IMG/VR virus record: IMGVR_UViG_3300021091_000240
Span: 1-33,044 of that record
Reading direction: 5' to 3' (one strand)
Length of the DNA stretch: 33,044 nt
DNA from: a virus
The notes below the pieces were generated by a model. That model saw only the letters and a list, made by a program, of their open reading frames with translations, was not told the origin of the DNA and made no database searches. A program made the translations under genes and the position numbers. Positions within the stretch are counted from its first letter, which is position 1; every line of letters starts with the position of its first letter. Shown piece after piece: positions 1-33,044 of the stretch.

Positions 1-125
1 ATGACAGAGCATGGGAGATTTACACAGACACAGGCTTTGAGCAAGCGATTAGTGACTTGCTGGGCTTTGATGTTACGTTTACAGAACAAGGCATGCAAGA
101 GGACGGGCTGGCTAGCATGGAGTAG
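1..125 (+). CDS. 3' end of an unidentified gene (partial)
   Basis: Reading phase begins at base 3 and stays open to a TAG stop at 123-125, giving about 40 C-terminal residues that include the stretch TGFEQAISDLLGFDVTF. The composition looks like real protein (mixed acidic and hydrophobic, no low-complexity runs), and the frame fits the + strand direction of the following genes. The ATG at base 1 opens another frame of 46 codons rich in Arg, Lys, Cys and Trp, which looks like a shadow. Function cannot be inferred from this tail; the gene starts outside the window. Confidence 0.5.
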   Translation, partial: DRAWEIYTDTGFEQAISDLLGFDVTFTEQGMQEDGLASME

Positions 126-136
126 CAGGCACTAAC

Positions 137-182
137 TTAGTGTGCGCACACTAACGAGGGCTAGTGTGTAAGCGCACACTAA
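137..182. repeat. Palindrome TTAGTGTGCGCACACTAA plus a second inverted copy
   Basis: Bases 137-154 form a perfect 18-bp palindrome. Immediately after it, TAGTGTG (162-168) and CACACTA (175-181) make a second inverted repeat with a 6-nt loop. The half-site TTAGTGTGCGC occurs again at 1701-1711. The pair sits between the end of the upstream gene and the first sigma-70 promoter (219-247), so it could be an operator for a dimeric repressor or a transcript-end hairpin. There is no T-run after either stem, which argues against a classical intrinsic terminator. Confidence 0.6.
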
Positions 183-218
183 CCCCCCCAGACCCCCTGT
201 TAAGCAGGCAAAAATTGG

Positions 219-247
219 TTGACAATTTGATTGGTCGGTAGTATACT
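219..247 (+). promoter_or_regulatory. Sigma-70-type promoter TTGACA-17-TATACT
   Basis: TTGACA at 219-224 and TATACT at 242-247 with exactly 17 bp between. The flanking words (TTGACAATTTG and GGTAGTATACTAA) recur in the promoters at 607 and 825. It reads into the 37-residue membrane protein at 279, which has its own AAAGGAG ribosome site (266-272), so this transcript has a normal leader. Confidence 0.85.
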
Positions 248-278
248 AACGACACTGGGACATTGAAAGGAGCGAACG

Positions 279-392
279 ATGTTTAGACTTATCGGTATTG
301 CCGCAGTCTTGTATGTGGGTTGGATCACCGGCATCATCCAGGCCACGCTGATCCTCATGGCCGCAGGGCTGACCACGATCGCGGGGCTGTAA
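279..392 (+). CDS. Small hydrophobic membrane protein (37 aa)
   Basis: A 37-codon frame starts at ATG 279, seven bases after a strong AAAGGAG site (266-272), and ends at TAA 390-392. The product begins MFRLIGIAAVLYVGW and is hydrophobic almost throughout, consistent with one or two membrane segments. It is the first gene after the promoter at 219-247, and its stop overlaps the next start by one base (TAATG), suggesting translational coupling. I do not recognise a family. Small membrane proteins just after a host-type promoter in phages often act on host envelope or transport functions, but nothing in the sequence shows this here. Gene status rests on promoter, ribosome site and coupling. Confidence 0.65.
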   Translation: MFRLIGIAAVLYVGWITGIIQATLILMAAGLTTIAGL

Positions 393-610
393 TGCCTAGA
401 TATACATTCAGCCGCGCCTCTGTGATAGACGAGATCTTCACTGTGGATGCGGCTGATCTAGAGGCTGCACAGCAGATGGTCTACGATGGAGATCCTAAGG
501 TCAAGATAGAACAGGGCGAGTGGATAGATTGGTATCACCAAGAATACACCCTGGAATCGGAGGAAGACGACCTAGTCACATTCCTACGCACCAAGGATCG
601 AATCGGTTGA
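392..610 (+). CDS. Conserved-type small phage protein, unknown function (72 aa)
   Basis: Starts at ATG 392, whose A is the last base of the preceding TAA, and ends with a TGA that is itself part of the next promoter's TTGACA. The protein opens MPRYTFSRASVIDEIF and is acidic, with no transmembrane segment. The pattern (short beta-rich start, 'EAAQQMVYDGDP', then Trp/Tyr-rich 'EWIDWYHQEY') resembles small soluble proteins I have seen in T4-like and other phages, but I cannot assign a function. A longer reading from ATG 320 overlaps the upstream gene heavily and lacks a ribosome site, so I prefer 392. Confidence 0.75.
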   Translation: MPRYTFSRASVIDEIFTVDAADLEAAQQMVYDGDPKVKIEQGEWIDWYHQEYTLESEEDDLVTFLRTKDRIG

Positions 611-635
611 CAATTTGGCTCACAGGTAGTATACT
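607..635 (+). promoter_or_regulatory. Sigma-70-type promoter, probably leaderless
   Basis: TTGACA 607-612 and TATACT 630-635, spacing 17. The -35 box overlaps the stop codon of the preceding gene. The next ATG is at 642, only six bases after the -10 box, so a start 6-7 nt downstream would place the 5' end at the ATG itself. The same geometry is seen at 12380 and 20032 on the other strand. Confidence 0.8.
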
Positions 636-641
636 AAGAAC

Positions 642-866
642 ATGATGACGTTAACCGCACTTAAATGGCTAGGCACTGGGTTTACCATCCTAGGCGCACT
701 ACTAACCAGCCTGGGCGACTGGGATCCCCTGAACGTGATCGCATTCAACCTGGGCGCGGGATTTTGGCTGTGGGCTAGCATCCGTATGCGAGACTCTGCG
801 CTGATAACCGTGAATGCTGTGTTGTTGACAATCTATGCGTTTGGTAGTATACTAAGATTACAGTGA
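642..866 (+). CDS. Small integral membrane protein, SemiSWEET/PQ-loop-like
   Basis: A 74-residue protein with three predicted membrane spans (about residues 8-24, 30-46 and 53-71) linked by short loops. The middle 'DPLNVIAFNLGAGFWLW' with a following basic turn 'IRMRD' and then 'VNAVLLTIYAFG' resembles the half-transporter layout of SemiSWEET or PnuC-like proteins (three helices, Pro-Asn in the first loop, Asn in the last helix). Three-helix proteins of this sort work as dimers; substrate cannot be predicted. The start is ATGATG at 642/645 directly after a promoter with no room for a ribosome site. The next promoter (825-853) is embedded in its last codons. Confidence 0.7.
   Translation: MMTLTALKWLGTGFTILGALLTSLGDWDPLNVIAFNLGAGFWLWASIRMRDSALITVNAVLLTIYAFGSILRLQ
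825..853 (+). promoter_or_regulatory. Sigma-70-type promoter inside the preceding gene
   Basis: TTGACA 825-830 and TATACT 848-853, spacing 17, again with GGTAGTATACTAAGA around the -10 box. It lies wholly inside the 3' part of the membrane-protein gene and reads into the gene at 887, which has an AAGGAG site at 872-877. Confidence 0.8.
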
Positions 867-886
867 ACGATAAGGAGCGAACCGAA

Positions 887-1054
887 ATGGACGACGTATT
901 CGACGAACAGTTGGCACAGGAAGGCTACCGGGTCTGGGCAGTGGACGGGAAATTCCTGCTCATAGACGTGTTGGGCGAGTTCATAGACTCTGAGCACACC
1001 ACCTTAGAGGCCCTGCGAGAGTATTGTGCAAAGAACGTGTTTACTTTCTATTAA
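887..1054 (+). CDS. Small acidic protein, unknown (55 aa)
   Basis: ATG 887 follows AAGGAG (872-877) by nine bases. An upstream GTG at 863 in the same frame lacks a ribosome site, so 887 is preferred. The product begins MDDVFDEQLAQEGYRVW and continues with 'DGKFLLIDVLGEF', an alternating pattern typical of a small alpha/beta or beta-hairpin domain; it has no signal peptide and no membrane segment. Its TAA stop is embedded in the ribosome site of the next gene. No family recognised. It is the first gene behind the third of three copied promoters. Confidence 0.7.
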   Translation: MDDVFDEQLAQEGYRVWAVDGKFLLIDVLGEFIDSEHTTLEALREYCAKNVFTFY

Positions 1055-1064
1055 GGAGACTGGG

Positions 1065-1256
1065 ATGAAGACTTCTACAGCAGCGGCCATGGGCTTCCTG
1101 GGATTGCTCATGGTCATGGGCGCGGTGGGCGGCATGGAAGATCCTGCCAAGATGGACTATTTCGTGGAGCAACTGGCCATAGCCCTAACAGGACTTGGTC
1201 TGATGTTCTGTGCGACGCTGGGCCTAGAGAATTCCCAGTACTGGGACCAAAGGTAA
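1065..1256 (+). CDS. Small membrane protein with two predicted helices (63 aa)
   Basis: ATG 1065 lies seven bases after AAGGAG at 1053-1058, which overlaps the preceding stop. Residues about 5-24 (Gly/Met/Leu-rich) and 32-50 are hydrophobic enough to span the membrane, separated by a charged stretch 'MEDPAKMDYFVEQ'. The tail 'ENSQYWDQR' is polar. This could be a holin-sized protein (two helices, short), but no other lysis gene is evident beside it except the lipoprotein at 1445, so I do not call it one. Start 1065 is chosen over upstream ATG 1026, which overlaps the preceding gene. Confidence 0.65.
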   Translation: MKTSTAAAMGFLGLLMVMGAVGGMEDPAKMDYFVEQLAIALTGLGLMFCATLGLENSQYWDQR

Positions 1257-1260
1257 CGGG

Positions 1261-1476
1261 ATGATCACTATCACGGGACTCACTGAACTGCAGCGAGACA
1301 TCGCTGATCGCTTGTGGGCATTGGACACCACGGAGGCGGTAGAGCAGTACATCTCCACGCTGCCCAAGTCGCTGCGGCGCCAAGCATGGGTGGTCCAGCA
1401 GATGATCATAGCAGCAGAACTAGACTCTTACATGGAGATCACGGATGAAGTACACGATTATCTGCATAGCCGCTAG
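1261..1476 (+). CDS. Small helical protein, conserved phage type, unknown function
   Basis: A 71-residue, probably all-helical soluble protein containing 'ELQRDIADRLWALDT', 'EQYISTLP' and 'VVQQMIIAAELDSY'. This order (short helix, DTxEEVExYIxxLP turn, then a helix with a hydrophobic face) recalls a family of small uncharacterised proteins found across T4-like marine phages; this is from memory, not a search. It starts four bases after the preceding stop with only a weak ribosome site (GGTAACGGG). Its 3' end overlaps the lipoprotein gene by 32 bases in another frame. Confidence 0.7.
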   Translation: MITITGLTELQRDIADRLWALDTTEAVEQYISTLPKSLRRQAWVVQQMIIAAELDSYMEITDEVHDYLHSR

Positions 1477-1645
1477 CCTAGTCCTAGTGCAGGGCTGTGC
1501 TAGCCGCGACCCACGCGATGCACCTTGGGATCCTCCACAGGGTCGGCTGCTGTTCGAGCAGATCCCCCCATGGGATGATCGTGCCCACAGGGTCTGCTGT
1601 GGCCACCTGAGGAGGTGTGAGCCTCACCAGTCACCGAGGTGCTGA
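1445..1645 (+). CDS. Putative small lipoprotein (possible outer spanin)
   Basis: The first 18 residues form a lipoprotein signal: 'MKYTIICIAASLVLVQGC', with a basic start, hydrophobic core and a Cys after V-Q-G (imperfect lipobox). The mature part is short and rich in Pro, Arg and Asp ('APWDPPQGR', 'IPPWDD'). Small Pro-rich lipoproteins are typical of phage outer-membrane spanins (Rz1-like), which disrupt the outer membrane at lysis. However, the overlapping upstream gene has no N-terminal membrane anchor, so no inner spanin partner is visible. A GGAG at 1434-1437 supports the start. The Cys/His-rich tail looks less constrained; the true functional part may be shorter. Confidence 0.45.
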   Translation: MKYTIICIAASLVLVQGCASRDPRDAPWDPPQGRLLFEQIPPWDDRAHRVCCGHLRRCEPHQSPRC

Positions 1646-1677
1646 GGGGTCTATGGTGGTGAGGGGTCTATGGTGGT
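1644..1677 (+). repeat. Perfect tandem duplication of a 17-bp unit
   Basis: GAGGGGTCTATGGTGGT occurs twice in immediate succession (1644-1660, 1661-1677). It starts at the end of the lipoprotein gene, so one unit boundary coincides with that gene's stop region. No third copy is seen. Could be a replication slippage product. Confidence 0.8.
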
Positions 1678-1824
1678 CGACCGGTATACAGCGTAGCATG
1701 TTAGTGTGCGCTAACTTAGGCTAGTGGTCTAAAATCACCACCCTGAAAACCTAAGTACTCCACCTAAATTTTTTGCGCGGCCAATTTTTTCCCTGCAGGA
1801 CCCATTTCAGCAGTAAATAGTCTT
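1646..1824. other. Intergenic region with boundary half-site and A/T tract
   Basis: Besides the tandem 17-mers, it holds TTAGTGTGCGC at 1701-1711 (followed by TAAC), the same half-site as the palindrome at 137-154, so these elements bracket the small-gene block. AAATTTTTTGCGCGG at 1766-1780 resembles the A/T-tract-plus-GCGC ends of the hairpin elements at 2693 and 4193. The last ten bases before the next gene carry the late-promoter-like AGTAAATA. I see no gene. Confidence 0.5.
1812..1819 (+). promoter_or_regulatory. T4-type late promoter-like AGTAAATA
   Basis: AGTAAATA matches the T4 late -10 octamer TATAAATA at six of eight positions and ends five bases before the ATG at 1825. No -35 box and no ribosome site precede that gene, which fits a late-sigma site with a very short or absent leader. 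It is weaker than the perfect octamers at 20903 and 21343. Confidence 0.45.
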
Positions 1825-2715
1825 ATGACTACCTTACACACTTTCGGCTGTTCTATCACACAGGGTTTTGCCCTACCCGATGTTGTACAGCCTTTAACTG
1901 ATGATCAAGGCCGTGTGCTGCCAGGTTATCTAGCCTCTAATATGCTGGAGTCAGGTGAGGCACAATGGGAAGACATACACGTATATGCACCTTCAAATCA
2001 CGCTTGGCCTGCGGTCTTGGCAGCAAAGCTGGGCGTGCCAGTTAATAATCATGCTCGTCGTGGTGCCTGCTTTAATCAAATCGCCCGCCAGTGTGCTGCC
2101 AATCAGGGCAGTATACAACCCCAAGACACAGTCATAGTCATGTGGACTTATCTGAGCCGTGTCAGCCTACAGTGGCCCGCTCGTACCGCAGTGCCATTCT
2201 GCAACATGGTAGATCCTGGTTGGGGTTGGACTAGCCGTATTTTACCAGGATTTAACAAGTTTTTTGGCTTGAGCAGATCATCACCACGGTCCCAGGCACA
2301 AGACCAGGATCACTACACGTACATAGAATCTCGGGCTCGCTTGGCCTTGGATCCCAGATCAGTCTATGATCAATACCATCAGAATCTAGTCACAGTGGTC
2401 ACAGTGGATGGACTGCTGCGAAGCACAGGTGCTCGAGTCATACATCTATCAGTGGAAGTACAGCCATATATGGAGCAACTGGTTCAGGCTCAGCGTGAGC
2501 TCGCCATTAATCTTCGTGAGTATTCTGCCATTCCTGATCCCTGTGAGTGGTACGCTGTCTCAGTAGATCACGCCTCAGCTAGAATCATACATGATCCTCG
2601 TATACCGCCCGCAGAAAACGACATGCACCCTTCGGTCACACATCACAGCAACTTCGCTGATCTGATCTATGATCGCTATTTTACCGCTGACCGCTGCGCT
2701 GCTTCGCAGCCTTAA
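1825..2715 (+). CDS. SGNH/GDSL-type hydrolase-like protein
   Basis: A 296-residue soluble protein with the signature blocks of the SGNH hydrolase fold. Block I is 'HTFGCSITQG' (residues 5-14, candidate nucleophile Ser10). A block II-like 'NNHARRGACFNQIAR' follows near residue 75, and a C-terminal 'DMHPSVTHHSNFADLIYD' supplies the Asp-x-His pair of block V. Family members are esterases, lipases or carbohydrate O-acetylesterases. In a late phage gene, deacetylation of host surface glycan or of the virion is plausible but not shown. The two other SGNH-like genes (4658, 5544) resemble each other much more than this one. No ribosome site is seen; a late-promoter-like AGTAAATA ends five bases upstream. 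The C-terminal 'RCAASQP' is encoded by the hairpin that follows. Confidence 0.75.
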   Translation: MTTLHTFGCSITQGFALPDVVQPLTDDQGRVLPGYLASNMLESGEAQWEDIHVYAPSNHAWPAVLAAKLGVPVNNHARRGACFNQIARQCAANQGSIQPQDTVIVMWTYLSRVSLQWPARTAVPFCNMVDPGWGWTSRILPGFNKFFGLSRSSPRSQAQDQDHYTYIESRARLALDPRSVYDQYHQNLVTVVTVDGLLRSTGARVIHLSVEVQPYMEQLVQAQRELAINLREYSAIPDPCEWYAVSVDHASARIIHDPRIPPAENDMHPSVTHHSNFADLIYDRYFTADRCAASQP

Positions 2716-2724
2716 AAAATTTTT
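2693..2724 (+). terminator. Hairpin with A6T5 tract, terminator-like
   Basis: GCTGCG (2693-2698) pairs with CGCAGC (2705-2710) around a 6-nt loop, followed by CTT, A6 and T5. The stem overlaps the last codons of the SGNH gene. The T-run begins ten bases after the stem, which is late for a classical terminator, but A-tract/T-tract pairing could extend it. A near copy lies at 4193-4222. Confidence 0.5.
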
Positions 2725-2750
2725 ACGCTGCCCTTGGGAATATATACTAT

Positions 2751-2957
2751 ATGATTTGGGAAACTCCTACACGCAGCCTAGTTAAAACCGTTATCTATCG
2801 CGTATGGGTTTTGATCACTACTTATATAATGCTCTTAGTCACTGGACAGAGTCTAGAATCAGCACTCGTTCCCACTCTAGTTATTAATGCCATATGGATG
2901 ACTTCATTCTACGTCTATGATCGTATCTGGGCCAGGATCTCCTGGGGGCGCAGATAA
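2751..2957 (+). CDS. DUF2061-like small membrane protein
   Basis: The 68-residue protein matches the known DUF2061 pattern. It opens with 'ETPTRSLVKTVIYRVWV' (charged start, Arg-Ser, Lys then Tyr-Arg), has a membrane helix, then 'VTGQSLESAL', a second helix, and ends in 'YDRIWARISWGRR' where the family usually has YxHERxWxxIxWG. DUF2061 proteins are predicted two-helix membrane proteins of unknown function, common in bacteria and in T4-like marine phages. The TATACT just before the ATG (2743-2748) has no -35 partner, so I do not call a promoter. The 3' end carries the late promoter for the next gene. Confidence 0.8.
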   Translation: MIWETPTRSLVKTVIYRVWVLITTYIMLLVTGQSLESALVPTLVINAIWMTSFYVYDRIWARISWGRR

Positions 2958-2960
2958 ATA
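2953..2960 (+). promoter_or_regulatory. T4-type late promoter GATAAATA
   Basis: GATAAATA (seven of eight matches to TATAAATA) at 2953-2960, followed by CTTGACGAGGAG, which ends in the GAGGAG ribosome site of the gene at 2980. The segment TAAATACTTGACRAGGAG is repeated at 4255-4272 in front of another small gene. Confidence 0.65.
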
Positions 2961-2979
2961 CTTGACGAGGAGCAACGAT

Positions 2980-3168
2980 ATGGCCAATACCACGAAAAAA
3001 ACCCTAGAAGACACCCGAGAAACAGAACGGCAGAATCAAGGTCGCGAACCAGAAGGTCGCGCACGAGTGATGCCCCAGCCCATGGGCAGTGATTTCAGTG
3101 ACGTCACTGCCACACCCCATAATCCACAACAGTACGATCCCACCACGCAGGGACTGAGACCAGTTTAA
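2980..3168 (+). CDS. Small polar, probably disordered protein (62 aa)
   Basis: ATG 2980 is eight bases after GAGGAG (2967-2972) and 20 bases after the late promoter GATAAATA. The product starts MANTTKKTLEDTRETERQNQ and is rich in Gln, Arg, Asp, Pro and Thr with no hydrophobic core, so it is probably unstructured. Small disordered late proteins may be virion or scaffold-associated, but no family is recognised. A longer reading from ATG 2917 would overlap the DUF2061 gene and ignores the ribosome site. It ends six bases before the next gene. Confidence 0.7.
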   Translation: MANTTKKTLEDTRETERQNQGREPEGRARVMPQPMGSDFSDVTATPHNPQQYDPTTQGLRPV

Positions 3169-3174
3169 TCCCAG

Positions 3175-3612
3175 ATGGATCACAGTGTCCGCCAACAGTT
3201 CCAGCAGTTGGTAGAAGATCACAGCCAGGCAGTGGGTTTCGCAGCACCACAGAGTCTCAGAGACTATCTAGCTCTGATCTTGGCCGAACGCTTTGATCGC
3301 CCCGGATTCATACCCGAGCCCACGTTCGCAGAAGCCTATCTCAGGCTGTATTCTGCATACCGGCCCGGTGTCTATCGTGAGTTCGCTGATTCTACCTTGG
3401 TGTTCTGCAGCCTACTACCAGAATACGGTCAGCGCCGGGGCATCAGCAGGGACTACTATGCCAGTCTAGCCATATCTACCTACTACAGTTTAGCCGATCT
3501 CGCACACGACGATCGCTACACCCAGTTGGGCAATTGGTTCTATACCTGCCAGGGTTTCCTCTGCAGCCTGCTGCATCCACAAAGACACCTACGGTTAGTC
3601 GAACTGGACTAA
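3175..3612 (+). CDS. Conserved-looking helical protein, unknown function
   Basis: A 145-residue soluble, mostly helical protein. The central segment 'REFADSTLVFCSLLPEYGQRRGIS' followed by 'RDYYASLAISTYYSLAD' resembles a bacterial pattern I recall as 'GDxxLFxxGFFPExxxRRGVSxDYYxxMGxxAYxxLA', a family without assigned role. No catalytic motif, signal peptide or membrane segment is visible. It lies seven bases after the preceding gene and eight before the oxygenase, so it should be part of the same late transcript from 2953. Possibly a partner of that oxygenase, but adjacency is the only argument. Confidence 0.7.
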   Translation: MDHSVRQQFQQLVEDHSQAVGFAAPQSLRDYLALILAERFDRPGFIPEPTFAEAYLRLYSAYRPGVYREFADSTLVFCSLLPEYGQRRGISRDYYASLAISTYYSLADLAHDDRYTQLGNWFYTCQGFLCSLLHPQRHLRLVELD

Positions 3613-3619
3613 CTACTGG

Positions 3620-4189
3620 ATGATACATGACATCACTGATCTATTGTCACCGCAGATGGCTGCCTACATGCGAGAGAAGTTTTCCAGCCCTGAGATACCC
3701 TGGTTCTACCTACCTTTCACTGCCAATCCACAGGATCTAGGCTCGCTGCCCCAGTATGCGGGATCTTTCAGCCATCTGGTCTACAAAAACGATGAAGCAG
3801 CTTCACCATTGGCTGAAGCAGCCATACAGATCCTGATCACTGCCTGCGATCGCACTGGCCAAGATCTGCAGGAAGTCATACGCATACGGCTGGGGTTCAG
3901 CACACGCACACCCCGTCAGATACAGCACTCGCCGCATCGCGATCAGCAGTACCCGCATCGCGCAGGCATATGGTATCCCATCACCTCATCGGGTGACACC
4001 GTGATCTTCGCAGAAACCGCTCCTAGCCGGCGCTACACCGAAGTCTATCGTAGATCTCCTGTAGCCAATTCGTGGATAGATTTCCCCGGCGAGCACATGC
4101 ATGCGTCCACCACTCCGGATCAGCATGAAACAAGGATCGTTCTCAACTACAACTACACGGTCCGAGGTGATCCCCCGGCGCCTCGATAA
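3620..4189 (+). CDS. 2-oxoglutarate/Fe(II)-dependent oxygenase-like
   Basis: The 189-residue protein has the metal-binding triad of the double-stranded beta-helix oxygenases: His106-x-Asp108 ('SPHRDQQYPHR'), a distal His161 in 'GEHMHASTT', and Arg172 in 'ETRIVLNYNY' as the likely 2-oxoglutarate ligand. Residues around 117-131 ('IWYPITSSGDTVIF') fit the strand between them. Such enzymes hydroxylate proteins, nucleic acid bases or small molecules; phages encode many with unknown targets. It is the last gene before a hairpin (4193) and belongs to the late unit that starts at 2953. A second, diverged oxygenase with an HxH motif is encoded at 9541-10146. Confidence 0.8.
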   Translation: MIHDITDLLSPQMAAYMREKFSSPEIPWFYLPFTANPQDLGSLPQYAGSFSHLVYKNDEAASPLAEAAIQILITACDRTGQDLQEVIRIRLGFSTRTPRQIQHSPHRDQQYPHRAGIWYPITSSGDTVIFAETAPSRRYTEVYRRSPVANSWIDFPGEHMHASTTPDQHETRIVLNYNYTVRGDPPAPR

Positions 4190-4192
4190 AAA

Positions 4193-4222
4193 TCTGCGCT
4201 GTGCTCCGCAGAAAAAAATTTT
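4193..4222 (+). terminator. Hairpin with A/T tract, second copy
   Basis: TCTGCG (4193-4198) pairs with CGCAGA (4207-4212) around an 8-nt loop, followed directly by A-rich then TTTT. It begins four bases after the oxygenase stop. It shares layout and much sequence with 2693-2724 (CTGCGCTG, then CGCAG, then an A-tract, a T-tract and CGCTG), so both are copies of one intergenic element. Confidence 0.55.
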
Positions 4223-4252
4223 GCGCTGCGCGGATCGATTGACCACACCAGT

Positions 4253-4260
4253 GCTAAATA
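4253..4260 (+). promoter_or_regulatory. T4-type late promoter-like GCTAAATA
   Basis: GCTAAATA (six of eight matches to TATAAATA) followed by CTTGACAAGGAG, the same arrangement as at 2953-2972. It reads into the gene at 4279. Confidence 0.55.
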
Positions 4261-4278
4261 CTTGACAAGGAGAAGTCT

Positions 4279-4485
4279 ATGAAAGCATGGAAGATCATGG
4301 CACGCAACACACGCACCCATATACGCATCCAAAAGCAGTTTCTAGACGGCTACGTGATCACTGATCGAGCGGTGGCCAATCAAGAAGCGCAGAGATTCGC
4401 TCGAGCACAGGCAGATCGCAGCCGTGAGCCTTGGATCGCAGAAATCGCAGAGTACGAAGTGGGCTCTAGGCCCGGCGTTCAGTGA
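4279..4485 (+). CDS. Small basic protein, unknown (68 aa)
   Basis: ATG 4279 has a strong AAGGAGAAG site seven to ten bases upstream and a late-promoter-like GCTAAATA at 4253. The product starts MKAWKIMARNTRTHIRIQKQ, is rich in Arg, Gln and Ala, and has no membrane segment; the region 'DRAVANQEAQRFARAQADR' looks helical. The basic, short character would suit a nucleic-acid or virion-associated protein, but no family is recognised. The 172 bases after it hold no convincing gene. Confidence 0.7.
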   Translation: MKAWKIMARNTRTHIRIQKQFLDGYVITDRAVANQEAQRFARAQADRSREPWIAEIAEYEVGSRPGVQ

Positions 4486-4657
4486 TATAGATAGTTGACA
4501 GTTTCAGAGTTTTCTCTGTAGACAGCAGCACCATTCTTCAAGTGGAATCTACGGGCCATGTCTGTTTTTGGGCTCAGGGTCACGGAGGTCTCGATCTCGG
4601 GGCGCCCTCGGCACCACGATCCCAGCGGAAAAAAATCTCAGATGATAATTACTAGAC
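4486..4657. other. Gap without a convincing gene; small hairpin
   Basis: CAGAG-TTTT-CTCTG (4505-4518) forms a 5-bp stem. The TTGACA at 4495-4500 has no -10 partner. On the minus strand a frame ending at TGA 4485-4487 (around the stop of the + strand gene) reads a protein-like stretch over 4488-4620 but has no start with a ribosome site and is closed upstream by TGA near 4643. It may be the remnant of a gene or a coincidence. Confidence 0.35.
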
Positions 4658-5542
4658 ATGCCTACCATCTACGTTTTCGGTGATTCGTTCACTGTGCCCA
4701 ATCAAATCTACTCCGGCGCATCCCTCCACGGACTTTATGCCAGCCCCGGCGAAAGCTGGCAGCAGGGGCAGCCTCGTCCCAAGACCGCGACCTGGATCAA
4801 TCTAGTGGCTGCTGCGCTGAGCCAACAGCATCTAGATCTGGATCTGATCAATCACAGCCAGCACGGAGTAGCACAGGATTTCTGCTGGACCCAGATCAAC
4901 AAGGCCATGCCAGTGATCAATCCCGATGACTACGTGATAGTGGCGGTCACGCATCCCAATAGATTCTGGTACATCCACGAACATCCCAATCTGTCAAATC
5001 ACCACATCATACACATTGACCAGTATCTGGAAAAAGAGCAGGCACAGGCCATAAAACTGTTCATGCAGCACATACAGCGGCCCGAACTGGACACTCTACA
5101 CCAGACCAATCGCATGAAGAGCCTGGCCTACGAAGTGCTGAAACGAGGACTGCGCAGACCATTGATGATCAACTGTTTCGCCACGGATATCACAGAAGTT
5201 GACAGCATAGAAGAACTGGCCTGGGCCCAGGGCAATCTCTTCACTATACAGGCGCAGGAATATCTCCGAGGTAAAGACGACAGTGCCAATTTTTTCAAAG
5301 GCATAGACTGCAGATACAATCATCTCTGCCTCAGCAATCACAGGATCTTGGCTGACAAGGTCGTCGCGGCTTTCACAGAAGGCGCGGTGGTCGATCTAGA
5401 TCAGGGATTCTATCAAGGACTGTTGAAGGATGGCGTGCTAGATGACCTAGAGTTTTGCCAGAGAGAGTTGGACTGGGACAAGATGCAGTTCATCACACAG
5501 CAGCAACAGCAGCAAAAACGCACATGGATGAAATTGAGATAA
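4658..5542 (+). CDS. SGNH hydrolase-like protein, tandem copy A
   Basis: 294 residues. Block I is 'YVFGDSFTVP' with candidate nucleophile Ser10. 'LINHSQHGVAQDFCW' gives the block II Gly, 'VAVTHPNRFWY' aligns with block III, and 'CRYNHLCLSNHRILADK' near residue 215-235 provides the catalytic His region. It is clearly paralogous to the next gene: both share 'DCRYNHLCLSNH', 'IQRP', a 'VTHP/LTHP' motif and the ending 'EFCQRELD'. The last third carries a Gln-rich run before the basic tail. It ends one base before the next ATG, so the two are co-translated. No clear promoter is seen; TAATTA near 4646-4651 is a poor late-promoter match. Confidence 0.75.
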   Translation: MPTIYVFGDSFTVPNQIYSGASLHGLYASPGESWQQGQPRPKTATWINLVAAALSQQHLDLDLINHSQHGVAQDFCWTQINKAMPVINPDDYVIVAVTHPNRFWYIHEHPNLSNHHIIHIDQYLEKEQAQAIKLFMQHIQRPELDTLHQTNRMKSLAYEVLKRGLRRPLMINCFATDITEVDSIEELAWAQGNLFTIQAQEYLRGKDDSANFFKGIDCRYNHLCLSNHRILADKVVAAFTEGAVVDLDQGFYQGLLKDGVLDDLEFCQRELDWDKMQFITQQQQQQKRTWMKLR

Positions 5543-5543
5543 T

Positions 5544-6407
5544 ATGAGTAGATTATTCGTGATCGGAGACAGTTTTTCAGCCAGCCCAAAGAAAGGCGAC
5601 GAAACCAAGAATTGGTGCAGATTGTTGGCAGAACGGTTGCATCAAGAAACCGGACGAGATATCACGCTGATCAACAACAGTCTGGTGGGAACCAGCCAAG
5701 AATGGTGCTGGACGCATCTGCAGATTTGGTTGAACTATGAAATGACTGCAGATGATTACCTGGTGATCTGCCTCACGCATCCCAGCAGGGTATGGTTCTT
5801 GGATCACATGCCCGAAATGACCAATGCCAACATAATCGATCTAGATCGTTGGGTCACCAAAGAAGAAGCCAAAGCCATAGAACTCTATATCAGATACATA
5901 CAGCGTCCCATGATAGATCTCATGAACGTCAATAACAGATTGGCCTATGTGGCCTATCAGACGCAGCGCAGATCTCTAAGGAAACCTTTGATCATCAAAT
6001 GCTTCGATCAAGATTTGGATCAGGCCGTGGAATTCCCGGAACTTTTGATCGCTCAAGGATCTCTGATGTCAGACGTGCAGTATCATGAATTTGATGATCC
6101 CGAAGCAGAAAGAGAAAATAGATTTTGGCGAGGCATAGACTGCAGATATAATCATCTCTGCCTCAGCAATCACGAGATCTTGGTCCAGAAATTGCTGGAC
6201 AGTTTTGTATCTGGACAGGCCCTGGATCTCCAATCTGGATTCCATAGGGCGCTATTGAAACCAGGGGCGCTGGATGATATAGAATTCTGCCAGAGAGAAC
6301 TGGACATGCAGACCAGGAAAAACAATCTCGAGAATACCGATAAATTCAAGCCTATCATACCTTGGGCCAAACGAGTGGGTGTCAAAACCGGCCAAATAGA
6401 TGCCTGA
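5544..6407 (+). CDS. SGNH hydrolase-like protein, tandem copy B
   Basis: 287 residues, beginning MSRLFVIGDSFSASPKKGD with candidate nucleophile Ser10. 'LINNSLVGTSQEWCW' (block II), 'VICLTHPSRVWFL' (block III) and 'CRYNHLCLSNHEILVQK' (block V region) match the preceding gene position by position, so the pair arose by tandem duplication followed by marked divergence. This copy lacks the insertion seen in copy A between blocks I and II. Substrate is unknown; an esterase or O-deacetylase acting on host surface sugars would suit a late gene. The stop lies only four bases before the -35 box of the next promoter. Confidence 0.75.
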   Translation: MSRLFVIGDSFSASPKKGDETKNWCRLLAERLHQETGRDITLINNSLVGTSQEWCWTHLQIWLNYEMTADDYLVICLTHPSRVWFLDHMPEMTNANIIDLDRWVTKEEAKAIELYIRYIQRPMIDLMNVNNRLAYVAYQTQRRSLRKPLIIKCFDQDLDQAVEFPELLIAQGSLMSDVQYHEFDDPEAERENRFWRGIDCRYNHLCLSNHEILVQKLLDSFVSGQALDLQSGFHRALLKPGALDDIEFCQRELDMQTRKNNLENTDKFKPIIPWAKRVGVKTGQIDA

Positions 6408-6410
6408 TCG

Positions 6411-6439
6411 TTGACAGATGTGATAAATTAGTGTATACT
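6411..6439 (+). promoter_or_regulatory. Sigma-70-type promoter for the Bax-inhibitor-like gene
   Basis: TTGACA 6411-6416 and TATACT 6434-6439, spacing 17. It is followed by AAAGGAG (6452-6458) six bases before ATG 6465. This is the only host-type promoter seen between 1.0 and 12.3 kb, and it makes the gene an independent, probably early unit. Confidence 0.85.
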
Positions 6440-6464
6440 AGCAGTATCTTTAAAGGAGAATCAA

Positions 6465-7136
6465 ATGGATCGTAGTCTTTCAGCCGTAGAAAGCCTAAAC
6501 ACAGCAGTAGCGGGTGTTTTGGGTCGTATGGCAGTGGGTGTTTTCGCTACTTTGGTCGCAGCCGCCGTCATCAACGCCATGGGTCTAGTGCCCGTGCTGT
6601 TTGGCGGCATCCTAGGATATGTGATCATCTTCGCTCCTCTCGGTATGAGCCTGTTCCTGGCCTGGAAGGGTGCAGAAATGTCGGAGAGCACCATCAAGGC
6701 ATGGTATTTTGCCTTTGCTGCTGTGATGGGTGTCAGCCTTAGTCTGATCATCAGCATGTTTACCACAGCCTCGATAGTCAATGCTCTAATTGGTACCACT
6801 GTGAGTTTTGGTGCCTTGGCAGCATGGGGATACTTCACCAAACGTGATATATCTGGATGGGGACCATTCTTGTTCGCAGGTGTCATCGGATTGATCGTGG
6901 CAGGTATCGCTAACATCTTTATCGCTAGCACCGCTCTGCAGATGACCTTGAATGTGTTGACCATCTTGATCTTCCTAGGACTCACAGCCTATGACATGAA
7001 TCGCATCCGTGATATGTTCTGGTCAGCCAGCGAAAGCGAAATCGCTAGGCTGCAGTGGTTTGGAGCACTGAGCCTCTACATCAACTTTATCAATATTTTC
7101 GTGAGCCTACTGCAGTTATTTGGCAATAGAGAATAA
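6465..7136 (+). CDS. Bax inhibitor-1/YccA-family integral membrane protein
   Basis: 223 residues with about seven hydrophobic helices and the hallmarks of the bacterial BI-1 family (YccA/YbhL/TMBIM): 'WGYFTKRDISGWGPFLF' before helix 5, 'IFLGLTAYDMNRIRDM' after helix 6 with the conserved Asp, and the terminal 'GALSLYINFINIFVSLLQLFGNR'-type helix. Length equals bacterial relatives, so it is intact. In E. coli YccA is a substrate and modulator of the FtsH protease; others are proposed Ca2+/H+ leak channels. A phage copy may protect phage membrane proteins or block FtsH-dependent stress, which is inference. It stands alone between its own sigma-70 promoter and a terminator. Confidence 0.92.
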   Translation: MDRSLSAVESLNTAVAGVLGRMAVGVFATLVAAAVINAMGLVPVLFGGILGYVIIFAPLGMSLFLAWKGAEMSESTIKAWYFAFAAVMGVSLSLIISMFTTASIVNALIGTTVSFGALAAWGYFTKRDISGWGPFLFAGVIGLIVAGIANIFIASTALQMTLNVLTILIFLGLTAYDMNRIRDMFWSASESEIARLQWFGALSLYINFINIFVSLLQLFGNRE

Positions 7137-7154
7137 TCGACCTAGCAACAAAAC

Positions 7155-7178
7155 AAAACCCGCTTCGGCGGGTTTTTT
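7155..7178. terminator. Bidirectional intrinsic terminator
   Basis: CCCGC (7159-7163), loop TTCG, GCGGG (7168-7172), with AAAA before and T6 (7173-7178) after. It serves the Bax-inhibitor gene on + and, read the other way, the replication operon on - (the minus strand gives GCGGG-TTTTGTTTTG). It separates two convergent genes 43 bases apart. Confidence 0.93.
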
Positions 7179-7179
7179 A

Positions 7180-7893
7180 TTAATCTAAAATATTATTCTG
7201 CTGTTCTAGACTTAGTTCTTGATCTTCTAGATCTCTTATTATTTCGCTCAGTTGGTCGATGATACCTAGATTCCTTAATATCTTAAACACGAGGTTTTCC
7301 ACAGACCATTCTCCCGCTCGTTCTAATCCTGCTTTGCGCATCTTGGTGACTTTCTCTTTGGCCAATCGAAGTTTGTTGATATCTTTGCTGAGCATAGCGA
7401 TCTCAATATCATGCATCACGGAATCTTTTTTGGCTTCAACTGAGGCATCATCGATTTTAGGTTTGACCTTTTTAGGTTCGACCAGCCATCGATCTTTGGC
7501 TAGGCTATAAACACCTGTGCTATGATGAGGTTCGTCTTCGCCTTGCACATAACATTCTACAGGTAGTCCTTTGATAGTGATATTATGCTGTTCTCCCCAT
7601 AATGCTTTCTTTGCATTATAGAGTTCTCGTTGTTCGTCTGTGGGGGTTCCGGGAACTATGAGATGCAGATCTAGATCTGAATACTGTGTCCAAGTGTAGT
7701 TAGCGTTAGATCCGGTTATGGTATAATCGGTGATTTCTAGATCTATGCCTACGAATTCTTCAAAGGCGCGAGCGATTTCTATGAGTTTAGATTCGACCGC
7801 AGGATCTAACTGCTCATCCTGCCAGATCTTAGGATTTAACTGTTTGTTGACAGTGACGTAATCTGCTCGTTCGTGTAGTTCTCGTAGACGCAT
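7180..7893 (-). CDS. Nucleotidyltransferase-like protein
   Basis: 237 residues. 'TITGSNANYTWTQYSDLDLHL' (residues about 58-78) has the pol-beta-type nucleotidyltransferase signature: Gly61-Ser62 followed by Asp73-x-Asp75, the metal-binding pair. The N-terminal 50 residues and a charged, helical C-terminal half (Lys/Glu-rich, ending 'LSLEQQNNILD') flank it. Many T4-like marine phages encode a protein with this motif whose substrate is unknown; tRNA, small-molecule (aminoglycoside-like) or toxin-type AMP transfer are all possible for the superfamily. It is the last gene of the operon that begins with the primase, and its stop abuts the terminator. Confidence 0.75.
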   Translation of the reverse strand: MRLRELHERADYVTVNKQLNPKIWQDEQLDPAVESKLIEIARAFEEFVGIDLEITDYTITGSNANYTWTQYSDLDLHLIVPGTPTDEQRELYNAKKALWGEQHNITIKGLPVECYVQGEDEPHHSTGVYSLAKDRWLVEPKKVKPKIDDASVEAKKDSVMHDIEIAMLSKDINKLRLAKEKVTKMRKAGLERAGEWSVENLVFKILRNLGIIDQLSEIIRDLEDQELSLEQQNNILD

Positions 7894-7896
7894 CCA

Positions 7897-8148
7897 TTAT
7901 TTAGCCCACATCAAATGATAGGTTAATAGAGTATTTTCGTCGTAGATCTCTGCCATCAATCTTACGCTAGATCCAGAGTGGTCTAGAACTAATTGACAGC
8001 AGGTCTTAGGTTGTTTTAGCAACCAGGAAATTTCATCCTGACCTACTTCTTTCTGCACCTTCGGCCAATCTATATCGTAATAATTAGCAGATTCGTCTGT
8101 GGTATATTCCCACTCAGCGAGTTTAAAACGGTGCGTCTTCATCTGCAT
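7897..8148 (-). CDS. Small conserved-looking protein, unknown (83 aa)
   Basis: Lies between the helicase and nucleotidyltransferase genes, overlapping the helicase 3' end by 26 bases and ending three bases before the next start. An alternative start at 8142 (MKTHRF) is possible. The product is soluble and mixed alpha/beta: 'RFKLAEWEYTTDESANYYDIDW', a Gln/Cys-containing centre 'QPKTCCQLVLDHSG', and 'LMAEIYDENTLLTYHLMW'. No motif recognised. The tight packing in a replication operon is the main reason to call it a gene. Confidence 0.65.
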   Translation of the reverse strand: MQMKTHRFKLAEWEYTTDESANYYDIDWPKVQKEVGQDEISWLLKQPKTCCQLVLDHSGSSVRLMAEIYDENTLLTYHLMWAK

Positions 8149-9544
8149 TCATATTGTTCAAGATTTCACGCAACTTCGTACTTTCAACGTGCCCTCGTAT
8201 CTTGCCAACTGATGCACCTTCGCTAGGTTCTTCTCTCTGTACTTCTGTTTTGCGTTTGATACTTTCAATGATACTGGTAGCACCACGACTCGCACCATTG
8301 TGGCTTTCTTGTTCTTCCTCAGGTAGATCACTGATCTTCAGTGTTTCTAGATTGAATTCTAGATCTACTTTTTGTCCTACACCGCTAGAACTACGAGTTT
8401 TCATCAGCTGTATCTGATAGCGCCCACGCTCACGCATGGCACGTGATGTAAAGATACCGAACACATTGTCTGCGGTCTGGATCTTGGATAATCCACCTGA
8501 GATGTGGCTGTGATCGAATTCTACTTCTTCTACGGCACCTCGATTCAACTGTGCAGCCGTGACCAATATGCATTGTCTCTCTACTGCGAGATTTCTTAAT
8601 TCTTCCGATACATATTTGTCTTTGATGAATAGATCCGCGGGTGAAATCTTTTTACTGATAGGCATCAATAGATCTAGATAATCTACCAATAGCACATCGA
8701 CCTTCCTAGTGGTTTTGATTTCGTACTCTTTTAGGTAAGCACGTATGTCATTGGCAGTTTTACCAGAAGGCATATATTTGACCTGATATGCGCCTGATTT
8801 TTTACCGATGATCCTAACTTTCATTTCGACATCGTCTAGTTCTTTAAAAATCTCTTTGGTATGGATTCCTGTAGTCATGGCATCCATGCGCATACAGACT
8901 AGATCTTCTGAAAGTTCTAGGGTTAGATAAACGACATTTAATCCCTGGAGAGCCCAGTTGACTCCTAGATTAGCCAGGAACAAGGATTTACCTGCACCAG
9001 AACCCCCTGCGAAGATATTGAGCTCGCCTCTATTCATACCACCGAACAATCTTCGATCGAGGCTAGGCCATCCTGTTGAGATCTGCCCATTCTTATCTTT
9101 GATTCGCATCAATCTAGCACGGGGATCTTCAAAATAGTTTGTTCCCATATCTTTGGCTAGTCCTATCTGTACTGCTTCCTTGATCATGACTTCGACAGCA
9201 CCATAATCTTTTTTCTCTAATAGATCTGCTGAATTAATGATTGCACGTTCTAATGCTTTATGTCTAGTGAAGTTTTCAAATTCATCCATCAACCAATCTA
9301 AATGGCCTTCCTTGGCTTCTTCTGGTTTCCTCAACCCTACTTTACAGGTAGCATTGACCATTTCATAGTCAGGCAACACAGAATACTGTTTGGCATATTC
9401 ATTGATGAACTCTGCGGCATCTTGTAATTTGCGGTCAAATAAAGTGTGATCGAATATTCCTTGGCATCGCACAAATGTTTCAGCATCTGCCAGCATGAGT
9501 TCTAGATATAGTTTTTGTTCTTCGTATCCGTAATCTTTAATCAT
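8123..9544 (-). CDS. 41: Replicative DNA helicase, T4 gp41 type (DnaB family)
   Basis: 473 residues, the expected length for T4 gp41. The N-terminal about 135 residues are helical. The RecA-like domain starts near 155 with 'STGWPSLDRRLFGG', has Walker A 'GGSGAGKS' (180-187), the catalytic-Glu strand 'VVYLTLELSED' (Glu210), Walker B 'VDVLLVDYLD' (282-291), 'VTAAQLNRGA' (328-337) and 'SHISGGLSKIQTAD'. It unwinds the fork as a hexamer 5' to 3' on the lagging strand and works with the primase encoded at 11351. A long polar linker after residue 410 ends in the acidic tip 'NADEDAPF', reminiscent of SSB tails. The start overlaps the preceding stop by ATGA. Confidence 0.95.
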   Translation of the reverse strand: MIKDYGYEEQKLYLELMLADAETFVRCQGIFDHTLFDRKLQDAAEFINEYAKQYSVLPDYEMVNATCKVGLRKPEEAKEGHLDWLMDEFENFTRHKALERAIINSADLLEKKDYGAVEVMIKEAVQIGLAKDMGTNYFEDPRARLMRIKDKNGQISTGWPSLDRRLFGGMNRGELNIFAGGSGAGKSLFLANLGVNWALQGLNVVYLTLELSEDLVCMRMDAMTTGIHTKEIFKELDDVEMKVRIIGKKSGAYQVKYMPSGKTANDIRAYLKEYEIKTTRKVDVLLVDYLDLLMPISKKISPADLFIKDKYVSEELRNLAVERQCILVTAAQLNRGAVEEVEFDHSHISGGLSKIQTADNVFGIFTSRAMRERGRYQIQLMKTRSSSGVGQKVDLEFNLETLKISDLPEEEQESHNGASRGATSIIESIKRKTEVQREEPSEGASVGKIRGHVESTKLREILNNMNADEDAPF

Positions 9545-10146
9545 AATATAACGTAATCAATTATAAGACATTTCCTTGGAATGGATTTCACAGGATATAC
9601 TCCATGGAATACATCTCCTTTTGCTATTATACACTTTCCTGGTTCTGGAAGTAAAGCCTTATAACAGGGAGGATTACCGTCTGTCATAAAAGCGTAAAAG
9701 GCCCCGTGTAGATCTTCTTTTTCATCTAAATTCTGTTCTTTAACAGCCTCTGTATAAATTATCTGTGTGATAGATTTTTTTCCGTGGCTATGGACGCTTT
9801 GCCAACCACCTTCTCGATAATCTACCATCCAACTTATCGCTGGCTCTATATCATAATAGATACAATTTTCATACAGACGTTTTCGAGTCCACTTCGCTAT
9901 CTTTTCTACGATCGGAAAAAATATTGCTGGATCTATCATTTCACTTTCGCCATAAAACCGATGATTTATTCTTGTAGATAATTCAGGATCTCTCCACATA
10001 GGAAATTGCCAGGCATTAAATGACGAAGTTTCACGGCTATAGTCTTTTTTAGAATCACCGATTGTAAAAGGTTTTATATCCTCATAATCGTTATAATATG
10101 AATCTAATAAAAATTGATTGCCGCAGACATAAAGATTATTGGTCAT
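9541..10146 (-). CDS. 2OG-Fe(II) oxygenase-like protein with HxH motif
   Basis: 201 residues. The pattern 'WMVDYREGGWQSVHSHGKKS' then 'YAFMTDG' then 'GDVFHGVYPVKSIPRKCLI' matches the phage-type 2OG-Fe(II) oxygenase fold: a Trp/Tyr-Gly lead-in, His119-x-His121, distal His181 and Arg191. The usual second ligand Asp is replaced by His (HxH), as in some members of that family, so activity is uncertain. It may instead be a structural or regulatory relative. It is coupled by ATGA overlaps to the carbamoyltransferase-like gene before it and the helicase after it. The target is unknown; a place in a replication operon hints at nucleotide or DNA-base chemistry. Confidence 0.65.
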   Translation of the reverse strand: MTNNLYVCGNQFLLDSYYNDYEDIKPFTIGDSKKDYSRETSSFNAWQFPMWRDPELSTRINHRFYGESEMIDPAIFFPIVEKIAKWTRKRLYENCIYYDIEPAISWMVDYREGGWQSVHSHGKKSITQIIYTEAVKEQNLDEKEDLHGAFYAFMTDGNPPCYKALLPEPGKCIIAKGDVFHGVYPVKSIPRKCLIIDYVIL

Positions 10147-11111
10147 TTTATTTCTATGTGCTTAGCCAGTTCGCCTTTCCAATCGATCCTAATCTGTCGG
10201 CGATACAGTGCTGCACCAATGGCACTGCTGGCATCACCGGGGATCGGCAAACTCCATATACGATCATATTGTCCTGACAATTTTTTGTTGAATTTGCTGT
10301 TCATGGCGCAGCCACCCATGTATACTAGATTTTTACTAGGCGCTAATTTTTTTGCCCAATCGAAAACATGTTGGGCCTGCACCTCGAATTCTTCTTGCAC
10401 AGCAGCAGCCAGATCAAAAATATTTTGTTGATCCATATCTAGAAATGGCCAATTCCAAACACCTCTATGTAAATTATATCTCATGGTGAGATCTGATCTC
10501 CAATATTTTTTGACCAAATCTCTATACCTCCCGGGATCGCCCCGATCGCTTAATTTTTGCAAAACGTGTTCTTCACCCAACGGTTTCAAACCAACTAAAT
10601 CTGTGAATGCCGAATAAAATATACCAAGGCTAGTCGGATAAGATCTGCTAAACACCTTTTCTAACTTCATATTGTCGGCCTGCCATATAGATATGCTTTC
10701 CCATTCCCCTATGGCATCTATCACCACCACAGAGGCTTGATCAAAAGGACTAGTATAATACCCGGCTGCGGCATGACTGAGATGATGATCCATGTATGAA
10801 ATCTTTACTTTTGGCCATCCCAGTTTTTTTAGATATCTACTCGGTATATCGTTTAAATCAAATGCAGCATAAAACTGTCCTGCATACACCTGCCTACACT
10901 TTTTCCACAGGGGTCGTTCATACCAAACGATTTCATCCGGCGACCTACCATTGCTATGATTTAGCGCATCGAAATAGATCCTTGAACAGAGATATTGATC
11001 ACCGATTGAGCCAGAATATTCAGCACTGCGTTTCCAAAATTTTAAACCGGTGTCATCAACGACAGCGATACTGGCGTCGTGATTGAGGGCATTGATACCC
11101 CATGTAATCAT
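10143..11111 (-). CDS. Carbamoyltransferase-like protein (NodU/TobZ N-terminal domain only)
   Basis: 322 residues from the preferred start. 'WGINALNHDASIAVVDD' (His11, Asp12), 'MDHHLSHAAAGYYTSPF', 'VVVIDAIGEW' and 'YMGGCAMNSK' with 'IPGDASSAIGAAL' are hallmarks of the Kae1-like N-terminal domain of O-carbamoyltransferases such as NodU and TobZ, which makes carbamoyl-adenylate and moves carbamoyl to a hydroxyl. The C-terminal domain of full enzymes (usually 550-600 residues) is missing. Similar short forms are annotated in T4-like cyanophages. ATG 11111 overlaps the upstream stop as ATGA and has AGAGGA eight bases before it, so it is preferred over ATG 11132. A DNA-base or sugar substrate is possible. 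Confidence 0.85.
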   Translation of the reverse strand: MITWGINALNHDASIAVVDDTGLKFWKRSAEYSGSIGDQYLCSRIYFDALNHSNGRSPDEIVWYERPLWKKCRQVYAGQFYAAFDLNDIPSRYLKKLGWPKVKISYMDHHLSHAAAGYYTSPFDQASVVVIDAIGEWESISIWQADNMKLEKVFSRSYPTSLGIFYSAFTDLVGLKPLGEEHVLQKLSDRGDPGRYRDLVKKYWRSDLTMRYNLHRGVWNWPFLDMDQQNIFDLAAAVQEEFEVQAQHVFDWAKKLAPSKNLVYMGGCAMNSKFNKKLSGQYDRIWSLPIPGDASSAIGAALYRRQIRIDWKGELAKHIEIK

Positions 11112-11245
11112 ATCATCATTCCTCTTTGACATTCTACCTTATATATCATAATATATTCTGGGATATGTATCATAGATAATAGAGCCAAAAATGAGAAAGT
11201 GGCTGCCATAAATCCTAGGAAGAAAGAGAAAAGATATTTTTTCAT
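11108..11245 (-). CDS. Micro-gene: single-span membrane protein (45 aa)
   Basis: Starts MKKYLFSFFLGFMAATFSFL: two lysines, then about 20 hydrophobic residues, then a short polar tail ending 'VECQRGMMI'. This is an inner-membrane anchor or uncleaved signal. The ATG overlaps the stop of the preceding micro-gene (ATGA at 11242-11245) and its own TGA overlaps the start of the carbamoyltransferase-like gene (ATGA at 11108-11111), so it is locked into the operon at both ends. That double coupling, rather than length, makes it credible. No family recognised. Confidence 0.7.
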   Translation of the reverse strand: MKKYLFSFFLGFMAATFSFLALLSMIHIPEYIMIYKVECQRGMMI

Positions 11246-11358
11246 TTGTATATAAATGGATCTCTTTTTTTAAGTTCTTCTAGTCTTTTTTTCCAAGCAC
11301 GATTTTGCTGGTATCGCTTATACGGCCAAACAATAAAATCTATAATTTTTTTAAACAT
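11242..11358 (-). CDS. Micro-gene: basic 38-aa protein, conserved phage type
   Basis: Begins MFKKIIDFIVWPYKRYQQNR and ends 'KKRDPFIYK'. ATG at 11356-11358 lies inside the 3' end of the primase gene (8-nt overlap), with GGAG seven bases upstream. The layout, an amphipathic 'FIVWPYKRY' start, a Lys/Arg-Leu-Glu helix and the ending RDPFIY, matches a tiny protein I recall from T4-like marine phages; this is memory, not a search. It could attach to the membrane through its aromatic start. Its stop is coupled to the next micro-gene by ATGA. Confidence 0.7.
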   Translation of the reverse strand: MFKKIIDFIVWPYKRYQQNRAWKKRLEELKKRDPFIYK

Positions 11359-12373
11359 CTGTCTTCTCCAATTCAGCAAACTTATTCAAAAGTTTTCTTT
11401 TTTCTATTTCGATTTTCGCAGGATTGTCTGTGGCGGATTTTATTAGATCGACAATGACAAATAATTTGCCATATCTTTTCACAGCGTCTGCGCAGTCTTT
11501 AATGTCATCTTCCCAGTTAGGAAAAGCCACGCTCCAACCTAATTTCTGTGCCTGTGCAATCAAGATCAATCCTGCAAGATCTTGATCGGGAACGATTATA
11601 GTTTCTTTGCCTATATCATTAATTATTCTGCTCTGCTGATCTGATACCTCGTTAGTGAGCAAAGCCACACCTCCGATGCTCAAGGCATCGAATGGTCCCT
11701 CTGCTACAAATAGATATTTGTATTCTTCTTTCTGTGCATCTACGTTATAAACGAAAAATGGATGTTGATCTGAAAGATATTTAGGTCGACCTTCTCCGAT
11801 TTTTCTAGCGGTATTGCCTACGATTTTACCATGATAGAAAAAGGGAATGATCACTCGATTAGCGTAGCCTGGAGCGGGCGACCAATAAAAATTTTCACTG
11901 ATAGGATCAAATCCTCGTTGATAAACATAATCGATCACCGGTTCCAGATCATCGGCGATTTCTCCGAGATACCCACTATTGACCCAATCGTTGATAGGCA
12001 TAGATCCTTCGGGTAACGTTTTCTCTTCGAACTCAATTTTCTGTTCTACATACTGGGTCGGTGAGTAACCTTCGCCTTCGGTTTTCAGCGCCTCAAATGT
12101 CAATTCTTTGATCGTGTCACTGGAGGCTCCTAGCCACTGACAGAGAGTTTTAAATTTAGGAGATAATGTAGAACCTGGTTTCCATCCTGTGGAAAATTTA
12201 CAATTAAAACAGTTATAGACGATACCTTCGCTGAGCATGATACCCGCACGTTTTCTAGTGTCGGCACGATGTCCCCGGTGATGGCAACAAGGAGCATTGA
12301 AACTCATCCATCCACTAGGACTATTCTTAATCTTGGGAAGGAGAGATCTAAATTTATCTACGACTAACGTCAT
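11351..12373 (-). CDS. 61: DNA primase, T4 gp61 type
   Basis: 340 residues, as expected for gp61. An N-terminal zinc-binding region contains Cys29-Cys30-His31-His32 and Cys55-x2-Cys58 ('YNCFNCKF'), which recognises the priming site. 'RVIIPFFYHGKIVGNTARK' precedes a TOPRIM domain with Glu225 ('FVAEGPFDALSIGG') and the Asp pair in 'IIVPDQDLAG' (Asp263, Asp265), the metal-binding catalytic residues. It makes RNA primers for the lagging strand with the gp41 helicase encoded downstream. The start ATG 12373 is just six bases after a strong -10 box, so the mRNA is probably leaderless. It is the first gene of an eight-gene operon running to 7180. Confidence 0.95.
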   Translation of the reverse strand: MTLVVDKFRSLLPKIKNSPSGWMSFNAPCCHHRGHRADTRKRAGIMLSEGIVYNCFNCKFSTGWKPGSTLSPKFKTLCQWLGASSDTIKELTFEALKTEGEGYSPTQYVEQKIEFEEKTLPEGSMPINDWVNSGYLGEIADDLEPVIDYVYQRGFDPISENFYWSPAPGYANRVIIPFFYHGKIVGNTARKIGEGRPKYLSDQHPFFVYNVDAQKEEYKYLFVAEGPFDALSIGGVALLTNEVSDQQSRIINDIGKETIIVPDQDLAGLILIAQAQKLGWSVAFPNWEDDIKDCADAVKRYGKLFVIVDLIKSATDNPAKIEIEKRKLLNKFAELEKTDV

Positions 12374-12379
12374 AAGAAC

Positions 12380-12408
12380 AGTATACTATCTATAGAGTAT
12401 GCTGTCAA
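12380..12408 (-). promoter_or_regulatory. Sigma-70-type promoter, leaderless, for the replication operon
   Basis: On the minus strand TTGACA (12408-12403), 17-bp spacer, TATACT (12385-12380), then GTTCTT and ATG (12373-12371). The six-base gap to ATG leaves no leader or ribosome site. The -35 box lies in the last codons of the upstream virion-protein gene. This is the only promoter seen for the primase-helicase operon. Confidence 0.85.
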
Positions 12409-13207
12409 GACTCCCGTAGTTGGATATTAGATGATCGGGCGTGTGTTTAATCCTAAACCAATTGTATTTTCCAACGATGTTTTTATAAACTGGAGTCGTT
12501 TGGTTGGTGTAAGAATCTGTATCTAAATCTACCCATGCTGTGGGATTTCCCCCATCACTTTGGCTTCCTTGGATGACGATATCACCGTAATATCCAGTCA
12601 TATTAAATTGAAAAGTATGTAGACTCTGTGGTGTGGATAATTGAGGATTAGCATCGATAATGCTGGAGATGTAAAATCTCGCTTGGCTAGAAAAATCTAT
12701 CCTAAAATCTTTAAATTCATCTATCTCGATACTGTCTACGGGTTCTCCAAACAAATCGCCATATATTTCTAGATTTGAAAAAGTACCATATTGAGAATCG
12801 ATATAAAACGGAGTCCTAGATGATACTATAGAATTGTCGCTGTTATTTCTAATTTGTCCTACTATGGAATATTGATAAAATCCTGGTTCTACATCTGTTA
12901 GTTCGCTTTCAGTTAATGTCACGTGAATCTTTCCGCCGGATAAACTCTGGACCGCGCAGTCTTTGGTTAGTATTAGTTCTTTGGTTTCTCGATTGACTAT
13001 GTTAAAGACGAAGTCATCATAGTCGCTTACATCGTAGATTTTTTCATCTGAATTTCTCACTTGGATGTCAACGCGGTTATCGGCGCCGCGATACAGTTTT
13101 AAATTGCGATTATACACTTGTCGATACCTCTCTGTTTTCCATGAGGCCAGATAATTTGTGTAAGCATTGACCTTGTTTGGATATAAATAAACTGAAATTA
13201 GTTGCAT
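12386..13207 (-). CDS. Probable virion structural protein
   Basis: 273 residues from the preferred start (MQLISVYLYPNKVNAY). It is beta-rich with little charge clustering. 'LYRGADNRVDIQVRNSDEKIYDVS' and 'FVFNIVNRETKELIL' resemble the N-terminal beta-sandwich seen in baseplate or tail-associated proteins of T4-like marine phages, where 'YRGVDN..V.I..KNSDQK' recurs. The remaining beta-strands ('GGKIHVTLTESEL', 'GYYGDIVIQGSQSDGG') fit a receptor-binding or tail-collar role. A late promoter GATAAATA lies 16-24 bases upstream on the minus strand, in keeping with a structural gene. An in-frame ATG at 13243 would include that promoter, so 13207 is preferred. It stands alone between a divergent gene and the primase promoter. 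Confidence 0.65.
   Translation of the reverse strand: MQLISVYLYPNKVNAYTNYLASWKTERYRQVYNRNLKLYRGADNRVDIQVRNSDEKIYDVSDYDDFVFNIVNRETKELILTKDCAVQSLSGGKIHVTLTESELTDVEPGFYQYSIVGQIRNNSDNSIVSSRTPFYIDSQYGTFSNLEIYGDLFGEPVDSIEIDEFKDFRIDFSSQARFYISSIIDANPQLSTPQSLHTFQFNMTGYYGDIVIQGSQSDGGNPTAWVDLDTDSYTNQTTPVYKNIVGKYNWFRIKHTPDHLISNYGSLDSILYR
13182..13189 (+). promoter_or_regulatory. T4-type late promoter TATAAATA (perfect)
   Basis: Perfect octamer on the + strand, 43 bases before the ATG at 13233. It lies inside the first codons of the divergent virion-protein gene, so the two late promoters cross over each other. Confidence 0.6.
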
Positions 13208-13223
13208 ACTAGGACCCTTCGAA

Positions 13224-13231
13224 TATTTATC
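13224..13231 (-). promoter_or_regulatory. T4-type late promoter GATAAATA (minus strand)
   Basis: The plus strand reads TATTTATC at 13224-13231, i.e. GATAAATA toward the virion-protein gene, ending 16 bases before ATG 13207. A GAAGGG run lies between it and the start. Confidence 0.65.
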
Positions 13232-13232
13232 T

Positions 13233-13604
13233 ATGAGAATCACTGAAAATTTACAAGAAAATTTTCCATTTATTACAGTATTAAATCATGTTAACGCAGA
13301 ATATGTGGGCATCGTTATTAATCAAGATGCTCAGGTTACCAGCATTTATGATTATGCCAGTATACGATCCGATCAAGAAAAACAGCGGTTTTTAGAACTA
13401 GGAGAAGTGTGGTGGTGGGAATCAAACAGACAAATACCGATCAATATTTTTCTAAATAGAGAGATAGTCGTATTCAAATACGCCATACGCAACTTCAGTA
13501 CCAAAGATGTCAAAATACTATTAGGCCCTTGCACCAGCCTCAATGACATTATCGTAAAGAGAATAAAACGTAAATCTATTACGTTAATAAGAAAACCCGG
13601 TTAA
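13233..13604 (+). CDS. Conserved-type phage protein, unknown function
   Basis: 123 residues, soluble and mixed alpha/beta: 'VLNHVNAEYVGIVINQDAQV', 'TSIYDYASIRSDQEKQRFLEL', 'GEVWWWESNRQIPINIFL' and a very basic end ('VKRIKRKSITLIRKPG'). I recall this pattern (GIV.NQD...SIYD..., WWWESNR.LPINIFL, KRIKRK) from several T4-like marine phages without a known role. The basic tail and compact size would suit an RNA- or DNA-binding regulator. It is transcribed alone on + from a late promoter at 13182. Its TAA overlaps the TAA of the convergent next gene in the shared GTTAAC (4-nt overlap). Confidence 0.8.
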   Translation: MRITENLQENFPFITVLNHVNAEYVGIVINQDAQVTSIYDYASIRSDQEKQRFLELGEVWWWESNRQIPINIFLNREIVVFKYAIRNFSTKDVKILLGPCTSLNDIIVKRIKRKSITLIRKPG

Positions 13605-14176
13605 CTGTATCCATAACTGATCTGCTCACAGATCAGATTCATCTGTACCACGATAGCCATGGCATACGCAGTGGCATGAGATTTTTTAAAATAATAATCG
13701 TCATTTGTCGGTTTCGTCCATATCTCTTTCATTATGATAGTCCAGTCTTTCCCAATCAGATAGCGTTTGGCTGGGCGAATCATAGCAAGGACGGCAGATA
13801 ATTGTTCCACGGAAGTAGGGCAAGTCTTCTTCAGTATATCCCCGTGCCCGTTCAAATGAAATAATAGATCCACAAATTCTTGTTGTTGTAATAGATCCCA
13901 TAGCGGCTCTCGGTTCATTAATTCGTTGAGATGATGTTCATCTCTGATTCCTTTGTATATTCCTACATTAAGAAAATCTATTTTAAAAAAACCTTTTTCT
14001 TCTGCCTGTTCGTAAGGTATTTCACATAAGCCTGTTTTTAAATCGATAGGAACCTGATGGAGATAGATTCCTGTGTTGTGTTTGACAAGATTGCCATCAT
14101 CTAGACGACTGGCCACTTTATATCTAAATAATTTTAACGCCCGGTCTCGATCAACGAAATCTATATCGATATCCAT
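13601..14176 (-). CDS. Miniature DNA polymerase III alpha (DnaE) palm-like protein
   Basis: 191 residues that read as a condensed DnaE. 'MDIDIDFVDRD' (Asp2/4/6) matches the PDxDxDF motif holding two catalytic aspartates of bacterial Pol III alpha (E. coli Asp401, Asp403). 'KHNTGIYLHQVPI' matches KHAGGVVIAP. 'GFFKIDFLNVGIY' matches the KFDFLGL motif with the third catalytic aspartate (Asp67, E. coli Asp555). 'LSAVLAMIRPA' matches the ALFRPGP region, and 'FKKSHATAYAMAIVVQ' matches FNKSHSAAYALVSYQ. The PHP domain, most of the fingers, the beta-binding and OB domains are absent. Whether it polymerises, binds DNA or regulates is unknown. It is the last gene of the UvsW operon, two bases after the preceding gene. 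Confidence 0.7.
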   Translation of the reverse strand: MDIDIDFVDRDRALKLFRYKVASRLDDGNLVKHNTGIYLHQVPIDLKTGLCEIPYEQAEEKGFFKIDFLNVGIYKGIRDEHHLNELMNREPLWDLLQQQEFVDLLFHLNGHGDILKKTCPTSVEQLSAVLAMIRPAKRYLIGKDWTIIMKEIWTKPTNDDYYFKKSHATAYAMAIVVQMNLICEQISYGYS

Positions 14177-14177
14177 A

Positions 14178-14402
14178 TTAGTGCATCCTAATAGTTTCGA
14201 ATAATAGCAATGGAAGATTGTCTGCTAAAAATTGAGCATATTCTTCGGCATCTTCTTCATCTTCGAATCCCGAAAACTGTACCATGATCACCGGTTCGTC
14301 AGCCATCACTCTCACTTCGATATCAATGTTGTCTCGAGAAATTAATTCTTCGTTTTCTTTTAATTCTACTTCTGTGCTTTCTTCTTTTGCGTGTTTACTC
14401 AT
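14178..14402 (-). CDS. Small acidic protein, unknown (74 aa)
   Basis: Very acidic (Glu/Asp about one third), beginning MSKHAKEESTEVELKENEEL, followed by a beta-hairpin-like 'VRVMADEPVIMVQFSGF', then 'EDEEDAEEYAQFLADNLPL'. No membrane segment. Its ATG shares the base at 14402 with the end of the Zn-finger gene and its stop is one base before the DnaE-like start, so it is coupled to both. Acidic small proteins near DNA enzymes may mimic DNA or act as chaperones; nothing specific is shown. No family recognised. Confidence 0.75.
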   Translation of the reverse strand: MSKHAKEESTEVELKENEELISRDNIDIEVRVMADEPVIMVQFSGFEDEEDAEEYAQFLADNLPLLLFETIRMH

Positions 14403-15085
14403 TATAAAATTTTAGCCTCTATGATAACATCTTTGACCAACTCAATATCGGCAGGTAACGATTTGAATCTCCTTAACCAATATTGAGGATCTATTATGGG
14501 ACCAATGATTTCTAACTGCTCATCGTTCATCCTTTGTAACATATCTTTTCCTGCTTTTGTATTTAATATTAACCAAGGACTGATCAACCCTTCTTTTATA
14601 TCATGTGTAGCACGGTTTAAATTAGCATAGGCAAAGTAATGCTCCCACGGTGCAGAATTTGATTCGCTCCAATCCATCATAGCGGTAATTGATCTTTGCA
14701 CGGCGCCGTCGGCAGGCTCGTTTTTTATCAATTCGCTGATATATGAATAATACAGTTCATCTCTACACCAGTGATCTAATTTAACTCCGCTTTTGATAAC
14801 ATACTCTATGAACATCTCCGGATATATGGGATTGGTATTGACTAGAAAACTTCCAAATTTTATAAAGGCTGAGTAATAAGGACTTTGTACAAAATCGTCA
14901 AAAGTTTTTTTAGATTTGCCTTTCTGTGCGAAATCGTAGAATTTTTGGAACGTCAATAGCCCTGTTTGCACATGTTTTTCATTTCTGTTTAAATATCGTC
15001 TTTTCTGTTCGCAGACATGTACCGCTAAAGTTTTTTCTTTAGCAAATTCTTTCTGACAATATTCGCACTTATAATTTAATTGCAT
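14402..15085 (-). CDS. Zinc-finger protein, conserved phage type, unknown function
   Basis: 227 residues from the preferred start (MQLNYKCEYCQKEF). A C2HC-type finger is formed by Cys7-x2-Cys10 and His23-x-Cys25, followed by a basic 'EQKRRYLNRNEKH'. The remaining about 190 residues are helical, with 'FYDFAQKGKSKKTFDDF', 'SPYYSAFIKFGSFLV' and 'DPQYWLRRFKSLP'. I recall the same order in uncharacterised proteins of T4-like marine phages. The finger suggests DNA or RNA binding. ATG 15085 lies inside the end of the preceding gene (17-nt overlap); an upstream in-frame ATG at 15139 would add residues within that gene, so it is less likely. Confidence 0.75.
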   Translation of the reverse strand: MQLNYKCEYCQKEFAKEKTLAVHVCEQKRRYLNRNEKHVQTGLLTFQKFYDFAQKGKSKKTFDDFVQSPYYSAFIKFGSFLVNTNPIYPEMFIEYVIKSGVKLDHWCRDELYYSYISELIKNEPADGAVQRSITAMMDWSESNSAPWEHYFAYANLNRATHDIKEGLISPWLILNTKAGKDMLQRMNDEQLEIIGPIIDPQYWLRRFKSLPADIELVKDVIIEAKIL

Positions 15086-15548
15086 TGATCTGCTTTTTAT
15101 CCCACCCGAGAGATAGTGCATATTCTTTGATTTCTTCATCTGTAGTGATCGATGCCAGCGTTTCTATGTCCGACATCTTCATAGTTGGAAATTGTTCTGC
15201 GAGAAATTCTTCTTTTTTGTTTCGATGCACCTTCAATGGGATCCATTCGTGGAAATGTGTTTTTTTGCTGTCATGGCTGCATAACGTTAATGTCTGCCAT
15301 TGCAGTTGTGGATGCTTTGCTATTTCCGACCAATTTTTATTATAGAATTCATTGACGGTTAGTACGAAATGCTCTTGCAGTTCCCTATCTTTGGTTTTAA
15401 CATTGCTGATATATCGCATCAAGGTCCAGAGATCTCCTTTGATTTCTTTGCGACCTTCTTCTGTGGCAGCCTCCCACAGTTCTTTGATCCCCATGTCTAC
15501 CGCGGGGATCATATCTTTGAATAGGTCTACGTGTTTATTTTTTCCCAT
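15069..15548 (-). CDS. Conserved-type protein of the UvsW operon, unknown
   Basis: 159 residues, soluble, helical first half: 'KHVDLFKDMIPAVDMGIKELWE', 'GDLWTLMRYISNVKTKDREL', 'VNEFYNKNWSEIAKHPQLQW'; then 'LCSHDSKKTHFHEWIPLKVHR' and a C-terminal helical part ending 'GWDKKQINAIKL'. The segment LMRYIS.VK......F..NE.YNKNW resembles a protein family I recall from T4-like marine phages, always uncharacterised. It is not similar to T4 gp62 or gp44 as far as I can see. It overlaps the following Zn-finger gene by 17 nt and the preceding gene by 14 nt. Confidence 0.75.
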   Translation of the reverse strand: MGKNKHVDLFKDMIPAVDMGIKELWEAATEEGRKEIKGDLWTLMRYISNVKTKDRELQEHFVLTVNEFYNKNWSEIAKHPQLQWQTLTLCSHDSKKTHFHEWIPLKVHRNKKEEFLAEQFPTMKMSDIETLASITTDEEIKEYALSLGWDKKQINAIKL

Positions 15549-15843
15549 CTTTTTTACTCAAGTGATATATCATTATAGCACGATCTAATGCTTCTTTCAA
15601 GAGAGGATTATTTTTTGCCTCTCGACGGATTTCTCCCCATAATTTGGAATCTCGCAAATCGTCGATCAATGGCTTACCATCCTCTGTTCTTGGATCGTAG
15701 TCCCAGCCGATCGCTTCTTGATCTAGACTGCCATCTTCTTGTTGATACACGATTCCTTCTCTGCGAGTATAGATATACTCAACTCCTGGTTTTAGTTTTC
15801 CCATCTTTTGAAAATCCCACAGTTTCTCGTTCGATATCTTCAT
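15535..15843 (-). CDS. Conserved-type small protein, unknown function
   Basis: About 102 residues from ATG 15843 (MKISNEKLWDFQKMGK); another possible start is ATG 15801 (MGKLKPGVEY), which reduces the overlap with the cupin gene from 65 to 23 nt. The core 'GVEYIYTRREGIVYQQED', 'EAIGWDYDPRTEDGKPL', 'SKLWGEIRREAKNNPLLKEAL' and 'IMIYHLSKKDGKK' has regularly spaced Trp/Tyr and resembles small proteins seen in other T4-like marine phages. No catalytic motif. Part of the UvsW operon. Confidence 0.7.
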   Translation of the reverse strand: MKISNEKLWDFQKMGKLKPGVEYIYTRREGIVYQQEDGSLDQEAIGWDYDPRTEDGKPLIDDLRDSKLWGEIRREAKNNPLLKEALDRAIMIYHLSKKDGKK

Positions 15844-16147
15844 GATCGAATTCAGCCCAATAGAGTTCAAAAGCCACAGTTTCTTCTAAGGCTTCAAACT
15901 GATGATATTCTCCAGGAGCCACTTTGGTATATTGTCCTGCAGTTAATATGGTTTCGTCTACCAGATCGTAATTGTTCTTCCACACTCTGATGACCAACTT
16001 TCCAGATTCGACGAAAAAACCATTCCATTTATACTTGTGTCTGTGCTTTGAACAGACTCCACCTGCCCTGGCTTCTATCCTATGGAATTCTAAAACTCCG
16101 TTGGCTTCTAGTAATTCTGTTTCACCCCACACCTTTCCTGCGATCAT
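15779..16147 (-). CDS. Cupin-domain protein
   Basis: 122 residues with a single cupin barrel. Motif 1 is 'GGVCSKHRHKYKWNGFFVESG' (His35-x-His37, Glu47-type position), motif 2 is 'VAPGEYHQFEAL' with His82. These are the metal-binding residues of small cupins that act as epimerases, isomerases or sensors; the substrate is unknown. ATG 16147 has a good AAGGAG site six bases upstream, the clearest in this operon. A cupin domain also forms the C-terminal part of the fusion protein at 27084, but that one is of the mannose-6-phosphate isomerase type and not closely similar. Confidence 0.8.
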   Translation of the reverse strand: MIAGKVWGETELLEANGVLEFHRIEARAGGVCSKHRHKYKWNGFFVESGKLVIRVWKNNYDLVDETILTAGQYTKVAPGEYHQFEALEETVAFELYWAEFDHEDIERETVGFSKDGKTKTRS

Positions 16148-16174
16148 TGATTTCTCCTTATCTCTTTAACTATA

Positions 16175-16681
16175 TTAAATTATCTTATGCAGTTGAACGA
16201 TCTCGCTTTGCCTACTGACTTCTTTGACAAAAAATGCGCAAGGTGGACTTTCATCGGAATGTAGGGGCACCGTTAAAAACTGACCGTTCTTCATTTTGGG
16301 AAAATACCAGCGGACATCTTGAAAAATGTTCACGATTTCTATAGTCATATATTCGCATTTAAATCCATTGATAGGATTGAATATAAACGCATCGAATCCA
16401 CGTTCGTTGATGCTGGTCAACGGTAGAACTTCTGGATCCAGCCCGCATTCTTTATCTCCTACGACCATGCACCAATCTAAGGGCATCTGGACTTCGTGGC
16501 CCCCTATGTTCAATAATATCGCAGGACTATTAAATGATTCTAGGAAGATCAGCGGCATGAAAAAGAAATCCGGATCGTTGGGATTACTGTTATCCAGCAC
16601 TGAAAATCTAGTATCTTCATCTACTTCGTTCGGTAACTCATTAAGATCGAAGGCTGTGTTGTTTAATGTTAATATTCTCAT
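16175..16681 (-). CDS. Conserved-type protein of the UvsW operon, unknown
   Basis: 168 residues, beta-rich and acidic. Notable words are 'FFFMPLIFLESFNSPA', 'EVQMPLDWCMVVGDKE', 'SINERGFDAFIFNPING' and 'VRWYFPKMKNGQFLTVPL'. I recall near-identical words in an uncharacterised protein of T4-like marine phages that also sits near uvsW. No enzyme motif or membrane segment. ATG overlaps the preceding stop as ATGA. The overall look (a small beta barrel with conserved Trp, Cys and Pro) would suit a structural or ligand-binding domain; no function is claimed. Confidence 0.75.
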   Translation of the reverse strand: MRILTLNNTAFDLNELPNEVDEDTRFSVLDNSNPNDPDFFFMPLIFLESFNSPAILLNIGGHEVQMPLDWCMVVGDKECGLDPEVLPLTSINERGFDAFIFNPINGFKCEYMTIEIVNIFQDVRWYFPKMKNGQFLTVPLHSDESPPCAFFVKEVSRQSEIVQLHKII

Positions 16682-17388
16682 TTATTCCTCTTTTCTAACA
16701 TCGCTCGAGTTTTTTGATAAGACAAATCGAATGAATGAGTCCATCGTCCAAAATGTTTGTTCCAATCTCGATCATCGAACAGATTAATGTCCATATCCCA
16801 GTCCTCCTCAAACATGGGAATGAATTGTGCCAATGCCTGACCCGCTTTTATGCGGATCATGTACGGCTCTGATTTTAGTTTCAACAGGCAATTTATATTG
16901 CTGACATGCTGATATTTGAATTCTAAGATACCGGGAGCCACGGTCCATTCTAAAGGATCTTTTTGATCCCAAACAGGTGACATCATCAACCATTTTACCA
17001 TCCGATCAGTTTTAAAATACCACGGACTCATCAATTTTATGTTGCAATAACCGGGCCATGCACCCGAGGCCTGGCTGTCAATGTGATGTCTTTCTAAGGG
17101 CAGTTTGATTTCTTCTTTGCAGGCAAAATCGTAGGCGATAGATCCGTCCGGGCGGACTTCGATGTCGATGTCTGACCAAGACCTAATGAGAAAACTGTTT
17201 TTATAAAGATCCTGGAATCCGTTACAATGCCGCACGGTGACCCAATCGGGATCTTTGCTAAGGTCGAAATACCAATTAGGCAAAGACCCTTTGCCTGCCT
17301 GAGGTGGAAATAGATCGACTAGGCTCTGCATAGTAGTATAGCATTGTAGTTTGATCTTTTTCTTTTTAAAATTGAAAAAATTTATCAT
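16678..17388 (-). CDS. Conserved-type protein of the UvsW operon, unknown
   Basis: 236 residues. After a basic start come 'QCYTTMQSLVDLFPPQAGKG', 'VRHCNGFQDLYKNSFLIRSW', 'DIDIEVRPDGSIAYDF', 'SPWYFKTDRMVKWLMMSPVW', 'APGILEFKYQHVSNIN' and 'IRIKAGQALAQFIPMFEED'. The last part, a beta-strand pair followed by 'I.AG.PLAQ.IPM', is similar to a beta-sandwich family found in both phages and bacteria (DUF6065-like by memory). It joins UvsW and the next gene through ATGA overlaps. Function unknown. Confidence 0.75.
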   Translation of the reverse strand: MINFFNFKKKKIKLQCYTTMQSLVDLFPPQAGKGSLPNWYFDLSKDPDWVTVRHCNGFQDLYKNSFLIRSWSDIDIEVRPDGSIAYDFACKEEIKLPLERHHIDSQASGAWPGYCNIKLMSPWYFKTDRMVKWLMMSPVWDQKDPLEWTVAPGILEFKYQHVSNINCLLKLKSEPYMIRIKAGQALAQFIPMFEEDWDMDINLFDDRDWNKHFGRWTHSFDLSYQKTRAMLEKRNK

Positions 17389-18839
17389 ATGGTAACCTTG
17401 GTGACTTGGAAGGGATATTTTGCTTCTTTATAATATTTTTTTCTTTCTGTGAGATGACGTTTGGCATACTTACAGGTCGAAGTTATATCCCAGATCTGCA
17501 CGAAATCTTTGTCTTCGGCTTTTCTGATGCCTCGTCCTATGCTCTGTATCACCCGAACAAAACTCTTGCCAGGTTCCAATAGAACCAAGTTGAAAATACG
17601 AGGTATATTGATACCTACAGCGGCAACACCGTAAGTTGCCACGATGATTTTATTATCGGCCGTTTTAATTTCATCATATTCTTCTTTTCTATCGTCTAGT
17701 TTTACCGCACCCGAGATGAACACTGAATCTTTTAAAATCGCAGTGATCTTATTTCCTGTGTCGATCCTATTGACTAACACTAATGTATTACCTGTATCGG
17801 AAATTTCTTCGATCTTGTTAGCGATCCATTCGATCCTTTTTTCATCGGTGACTAGCCAGGTATATTCTTCTTGATATGAACGGAATTCTTCTATGTCTAT
17901 GGTTTGTAGCACGTTGATTTCTAATTTCGCCAGCACATCTTTTTGTTGTAGATCATAAGCCGACACTTGATTTATCACAGGTCCTATGCCAGCCAATAGA
18001 CTCTGGAATTCCCATTTTTCTTTAGGTATAGTTCCTGTTAAACCCCAACGGATAGGACAATTACGGAAGTTCTGAGTGGCCAATCTCATTAGTACATCTG
18101 CTTTGGCCTGATGCACCTCGTCGATGATAACGGCAATCACCCCTTCGCAGAATTCTGCCAAAGATAAAGTATCGTCGTCATAACTCTTTTTCTCGAGCAC
18201 GTTGAGACTCTGCCATGTGCAGATAGTGTGTGTTCGATTTAATTCTTTGCGATCTCCGAAATACACGCCAACGTCTAAGCCTAGATTCTTGTAGTCTTCT
18301 TCAGTCTGGACAACAAGCGATTTGTTCGGAACAATAACCATCGTACGGCCATAAGGTTCACAAAGATGCGAAAGCGTCGCGGTAGTAATCGTTTTACCAG
18401 CACCTGTAGCTACCTCCTGTAATGATTGCGGGTTTTTTAAAAACTTGTTAACCACATCATATTGATAATCTCTCAGCACGATTGGTTGGCCTGCCGCCGG
18501 GTGACCTATTGGCCAAGTCTTTCCCTGATCCGCCCAATAGTTTTCTCCGATGTAGGCGAATGACATCGTTTGATGCAGACGTTGATCCTCAACTTCTATG
18601 TCATATCCGGAATTTTCTATGATGGGAAGTATGACATTTAGATGTGCTAGATAACCGGTCCCACCTATGCCGAAAAAGGTCTTAGTTCCATCCCAACGAC
18701 CTAATTTATATGCAGGCATATGGCGGGCATAGGGAAGATCAAACTTTAGTTCGTTGACAATTTTACGCCGGACTTCTACAGGCAGGCTCTCGACTTTTAT
18801 ATTGACTTCGTCTTTGATAATCAGTTTACAACTTGACAA
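17385..18839 (-). CDS. uvsW: UvsW-type recombination helicase (SF2)
   Basis: 484 residues, close to T4 UvsW. An N-terminal about 115-residue domain contains 'YARHMPAYKLGRWDG'. Then come the SF2 motifs: Q-like 'LRDYQYDVV' (122-130), Walker A 'ATGAGKT' (144-150), 'IIDEVHQAK' DEVH box (240-243), 'GLTGT' (266-270), 'VATYGVAAVGINIP' (400-413) and motif VI 'QSIGRGIRK' (432-440). UvsW unwinds D-loops, R-loops and Holliday junctions and in T4 moves the phage from origin- to recombination-dependent replication. In T4 it is a late gene; here the operon instead begins with a sigma-70-type promoter at 20032. Overlaps the preceding gene by 14 nt. Confidence 0.95.
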   Translation of the reverse strand: MSSCKLIIKDEVNIKVESLPVEVRRKIVNELKFDLPYARHMPAYKLGRWDGTKTFFGIGGTGYLAHLNVILPIIENSGYDIEVEDQRLHQTMSFAYIGENYWADQGKTWPIGHPAAGQPIVLRDYQYDVVNKFLKNPQSLQEVATGAGKTITTATLSHLCEPYGRTMVIVPNKSLVVQTEEDYKNLGLDVGVYFGDRKELNRTHTICTWQSLNVLEKKSYDDDTLSLAEFCEGVIAVIIDEVHQAKADVLMRLATQNFRNCPIRWGLTGTIPKEKWEFQSLLAGIGPVINQVSAYDLQQKDVLAKLEINVLQTIDIEEFRSYQEEYTWLVTDEKRIEWIANKIEEISDTGNTLVLVNRIDTGNKITAILKDSVFISGAVKLDDRKEEYDEIKTADNKIIVATYGVAAVGINIPRIFNLVLLEPGKSFVRVIQSIGRGIRKAEDKDFVQIWDITSTCKYAKRHLTERKKYYKEAKYPFQVTKVTI

Positions 18840-20025
18840 TTTTAAAATTCCTTATCACTGTAGGTTTCACTTCTCCTAGATAACATAGACAAGGATGATT
18901 GAAAATCCACGTAGAAACGATCGCGTCACTGAGCGGAGGCACATAACAGTTTGTCCCTATAATTTTAACATCTATTTTATTTTTAAACAACCATTTAGGC
19001 GGCTTCTGTAAGAAAATATAGATGTTACCTTCGTCGACTTTTCCTCCTAATCGATTTTCTTTGATCCAAGAGTTAATGTGAGAATTCTCTTTTTCTGATT
19101 CTCTGAAACAGATTTTGATTTCATCTTTACAGCCAGCGATTTCAGCATCAGATATGAACTGTTTTAACCATTCGAGCAAATTTTTGGTGTTCTTATCTAA
19201 GATCACTGCCGAGCGGCCACCGGCCGATCTATGCAGGTCGAAAAATTTTGAATTCTCTTTCAACCAAAATTGATTGGCAGAATTAACAGAAACACACTCT
19301 ACCAAGGTACTGAGTGGTTTTTCCGATTTTAATGGAAACCCCATGGTTTTCGCCAAGAAAATATCCTGTTCGCGGATACCTGTTTTTTTAGATTCGAACG
19401 CTTCGATCGCGTCGTTGACCGCATTGACTAATATGACCCTGTGTTCGTCGGCGCGAGCATACGGCATTATCGAATCTTGCTGTTGCCATATCTCTTCGAC
19501 ACTGCTGACTAGATCTAAAAATGTATTATCTATGTCAAAATTGTGGTAATTTACGAATTCATTAACGTGCATGATATTGTGTTTGTATGCTTCAATCATG
19601 CGTAATTTTTTTTCATGATCCCATCGATTATTTTCACTGTTCGACCTTTCATTCTTGACCTCGTTGTCGAACGTTTCTTTTAGCGAGAAGGGGAATTTCA
19701 AGCAAATCCAGATTTTTTTCTGATCATCAACTTTGACAAAAACTTTTTTAGATAGATCTAAGGTACGAAAAGGTTTTTTCCATACCGGATTTGATATCTC
19801 CGATTTATAATCTAGACCGAGATCGAAACTTTCGTTTTTATATCTAGATAAAATCTTTAAAAGATAGTTGGCTTGATTAGAAGTCAGCGATTTTTCGTCA
19901 TTCGCACAGTAATCATGAAGGCTATATGTGGCCTTGAGGTCCTGATTGGTCACCAATAACTGCTGCGAGGAAATCAAAGAATGAAATTGATCAAAAATAT
20001 CTTCTATGTAAACAGATTTTGACAT
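18826..20025 (-). CDS. Large unknown protein leading the UvsW operon
   Basis: 399 residues, soluble, charged, mixed alpha/beta. 'EKSLTSNQANYLLKILSRYK' near residue 45 and the basic, beta-rich C-terminus ending 'GEVKPTVIRNFKIVKL' stand out; 'DLHRSAGGRSAVILDKNT' is a Gly/Ser turn but not a P-loop. I recall similar long proteins next to uvsW in T4-like marine phages, uncharacterised. The start ATG 20025 is six bases after the -10 box, so it is probably translated from a leaderless mRNA. Overlap with UvsW by 14 nt suggests co-production and perhaps a partner role. Confidence 0.75.
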   Translation of the reverse strand: MSKSVYIEDIFDQFHSLISSQQLLVTNQDLKATYSLHDYCANDEKSLTSNQANYLLKILSRYKNESFDLGLDYKSEISNPVWKKPFRTLDLSKKVFVKVDDQKKIWICLKFPFSLKETFDNEVKNERSNSENNRWDHEKKLRMIEAYKHNIMHVNEFVNYHNFDIDNTFLDLVSSVEEIWQQQDSIMPYARADEHRVILVNAVNDAIEAFESKKTGIREQDIFLAKTMGFPLKSEKPLSTLVECVSVNSANQFWLKENSKFFDLHRSAGGRSAVILDKNTKNLLEWLKQFISDAEIAGCKDEIKICFRESEKENSHINSWIKENRLGGKVDEGNIYIFLQKPPKWLFKNKIDVKIIGTNCYVPPLSDAIVSTWIFNHPCLCYLGEVKPTVIRNFKIVKL

Positions 20026-20031
20026 TGTAGT

Positions 20032-20060
20032 AGTTTACTATAATTTCTGCATTAGGTCAA
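20032..20060 (-). promoter_or_regulatory. Sigma-70-type promoter, leaderless, for the UvsW operon
   Basis: Minus strand: TTGACC (20060-20055), 17-bp spacer, TAAACT (20037-20032), then ACTACA and ATG (20025-20023). Both boxes are one base off consensus relative to the 12380 promoter, but spacing and the six-base gap to ATG are identical. It lies in the 39-bp gap between two genes. Confidence 0.65.
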
Positions 20061-20064
20061 GATT

Positions 20065-20895
20065 TTAAAATCCAGAAAAAATCCTGGAAAATGGCAGGCC
20101 CGACTGTATTTCCGGGACCGTCCATTCGGTATGACATAATTTTAAAAACCATTCTTCTCTATCAGGAAGCGTCGGATCTTCTAGATTCTCCCAATGATCT
20201 GAAACTGGATGTGCTAAACTGGTTTGATCGCAGATGATCGGAGTTCCTTCGACGGCGGCACGCACTGCTGGCCCACTATTGAAATTGATCACACAATGAT
20301 ATGAGTAATCCATATTGAAATCATCGTAGGAGTTTGGTATCTTGACCGGTCGGATCAATTCTGTACCCGGTAAATTTACGTGAAAGGGAGATCGAGGATG
20401 AGGCCTAACATCGATCAGCCTATCCGAATACTGCCTTGCTTTGCTTACCATCGCTGAAACCCATTGCGCCATACTAGGCTGACCTTGCCATTGGAGGCTG
20501 TGTTCGTGCTGGCAGGCGATTAATATGCGATTTTTTCGCTTGTCATTGATCGGCTTCAGGACTACTCCTAATTTTTTAGGTCGATCGGTATCAAGCATAT
20601 GGTCATTGCCAAACTTTCCGAGCCCGTGTATATGATCGAGGCTCAGTCTCCATGTAGAACCACGGAAAAGATTTCCAACTTCAATGATCATCACGGACCT
20701 TCCCTGAGATTTGGCTCTTTCGAACACCAATTTATTAGGTTTCATCCGACCATACCAAAGGACCGACCATATCACGTCAATGTCTTGGCCGTCTTCGACC
20801 ACCGCCATGCCGATATTTTTCAATCCCTGCTCTACAGCAGCAAATACCGGTGGACTGTTTAGAGCGCCGTGCTCTTTCCATAATTTAAATTTCAT
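20065..20895 (-). CDS. Capsule-polysaccharide-type glycosyltransferase-like protein A
   Basis: 276 residues. The C-terminal half has a GT-B-like nucleotide-sugar pattern: 'IDVRPHPRSPF' near 163 and 'VINFNSGPAVRAAVEGTPII' near 205-225, followed by 'LPDREEWFLKLCHTEW' and 'EIQSGLPFSRI'. Capsule synthesis proteins (KpsS/KpsC type) show the same order of basic HP motif and an NSxxxxxAxxxGxP helix. Two paralogs are at 23890 and 26287; all three share the 'NxNS.....A...G.P' block and a Trp/His-rich end. It probably adds a sugar to a surface or virion glycan. A late-type TAAATA lies upstream at 20917-20922 on the minus strand. Confidence 0.65.
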   Translation of the reverse strand: MKFKLWKEHGALNSPPVFAAVEQGLKNIGMAVVEDGQDIDVIWSVLWYGRMKPNKLVFERAKSQGRSVMIIEVGNLFRGSTWRLSLDHIHGLGKFGNDHMLDTDRPKKLGVVLKPINDKRKNRILIACQHEHSLQWQGQPSMAQWVSAMVSKARQYSDRLIDVRPHPRSPFHVNLPGTELIRPVKIPNSYDDFNMDYSYHCVINFNSGPAVRAAVEGTPIICDQTSLAHPVSDHWENLEDPTLPDREEWFLKLCHTEWTVPEIQSGLPFSRIFSGF

Positions 20896-20902
20896 AAGGT
20901 CT

Positions 20903-20910
20903 TATAAATA
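20903..20910 (+). promoter_or_regulatory. T4-type late promoter TATAAATA (perfect)
   Basis: Perfect octamer, 22 bases before ATG 20933 on the + strand. Only seven bases further on, TATTTA (20917-20922) reads TAAATA on the minus strand, toward the gene ending at 20065, so this short gap seems to hold crossing divergent late promoters. Confidence 0.7.
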
Positions 20911-20916
20911 ACCTAG

Positions 20917-20922
20917 TATTTA
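20917..20922 (-). promoter_or_regulatory. Late promoter-like TAAATA (minus strand)
   Basis: Minus strand ATTAAATACT, matching the last six bases of TATAAATA, about 21 bases before ATG 20895. It is weaker evidence than the perfect + strand octamer beside it. Confidence 0.4.
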
Positions 20923-20932
20923 ATGATAAATT

Positions 20933-21328
20933 ATGAGCAAATTCGCTAAACGGATAAAAAAGTTAAACAAAAAATCTCGGAACATCTTGGTCGCAGGCAG
21001 CGCCTGGGGAAATCTGTCGGAACTGACGGATTCGTTCGGAACTATCTTTCTAATCGATGACAAGAAAAGGATATTGCGTTCAAAGAACATCGTGTATCGT
21101 GAAAATTTCGATAATATTTCACACCTATATGATGTCGATGTGGTATTGATCGACTTGGATCACGAAAATCACATCACAGAACTTTTACCGTTACTGAAAA
21201 GATGGAATTCTCTCATAGTCATTGAGGGTCCTGCTTTGATTTCTCAAGAAAATCAGAGATTTCTCAAATCACACAACTATCAGATCGTGGATGTTTACAA
21301 AAATCATTATGTCTGGAAATTAAGATAG
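20933..21328 (+). CDS. Small Rossmann-like protein, unknown (131 aa)
   Basis: After a basic N-terminus (MSKFAKRIKKLNKKSRN) comes 'ILVAGSAWGNLSEL', a strand-loop-helix like the first unit of a Rossmann or methyltransferase fold, then 'IFLIDDKK', 'DVDVVLIDLDHENHI' and 'SLIVIEGPALI', alternating strands and helices to the C-terminus. It looks like the core of a methyltransferase without the substrate domain, about half normal length. I cannot show catalytic residues. It follows a perfect late promoter and precedes the GDP-mannose dehydratase, with its own late promoter in between. Confidence 0.6.
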   Translation: MSKFAKRIKKLNKKSRNILVAGSAWGNLSELTDSFGTIFLIDDKKRILRSKNIVYRENFDNISHLYDVDVVLIDLDHENHITELLPLLKRWNSLIVIEGPALISQENQRFLKSHNYQIVDVYKNHYVWKLR

Positions 21329-21342
21329 GCATAATCTCATAC

Positions 21343-21350
21343 TATAAATA
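21343..21350 (+). promoter_or_regulatory. T4-type late promoter TATAAATA (perfect)
   Basis: Perfect octamer 26 bases before ATG 21377, with GAGGA as ribosome site near 21368-21372. It drives the gmd and glycosyltransferase pair. Confidence 0.75.
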
Positions 21351-21376
21351 AAAAACTAATCTAGACTGAGGAAAAA

Positions 21377-22360
21377 ATGAAAAAGATTGCATTTGTTACC
21401 GGAATGACCGGGCAAGATGGTCCGTATCTAGCAAAACTACTACTAGAAAAAGATTATAAGGTCTACGGACTGATAAAAAGGTATTCCAACCCTAATTTAG
21501 ACAACATAAAATATCTCGGAATCGAGCACGATGTCGAATTAATCACCGGCGATATCACTGATGATGGATGCATGAATCATTTGATTAAAAGTCTCAAACC
21601 CAATGAGTTTTATAATCTCGCAGCACAGAGTTTCGTGGGAGCCAGTTGGGATCTGAACAAATTGACCACCGAAGTAAATGCCGTCGGAGTGCTTAATATT
21701 CTAAACGCCATCAAGCAGCACAACCCCGACACTAGATTTTATCAGGCATCTACCTCAGAGATGTACGGAAACAGCATTGAAATCTCAGGTGGACACCAAG
21801 ATGAATCTACACCTTTCTGGCCTCGCAGTCCCTACGGTGTGGCTAAATTATATGCCTATTGGATGACCATAAATTTCCGTGAAAGTTACAGTCTGCATGC
21901 TTCAAACGGAATATTGTTTAATCACGAATCCCCCATCCGAGGCAAAGAATTCGTCACTAGAAAGATCACAGACGGCGTGGCCAAGATCAAATGCGGTCTA
22001 GCAGACAGTATCACGTTAGGTAATCTCGATGCCAAGAGAGATTGGGGATTCGCTGGCGATTTCGTAGAAGCCATGTGGTTGATGCTACAACAAGATGAAC
22101 CCGGCGACTATGTCGTGGCCACAGGGCAACAATATACCATAGGTGATCTATTAGAACGTGCATTTAAATATGCTGGAATCGATGACTGGCAGCAGTATGT
22201 TAAAAGTGATCCCAGATTTAAACGTCCTGCAGAATTGTTTAGCCTCTGCGGTAGTCCGAAAAAAGCGGAGACAGTGCTAGGCTGGCAACGACGCACAAGT
22301 TTTGAAGATCTTGTCAGAATGATGGTAGAGGCCGACATACAAAGATATCAGACTAAATGA
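21377..22360 (+). CDS. gmd: GDP-mannose 4,6-dehydratase
   Basis: 327 residues, extended short-chain dehydrogenase. 'VTGMTGQDGPYLAKLLLEK' (7-25) is the NADP-binding start typical of GMD. 'FYNLAAQSFVGASWD' (78-92), 'ASTSEMYG' (124-131) with Ser/Thr, and Tyr153-x3-Lys157 ('SPYGVAKLYAYW') make up the catalytic set; 'ILFNHESPIRGKEFVTRK' is a further GMD signature. It converts GDP-D-mannose to GDP-4-keto-6-deoxy-mannose, precursor of GDP-fucose, rhamnose or perosamine. No following reductase or aminotransferase is evident in this window, so the end product depends on the host or another region. Stop overlaps the next start by ATGA. Confidence 0.95.
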   Translation: MKKIAFVTGMTGQDGPYLAKLLLEKDYKVYGLIKRYSNPNLDNIKYLGIEHDVELITGDITDDGCMNHLIKSLKPNEFYNLAAQSFVGASWDLNKLTTEVNAVGVLNILNAIKQHNPDTRFYQASTSEMYGNSIEISGGHQDESTPFWPRSPYGVAKLYAYWMTINFRESYSLHASNGILFNHESPIRGKEFVTRKITDGVAKIKCGLADSITLGNLDAKRDWGFAGDFVEAMWLMLQQDEPGDYVVATGQQYTIGDLLERAFKYAGIDDWQQYVKSDPRFKRPAELFSLCGSPKKAETVLGWQRRTSFEDLVRMMVEADIQRYQTK

Positions 22361-23178
22361 AAAAAGCCGTAGTAACTACCTTCCATAAAGAGGGCTACGA
22401 CAAATATGCCAAGAGGATGGTACAAACATTCTTGAAGACTTGGCCCTGGGATATAACATTATATGCATATCCTCAAGATCATACCATAGACGAATCTGCA
22501 GAAAATCTCGTAGTTCGAGATTTACATGAATCGTGCCCGGAATTAGTCTCTTTTAAAAATCGGTGGAAGGATGATCCTAAGGCCAGGGGCGAAGTAGCGA
22601 CTGGCCCAATGGATCGTAAAGGCAAGCAGCCAGGAATCGGGTTTAGGTGGGATGCTATTCGATTTAGCCATAAGATCTATTCTGTTTGCCATGCTGCTCG
22701 AAACACTAAGGCTGACCTATTGCTATGGATGGATGCTGATATGATCTGCCATACTCCTATTCCTCATCATTTTATCGATAGGATGTGCCAGTCTCATATT
22801 GGTCTAGGGTTTTTAGGCAGAGAAAGAAAATTTACTGAATGTGGTCTTTACTCTATGAATCTTCGAGATAAAAATACCCAGGAATTTTTATCTGAATTCC
22901 AACAGGCCTATGACAGCGGACGGATTTTCCAGTTCAGTGAATGGAACGATTGCTGGGTTTTTGACGAAGTTCGCAAAGAAGTCAAGCAACGCCACCCCGA
23001 GTGGCAGTGGAACGATTGGTGTAAAGGATTAATCAAAGGTGAAGGCCATCCTCTGGTTAACAGCGAATGGGGTGCTTATCTGGATCACCTTAAAGGTAAC
23101 CGTAAAAATCACGGTAAAAGCCTAAAAACCGATTTTATACGACCACGCACTGAAAGATACTGGCTCAATCCTCAATAA
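22357..23178 (+). CDS. Glycosyltransferase with DxD motif (GT-A type)
   Basis: 273 residues. 'VVTTFHKEGYDKYAKRMVQTF' opens the fold and 'LLLWMDADMICHTPIP' (Asp126-x-Asp128) is the metal/nucleotide-sugar site of a GT-A enzyme. The same layout is in the convergent gene 23165 ('ILWLDADVL') and in the second half of 24825 ('VVWIDADIAVL'), so all three are one family. The acceptor is unknown. Coupled to gmd by ATGA, so it may use its product. Its last 14 bases overlap the convergent gene's 3' end. Confidence 0.75.
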   Translation: MKKAVVTTFHKEGYDKYAKRMVQTFLKTWPWDITLYAYPQDHTIDESAENLVVRDLHESCPELVSFKNRWKDDPKARGEVATGPMDRKGKQPGIGFRWDAIRFSHKIYSVCHAARNTKADLLLWMDADMICHTPIPHHFIDRMCQSHIGLGFLGRERKFTECGLYSMNLRDKNTQEFLSEFQQAYDSGRIFQFSEWNDCWVFDEVRKEVKQRHPEWQWNDWCKGLIKGEGHPLVNSEWGAYLDHLKGNRKNHGKSLKTDFIRPRTERYWLNPQ

Positions 23179-23893
23179 AATATTCAGACTTGGCTGCTTT
23201 GGCTTTGTAATGGTGTAGATAAGGCCCTAAAATTGTATGTCCTATAGGAGTCCTATAGGGCTTTTTGAATTCAGCACAAAGATCAATAATTTTATTATTT
23301 TCCTGGAATTCTTTGGCTACTGCACCTAGGACTTCGCCATCATAAAATCGTCTTAGATTCTTATCTAATCTTTTATTGTAATATTCTTCATATCGATCCG
23401 CAAACTGCCTAAAACTATCGTGTCTAGTATTCACTGCAAATACACCACTTTCTGCACTGGGAACAATAGGACTGTTTATATCATCTTTTTTGAGATTATG
23501 CCAAACTCGCATATATGTCAACAAACTGTCGCTGGGAGATAATTGTTTTATAAACTCTAATGGTATAGGTTTAGTTGTTAACACATCAGCATCTAACCAT
23601 AATATTCTATCTGCATCTGAATGAATAAAGGCGTGAATGATACTGTAAGCTTTTTTAGCAAATATTTTTACTCTGCTTTTATATTTTTGATCATTTTGAA
23701 AATCTGTATGATTTTTTCCTAATTGAGAAAAAGGAATCTGTTTAATTCTTGCCTGATCAGGCAATGAAAATTCTTCTATATATACAGTTAGTGTTAGTTC
23801 ATTCGGCCAATATTTCAACCAAGTGCTTACGCATTCCTTGCCGATTCCGTTATAATATCTCTCATTAAAACTTGTAATAACTTCTATTTTCAT
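23165..23893 (-). CDS. Glycosyltransferase with DxD motif (GT-A type), paralog
   Basis: 242 residues from ATG 23893, chosen because it overlaps the preceding stop as ATGA; the longer reading from 23920 adds residues inside that gene. 'MKIEVITSFNERYYNGIGKE' and 'CVSTWLKYWP' match the start of the 22357 protein, and 'ILWLDADVLTTKPIP' (Asp101-x-Asp103) is the metal site. 'SAESGVFAVNTRHDSFRQF' is the acceptor-side strand seen in related enzymes. It is the last gene of the minus-strand unit that begins at 27848. Confidence 0.75.
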   Translation of the reverse strand: MKIEVITSFNERYYNGIGKECVSTWLKYWPNELTLTVYIEEFSLPDQARIKQIPFSQLGKNHTDFQNDQKYKSRVKIFAKKAYSIIHAFIHSDADRILWLDADVLTTKPIPLEFIKQLSPSDSLLTYMRVWHNLKKDDINSPIVPSAESGVFAVNTRHDSFRQFADRYEEYYNKRLDKNLRRFYDGEVLGAVAKEFQENNKIIDLCAEFKKPYRTPIGHTILGPYLHHYKAKAAKSEYFIED

Positions 23894-24828
23894 ACAAAAT
23901 TTCTCATATACGCCCAACAAGTGCCATTAGAAATCTCATTGAAATTCCAATGAAACATAGACAGTCTTTCGATCCAGGGCTGTCTATCTGGGAGATTGGG
24001 GTTTTCAATCAGTGCCAAATCAGTATTAGCAATTTCTTTGCATTGACTTCTTTCGGGATCAGTAACAAATATTGGATAACCTTCCACGGCTGCACCAACA
24101 GTGGGGCTTGAATTATAGTTGACCACTGCCCAACAGTTTTGTAGATCTCCGATAAGATCTGTACCTTCCTTACTGAGTCTAACCTTTTTAAGATTACCTA
24201 TTTTTTTAATAAGGTTATTAGCAGAAAGGTAATTTTTCGAATGCTTATCTCCAGGATGGGCTCTTATAACTATTTCTCTATCTGTATACTGTCTTAATGT
24301 TCTAATAGTAGATGCTGTCCAATCAACTACATCAAAACCTCCCATCGACCAACCACCATTTCTTTGTAGACACAGCAGTATATGATTACCGGTTGATCTG
24401 TAATCCTTGAGAGATATACCTAAGTTTTTTGACAGCAGACGCCACCGCAACGGATCTACTTGTTTGTCACAATATTCACCAGTATTAGGGAAAATTCCAT
24501 CATAACTGTATCTCAGGTAATGGTGTGGATTGGTTTTATCTGTATACAAAAATAAATTGCTATCTGCTAGTAAAACTCTTTTACCATTTCTTTTTTGATT
24601 ATCTATGATCTGTTTTCTAAAACTAAGATGAAGCGAATCTTTGGAATCTTCATGCACCCAGCCAACCATCATGGCCACATCTGCTTCTATTAAATTTCTA
24701 TGTTCGTGTACAACAACGTCGTCTAAACCTAGAAAAGCAACACCTAGAGGAAATTTATTTAAAATATCATTTTTTTCTAAATTTTTGATGTTAGGAGGCA
24801 AGCAGGCCGAGTACACAACAAATTTCAT
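23890..24828 (-). CDS. Capsule-polysaccharide-type glycosyltransferase-like protein B
   Basis: 312 residues. 'VGWVHEDSKDSLHLSFRKQII' and 'RNGKRVLLADSNLFLY' form the N-terminal domain; 'GGWSMGGFDVVDW', 'EIVIRAHPGDKHSK', 'AVVNYNSSPTVGAAVEGYPI' and 'LPDRQPWIERLSMFHWN' the C-terminal GT-B-like part. It shares with its paralogs (20065, 26287) the basic HP motif, the NSxP block and a 'FHxNEIxxGT' end. Donor and acceptor are unknown. Joined to both neighbours by 4-nt overlaps (3' at 23890-23893, 5' at 24825-24828). Confidence 0.65.
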   Translation of the reverse strand: MKFVVYSACLPPNIKNLEKNDILNKFPLGVAFLGLDDVVVHEHRNLIEADVAMMVGWVHEDSKDSLHLSFRKQIIDNQKRNGKRVLLADSNLFLYTDKTNPHHYLRYSYDGIFPNTGEYCDKQVDPLRWRLLSKNLGISLKDYRSTGNHILLCLQRNGGWSMGGFDVVDWTASTIRTLRQYTDREIVIRAHPGDKHSKNYLSANNLIKKIGNLKKVRLSKEGTDLIGDLQNCWAVVNYNSSPTVGAAVEGYPIFVTDPERSQCKEIANTDLALIENPNLPDRQPWIERLSMFHWNFNEISNGTCWAYMRNFV

Positions 24829-26294
24829 TTTTTCTTTTCCTTTTTGTTGGTCGACTCGTCGTTGTTTAATTTCTTAAGTTGATCTTTTCTATCGATTCCT
24901 AGATAGTGTTCGAAATAGTCTTTCAAATAACTATTCTGCATATTAAATCTATTAGGGTATTCTTCGTGCGAAGATGCCCATTTTGACCAATGAGGAACAA
25001 AGGTTTGTGCCGTCCATTTTTTACTTAACATGGTCACTGCATAGTGATCGTAGGGTTGTTTACATTCAAATATTTTTCCATTATACCACATCAACGAATA
25101 TTCTTTGATAAATTTATCAAATTCTTGATGTCTAGAGTTAAACGACACGATTCCTGTGTCTATATGATCATATTTTTGAGGGTGATCACTGCCACAGTCT
25201 AACGTGCCCCAGACATTTTTGCCCGGATGTAGCAACTCCAATGCTCTAGGTCTACTTAGAGGATTGAGCACAGCAATGTCTGCATCGATCCAAACAACTA
25301 TGCCTTTGAATTTTCTAGCAGCCCATACTTGTACACGACTTTTCTTCCAGAATCTATCGGCCTTACTTCCCCCCATGCCTTCTTTCATCCAAGGGTCTTC
25401 TGGGTTGGCTATATCCTTCCAAAAACTATATACATTGCCTACAGGAAAATCTGCTGGTTTGTCATCCCATACAACCACTACCTCTCCAGGCAATCTACTC
25501 CAGGTCGGCATCGTGTATTTGGCACAGTGTTCCCAATATTCGCGAGATAAAGAAGTCACCCAAGTAATAGGAGCATAAGCAGTGACATTATTTCTGCTTA
25601 ACTCGTTGGCATATTCCATGAGATACTGGTACCAAACGTTTTTATATTCACATTCCATATGCTGGGGAAACCACGGGCCTCCTTCAGTCCAATGATAGCC
25701 CACTGGTTTTCCGTTTTGGCATTGTTCTGTACGATTATGACCCACTAAAAAATTATATTGGCAATTTAATTCACCTATTTCCGAATCTGCCAACCACTGG
25801 AACCTGTGCAGGTAAGAACCAGGCTGAGTATTAACTTCATTAATGTTTAGTTTTACATTAGATGGATGCCCACAGTTCCATAAGATCATTGAACTCCAGT
25901 TTTTTCTGGGATATTGGCTCTGGGGTTTGCCATCCATCTTTACAGTGCTGGTAGGATTATAATTATGTTTGACTACCATTACTGCGTATTTAGGATCTGC
26001 TTGATCAAATATTCTTTGTATGTCACCGTCCCAGACAAAATCGCAGTCACAGAATAATGCCCATCCTTCTAAATTCATAATCTGAGGAACTAAAAATCTT
26101 GTGAATGTAAATTCGGTTGAACTTAGAGGATCAACCTCTCTGCTATAATAACCTTCTCGTCTTAATTGATCTTGTTTTAAGGGTTTGACTTGGGCGTTAG
26201 GCGTGTTCTTGTATATAGAATATTCGCAGACCTTGTAGGCAATATCTTCTCTATAATCATAGCCTACAAATACAGGTAAAAAACTATCACTCAT
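24825..26294 (-). CDS. Two-domain glycosyltransferase (two DxD sites)
   Basis: 489 residues. Domain 1 (about 1-240): 'PVFVGYDYREDIAYKVCEYSI' and 'ALFCDCDFVWDGDI' (Asp83-x-Asp85), a GT8-like fold common in marine phages and bacteria. Domain 2 (about 242-470): 'VTSLSREYWEHCAKYTMPTW', then 'GIVVWIDADIAVLNPL' (Asp337-x-Asp339) and 'HIDTGIVSFNSRH', similar to the single-domain proteins at 22357 and 23165. The fusion suggests two successive sugar transfers by one polypeptide. The tail is Lys/Asn-rich. It overlaps the preceding gene by 8 nt. Confidence 0.75.
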   Translation of the reverse strand: MSDSFLPVFVGYDYREDIAYKVCEYSIYKNTPNAQVKPLKQDQLRREGYYSREVDPLSSTEFTFTRFLVPQIMNLEGWALFCDCDFVWDGDIQRIFDQADPKYAVMVVKHNYNPTSTVKMDGKPQSQYPRKNWSSMILWNCGHPSNVKLNINEVNTQPGSYLHRFQWLADSEIGELNCQYNFLVGHNRTEQCQNGKPVGYHWTEGGPWFPQHMECEYKNVWYQYLMEYANELSRNNVTAYAPITWVTSLSREYWEHCAKYTMPTWSRLPGEVVVVWDDKPADFPVGNVYSFWKDIANPEDPWMKEGMGGSKADRFWKKSRVQVWAARKFKGIVVWIDADIAVLNPLSRPRALELLHPGKNVWGTLDCGSDHPQKYDHIDTGIVSFNSRHQEFDKFIKEYSLMWYNGKIFECKQPYDHYAVTMLSKKWTAQTFVPHWSKWASSHEEYPNRFNMQNSYLKDYFEHYLGIDRKDQLKKLNNDESTNKKEKKK

Positions 26295-27087
26295 TTAAAA
26301 TTCTCCAGGCTGTGCCATCTTTTAATTCGTTAACATGGAACTGACCATAGGCTAGATGGCAGGCCCATTGATGCACTTTGTCTTTGTCGGGATAATAAGG
26401 TTTTTCGATTAGACTAAGATCATTAGATGTTACCGGCGACGCTGCGTGAGTAGGGGATAGTGTAAATGCCGGAATGCCATACATTACAGCCTCCGATGCA
26501 GCATTACTATTGAATGTAACTAAACAATGCACATCGTCGTCCAATGCTTCTTTAAGAGTATTCATTAAAGTTCTATCCTGCCGACTCTTTACACGTTCTC
26601 GCACTTCAACTGGTCGATCTGTGTATTTTTTTATTGTATCGATAGTTTCTTGTACCCACTTTTCTAATTCTAAACCGTAAAATTTCATAGGTTTTTCATC
26701 TGGCTTGGCTATCAAAATTTTTCTACCACCTTTCTTCCAAGGATAGATGGGGATGCCTAATTTTCTAAATCTGTCGTCGGGTCGCACAGTTAACTCGCTG
26801 TGTTGCAGATCATTCTTAACAATGCGATGATAATATTTCCATCCCATGGGATTGATAAGGCTGCGCTGATTGCCTATATATCCAGTATCCATAAAATAAA
26901 AGTCACGGCCAGCCAACCAACATTTTTTCATTATCTTGTGTTTGAGAATGCCTCGCAATACTATAGGATCATCAGAATCTTTAAAATCAAAATCGTCTGT
27001 ATTAATCACCCGACCACCGCTACCCATCGCGAACATATTAATATATTCGTCCTTGCCTTCTTTACTTAGAAAAATCCAATTATTCAT
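26287..27087 (-). CDS. Capsule-polysaccharide-type glycosyltransferase-like protein C
   Basis: 266 residues. 'WIFLSKEGKDEYINMFAMGSG' is a distinct start; 'CWLAGRDFYFMDTGYIGNQ' and 'RKILIAKPDEKPMKFYGLE' lead to the C-terminal 'HCLVTFNSNAASEAVMYGIPAF' block and the ending 'FHVNELKDGTAWRIL'. These words align with proteins at 20065 and 23890, so this is a third paralog. Its own start overlaps the stop of the cytidylyltransferase-cupin gene by ATGA, linking sugar activation to transfer. Confidence 0.65.
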   Translation of the reverse strand: MNNWIFLSKEGKDEYINMFAMGSGGRVINTDDFDFKDSDDPIVLRGILKHKIMKKCWLAGRDFYFMDTGYIGNQRSLINPMGWKYYHRIVKNDLQHSELTVRPDDRFRKLGIPIYPWKKGGRKILIAKPDEKPMKFYGLELEKWVQETIDTIKKYTDRPVEVRERVKSRQDRTLMNTLKEALDDDVHCLVTFNSNAASEAVMYGIPAFTLSPTHAASPVTSNDLSLIEKPYYPDKDKVHQWACHLAYGQFHVNELKDGTAWRILNE

Positions 27088-27848
27088 CGACGCTCAATAT
27101 CTTCTTCAACACAGTTTTCGCCATACTGTATTTCTATAACTTTTAAGGGAACATCGCCCTCATTACACAGTTGATGCCATTCTTGTCTATCGATATGTAT
27201 GTGTTGGAATTTTTTAAAAATGCCATGAAGTTCAGTATCGGTACTTACATTTACAGTATAAACAGTGGCCACTCCATCCGCTACAAACCAGTGTTCGGCT
27301 CGGTCTTTATGTTTTTGCATCGACAACATTTTACCAGGTGCAACAGTTAATTCTTTTAACTTAACTTCTTTGCCCTGCTCATGTAGAATCCTCCAATAAC
27401 CCCATTGTCTCTCAGTTTTAGGAGCCTTCCATTCTTCTAATATCCAAGAACTGGAGTTTTTCTTATCTTCCCCGCCAACACCAAATATAAATTTTATATT
27501 TGAATCATCAATATCCATCTCCGGGATATTTTTTGCAGTTCTATCGCCGCCGTTGGCAAATATTAGTTCAGCATCGGGGTAATGTGCTCTGATCTGTCTT
27601 ATAAAATTTTTGGCGGATCCGTCTGAATCGTCAAAGGTGTACACTTCATCTACCACAGAAAGATTATTGATTACGCACAATCGTTCGTTCCACGGCATGA
27701 ACGCTCGACCCTTCTTACGTTCGAGCCATTCGTCTGAATTAAGTCCAACAATAAGTTCGTCACCTAATGTCTTTGCTGCTTTGAAGTAAGAAATATGTCC
27801 GGAATGGATTGGGTCAAATCCCCCGGTAACTAATACGATTTTTTTCAT
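27084..27848 (-). CDS. Cytidylyltransferase-like domain fused to a PMI-type cupin
   Basis: 254 residues from ATG 27848. Domain 1 (1-about 140): 'VTGGFDPIHSGHISYFKAAK' with the HxGH motif (His15-x2-His18), 'GLNSDEWLERKKGRAFMPW', the nucleotidyltransferase fold of HldE/RfaE-C, TagD and related enzymes that load a sugar- or polyol-phosphate onto CTP (or ATP). Domain 2 (about 145-254): 'QWGYWRILHEQGKEVKLKELTV', 'PGKMLSMQKHKDRAEHWFV', 'GVATV', the cupin tail usually found behind GDP-mannose pyrophosphorylases (mannose-6-phosphate isomerase type II). The pairing of a HxGH-type transferase with this cupin is unusual. An upstream in-frame ATG at 27929 would overlap the divergent gene and pass through the late promoter, so it is rejected. 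Confidence 0.8.
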   Translation of the reverse strand: MKKIVLVTGGFDPIHSGHISYFKAAKTLGDELIVGLNSDEWLERKKGRAFMPWNERLCVINNLSVVDEVYTFDDSDGSAKNFIRQIRAHYPDAELIFANGGDRTAKNIPEMDIDDSNIKFIFGVGGEDKKNSSSWILEEWKAPKTERQWGYWRILHEQGKEVKLKELTVAPGKMLSMQKHKDRAEHWFVADGVATVYTVNVSTDTELHGIFKKFQHIHIDRQEWHQLCNEGDVPLKVIEIQYGENCVEEDIERR

Positions 27849-27852
27849 AAAA

Positions 27853-27861
27853 ATATTTATC
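27853..27861 (-). promoter_or_regulatory. T4-type late promoter GATAAATA (minus strand)
   Basis: Plus strand ATATTTATC; on the minus strand GATAAATAT, ending four bases before ATG 27848, so the leader must be very short. The word ATATTTATCTGCGTA here is repeated at 30735-30749. Confidence 0.65.
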
Positions 27862-27873
27862 TGCGTAGTTAAT

Positions 27874-27881
27874 GGTAAATA
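27874..27881 (+). promoter_or_regulatory. T4-type late promoter-like GGTAAATA
   Basis: GGTAAATA, six of eight matches, ending six bases before ATG 27888 on the + strand. Divergent to the minus-strand late promoter 13 bases away. Confidence 0.45.
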
Positions 27882-27887
27882 ACAAAG

Positions 27888-28481
27888 ATGGAACACTTTT
27901 ATCAAACTGTTGAAGGATTTATGGACCATCGTACCACTGTTATGTTAGATTTGGTGTTGGACAGATTTCCAGCAAAGGGTACCTGGGTCGAGTTGGGATC
28001 CTGGATGGGACGCAGTGCTTGTTATTGTGTAGTAGAACTTTTGAACCGAGACAAACTTGGTTTTTTTTACTGCGTTGATACTTGGCAAGGAGGTGACGAT
28101 ATAGAAAATCACCCATTAGTAGTGACCAACCAGGCACACGAAAATTTGCTTAACAATGCACGTGAAAATTTTCTAAACAATATTGCACCAATCAAAGAAT
28201 ACATTACAGATATTAAAAGCGACAGCGCATCTGCCGCGGCTAGATTTATAGATAACAGTGTAGATTTTTGTTATGTAGATGCAGGACATACCTACGAAGG
28301 TGTCATTAGAGATTTAAATGCTTGGTGGCCCAAGATACGTCCAGGCTGTCGATTTGGCGGCGATGACTACACTAAAGTATGGCCAGGGGTGTGCCGAGCA
28401 GTTGAGGAATTTTTTGAAGATAAAAAAATCAAAGTCAGCAGAATCGGACGATGTTGGATGGTGACTAAGCCTCTAGAATAG
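27888..28481 (+). CDS. Class I SAM-dependent methyltransferase-like protein
   Basis: 197 residues. 'WVELGSWMGRSACYCVVELL' (33-52) is the glycine-rich SAM-binding motif; 'FFYCVDTWQGGDD' supplies motif II and 'VDFCYVDAGHTYEGVIRDL' with 'WWPKIRPGCRFGGDDY' the motif IV-V region typical of Methyltransf_24-type enzymes found in polysaccharide clusters. It probably methylates a sugar. It is transcribed alone on + between two minus-strand late units. A 6-bp stem (28470-28475 with 28479-28484) spans its stop without a T-run. Confidence 0.8.
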   Translation: MEHFYQTVEGFMDHRTTVMLDLVLDRFPAKGTWVELGSWMGRSACYCVVELLNRDKLGFFYCVDTWQGGDDIENHPLVVTNQAHENLLNNARENFLNNIAPIKEYITDIKSDSASAAARFIDNSVDFCYVDAGHTYEGVIRDLNAWWPKIRPGCRFGGDDYTKVWPGVCRAVEEFFEDKKIKVSRIGRCWMVTKPLE

Positions 28482-28512
28482 AGGGCACACTCTTTGGTAT
28501 AAAGACCATCAA

Positions 28513-29199
28513 TCAAAAAAATTTTTTTGGAATAAAAATAGTATCATCGATATCGGGACGAGCAACATCTATATATCCAATCTCGTCAAGCAGATCGATA
28601 AACTCATTATTATCATATTTGTGAAGAGTTTTTTTATGATCCCCTTTCATATATTCAACAAACAGAACAGGCTTGTGTTGTTTTATAGTATTAATAGCTC
28701 CTTTCATAACTTCAAGTTCCCATCCTTCGACATCAATTTTTATCAAAGATATGTTTTCAAAGGAGCATGCATCTAAAGGTTTCACGGTAACCTTAAAAAC
28801 AGCATCGGCAGGAAATTTTTCTGCAGTTTCATCATCTAAAATCTGGAAGGTTCCAGAATTTTTTCTCGTCCTATATCCACCTTTTACAATTTTTTCTTCA
28901 AAACTACATCCATACGGGTATAAACTTATTTTGTCTCGATATTCCAAGGTATTTTCTACTAAACATTCAAAATGGCTTGGATTAATTTCAAAAGCATGGA
29001 CATGTTTAAATCCGCCTTCTAACCAATGAATAGTGGTTATTCCAACATGTGCTCCAATGTCGATGACATTTAATTTTTCTGTTATCATATCCATGACAAC
29101 TTGTCGGCCGGCCGAATTCCAATCAGTAGAGGCGCGGCCTGTAAAATATTCCGCCTCTGGATCAATAATTTGATTTTTAGGTAATTTAAAACTTTTCAT
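28513..29199 (-). CDS. FkbM-family methyltransferase A
   Basis: 228 residues from ATG 29199, which overlaps the preceding stop as ATGA and follows AAGGA by eight bases. 'VIDIGAHVGITTIHWLEGG' (46-64) is the SAM motif and 'ISLIKIDVEGWELEVMKGA' the FkbM signature 'KIDVEGxE'. FkbM-type enzymes methylate hydroxyls of sugars or polyketides. A second FkbM gene is at 30037, separated by a GT17-like glycosyltransferase, so the three form a transfer-and-methylate unit. Confidence 0.85.
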   Translation of the reverse strand: MKSFKLPKNQIIDPEAEYFTGRASTDWNSAGRQVVMDMITEKLNVIDIGAHVGITTIHWLEGGFKHVHAFEINPSHFECLVENTLEYRDKISLYPYGCSFEEKIVKGGYRTRKNSGTFQILDDETAEKFPADAVFKVTVKPLDACSFENISLIKIDVEGWELEVMKGAINTIKQHKPVLFVEYMKGDHKKTLHKYDNNEFIDLLDEIGYIDVARPDIDDTIFIPKKFF

Positions 29200-30050
29200 G
29201 GTTGTATTCCTTTGCTCCAAAAAATATCGATTTTTTGAAGATGTTGTAAAATTTTATCCGAAAGGCCCTTACCACCATCTGGAACGGCTTTCATCTTTCC
29301 TTTTTTGGCAACTGTATTCCACCCGCGACCTTCGAAGATCTCTCTGGCGGCCTGCTCGGGAGTCTTATTAATTTTTGGTTCCCAAGTGCGCCATTCTCTG
29401 ATACTGCCCATGGCCTTCGCTTTAGTTGCTGCATCTCCCATTTTGGTAAAGTGCCACCCTCCATTAACAGGATAAAACAAAGTTTTTTCTCCCTCGGCCC
29501 AGCCTCGCAACGCCTTGGGTTTACTACAATAAAATTCAGCCATGCTTGTAATATCTTTGAATTTAGCCATTTTTGATCCGGGCCATCTCGGAATACCCGG
29601 GGTTATCCAATCCACAAAACAGGTTCTATTCTCATGGTTCCATACTACCTGACCATATTGATGATAAAGATCAACGGCTTCTTGCCATTTATCAACTTCC
29701 CAAAATTCATCCAGGTCATTCATTATGACCCAATCTTCCGGATCTGCGAATTTTTGTAGTTCATAAAGAGCATGTTCTCTAGTACCATTCTCAACCCATT
29801 TTTCTTCTACTCCCTGAGCATCTTCCAACCATTCTTGCGGCCAGGTAGCTTCTACATAACGAATTTTTTTTCTTATATGTTCCGGTAGGTCTTTCAAAAT
29901 CTTTTGAAAATAAGGCTTATTTGGTTGATGCCTCCAGGTCATATTACTTTCTATGATAATAAAATCAGTCACTAATTCATTAAGATATTCTAGTCGTACT
30001 CTGACTAAATCATCTTCATTCAAAAAAGTGAATGCATCAATTATTCTCAT
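29196..30050 (-). CDS. GT17-family glycosyltransferase-like protein
   Basis: 284 residues. 'IIDAFTFLNEDDLVRVRLEYL' and 'DFIIIESNMTWRHQPNKPYF' are the N-terminal signature of Glyco_transf_17 (eukaryotic beta-1,4-N-acetylglucosaminyltransferase III and bacterial relatives). 'WVIMNDLDEFWEVDKW' (Asp112-x-Asp114-Glu115) is the donor-metal motif, and 'NGGWHFTKMGDA' the conserved Gly-Gly-Trp-His stretch. Such enzymes add a sugar to a branched glycan. Overlaps the upstream FkbM gene by 14 nt and the downstream one by ATGA. Confidence 0.85.
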   Translation of the reverse strand: MRIIDAFTFLNEDDLVRVRLEYLNELVTDFIIIESNMTWRHQPNKPYFQKILKDLPEHIRKKIRYVEATWPQEWLEDAQGVEEKWVENGTREHALYELQKFADPEDWVIMNDLDEFWEVDKWQEAVDLYHQYGQVVWNHENRTCFVDWITPGIPRWPGSKMAKFKDITSMAEFYCSKPKALRGWAEGEKTLFYPVNGGWHFTKMGDAATKAKAMGSIREWRTWEPKINKTPEQAAREIFEGRGWNTVAKKGKMKAVPDGGKGLSDKILQHLQKIDIFWSKGIQP

Positions 30051-30714
30051 ATTCTAATATCCAATCATATTTGTACTGCCATATTACTTTGTAACCCCAA
30101 TTTTTCAACAACTCCAGTGCTTGATCGTGGTTATAACTAATCTGTTTATCTAATATCTTATTTTCAAAACTTATTTCTATAGCGATCAAAGGTTTTTGAG
30201 ATCTTATTGTCTGTTCAGCGCCACGTACCACTGATAATTCATGCCCTTCTACATCAATTTTAATCATGTCGACATTTTGTAGATTTAAACTGTCTAATGT
30301 GACTGCAGGTACCTTGATATAATGCCAGTGTTTTTTTAAAACTTTTGGATCTGAAATAATTTGATTAATTTCAGACCTGCCGCTGACCGCAAATAAAACT
30401 TCACCGTTAAAATCGCTGAGTGCTAGATTTTTTAAGTCGATATTTGAGCGTGTGCAATTTTTGGCCAAACATTCAAAAATATTTGGTGTAGGTTCGAACG
30501 CAGTGACCTTGGACCATCTGGCTCCAAAATATCCAGTCATGAAACCCATATTAGCACCTATGTCTAGTGCGTGTATTTTTTCTTTGTTAGAAAACTTTTC
30601 CTCGATGACATCAGCCATTCCTTGATTTGTTCCTGGGTCTCCCCAAGCACAATCTGCTTGATCTTGCCTATTCACGTCACCGTCTGCAAACCACCAGTTT
30701 CCTATTAATTTCAT
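30037..30714 (-). CDS. FkbM-family methyltransferase B
   Basis: 225 residues. 'HALDIGANMGFMTGYFGAR' (48-66) binds SAM, 'VTAFEPTPNIFECLAKN' and 'VDMIKIDVEGHELSVVRGA' are the FkbM signature. The N-terminus 'NWWFADGDVNRQDQADCAW' and that of the 28513 protein share a Trp and acidic residues, suggesting a common acceptor type. First gene of a three-gene minus-strand unit behind a late promoter at 30735. The leader between promoter and ATG is about 20 bases. Confidence 0.85.
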   Translation of the reverse strand: MKLIGNWWFADGDVNRQDQADCAWGDPGTNQGMADVIEEKFSNKEKIHALDIGANMGFMTGYFGARWSKVTAFEPTPNIFECLAKNCTRSNIDLKNLALSDFNGEVLFAVSGRSEINQIISDPKVLKKHWHYIKVPAVTLDSLNLQNVDMIKIDVEGHELSVVRGAEQTIRSQKPLIAIEISFENKILDKQISYNHDQALELLKNWGYKVIWQYKYDWILEYENN

Positions 30715-30734
30715 AATGTTTTTCTCTAAGCAAG

Positions 30735-30743
30735 ATATTTATC
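30735..30743 (-). promoter_or_regulatory. T4-type late promoter GATAAATA (minus strand)
   Basis: Plus strand ATATTTATC, giving GATAAATAT toward ATG 30714. Identical surroundings (ATATTTATCTGCGTA) to the promoter at 27853-27861. Confidence 0.65.
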
Positions 30744-30759
30744 TGCGTACATATTATTA

Positions 30760-30767
30760 CATAAATA
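30760..30767 (+). promoter_or_regulatory. T4-type late promoter CATAAATA
   Basis: CATAAATA (seven of eight) on the + strand, 18 bases before ATG 30786, with AAGGGAG (30774-30780) as ribosome site. Divergent to the minus-strand late promoter 16 bases away. Confidence 0.65.
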
Positions 30768-30785
30768 TTCGGTAAGGGAGAATGT

Positions 30786-31691
30786 ATGAAATCATTAGTC
30801 ACAGGCGGAGCCGGATTTATAGGATCACATATTGTAGATCGATTAGTAGAATTAAATCACGAAGTCATAGTTATAGATAACGAATCATCTAAATGCCATT
30901 TTAAATTTTATTATAATTCTAAAGCAACCTATCATAATCTAGATATCAAAGATTATGACGCTACTCGACACTTATATGAAGGTGTAGATTATGTTTTTCA
31001 TTGTGCCGCTGAAGCGCGAATTCAAAATGCTGTGACTATTCCGTTAATGACTGTGGCTACCAATGTGCTTGGCACAGCAACGGTACTACAGTGCAGTAAA
31101 GAAGCCAATGTGAAAAAAGTAATGTATAGTTCTACGTCGTCGGCTTATGGTTTAACAAATCAACCTCCGTTGCAAGAAGATATGAAAGAAGATTGTCTTA
31201 ACATATATTCGGTTAGCAAGGTTACCGGAGAAAGACTTTGTGCAGCATATTACAAATTTGATGGGCTGAAAACCGTTTCATTTAGATACTTTAATGTATA
31301 TGGTCCAAGAGAACCGGTGAAAGGACCATATGCCCTAGTAGTTGGAAAATTTCTTAGACAACACGCAGCCGGTGAATCGTTGACTATCGTGCCTGACGGC
31401 AAACAGCGAAGAGACTTTACACACGTTTTAGACGTAGTTGAAGCAAACATTCTAGCCATGCAGAAAGATCACGATAGATATGGTGAAATTTTTAATGTGG
31501 GAACCGGGAAAAATTATAGTGTGCAAGAATTAGCAAATATGATTTCTAGTAATACTGTGATGGTTGCACCCAGGATTGGGGAGGCTTACATCACACTGGC
31601 CGATAATAACAAAATAAAAGAAGTGTTTGGATGGCAACCATCGATGCGATTAGAAAATTACATCAAAAACGAATTACTTAGATCTGTGTAA
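30786..31691 (+). CDS. NAD-dependent sugar epimerase/dehydratase (GalE-like)
   Basis: 301 residues. 'VTGGAGFIGSHIVDRLVEL' (5-23) binds NAD; 'FHCAAEARIQNAV' and 'SSTSSAYG' (115-122) hold the active-site Ser/Thr; Tyr141-x3-Lys145 ('IYSVSKVTGE') is the catalytic pair; 'FRYFNVYGPREP' and 'RRDFTHVLDVVEA' are GalE/UDP-glucuronate-epimerase-type words. It most likely epimerises a UDP-sugar at C4. Together with the dehydrogenase-like gene at 31674 it could give a UDP-uronic acid epimer, but substrate is not decided by sequence alone. The last 18 bases overlap the convergent gene. Confidence 0.9.
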   Translation: MKSLVTGGAGFIGSHIVDRLVELNHEVIVIDNESSKCHFKFYYNSKATYHNLDIKDYDATRHLYEGVDYVFHCAAEARIQNAVTIPLMTVATNVLGTATVLQCSKEANVKKVMYSSTSSAYGLTNQPPLQEDMKEDCLNIYSVSKVTGERLCAAYYKFDGLKTVSFRYFNVYGPREPVKGPYALVVGKFLRQHAAGESLTIVPDGKQRRDFTHVLDVVEANILAMQKDHDRYGEIFNVGTGKNYSVQELANMISSNTVMVAPRIGEAYITLADNNKIKEVFGWQPSMRLENYIKNELLRSV

Positions 31692-32447
31692 TTTATTAAT
31701 ATCTTCAACACGACCTAACAGTTTTAACTCTGTTCCTATATCCAGTCCGTGTTCTAGAATTGCCGCTACATCTTTAGGAAAACAAGCTCCACCATACCCA
31801 TATTGACCGTCTGGACCAGGTACATCCCAATGGCTATTACCTAGTCTAGAATCATTCTGTGCAATAGTCTTAATTTCTTCCCAGTTTACACCTACCTCCT
31901 TGGCCAAGTGGAACATATCATTCATAAACGTTACCTTGGTGGCTAAAAAGGTATTTGCCAAATATTTAAATAGGCTGGCTGTAGCGATGTCAGTATGATG
32001 ATAATGCGTGGCTTTGACTGTGCTGGATTTGATAATTTTTTCTGCTTCTTGACAGCGATTGACATTACCACCAATCAATACCCATGAGGAATTTTCGTAA
32101 TCTGCTGTGGCATTCGCAGCGGTTAAAAATTCAGGCGCATGCACCACATTAGGATATCTATCCTGCAATCTTAAATATACACCAGGTGGCACTGTGCTTT
32201 TACAAATTACAACTTTATCATAGCCTTGTAATTCGGATAATACTGATTTTACAAAACTATCATCGCAGTGACCGTTCTCCATCATCGGAGTAGGCACACA
32301 AACATACACAGCATCACAGGTTTTCATCTGCTCTAAGGTAGCAGACTTTTCTCTAAATTTAGGATCTCTTATAATTAATGTGTGATTTCTATGAGTATGC
32401 GCCACGGCACCGCCAACATAACCGTGACCAATTATTCCAATTTTCAT
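31674..32447 (-). CDS. UDP-glucose/GDP-mannose dehydrogenase-like, truncated
   Basis: 257 residues instead of the usual 390-440. The N-terminal Rossmann domain ('GIIGHGYVGGAVAH', 4-17), 'VYVCVPTP', 'VVICKSTVPPG' and the central helical domain with Lys161 and Asn165 ('LFKYLANTFLATK') are present, as is the catalytic Cys222 in 'GYGGACFPKDV'. The C-terminal UDP-binding domain is missing and the protein ends soon after the central domain. Full enzymes oxidise UDP-glucose or GDP-mannose at C6 to the uronic acid. This short form keeps the catalytic Cys but may need another protein or have another function. It overlaps the UvsY-like gene by ATGA. Confidence 0.85.
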   Translation of the reverse strand: MKIGIIGHGYVGGAVAHTHRNHTLIIRDPKFREKSATLEQMKTCDAVYVCVPTPMMENGHCDDSFVKSVLSELQGYDKVVICKSTVPPGVYLRLQDRYPNVVHAPEFLTAANATADYENSSWVLIGGNVNRCQEAEKIIKSSTVKATHYHHTDIATASLFKYLANTFLATKVTFMNDMFHLAKEVGVNWEEIKTIAQNDSRLGNSHWDVPGPDGQYGYGGACFPKDVAAILEHGLDIGTELKLLGRVEDINKLHRSK

Positions 32448-32899
32448 AATGTTGCGTCTTCTAATCCGGCAGTTCTTAATTTAACAATATTGGATAACTG
32501 CCATTGCTTGATGTCTAGGCCTTTGATGATACCTAGCCATTTATTTCTCAGTAGTGCAAAGTCGTTGATAATTTTTTCGAAATCAACAACATCGGCCTCG
32601 CCCTCTACAAACTTTTCACAGTCTCTAGAGGACAGGCTGCGCTGATAATTTTCAAGATATTTGCGAAAATGCTGGCTGCGCAGTCTGCGCAGTTCAATGT
32701 TGAGATATTCGAGAATCGCTTCGATCTCTTGGAGTTGATTGAATCGGTTTTCTACGATGCCAGGCATAGCGGCTGATGCTCGTTCGATGTTTCCCGCTAT
32801 GCGGGCATCTTTTTTTGCTTCTAGCAGTTCGCTTTCATAATATGCCACAGCATCTGGTATGTTTGAAATATCCTTTGAAACCCGATCATACCAATTCAT
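32444..32899 (-). CDS. uvsY: Probable UvsY-type recombination mediator
   Basis: 151 residues, almost all helical with many charges and no Cys in the core: 'AYYESELLEAKKDARIAGNI', 'GIVENRFNQLQEIEAILEYL', 'FRKYLENYQRSLSSRDCEKF', 'EGEADVVDFEKIINDFALLR', 'GLDIKQWQLSNIVKLRTAGL'. Length and the order of its C-terminal half ('AD.V......I...F.L......I.K......I.....R') agree with T4 UvsY, which loads the UvsX recombinase on ssDNA. Identity is low enough that I hold this as probable. In T4 uvsY lies close to uvsW; here about 12 kb of glycan genes separates them. It begins one base before the end of the preceding gene's stop region. Confidence 0.6.
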   Translation of the reverse strand: MNWYDRVSKDISNIPDAVAYYESELLEAKKDARIAGNIERASAAMPGIVENRFNQLQEIEAILEYLNIELRRLRSQHFRKYLENYQRSLSSRDCEKFVEGEADVVDFEKIINDFALLRNKWLGIIKGLDIKQWQLSNIVKLRTAGLEDATL

Positions 32900-33044
32900 T
32901 TATTCCTCATCGTCAGCGTAATCTTCATATTCTTCTTCGATCTCTTCGTCATCGATAGCATAGTCGATGGCTTCGTCTAGATGGTCATCTATTCCTAATA
33001 GGCTCTGCAGTGTAGATTCTTTGATTCCATAGTCTAATAGAGTG
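32900..33044 (-). CDS. 3' end of an acidic protein (partial)
   Basis: The minus strand is open from the window edge to TAA (32902-32900). About 47 residues are visible: 'DYGIKESTLQSLLGID' then 'DHLDEAIDYAI' and a very acidic end ('DDEEIEEEYEDYADDEE'). The acidic tail is striking but the family is not recognisable. Its stop is directly next to the UvsY-like ATG, so it belongs to the same transcript. Confidence 0.6.
   Translation of the reverse strand, partial: TLLDYGIKESTLQSLLGIDDHLDEAIDYAIDDEEIEEEYEDYADDEE

Follow-up and report, generated by a model that had tools for sequence, protein, structure and literature searches.

Does the transcript of the uvsW operon begin on the start codon of its first gene? 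The question is raised by a promoter whose −10 box stands exactly six bases before the ATG of a 399-residue (399-aa) gene, and by two further genes with the same arrangement in the window, which is the whole stretch of DNA analysed here (33,044 bases, positions 1 to 33,044 of the virus record IMGVR_UViG_3300021091_000240). The UvsW-type helicase of the window is nearest to those of Sinorhizobium phage Phosso (56%), Agrobacterium phage Atu_ph07 (53%) and Pseudomonas phage PA5oct (52%). As these three are all jumbo phages, and the DnaB-type helicase and primase also encoded in the window are both consistent with jumbo-phage affinity, the window is most likely a fragment of a large phage genome. 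The rhizobial phages among the top UvsW matches, together with a Bax1-I relative in Rhodobacterales (41% identity), are weak hints as to the host. We note that the G+C content falls from about 50% over the first 6 kb to about 39% further on (positions 1–7000 and 7500–33044 were compared), and that gene content differs between the same two parts, the first holding small ORFs and the DUF6552 gene, the second replication and glycosyltransferase-type genes.

Promoters and start codons in the window

At all three sites, sigma70-type hexamers with a 17-base spacer are followed by exactly six bases and an ATG (Table 1), as the initial annotation had stated and as is read directly from the sequence. 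The strand, which it had omitted, is minus for both the 399-aa gene and the primase. The hexamers are those of a host sigma70-type promoter, TTGACA-like and TATAAT-like boxes 16–18 bases apart; the primase and DUF6552 sites match TTGACA/TATACT perfectly, and the site of the 399-aa gene has two mismatches. Each gene starts with ATG, no Shine-Dalgarno (SD) sequence precedes the start, and the −10-like hexamer ends about six bases ahead of it, the pattern by which bacterial leaderless genes are recognized. An in-frame stop codon (TAA for the 399-aa gene, TAG for the primase and the DUF6552 gene) lies 12 bases 5′ of each ATG, directly before or inside the −10 region, and an earlier start is therefore impossible for the three ORFs.

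Table 1. Promoters and genes of the window, with positions numbered from its first base
Feature	Position	Strand	Remarks
−35 hexamer TTGACC, promoter of the 399-aa gene and uvsW operon	20055–20060	−	Read from sequence
−10 hexamer TAAACT, promoter of the 399-aa gene	20032–20037	−	17-base spacer, 20038–20054
Six-base gap ACTACA before the 399-aa gene	20026–20031	−	Length constant in all homologues, sequence variable
399-aa gene, first of operon, predicted leaderless	18826–20025	−	ATG 20025–20023; no assigned function
UvsW-type helicase (ResIII/DEAD/Helicase_C), second operon gene	17385–18839	−	TTG start, SD-like AAGGA
Primase promoter, TTGACA-17-TATACT	12380–12408	−	Within 3′ end of upstream ORF, stop TAG 12388–12386
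DNA primase gene (phrog_47), predicted leaderless	11351–12373	−	Gap GTTCTT, ATG at 12373
DUF6552 gene promoter, TTGACA-17-TATACT	607–635	+	TGA in −35 box is upstream ORF stop
74-aa membrane protein (Pfam DUF6552), predicted leaderless	642–866	+	Gap AAGAAC, starts ATG ATG
Contrast promoter, TTGACA-17-TATACT	219–247	+	31-nt leader, SD AAGGAG, ATG 279
Contrast promoter, TTGACA-17-TATACT	825–853	+	GTG 863 nine bases on; SD AAGGAG, in-frame ATG 890 (36 bases)
Contrast promoter, TTGACA-17-TATACT	6411–6439	+	25-nt leader, SD AAAGGAG, Bax1-I gene ATG 6465

The helicase gene overlaps the 399-aa gene with its TTG start. The 399-aa protein has no match in Pfam, PHROG or the named phages; its predicted model gives non-significant SF2-helicase-like matches in the PDB, weak hints that the fold may resemble SF2-helicase domains, and in BFVD it resembles phage proteins that are themselves uncharacterised, including one of Atu_ph07. 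The product of the plus-strand gene had been called SemiSWEET-like, an identity that Pfam replaces with DUF6552 by a match just above the cutoff.

Five perfect TTGACA-17-TATACT sites are present in the window, two with the leaderless layout and three, the contrast promoters of Table 1, ahead of SD-led genes; one consensus thus serves both kinds of gene. The three latter promoters are absent from the initial annotation. The ORF listed as 863–1054 from its GTG more likely begins at the in-frame, SD-preceded ATG 890.

Enrichment and conservation of the six-base distance

The spacing was counted in a related set, the window plus eight IMG/VR records (727 kb), picked by protein similarity and not by promoter. 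A promoter-like site is defined as TTGACA with at most one mismatch, a spacer of 16–18 bases, and TATAAT or TATACT with at most one mismatch; for each offset after the −10 box, the ATGs that open an ORF of at least 60 aa were counted, with three scrambled motifs as controls. Of the 10 promoter-like sites in the window alone, 3 are followed at offset 6 by an ATG that opens an ORF, which at the control rate of 0.4% per offset corresponds to P = 7e-6, or about 4e-4 when any of 60 offsets is allowed. Across the related set, such an ATG is found at offset 6 in 30 of 421 promoter-like sites, as against 0–5 ORF-opening ATGs at each of the offsets 0–5 and 7–15, and the scrambled controls are flat. After clustering, the offset-6 ATGs comprise 17 protein families, compared with a mean of 1.7 elsewhere (P = 6e-12). 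The earlier judgement that the recurrence is unlikely by chance is thereby borne out.

The offset-6 sites are also distinct in the promoter itself. Their spacer is exactly 17 bases in 30 of 30 cases, against 71 of 98 in the class with offsets of 20–40 nt, where an SD is present in 65 of the 98. The ATG is the first of its ORF in 26 of the 30. A site in G003, enclosed by a long ORF, is probably spurious, and it may not be the only one. Five named jumbo phages that were sampled (1.9 Mb) show no spike at offset 6, with 6 of 1203 sites. Counted by genes, the layout amounts to about 3.1% in the related set and 0.13% in the named jumbo phage set. With about 3% of genes so arranged, and three of the five perfect promoters of the window serving SD-led genes, the layout is not the preferred way of expression that it had been taken for.

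A pattern-only scan of IMG/VR for TTGACA-17-TATACT-N6-ATG, in which spacings were compared as fractions and not as totals, returns at least 120 loci. The two largest downstream families among the matches listed, clustered jointly with the related set, are the primase and the 399-aa family. In these viral contigs from beyond the related clade, the listed matches whose ATG comes first in an ORF of 40 aa or more make up 18% for N5, 69% for N6, 44% for N7 and 26% for N10; the fraction being highest at N6 and next at N7, these data point to offset 6, and less so offset 7, as a general leaderless signature in phage DNA.

Conservation within the two main families follows the same distance. A −10-like box lies six bases before the ATG in all six relatives of the 399-aa gene (42–99% identity). 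Primases were gathered by protein similarity, and only those with an intact upstream region were counted; all 48 have a −10-like box 5–7 bases before the start, mostly 6, and none has an SD. The primases of PA5oct (GTG start), SCTP-2 and RAS14 (7-base gap) also have the layout. PA5oct carries further TTGAC-17-TATAMT sites, at 12831, 65629 and 248668, each with an ATG after the six-base gap. GTG starts occur in some distant primase relatives (PA5oct, L155–L157, L166–L171); leaderless GUG starts would be weak in E. coli (PMC9031893), a point against the leaderless reading. In the enterobacterial, Vibrio and rhizobial jumbo phages, by contrast, the primase is preceded by a leader, which almost always contains an SD-like element. 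When the primase tree is rooted at its midpoint, the leadered phages fall into two clades and RAS14, the last tagged leadered despite its 7-base gap. Close relatives in both families differ in the six gap bases but not in their number, so the distance is what is held constant, and it is kept across roughly 32–98% protein identity. The DUF6552 case is evidently less conserved than these two: the window, G002 and L050 (itself retrieved by the promoter pattern) share the layout, and the G001 copy, 88% identical, has no such promoter.

Two primase annotations are touched by this spacing. In SCTP-2 (L201, 1501 and 1597), the annotated start is 96 nt 3′ of the likely leaderless ATG. In PA5oct (L200, 1483 and 1489), the GTG given as the start adjoins the −10 box, too early to be part of the mRNA, and the GTG six bases beyond it (145890 in PA5oct) fits the layout. 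Both starts look misannotated, and the six-base rule offers a simple aid for correcting start codons in phage annotation.

Proposed initiation on the start codon and its alternatives

If the −10 hexamer occupies −12 to −7, a gap of six bases would place +1 on the A of the ATG. RNA polymerase carrying the host housekeeping sigma factor would then initiate at the start-codon A and produce a leaderless mRNA, whose 5′-terminal AUG would be bound by the ribosome (typically 70S) and initiator tRNA without Shine-Dalgarno pairing; ribosomes are able to bind a 5′-terminal AUG directly (PMC9031893). This mode would be used by a small fixed set of genes that includes the primase and the first gene of the UvsW operon, and the majority of the remaining genes, some with the identical promoter consensus, would carry SD leaders. 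We consider it highly likely that host sigma70-type promoters put +1 on the start-codon A in this manner, giving leaderless mRNAs and SD-free translation. The initial annotation had proposed that the mRNA begins at the ATG without a ribosome site; the conserved spacing, the variable gap bases and the enrichment of this offset over all its neighbours strongly support that proposal at the level of sequence. Its assignment of these genes to early or middle expression goes too far, such timing being suggested by the sigma70-type sequence and the gene functions.

The gain would be compactness, since the promoter can be housed in the last bases of the preceding gene and a leader is dispensable. In several cases the upstream gene ends on the TGA of TTGACA, and ahead of most primases it ends on a TAG or TAA before the −10 box. 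Because the promoter so often overlaps the upstream gene, compactness is a plausible benefit of the leaderless layout.

The closeness of the upstream gene has a further consequence. A same-strand ORF ends 9–66 nt upstream in 25 of the 30 offset-6 cases, so longer mRNA that reads through from upstream may exist beside the leaderless one, and the 12 nt found in most primases would suit reinitiation. It is nevertheless unlikely that such read-through mRNAs give most of the protein, by termination-reinitiation or scanning, with the leaderless RNA as a by-product. The fixed six-base distance from the −10 box to the ATG and the fixed 17-base spacer would be left unexplained, no SD precedes these starts, and at 5 of the 30 sites the 150 nt upstream are free of same-strand ORFs. 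In addition, terminator-like hairpins are seen by eye before the leaderless promoter in one family (G001–G003).

A second alternative is that the annotated ATGs are wrong, translation beginning at a downstream, SD-led start on mRNAs with ordinary leaders. Some records do annotate a later start, as for the SCTP-2 primase, and the DUF6552 gene opens with two ATGs. However, changes from codon 2 onward are mostly third-position and synonymous in the primase and 399-aa families, as in translated sequence, tblastn alignments begin at residue 1 in most primase and all 399-aa relatives, and the window primase has no alternative start within its first 60 nt. The codon conservation excludes downstream starts for the primase and the 399-aa gene, whose annotated ATGs are, on this evidence, the true translation starts; for the layout as a whole, we hold this alternative to be very improbable. 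Least probable is that promoters squeezed into short intergenic gaps lie near ATGs by accident. Promoters do overlap upstream gene ends, and three cases in one window is a small number, but such crowding predicts a broad range of short distances. The spike at 6, with hardly any ATGs at 0–5 and few at 7–15, excludes chance, and the spacing is retained, moreover, among divergent relatives.

Several other ideas about these sites were considered and set aside. Terminators that generally insulate leaderless genes are not indicated, with 3 of 30 sites under a strict rule compared with 4.5% at random positions. A phage initiator tRNA as helper is likewise rejected, the tRNA(CAT) genes of the relatives being, by eye, without initiator features (unpaired C1:A72): the tRNA(CAT) of G001 and G002 begins with G and looks Ile2- or elongator-type by eye, that of G003 begins with T, and no tRNA(CAT) gene is found in the window. 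A T4-type late promoter (TATAAATA) does not account for the leaderless sites, which have −35 boxes and no TATAAATA, and this element is not over-represented in the clade formed by the window and its relatives.

We also note that tRNA(CAT) and tRNA-Arg(TCT) adjoin a conserved leaderless gene of 105–116 aa in three relatives (G001 4463–4753, G002 114357–114513 and G003 185944–186147), with the terminator-like hairpin between the tRNA genes and the leaderless gene; the G001 cluster additionally holds a tRNA-Leu, and the gene product resembles a GIY-YIG-type protein by eye. Boxes resembling the T4 late element TATAAATA are found in the window at 20903–20910 and 21343–21350, 22–26 bases before ATG 20933 and ATG 21377.

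Relation to known leaderless genes and phage promoters

Leaderless mRNA and its −10 signature are already known; what is new is their conservation in replication genes of lytic phages. The usual view is that leaderless mRNAs are uncommon in Proteobacteria and that phages offer isolated examples; in the present group, the same replication genes retain the exact distance from promoter to ATG through wide divergence. The open literature yielded no survey devoted to leaderless phage genes, and a 2026 jumbo phage review does not use the word. The reason for a lytic phage to do without a ribosome-binding site can thereby be tested in cultured phages such as PA5oct. One speculative answer, which we put forward as doubtful, is that leaderless replication genes are a deliberate translation strategy of a large group of lytic phages, such that the primase and the UvsW operon might stay translated while infection limits or alters SD-dependent initiation, with lineages swapping between leaderless and SD-led forms by leader length alone.

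Bacterial leaderless genes are the closest parallel. Their signature is a −10-like signal some 12 bp ahead of the start (Zheng et al. 2011, PMC3160421), and mapped leaderless transcription starts in Sinorhizobium all begin with AUG (PMC3616915). The genes described here share the −10 hexamer ending six bases before the start, the lack of an SD and the ATG. The bacterial genes are distributed genome-wide in cellular genomes, mostly of Actinobacteria and Deinococcus-Thermus, and are rare in Proteobacteria (PMC3160421), whereas the present layout belongs to a small conserved gene set in lytic phages and combines a complete −35 box with a spacer that is always 17 bases long. Among leaderless phage transcripts, lambda cI (PMC9031893, PMC3160421) and its like also start at the AUG and are made by host RNA polymerase, as is predicted here, but lambda cI is a single repressor gene of a temperate phage; the genes in question are replication genes of large, apparently lytic phages, in which the layout persists through deep divergence.

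Among large phages, AR9 (PMC5312081) and phiKZ have a studied promoter or 5′-UTR layout and possess multisubunit RNA polymerases of their own. The 5′ UTRs of AR9 are 26–491 nt long and its promoters are read by phage polymerases (PMC5312081), unlike the host sigma70-type sites described here; the same paper states that phage transcripts are often leaderless (PMC5312081). The most direct comparison is provided by GAP32, RaK2, Asterius-type EcMJ, Vibrio 2.275.O, Phosso and probably Atu_ph07, which have a homologous primase gene in the same place. In primases of the GAP32/RaK2/EcMJ/2.275.O/Phosso type, the six-base gap is replaced by a leader, which almost always has an SD-like element, and in several of the SD-led jumbo phage primases a TATAAT box lies 25–35 nt upstream.
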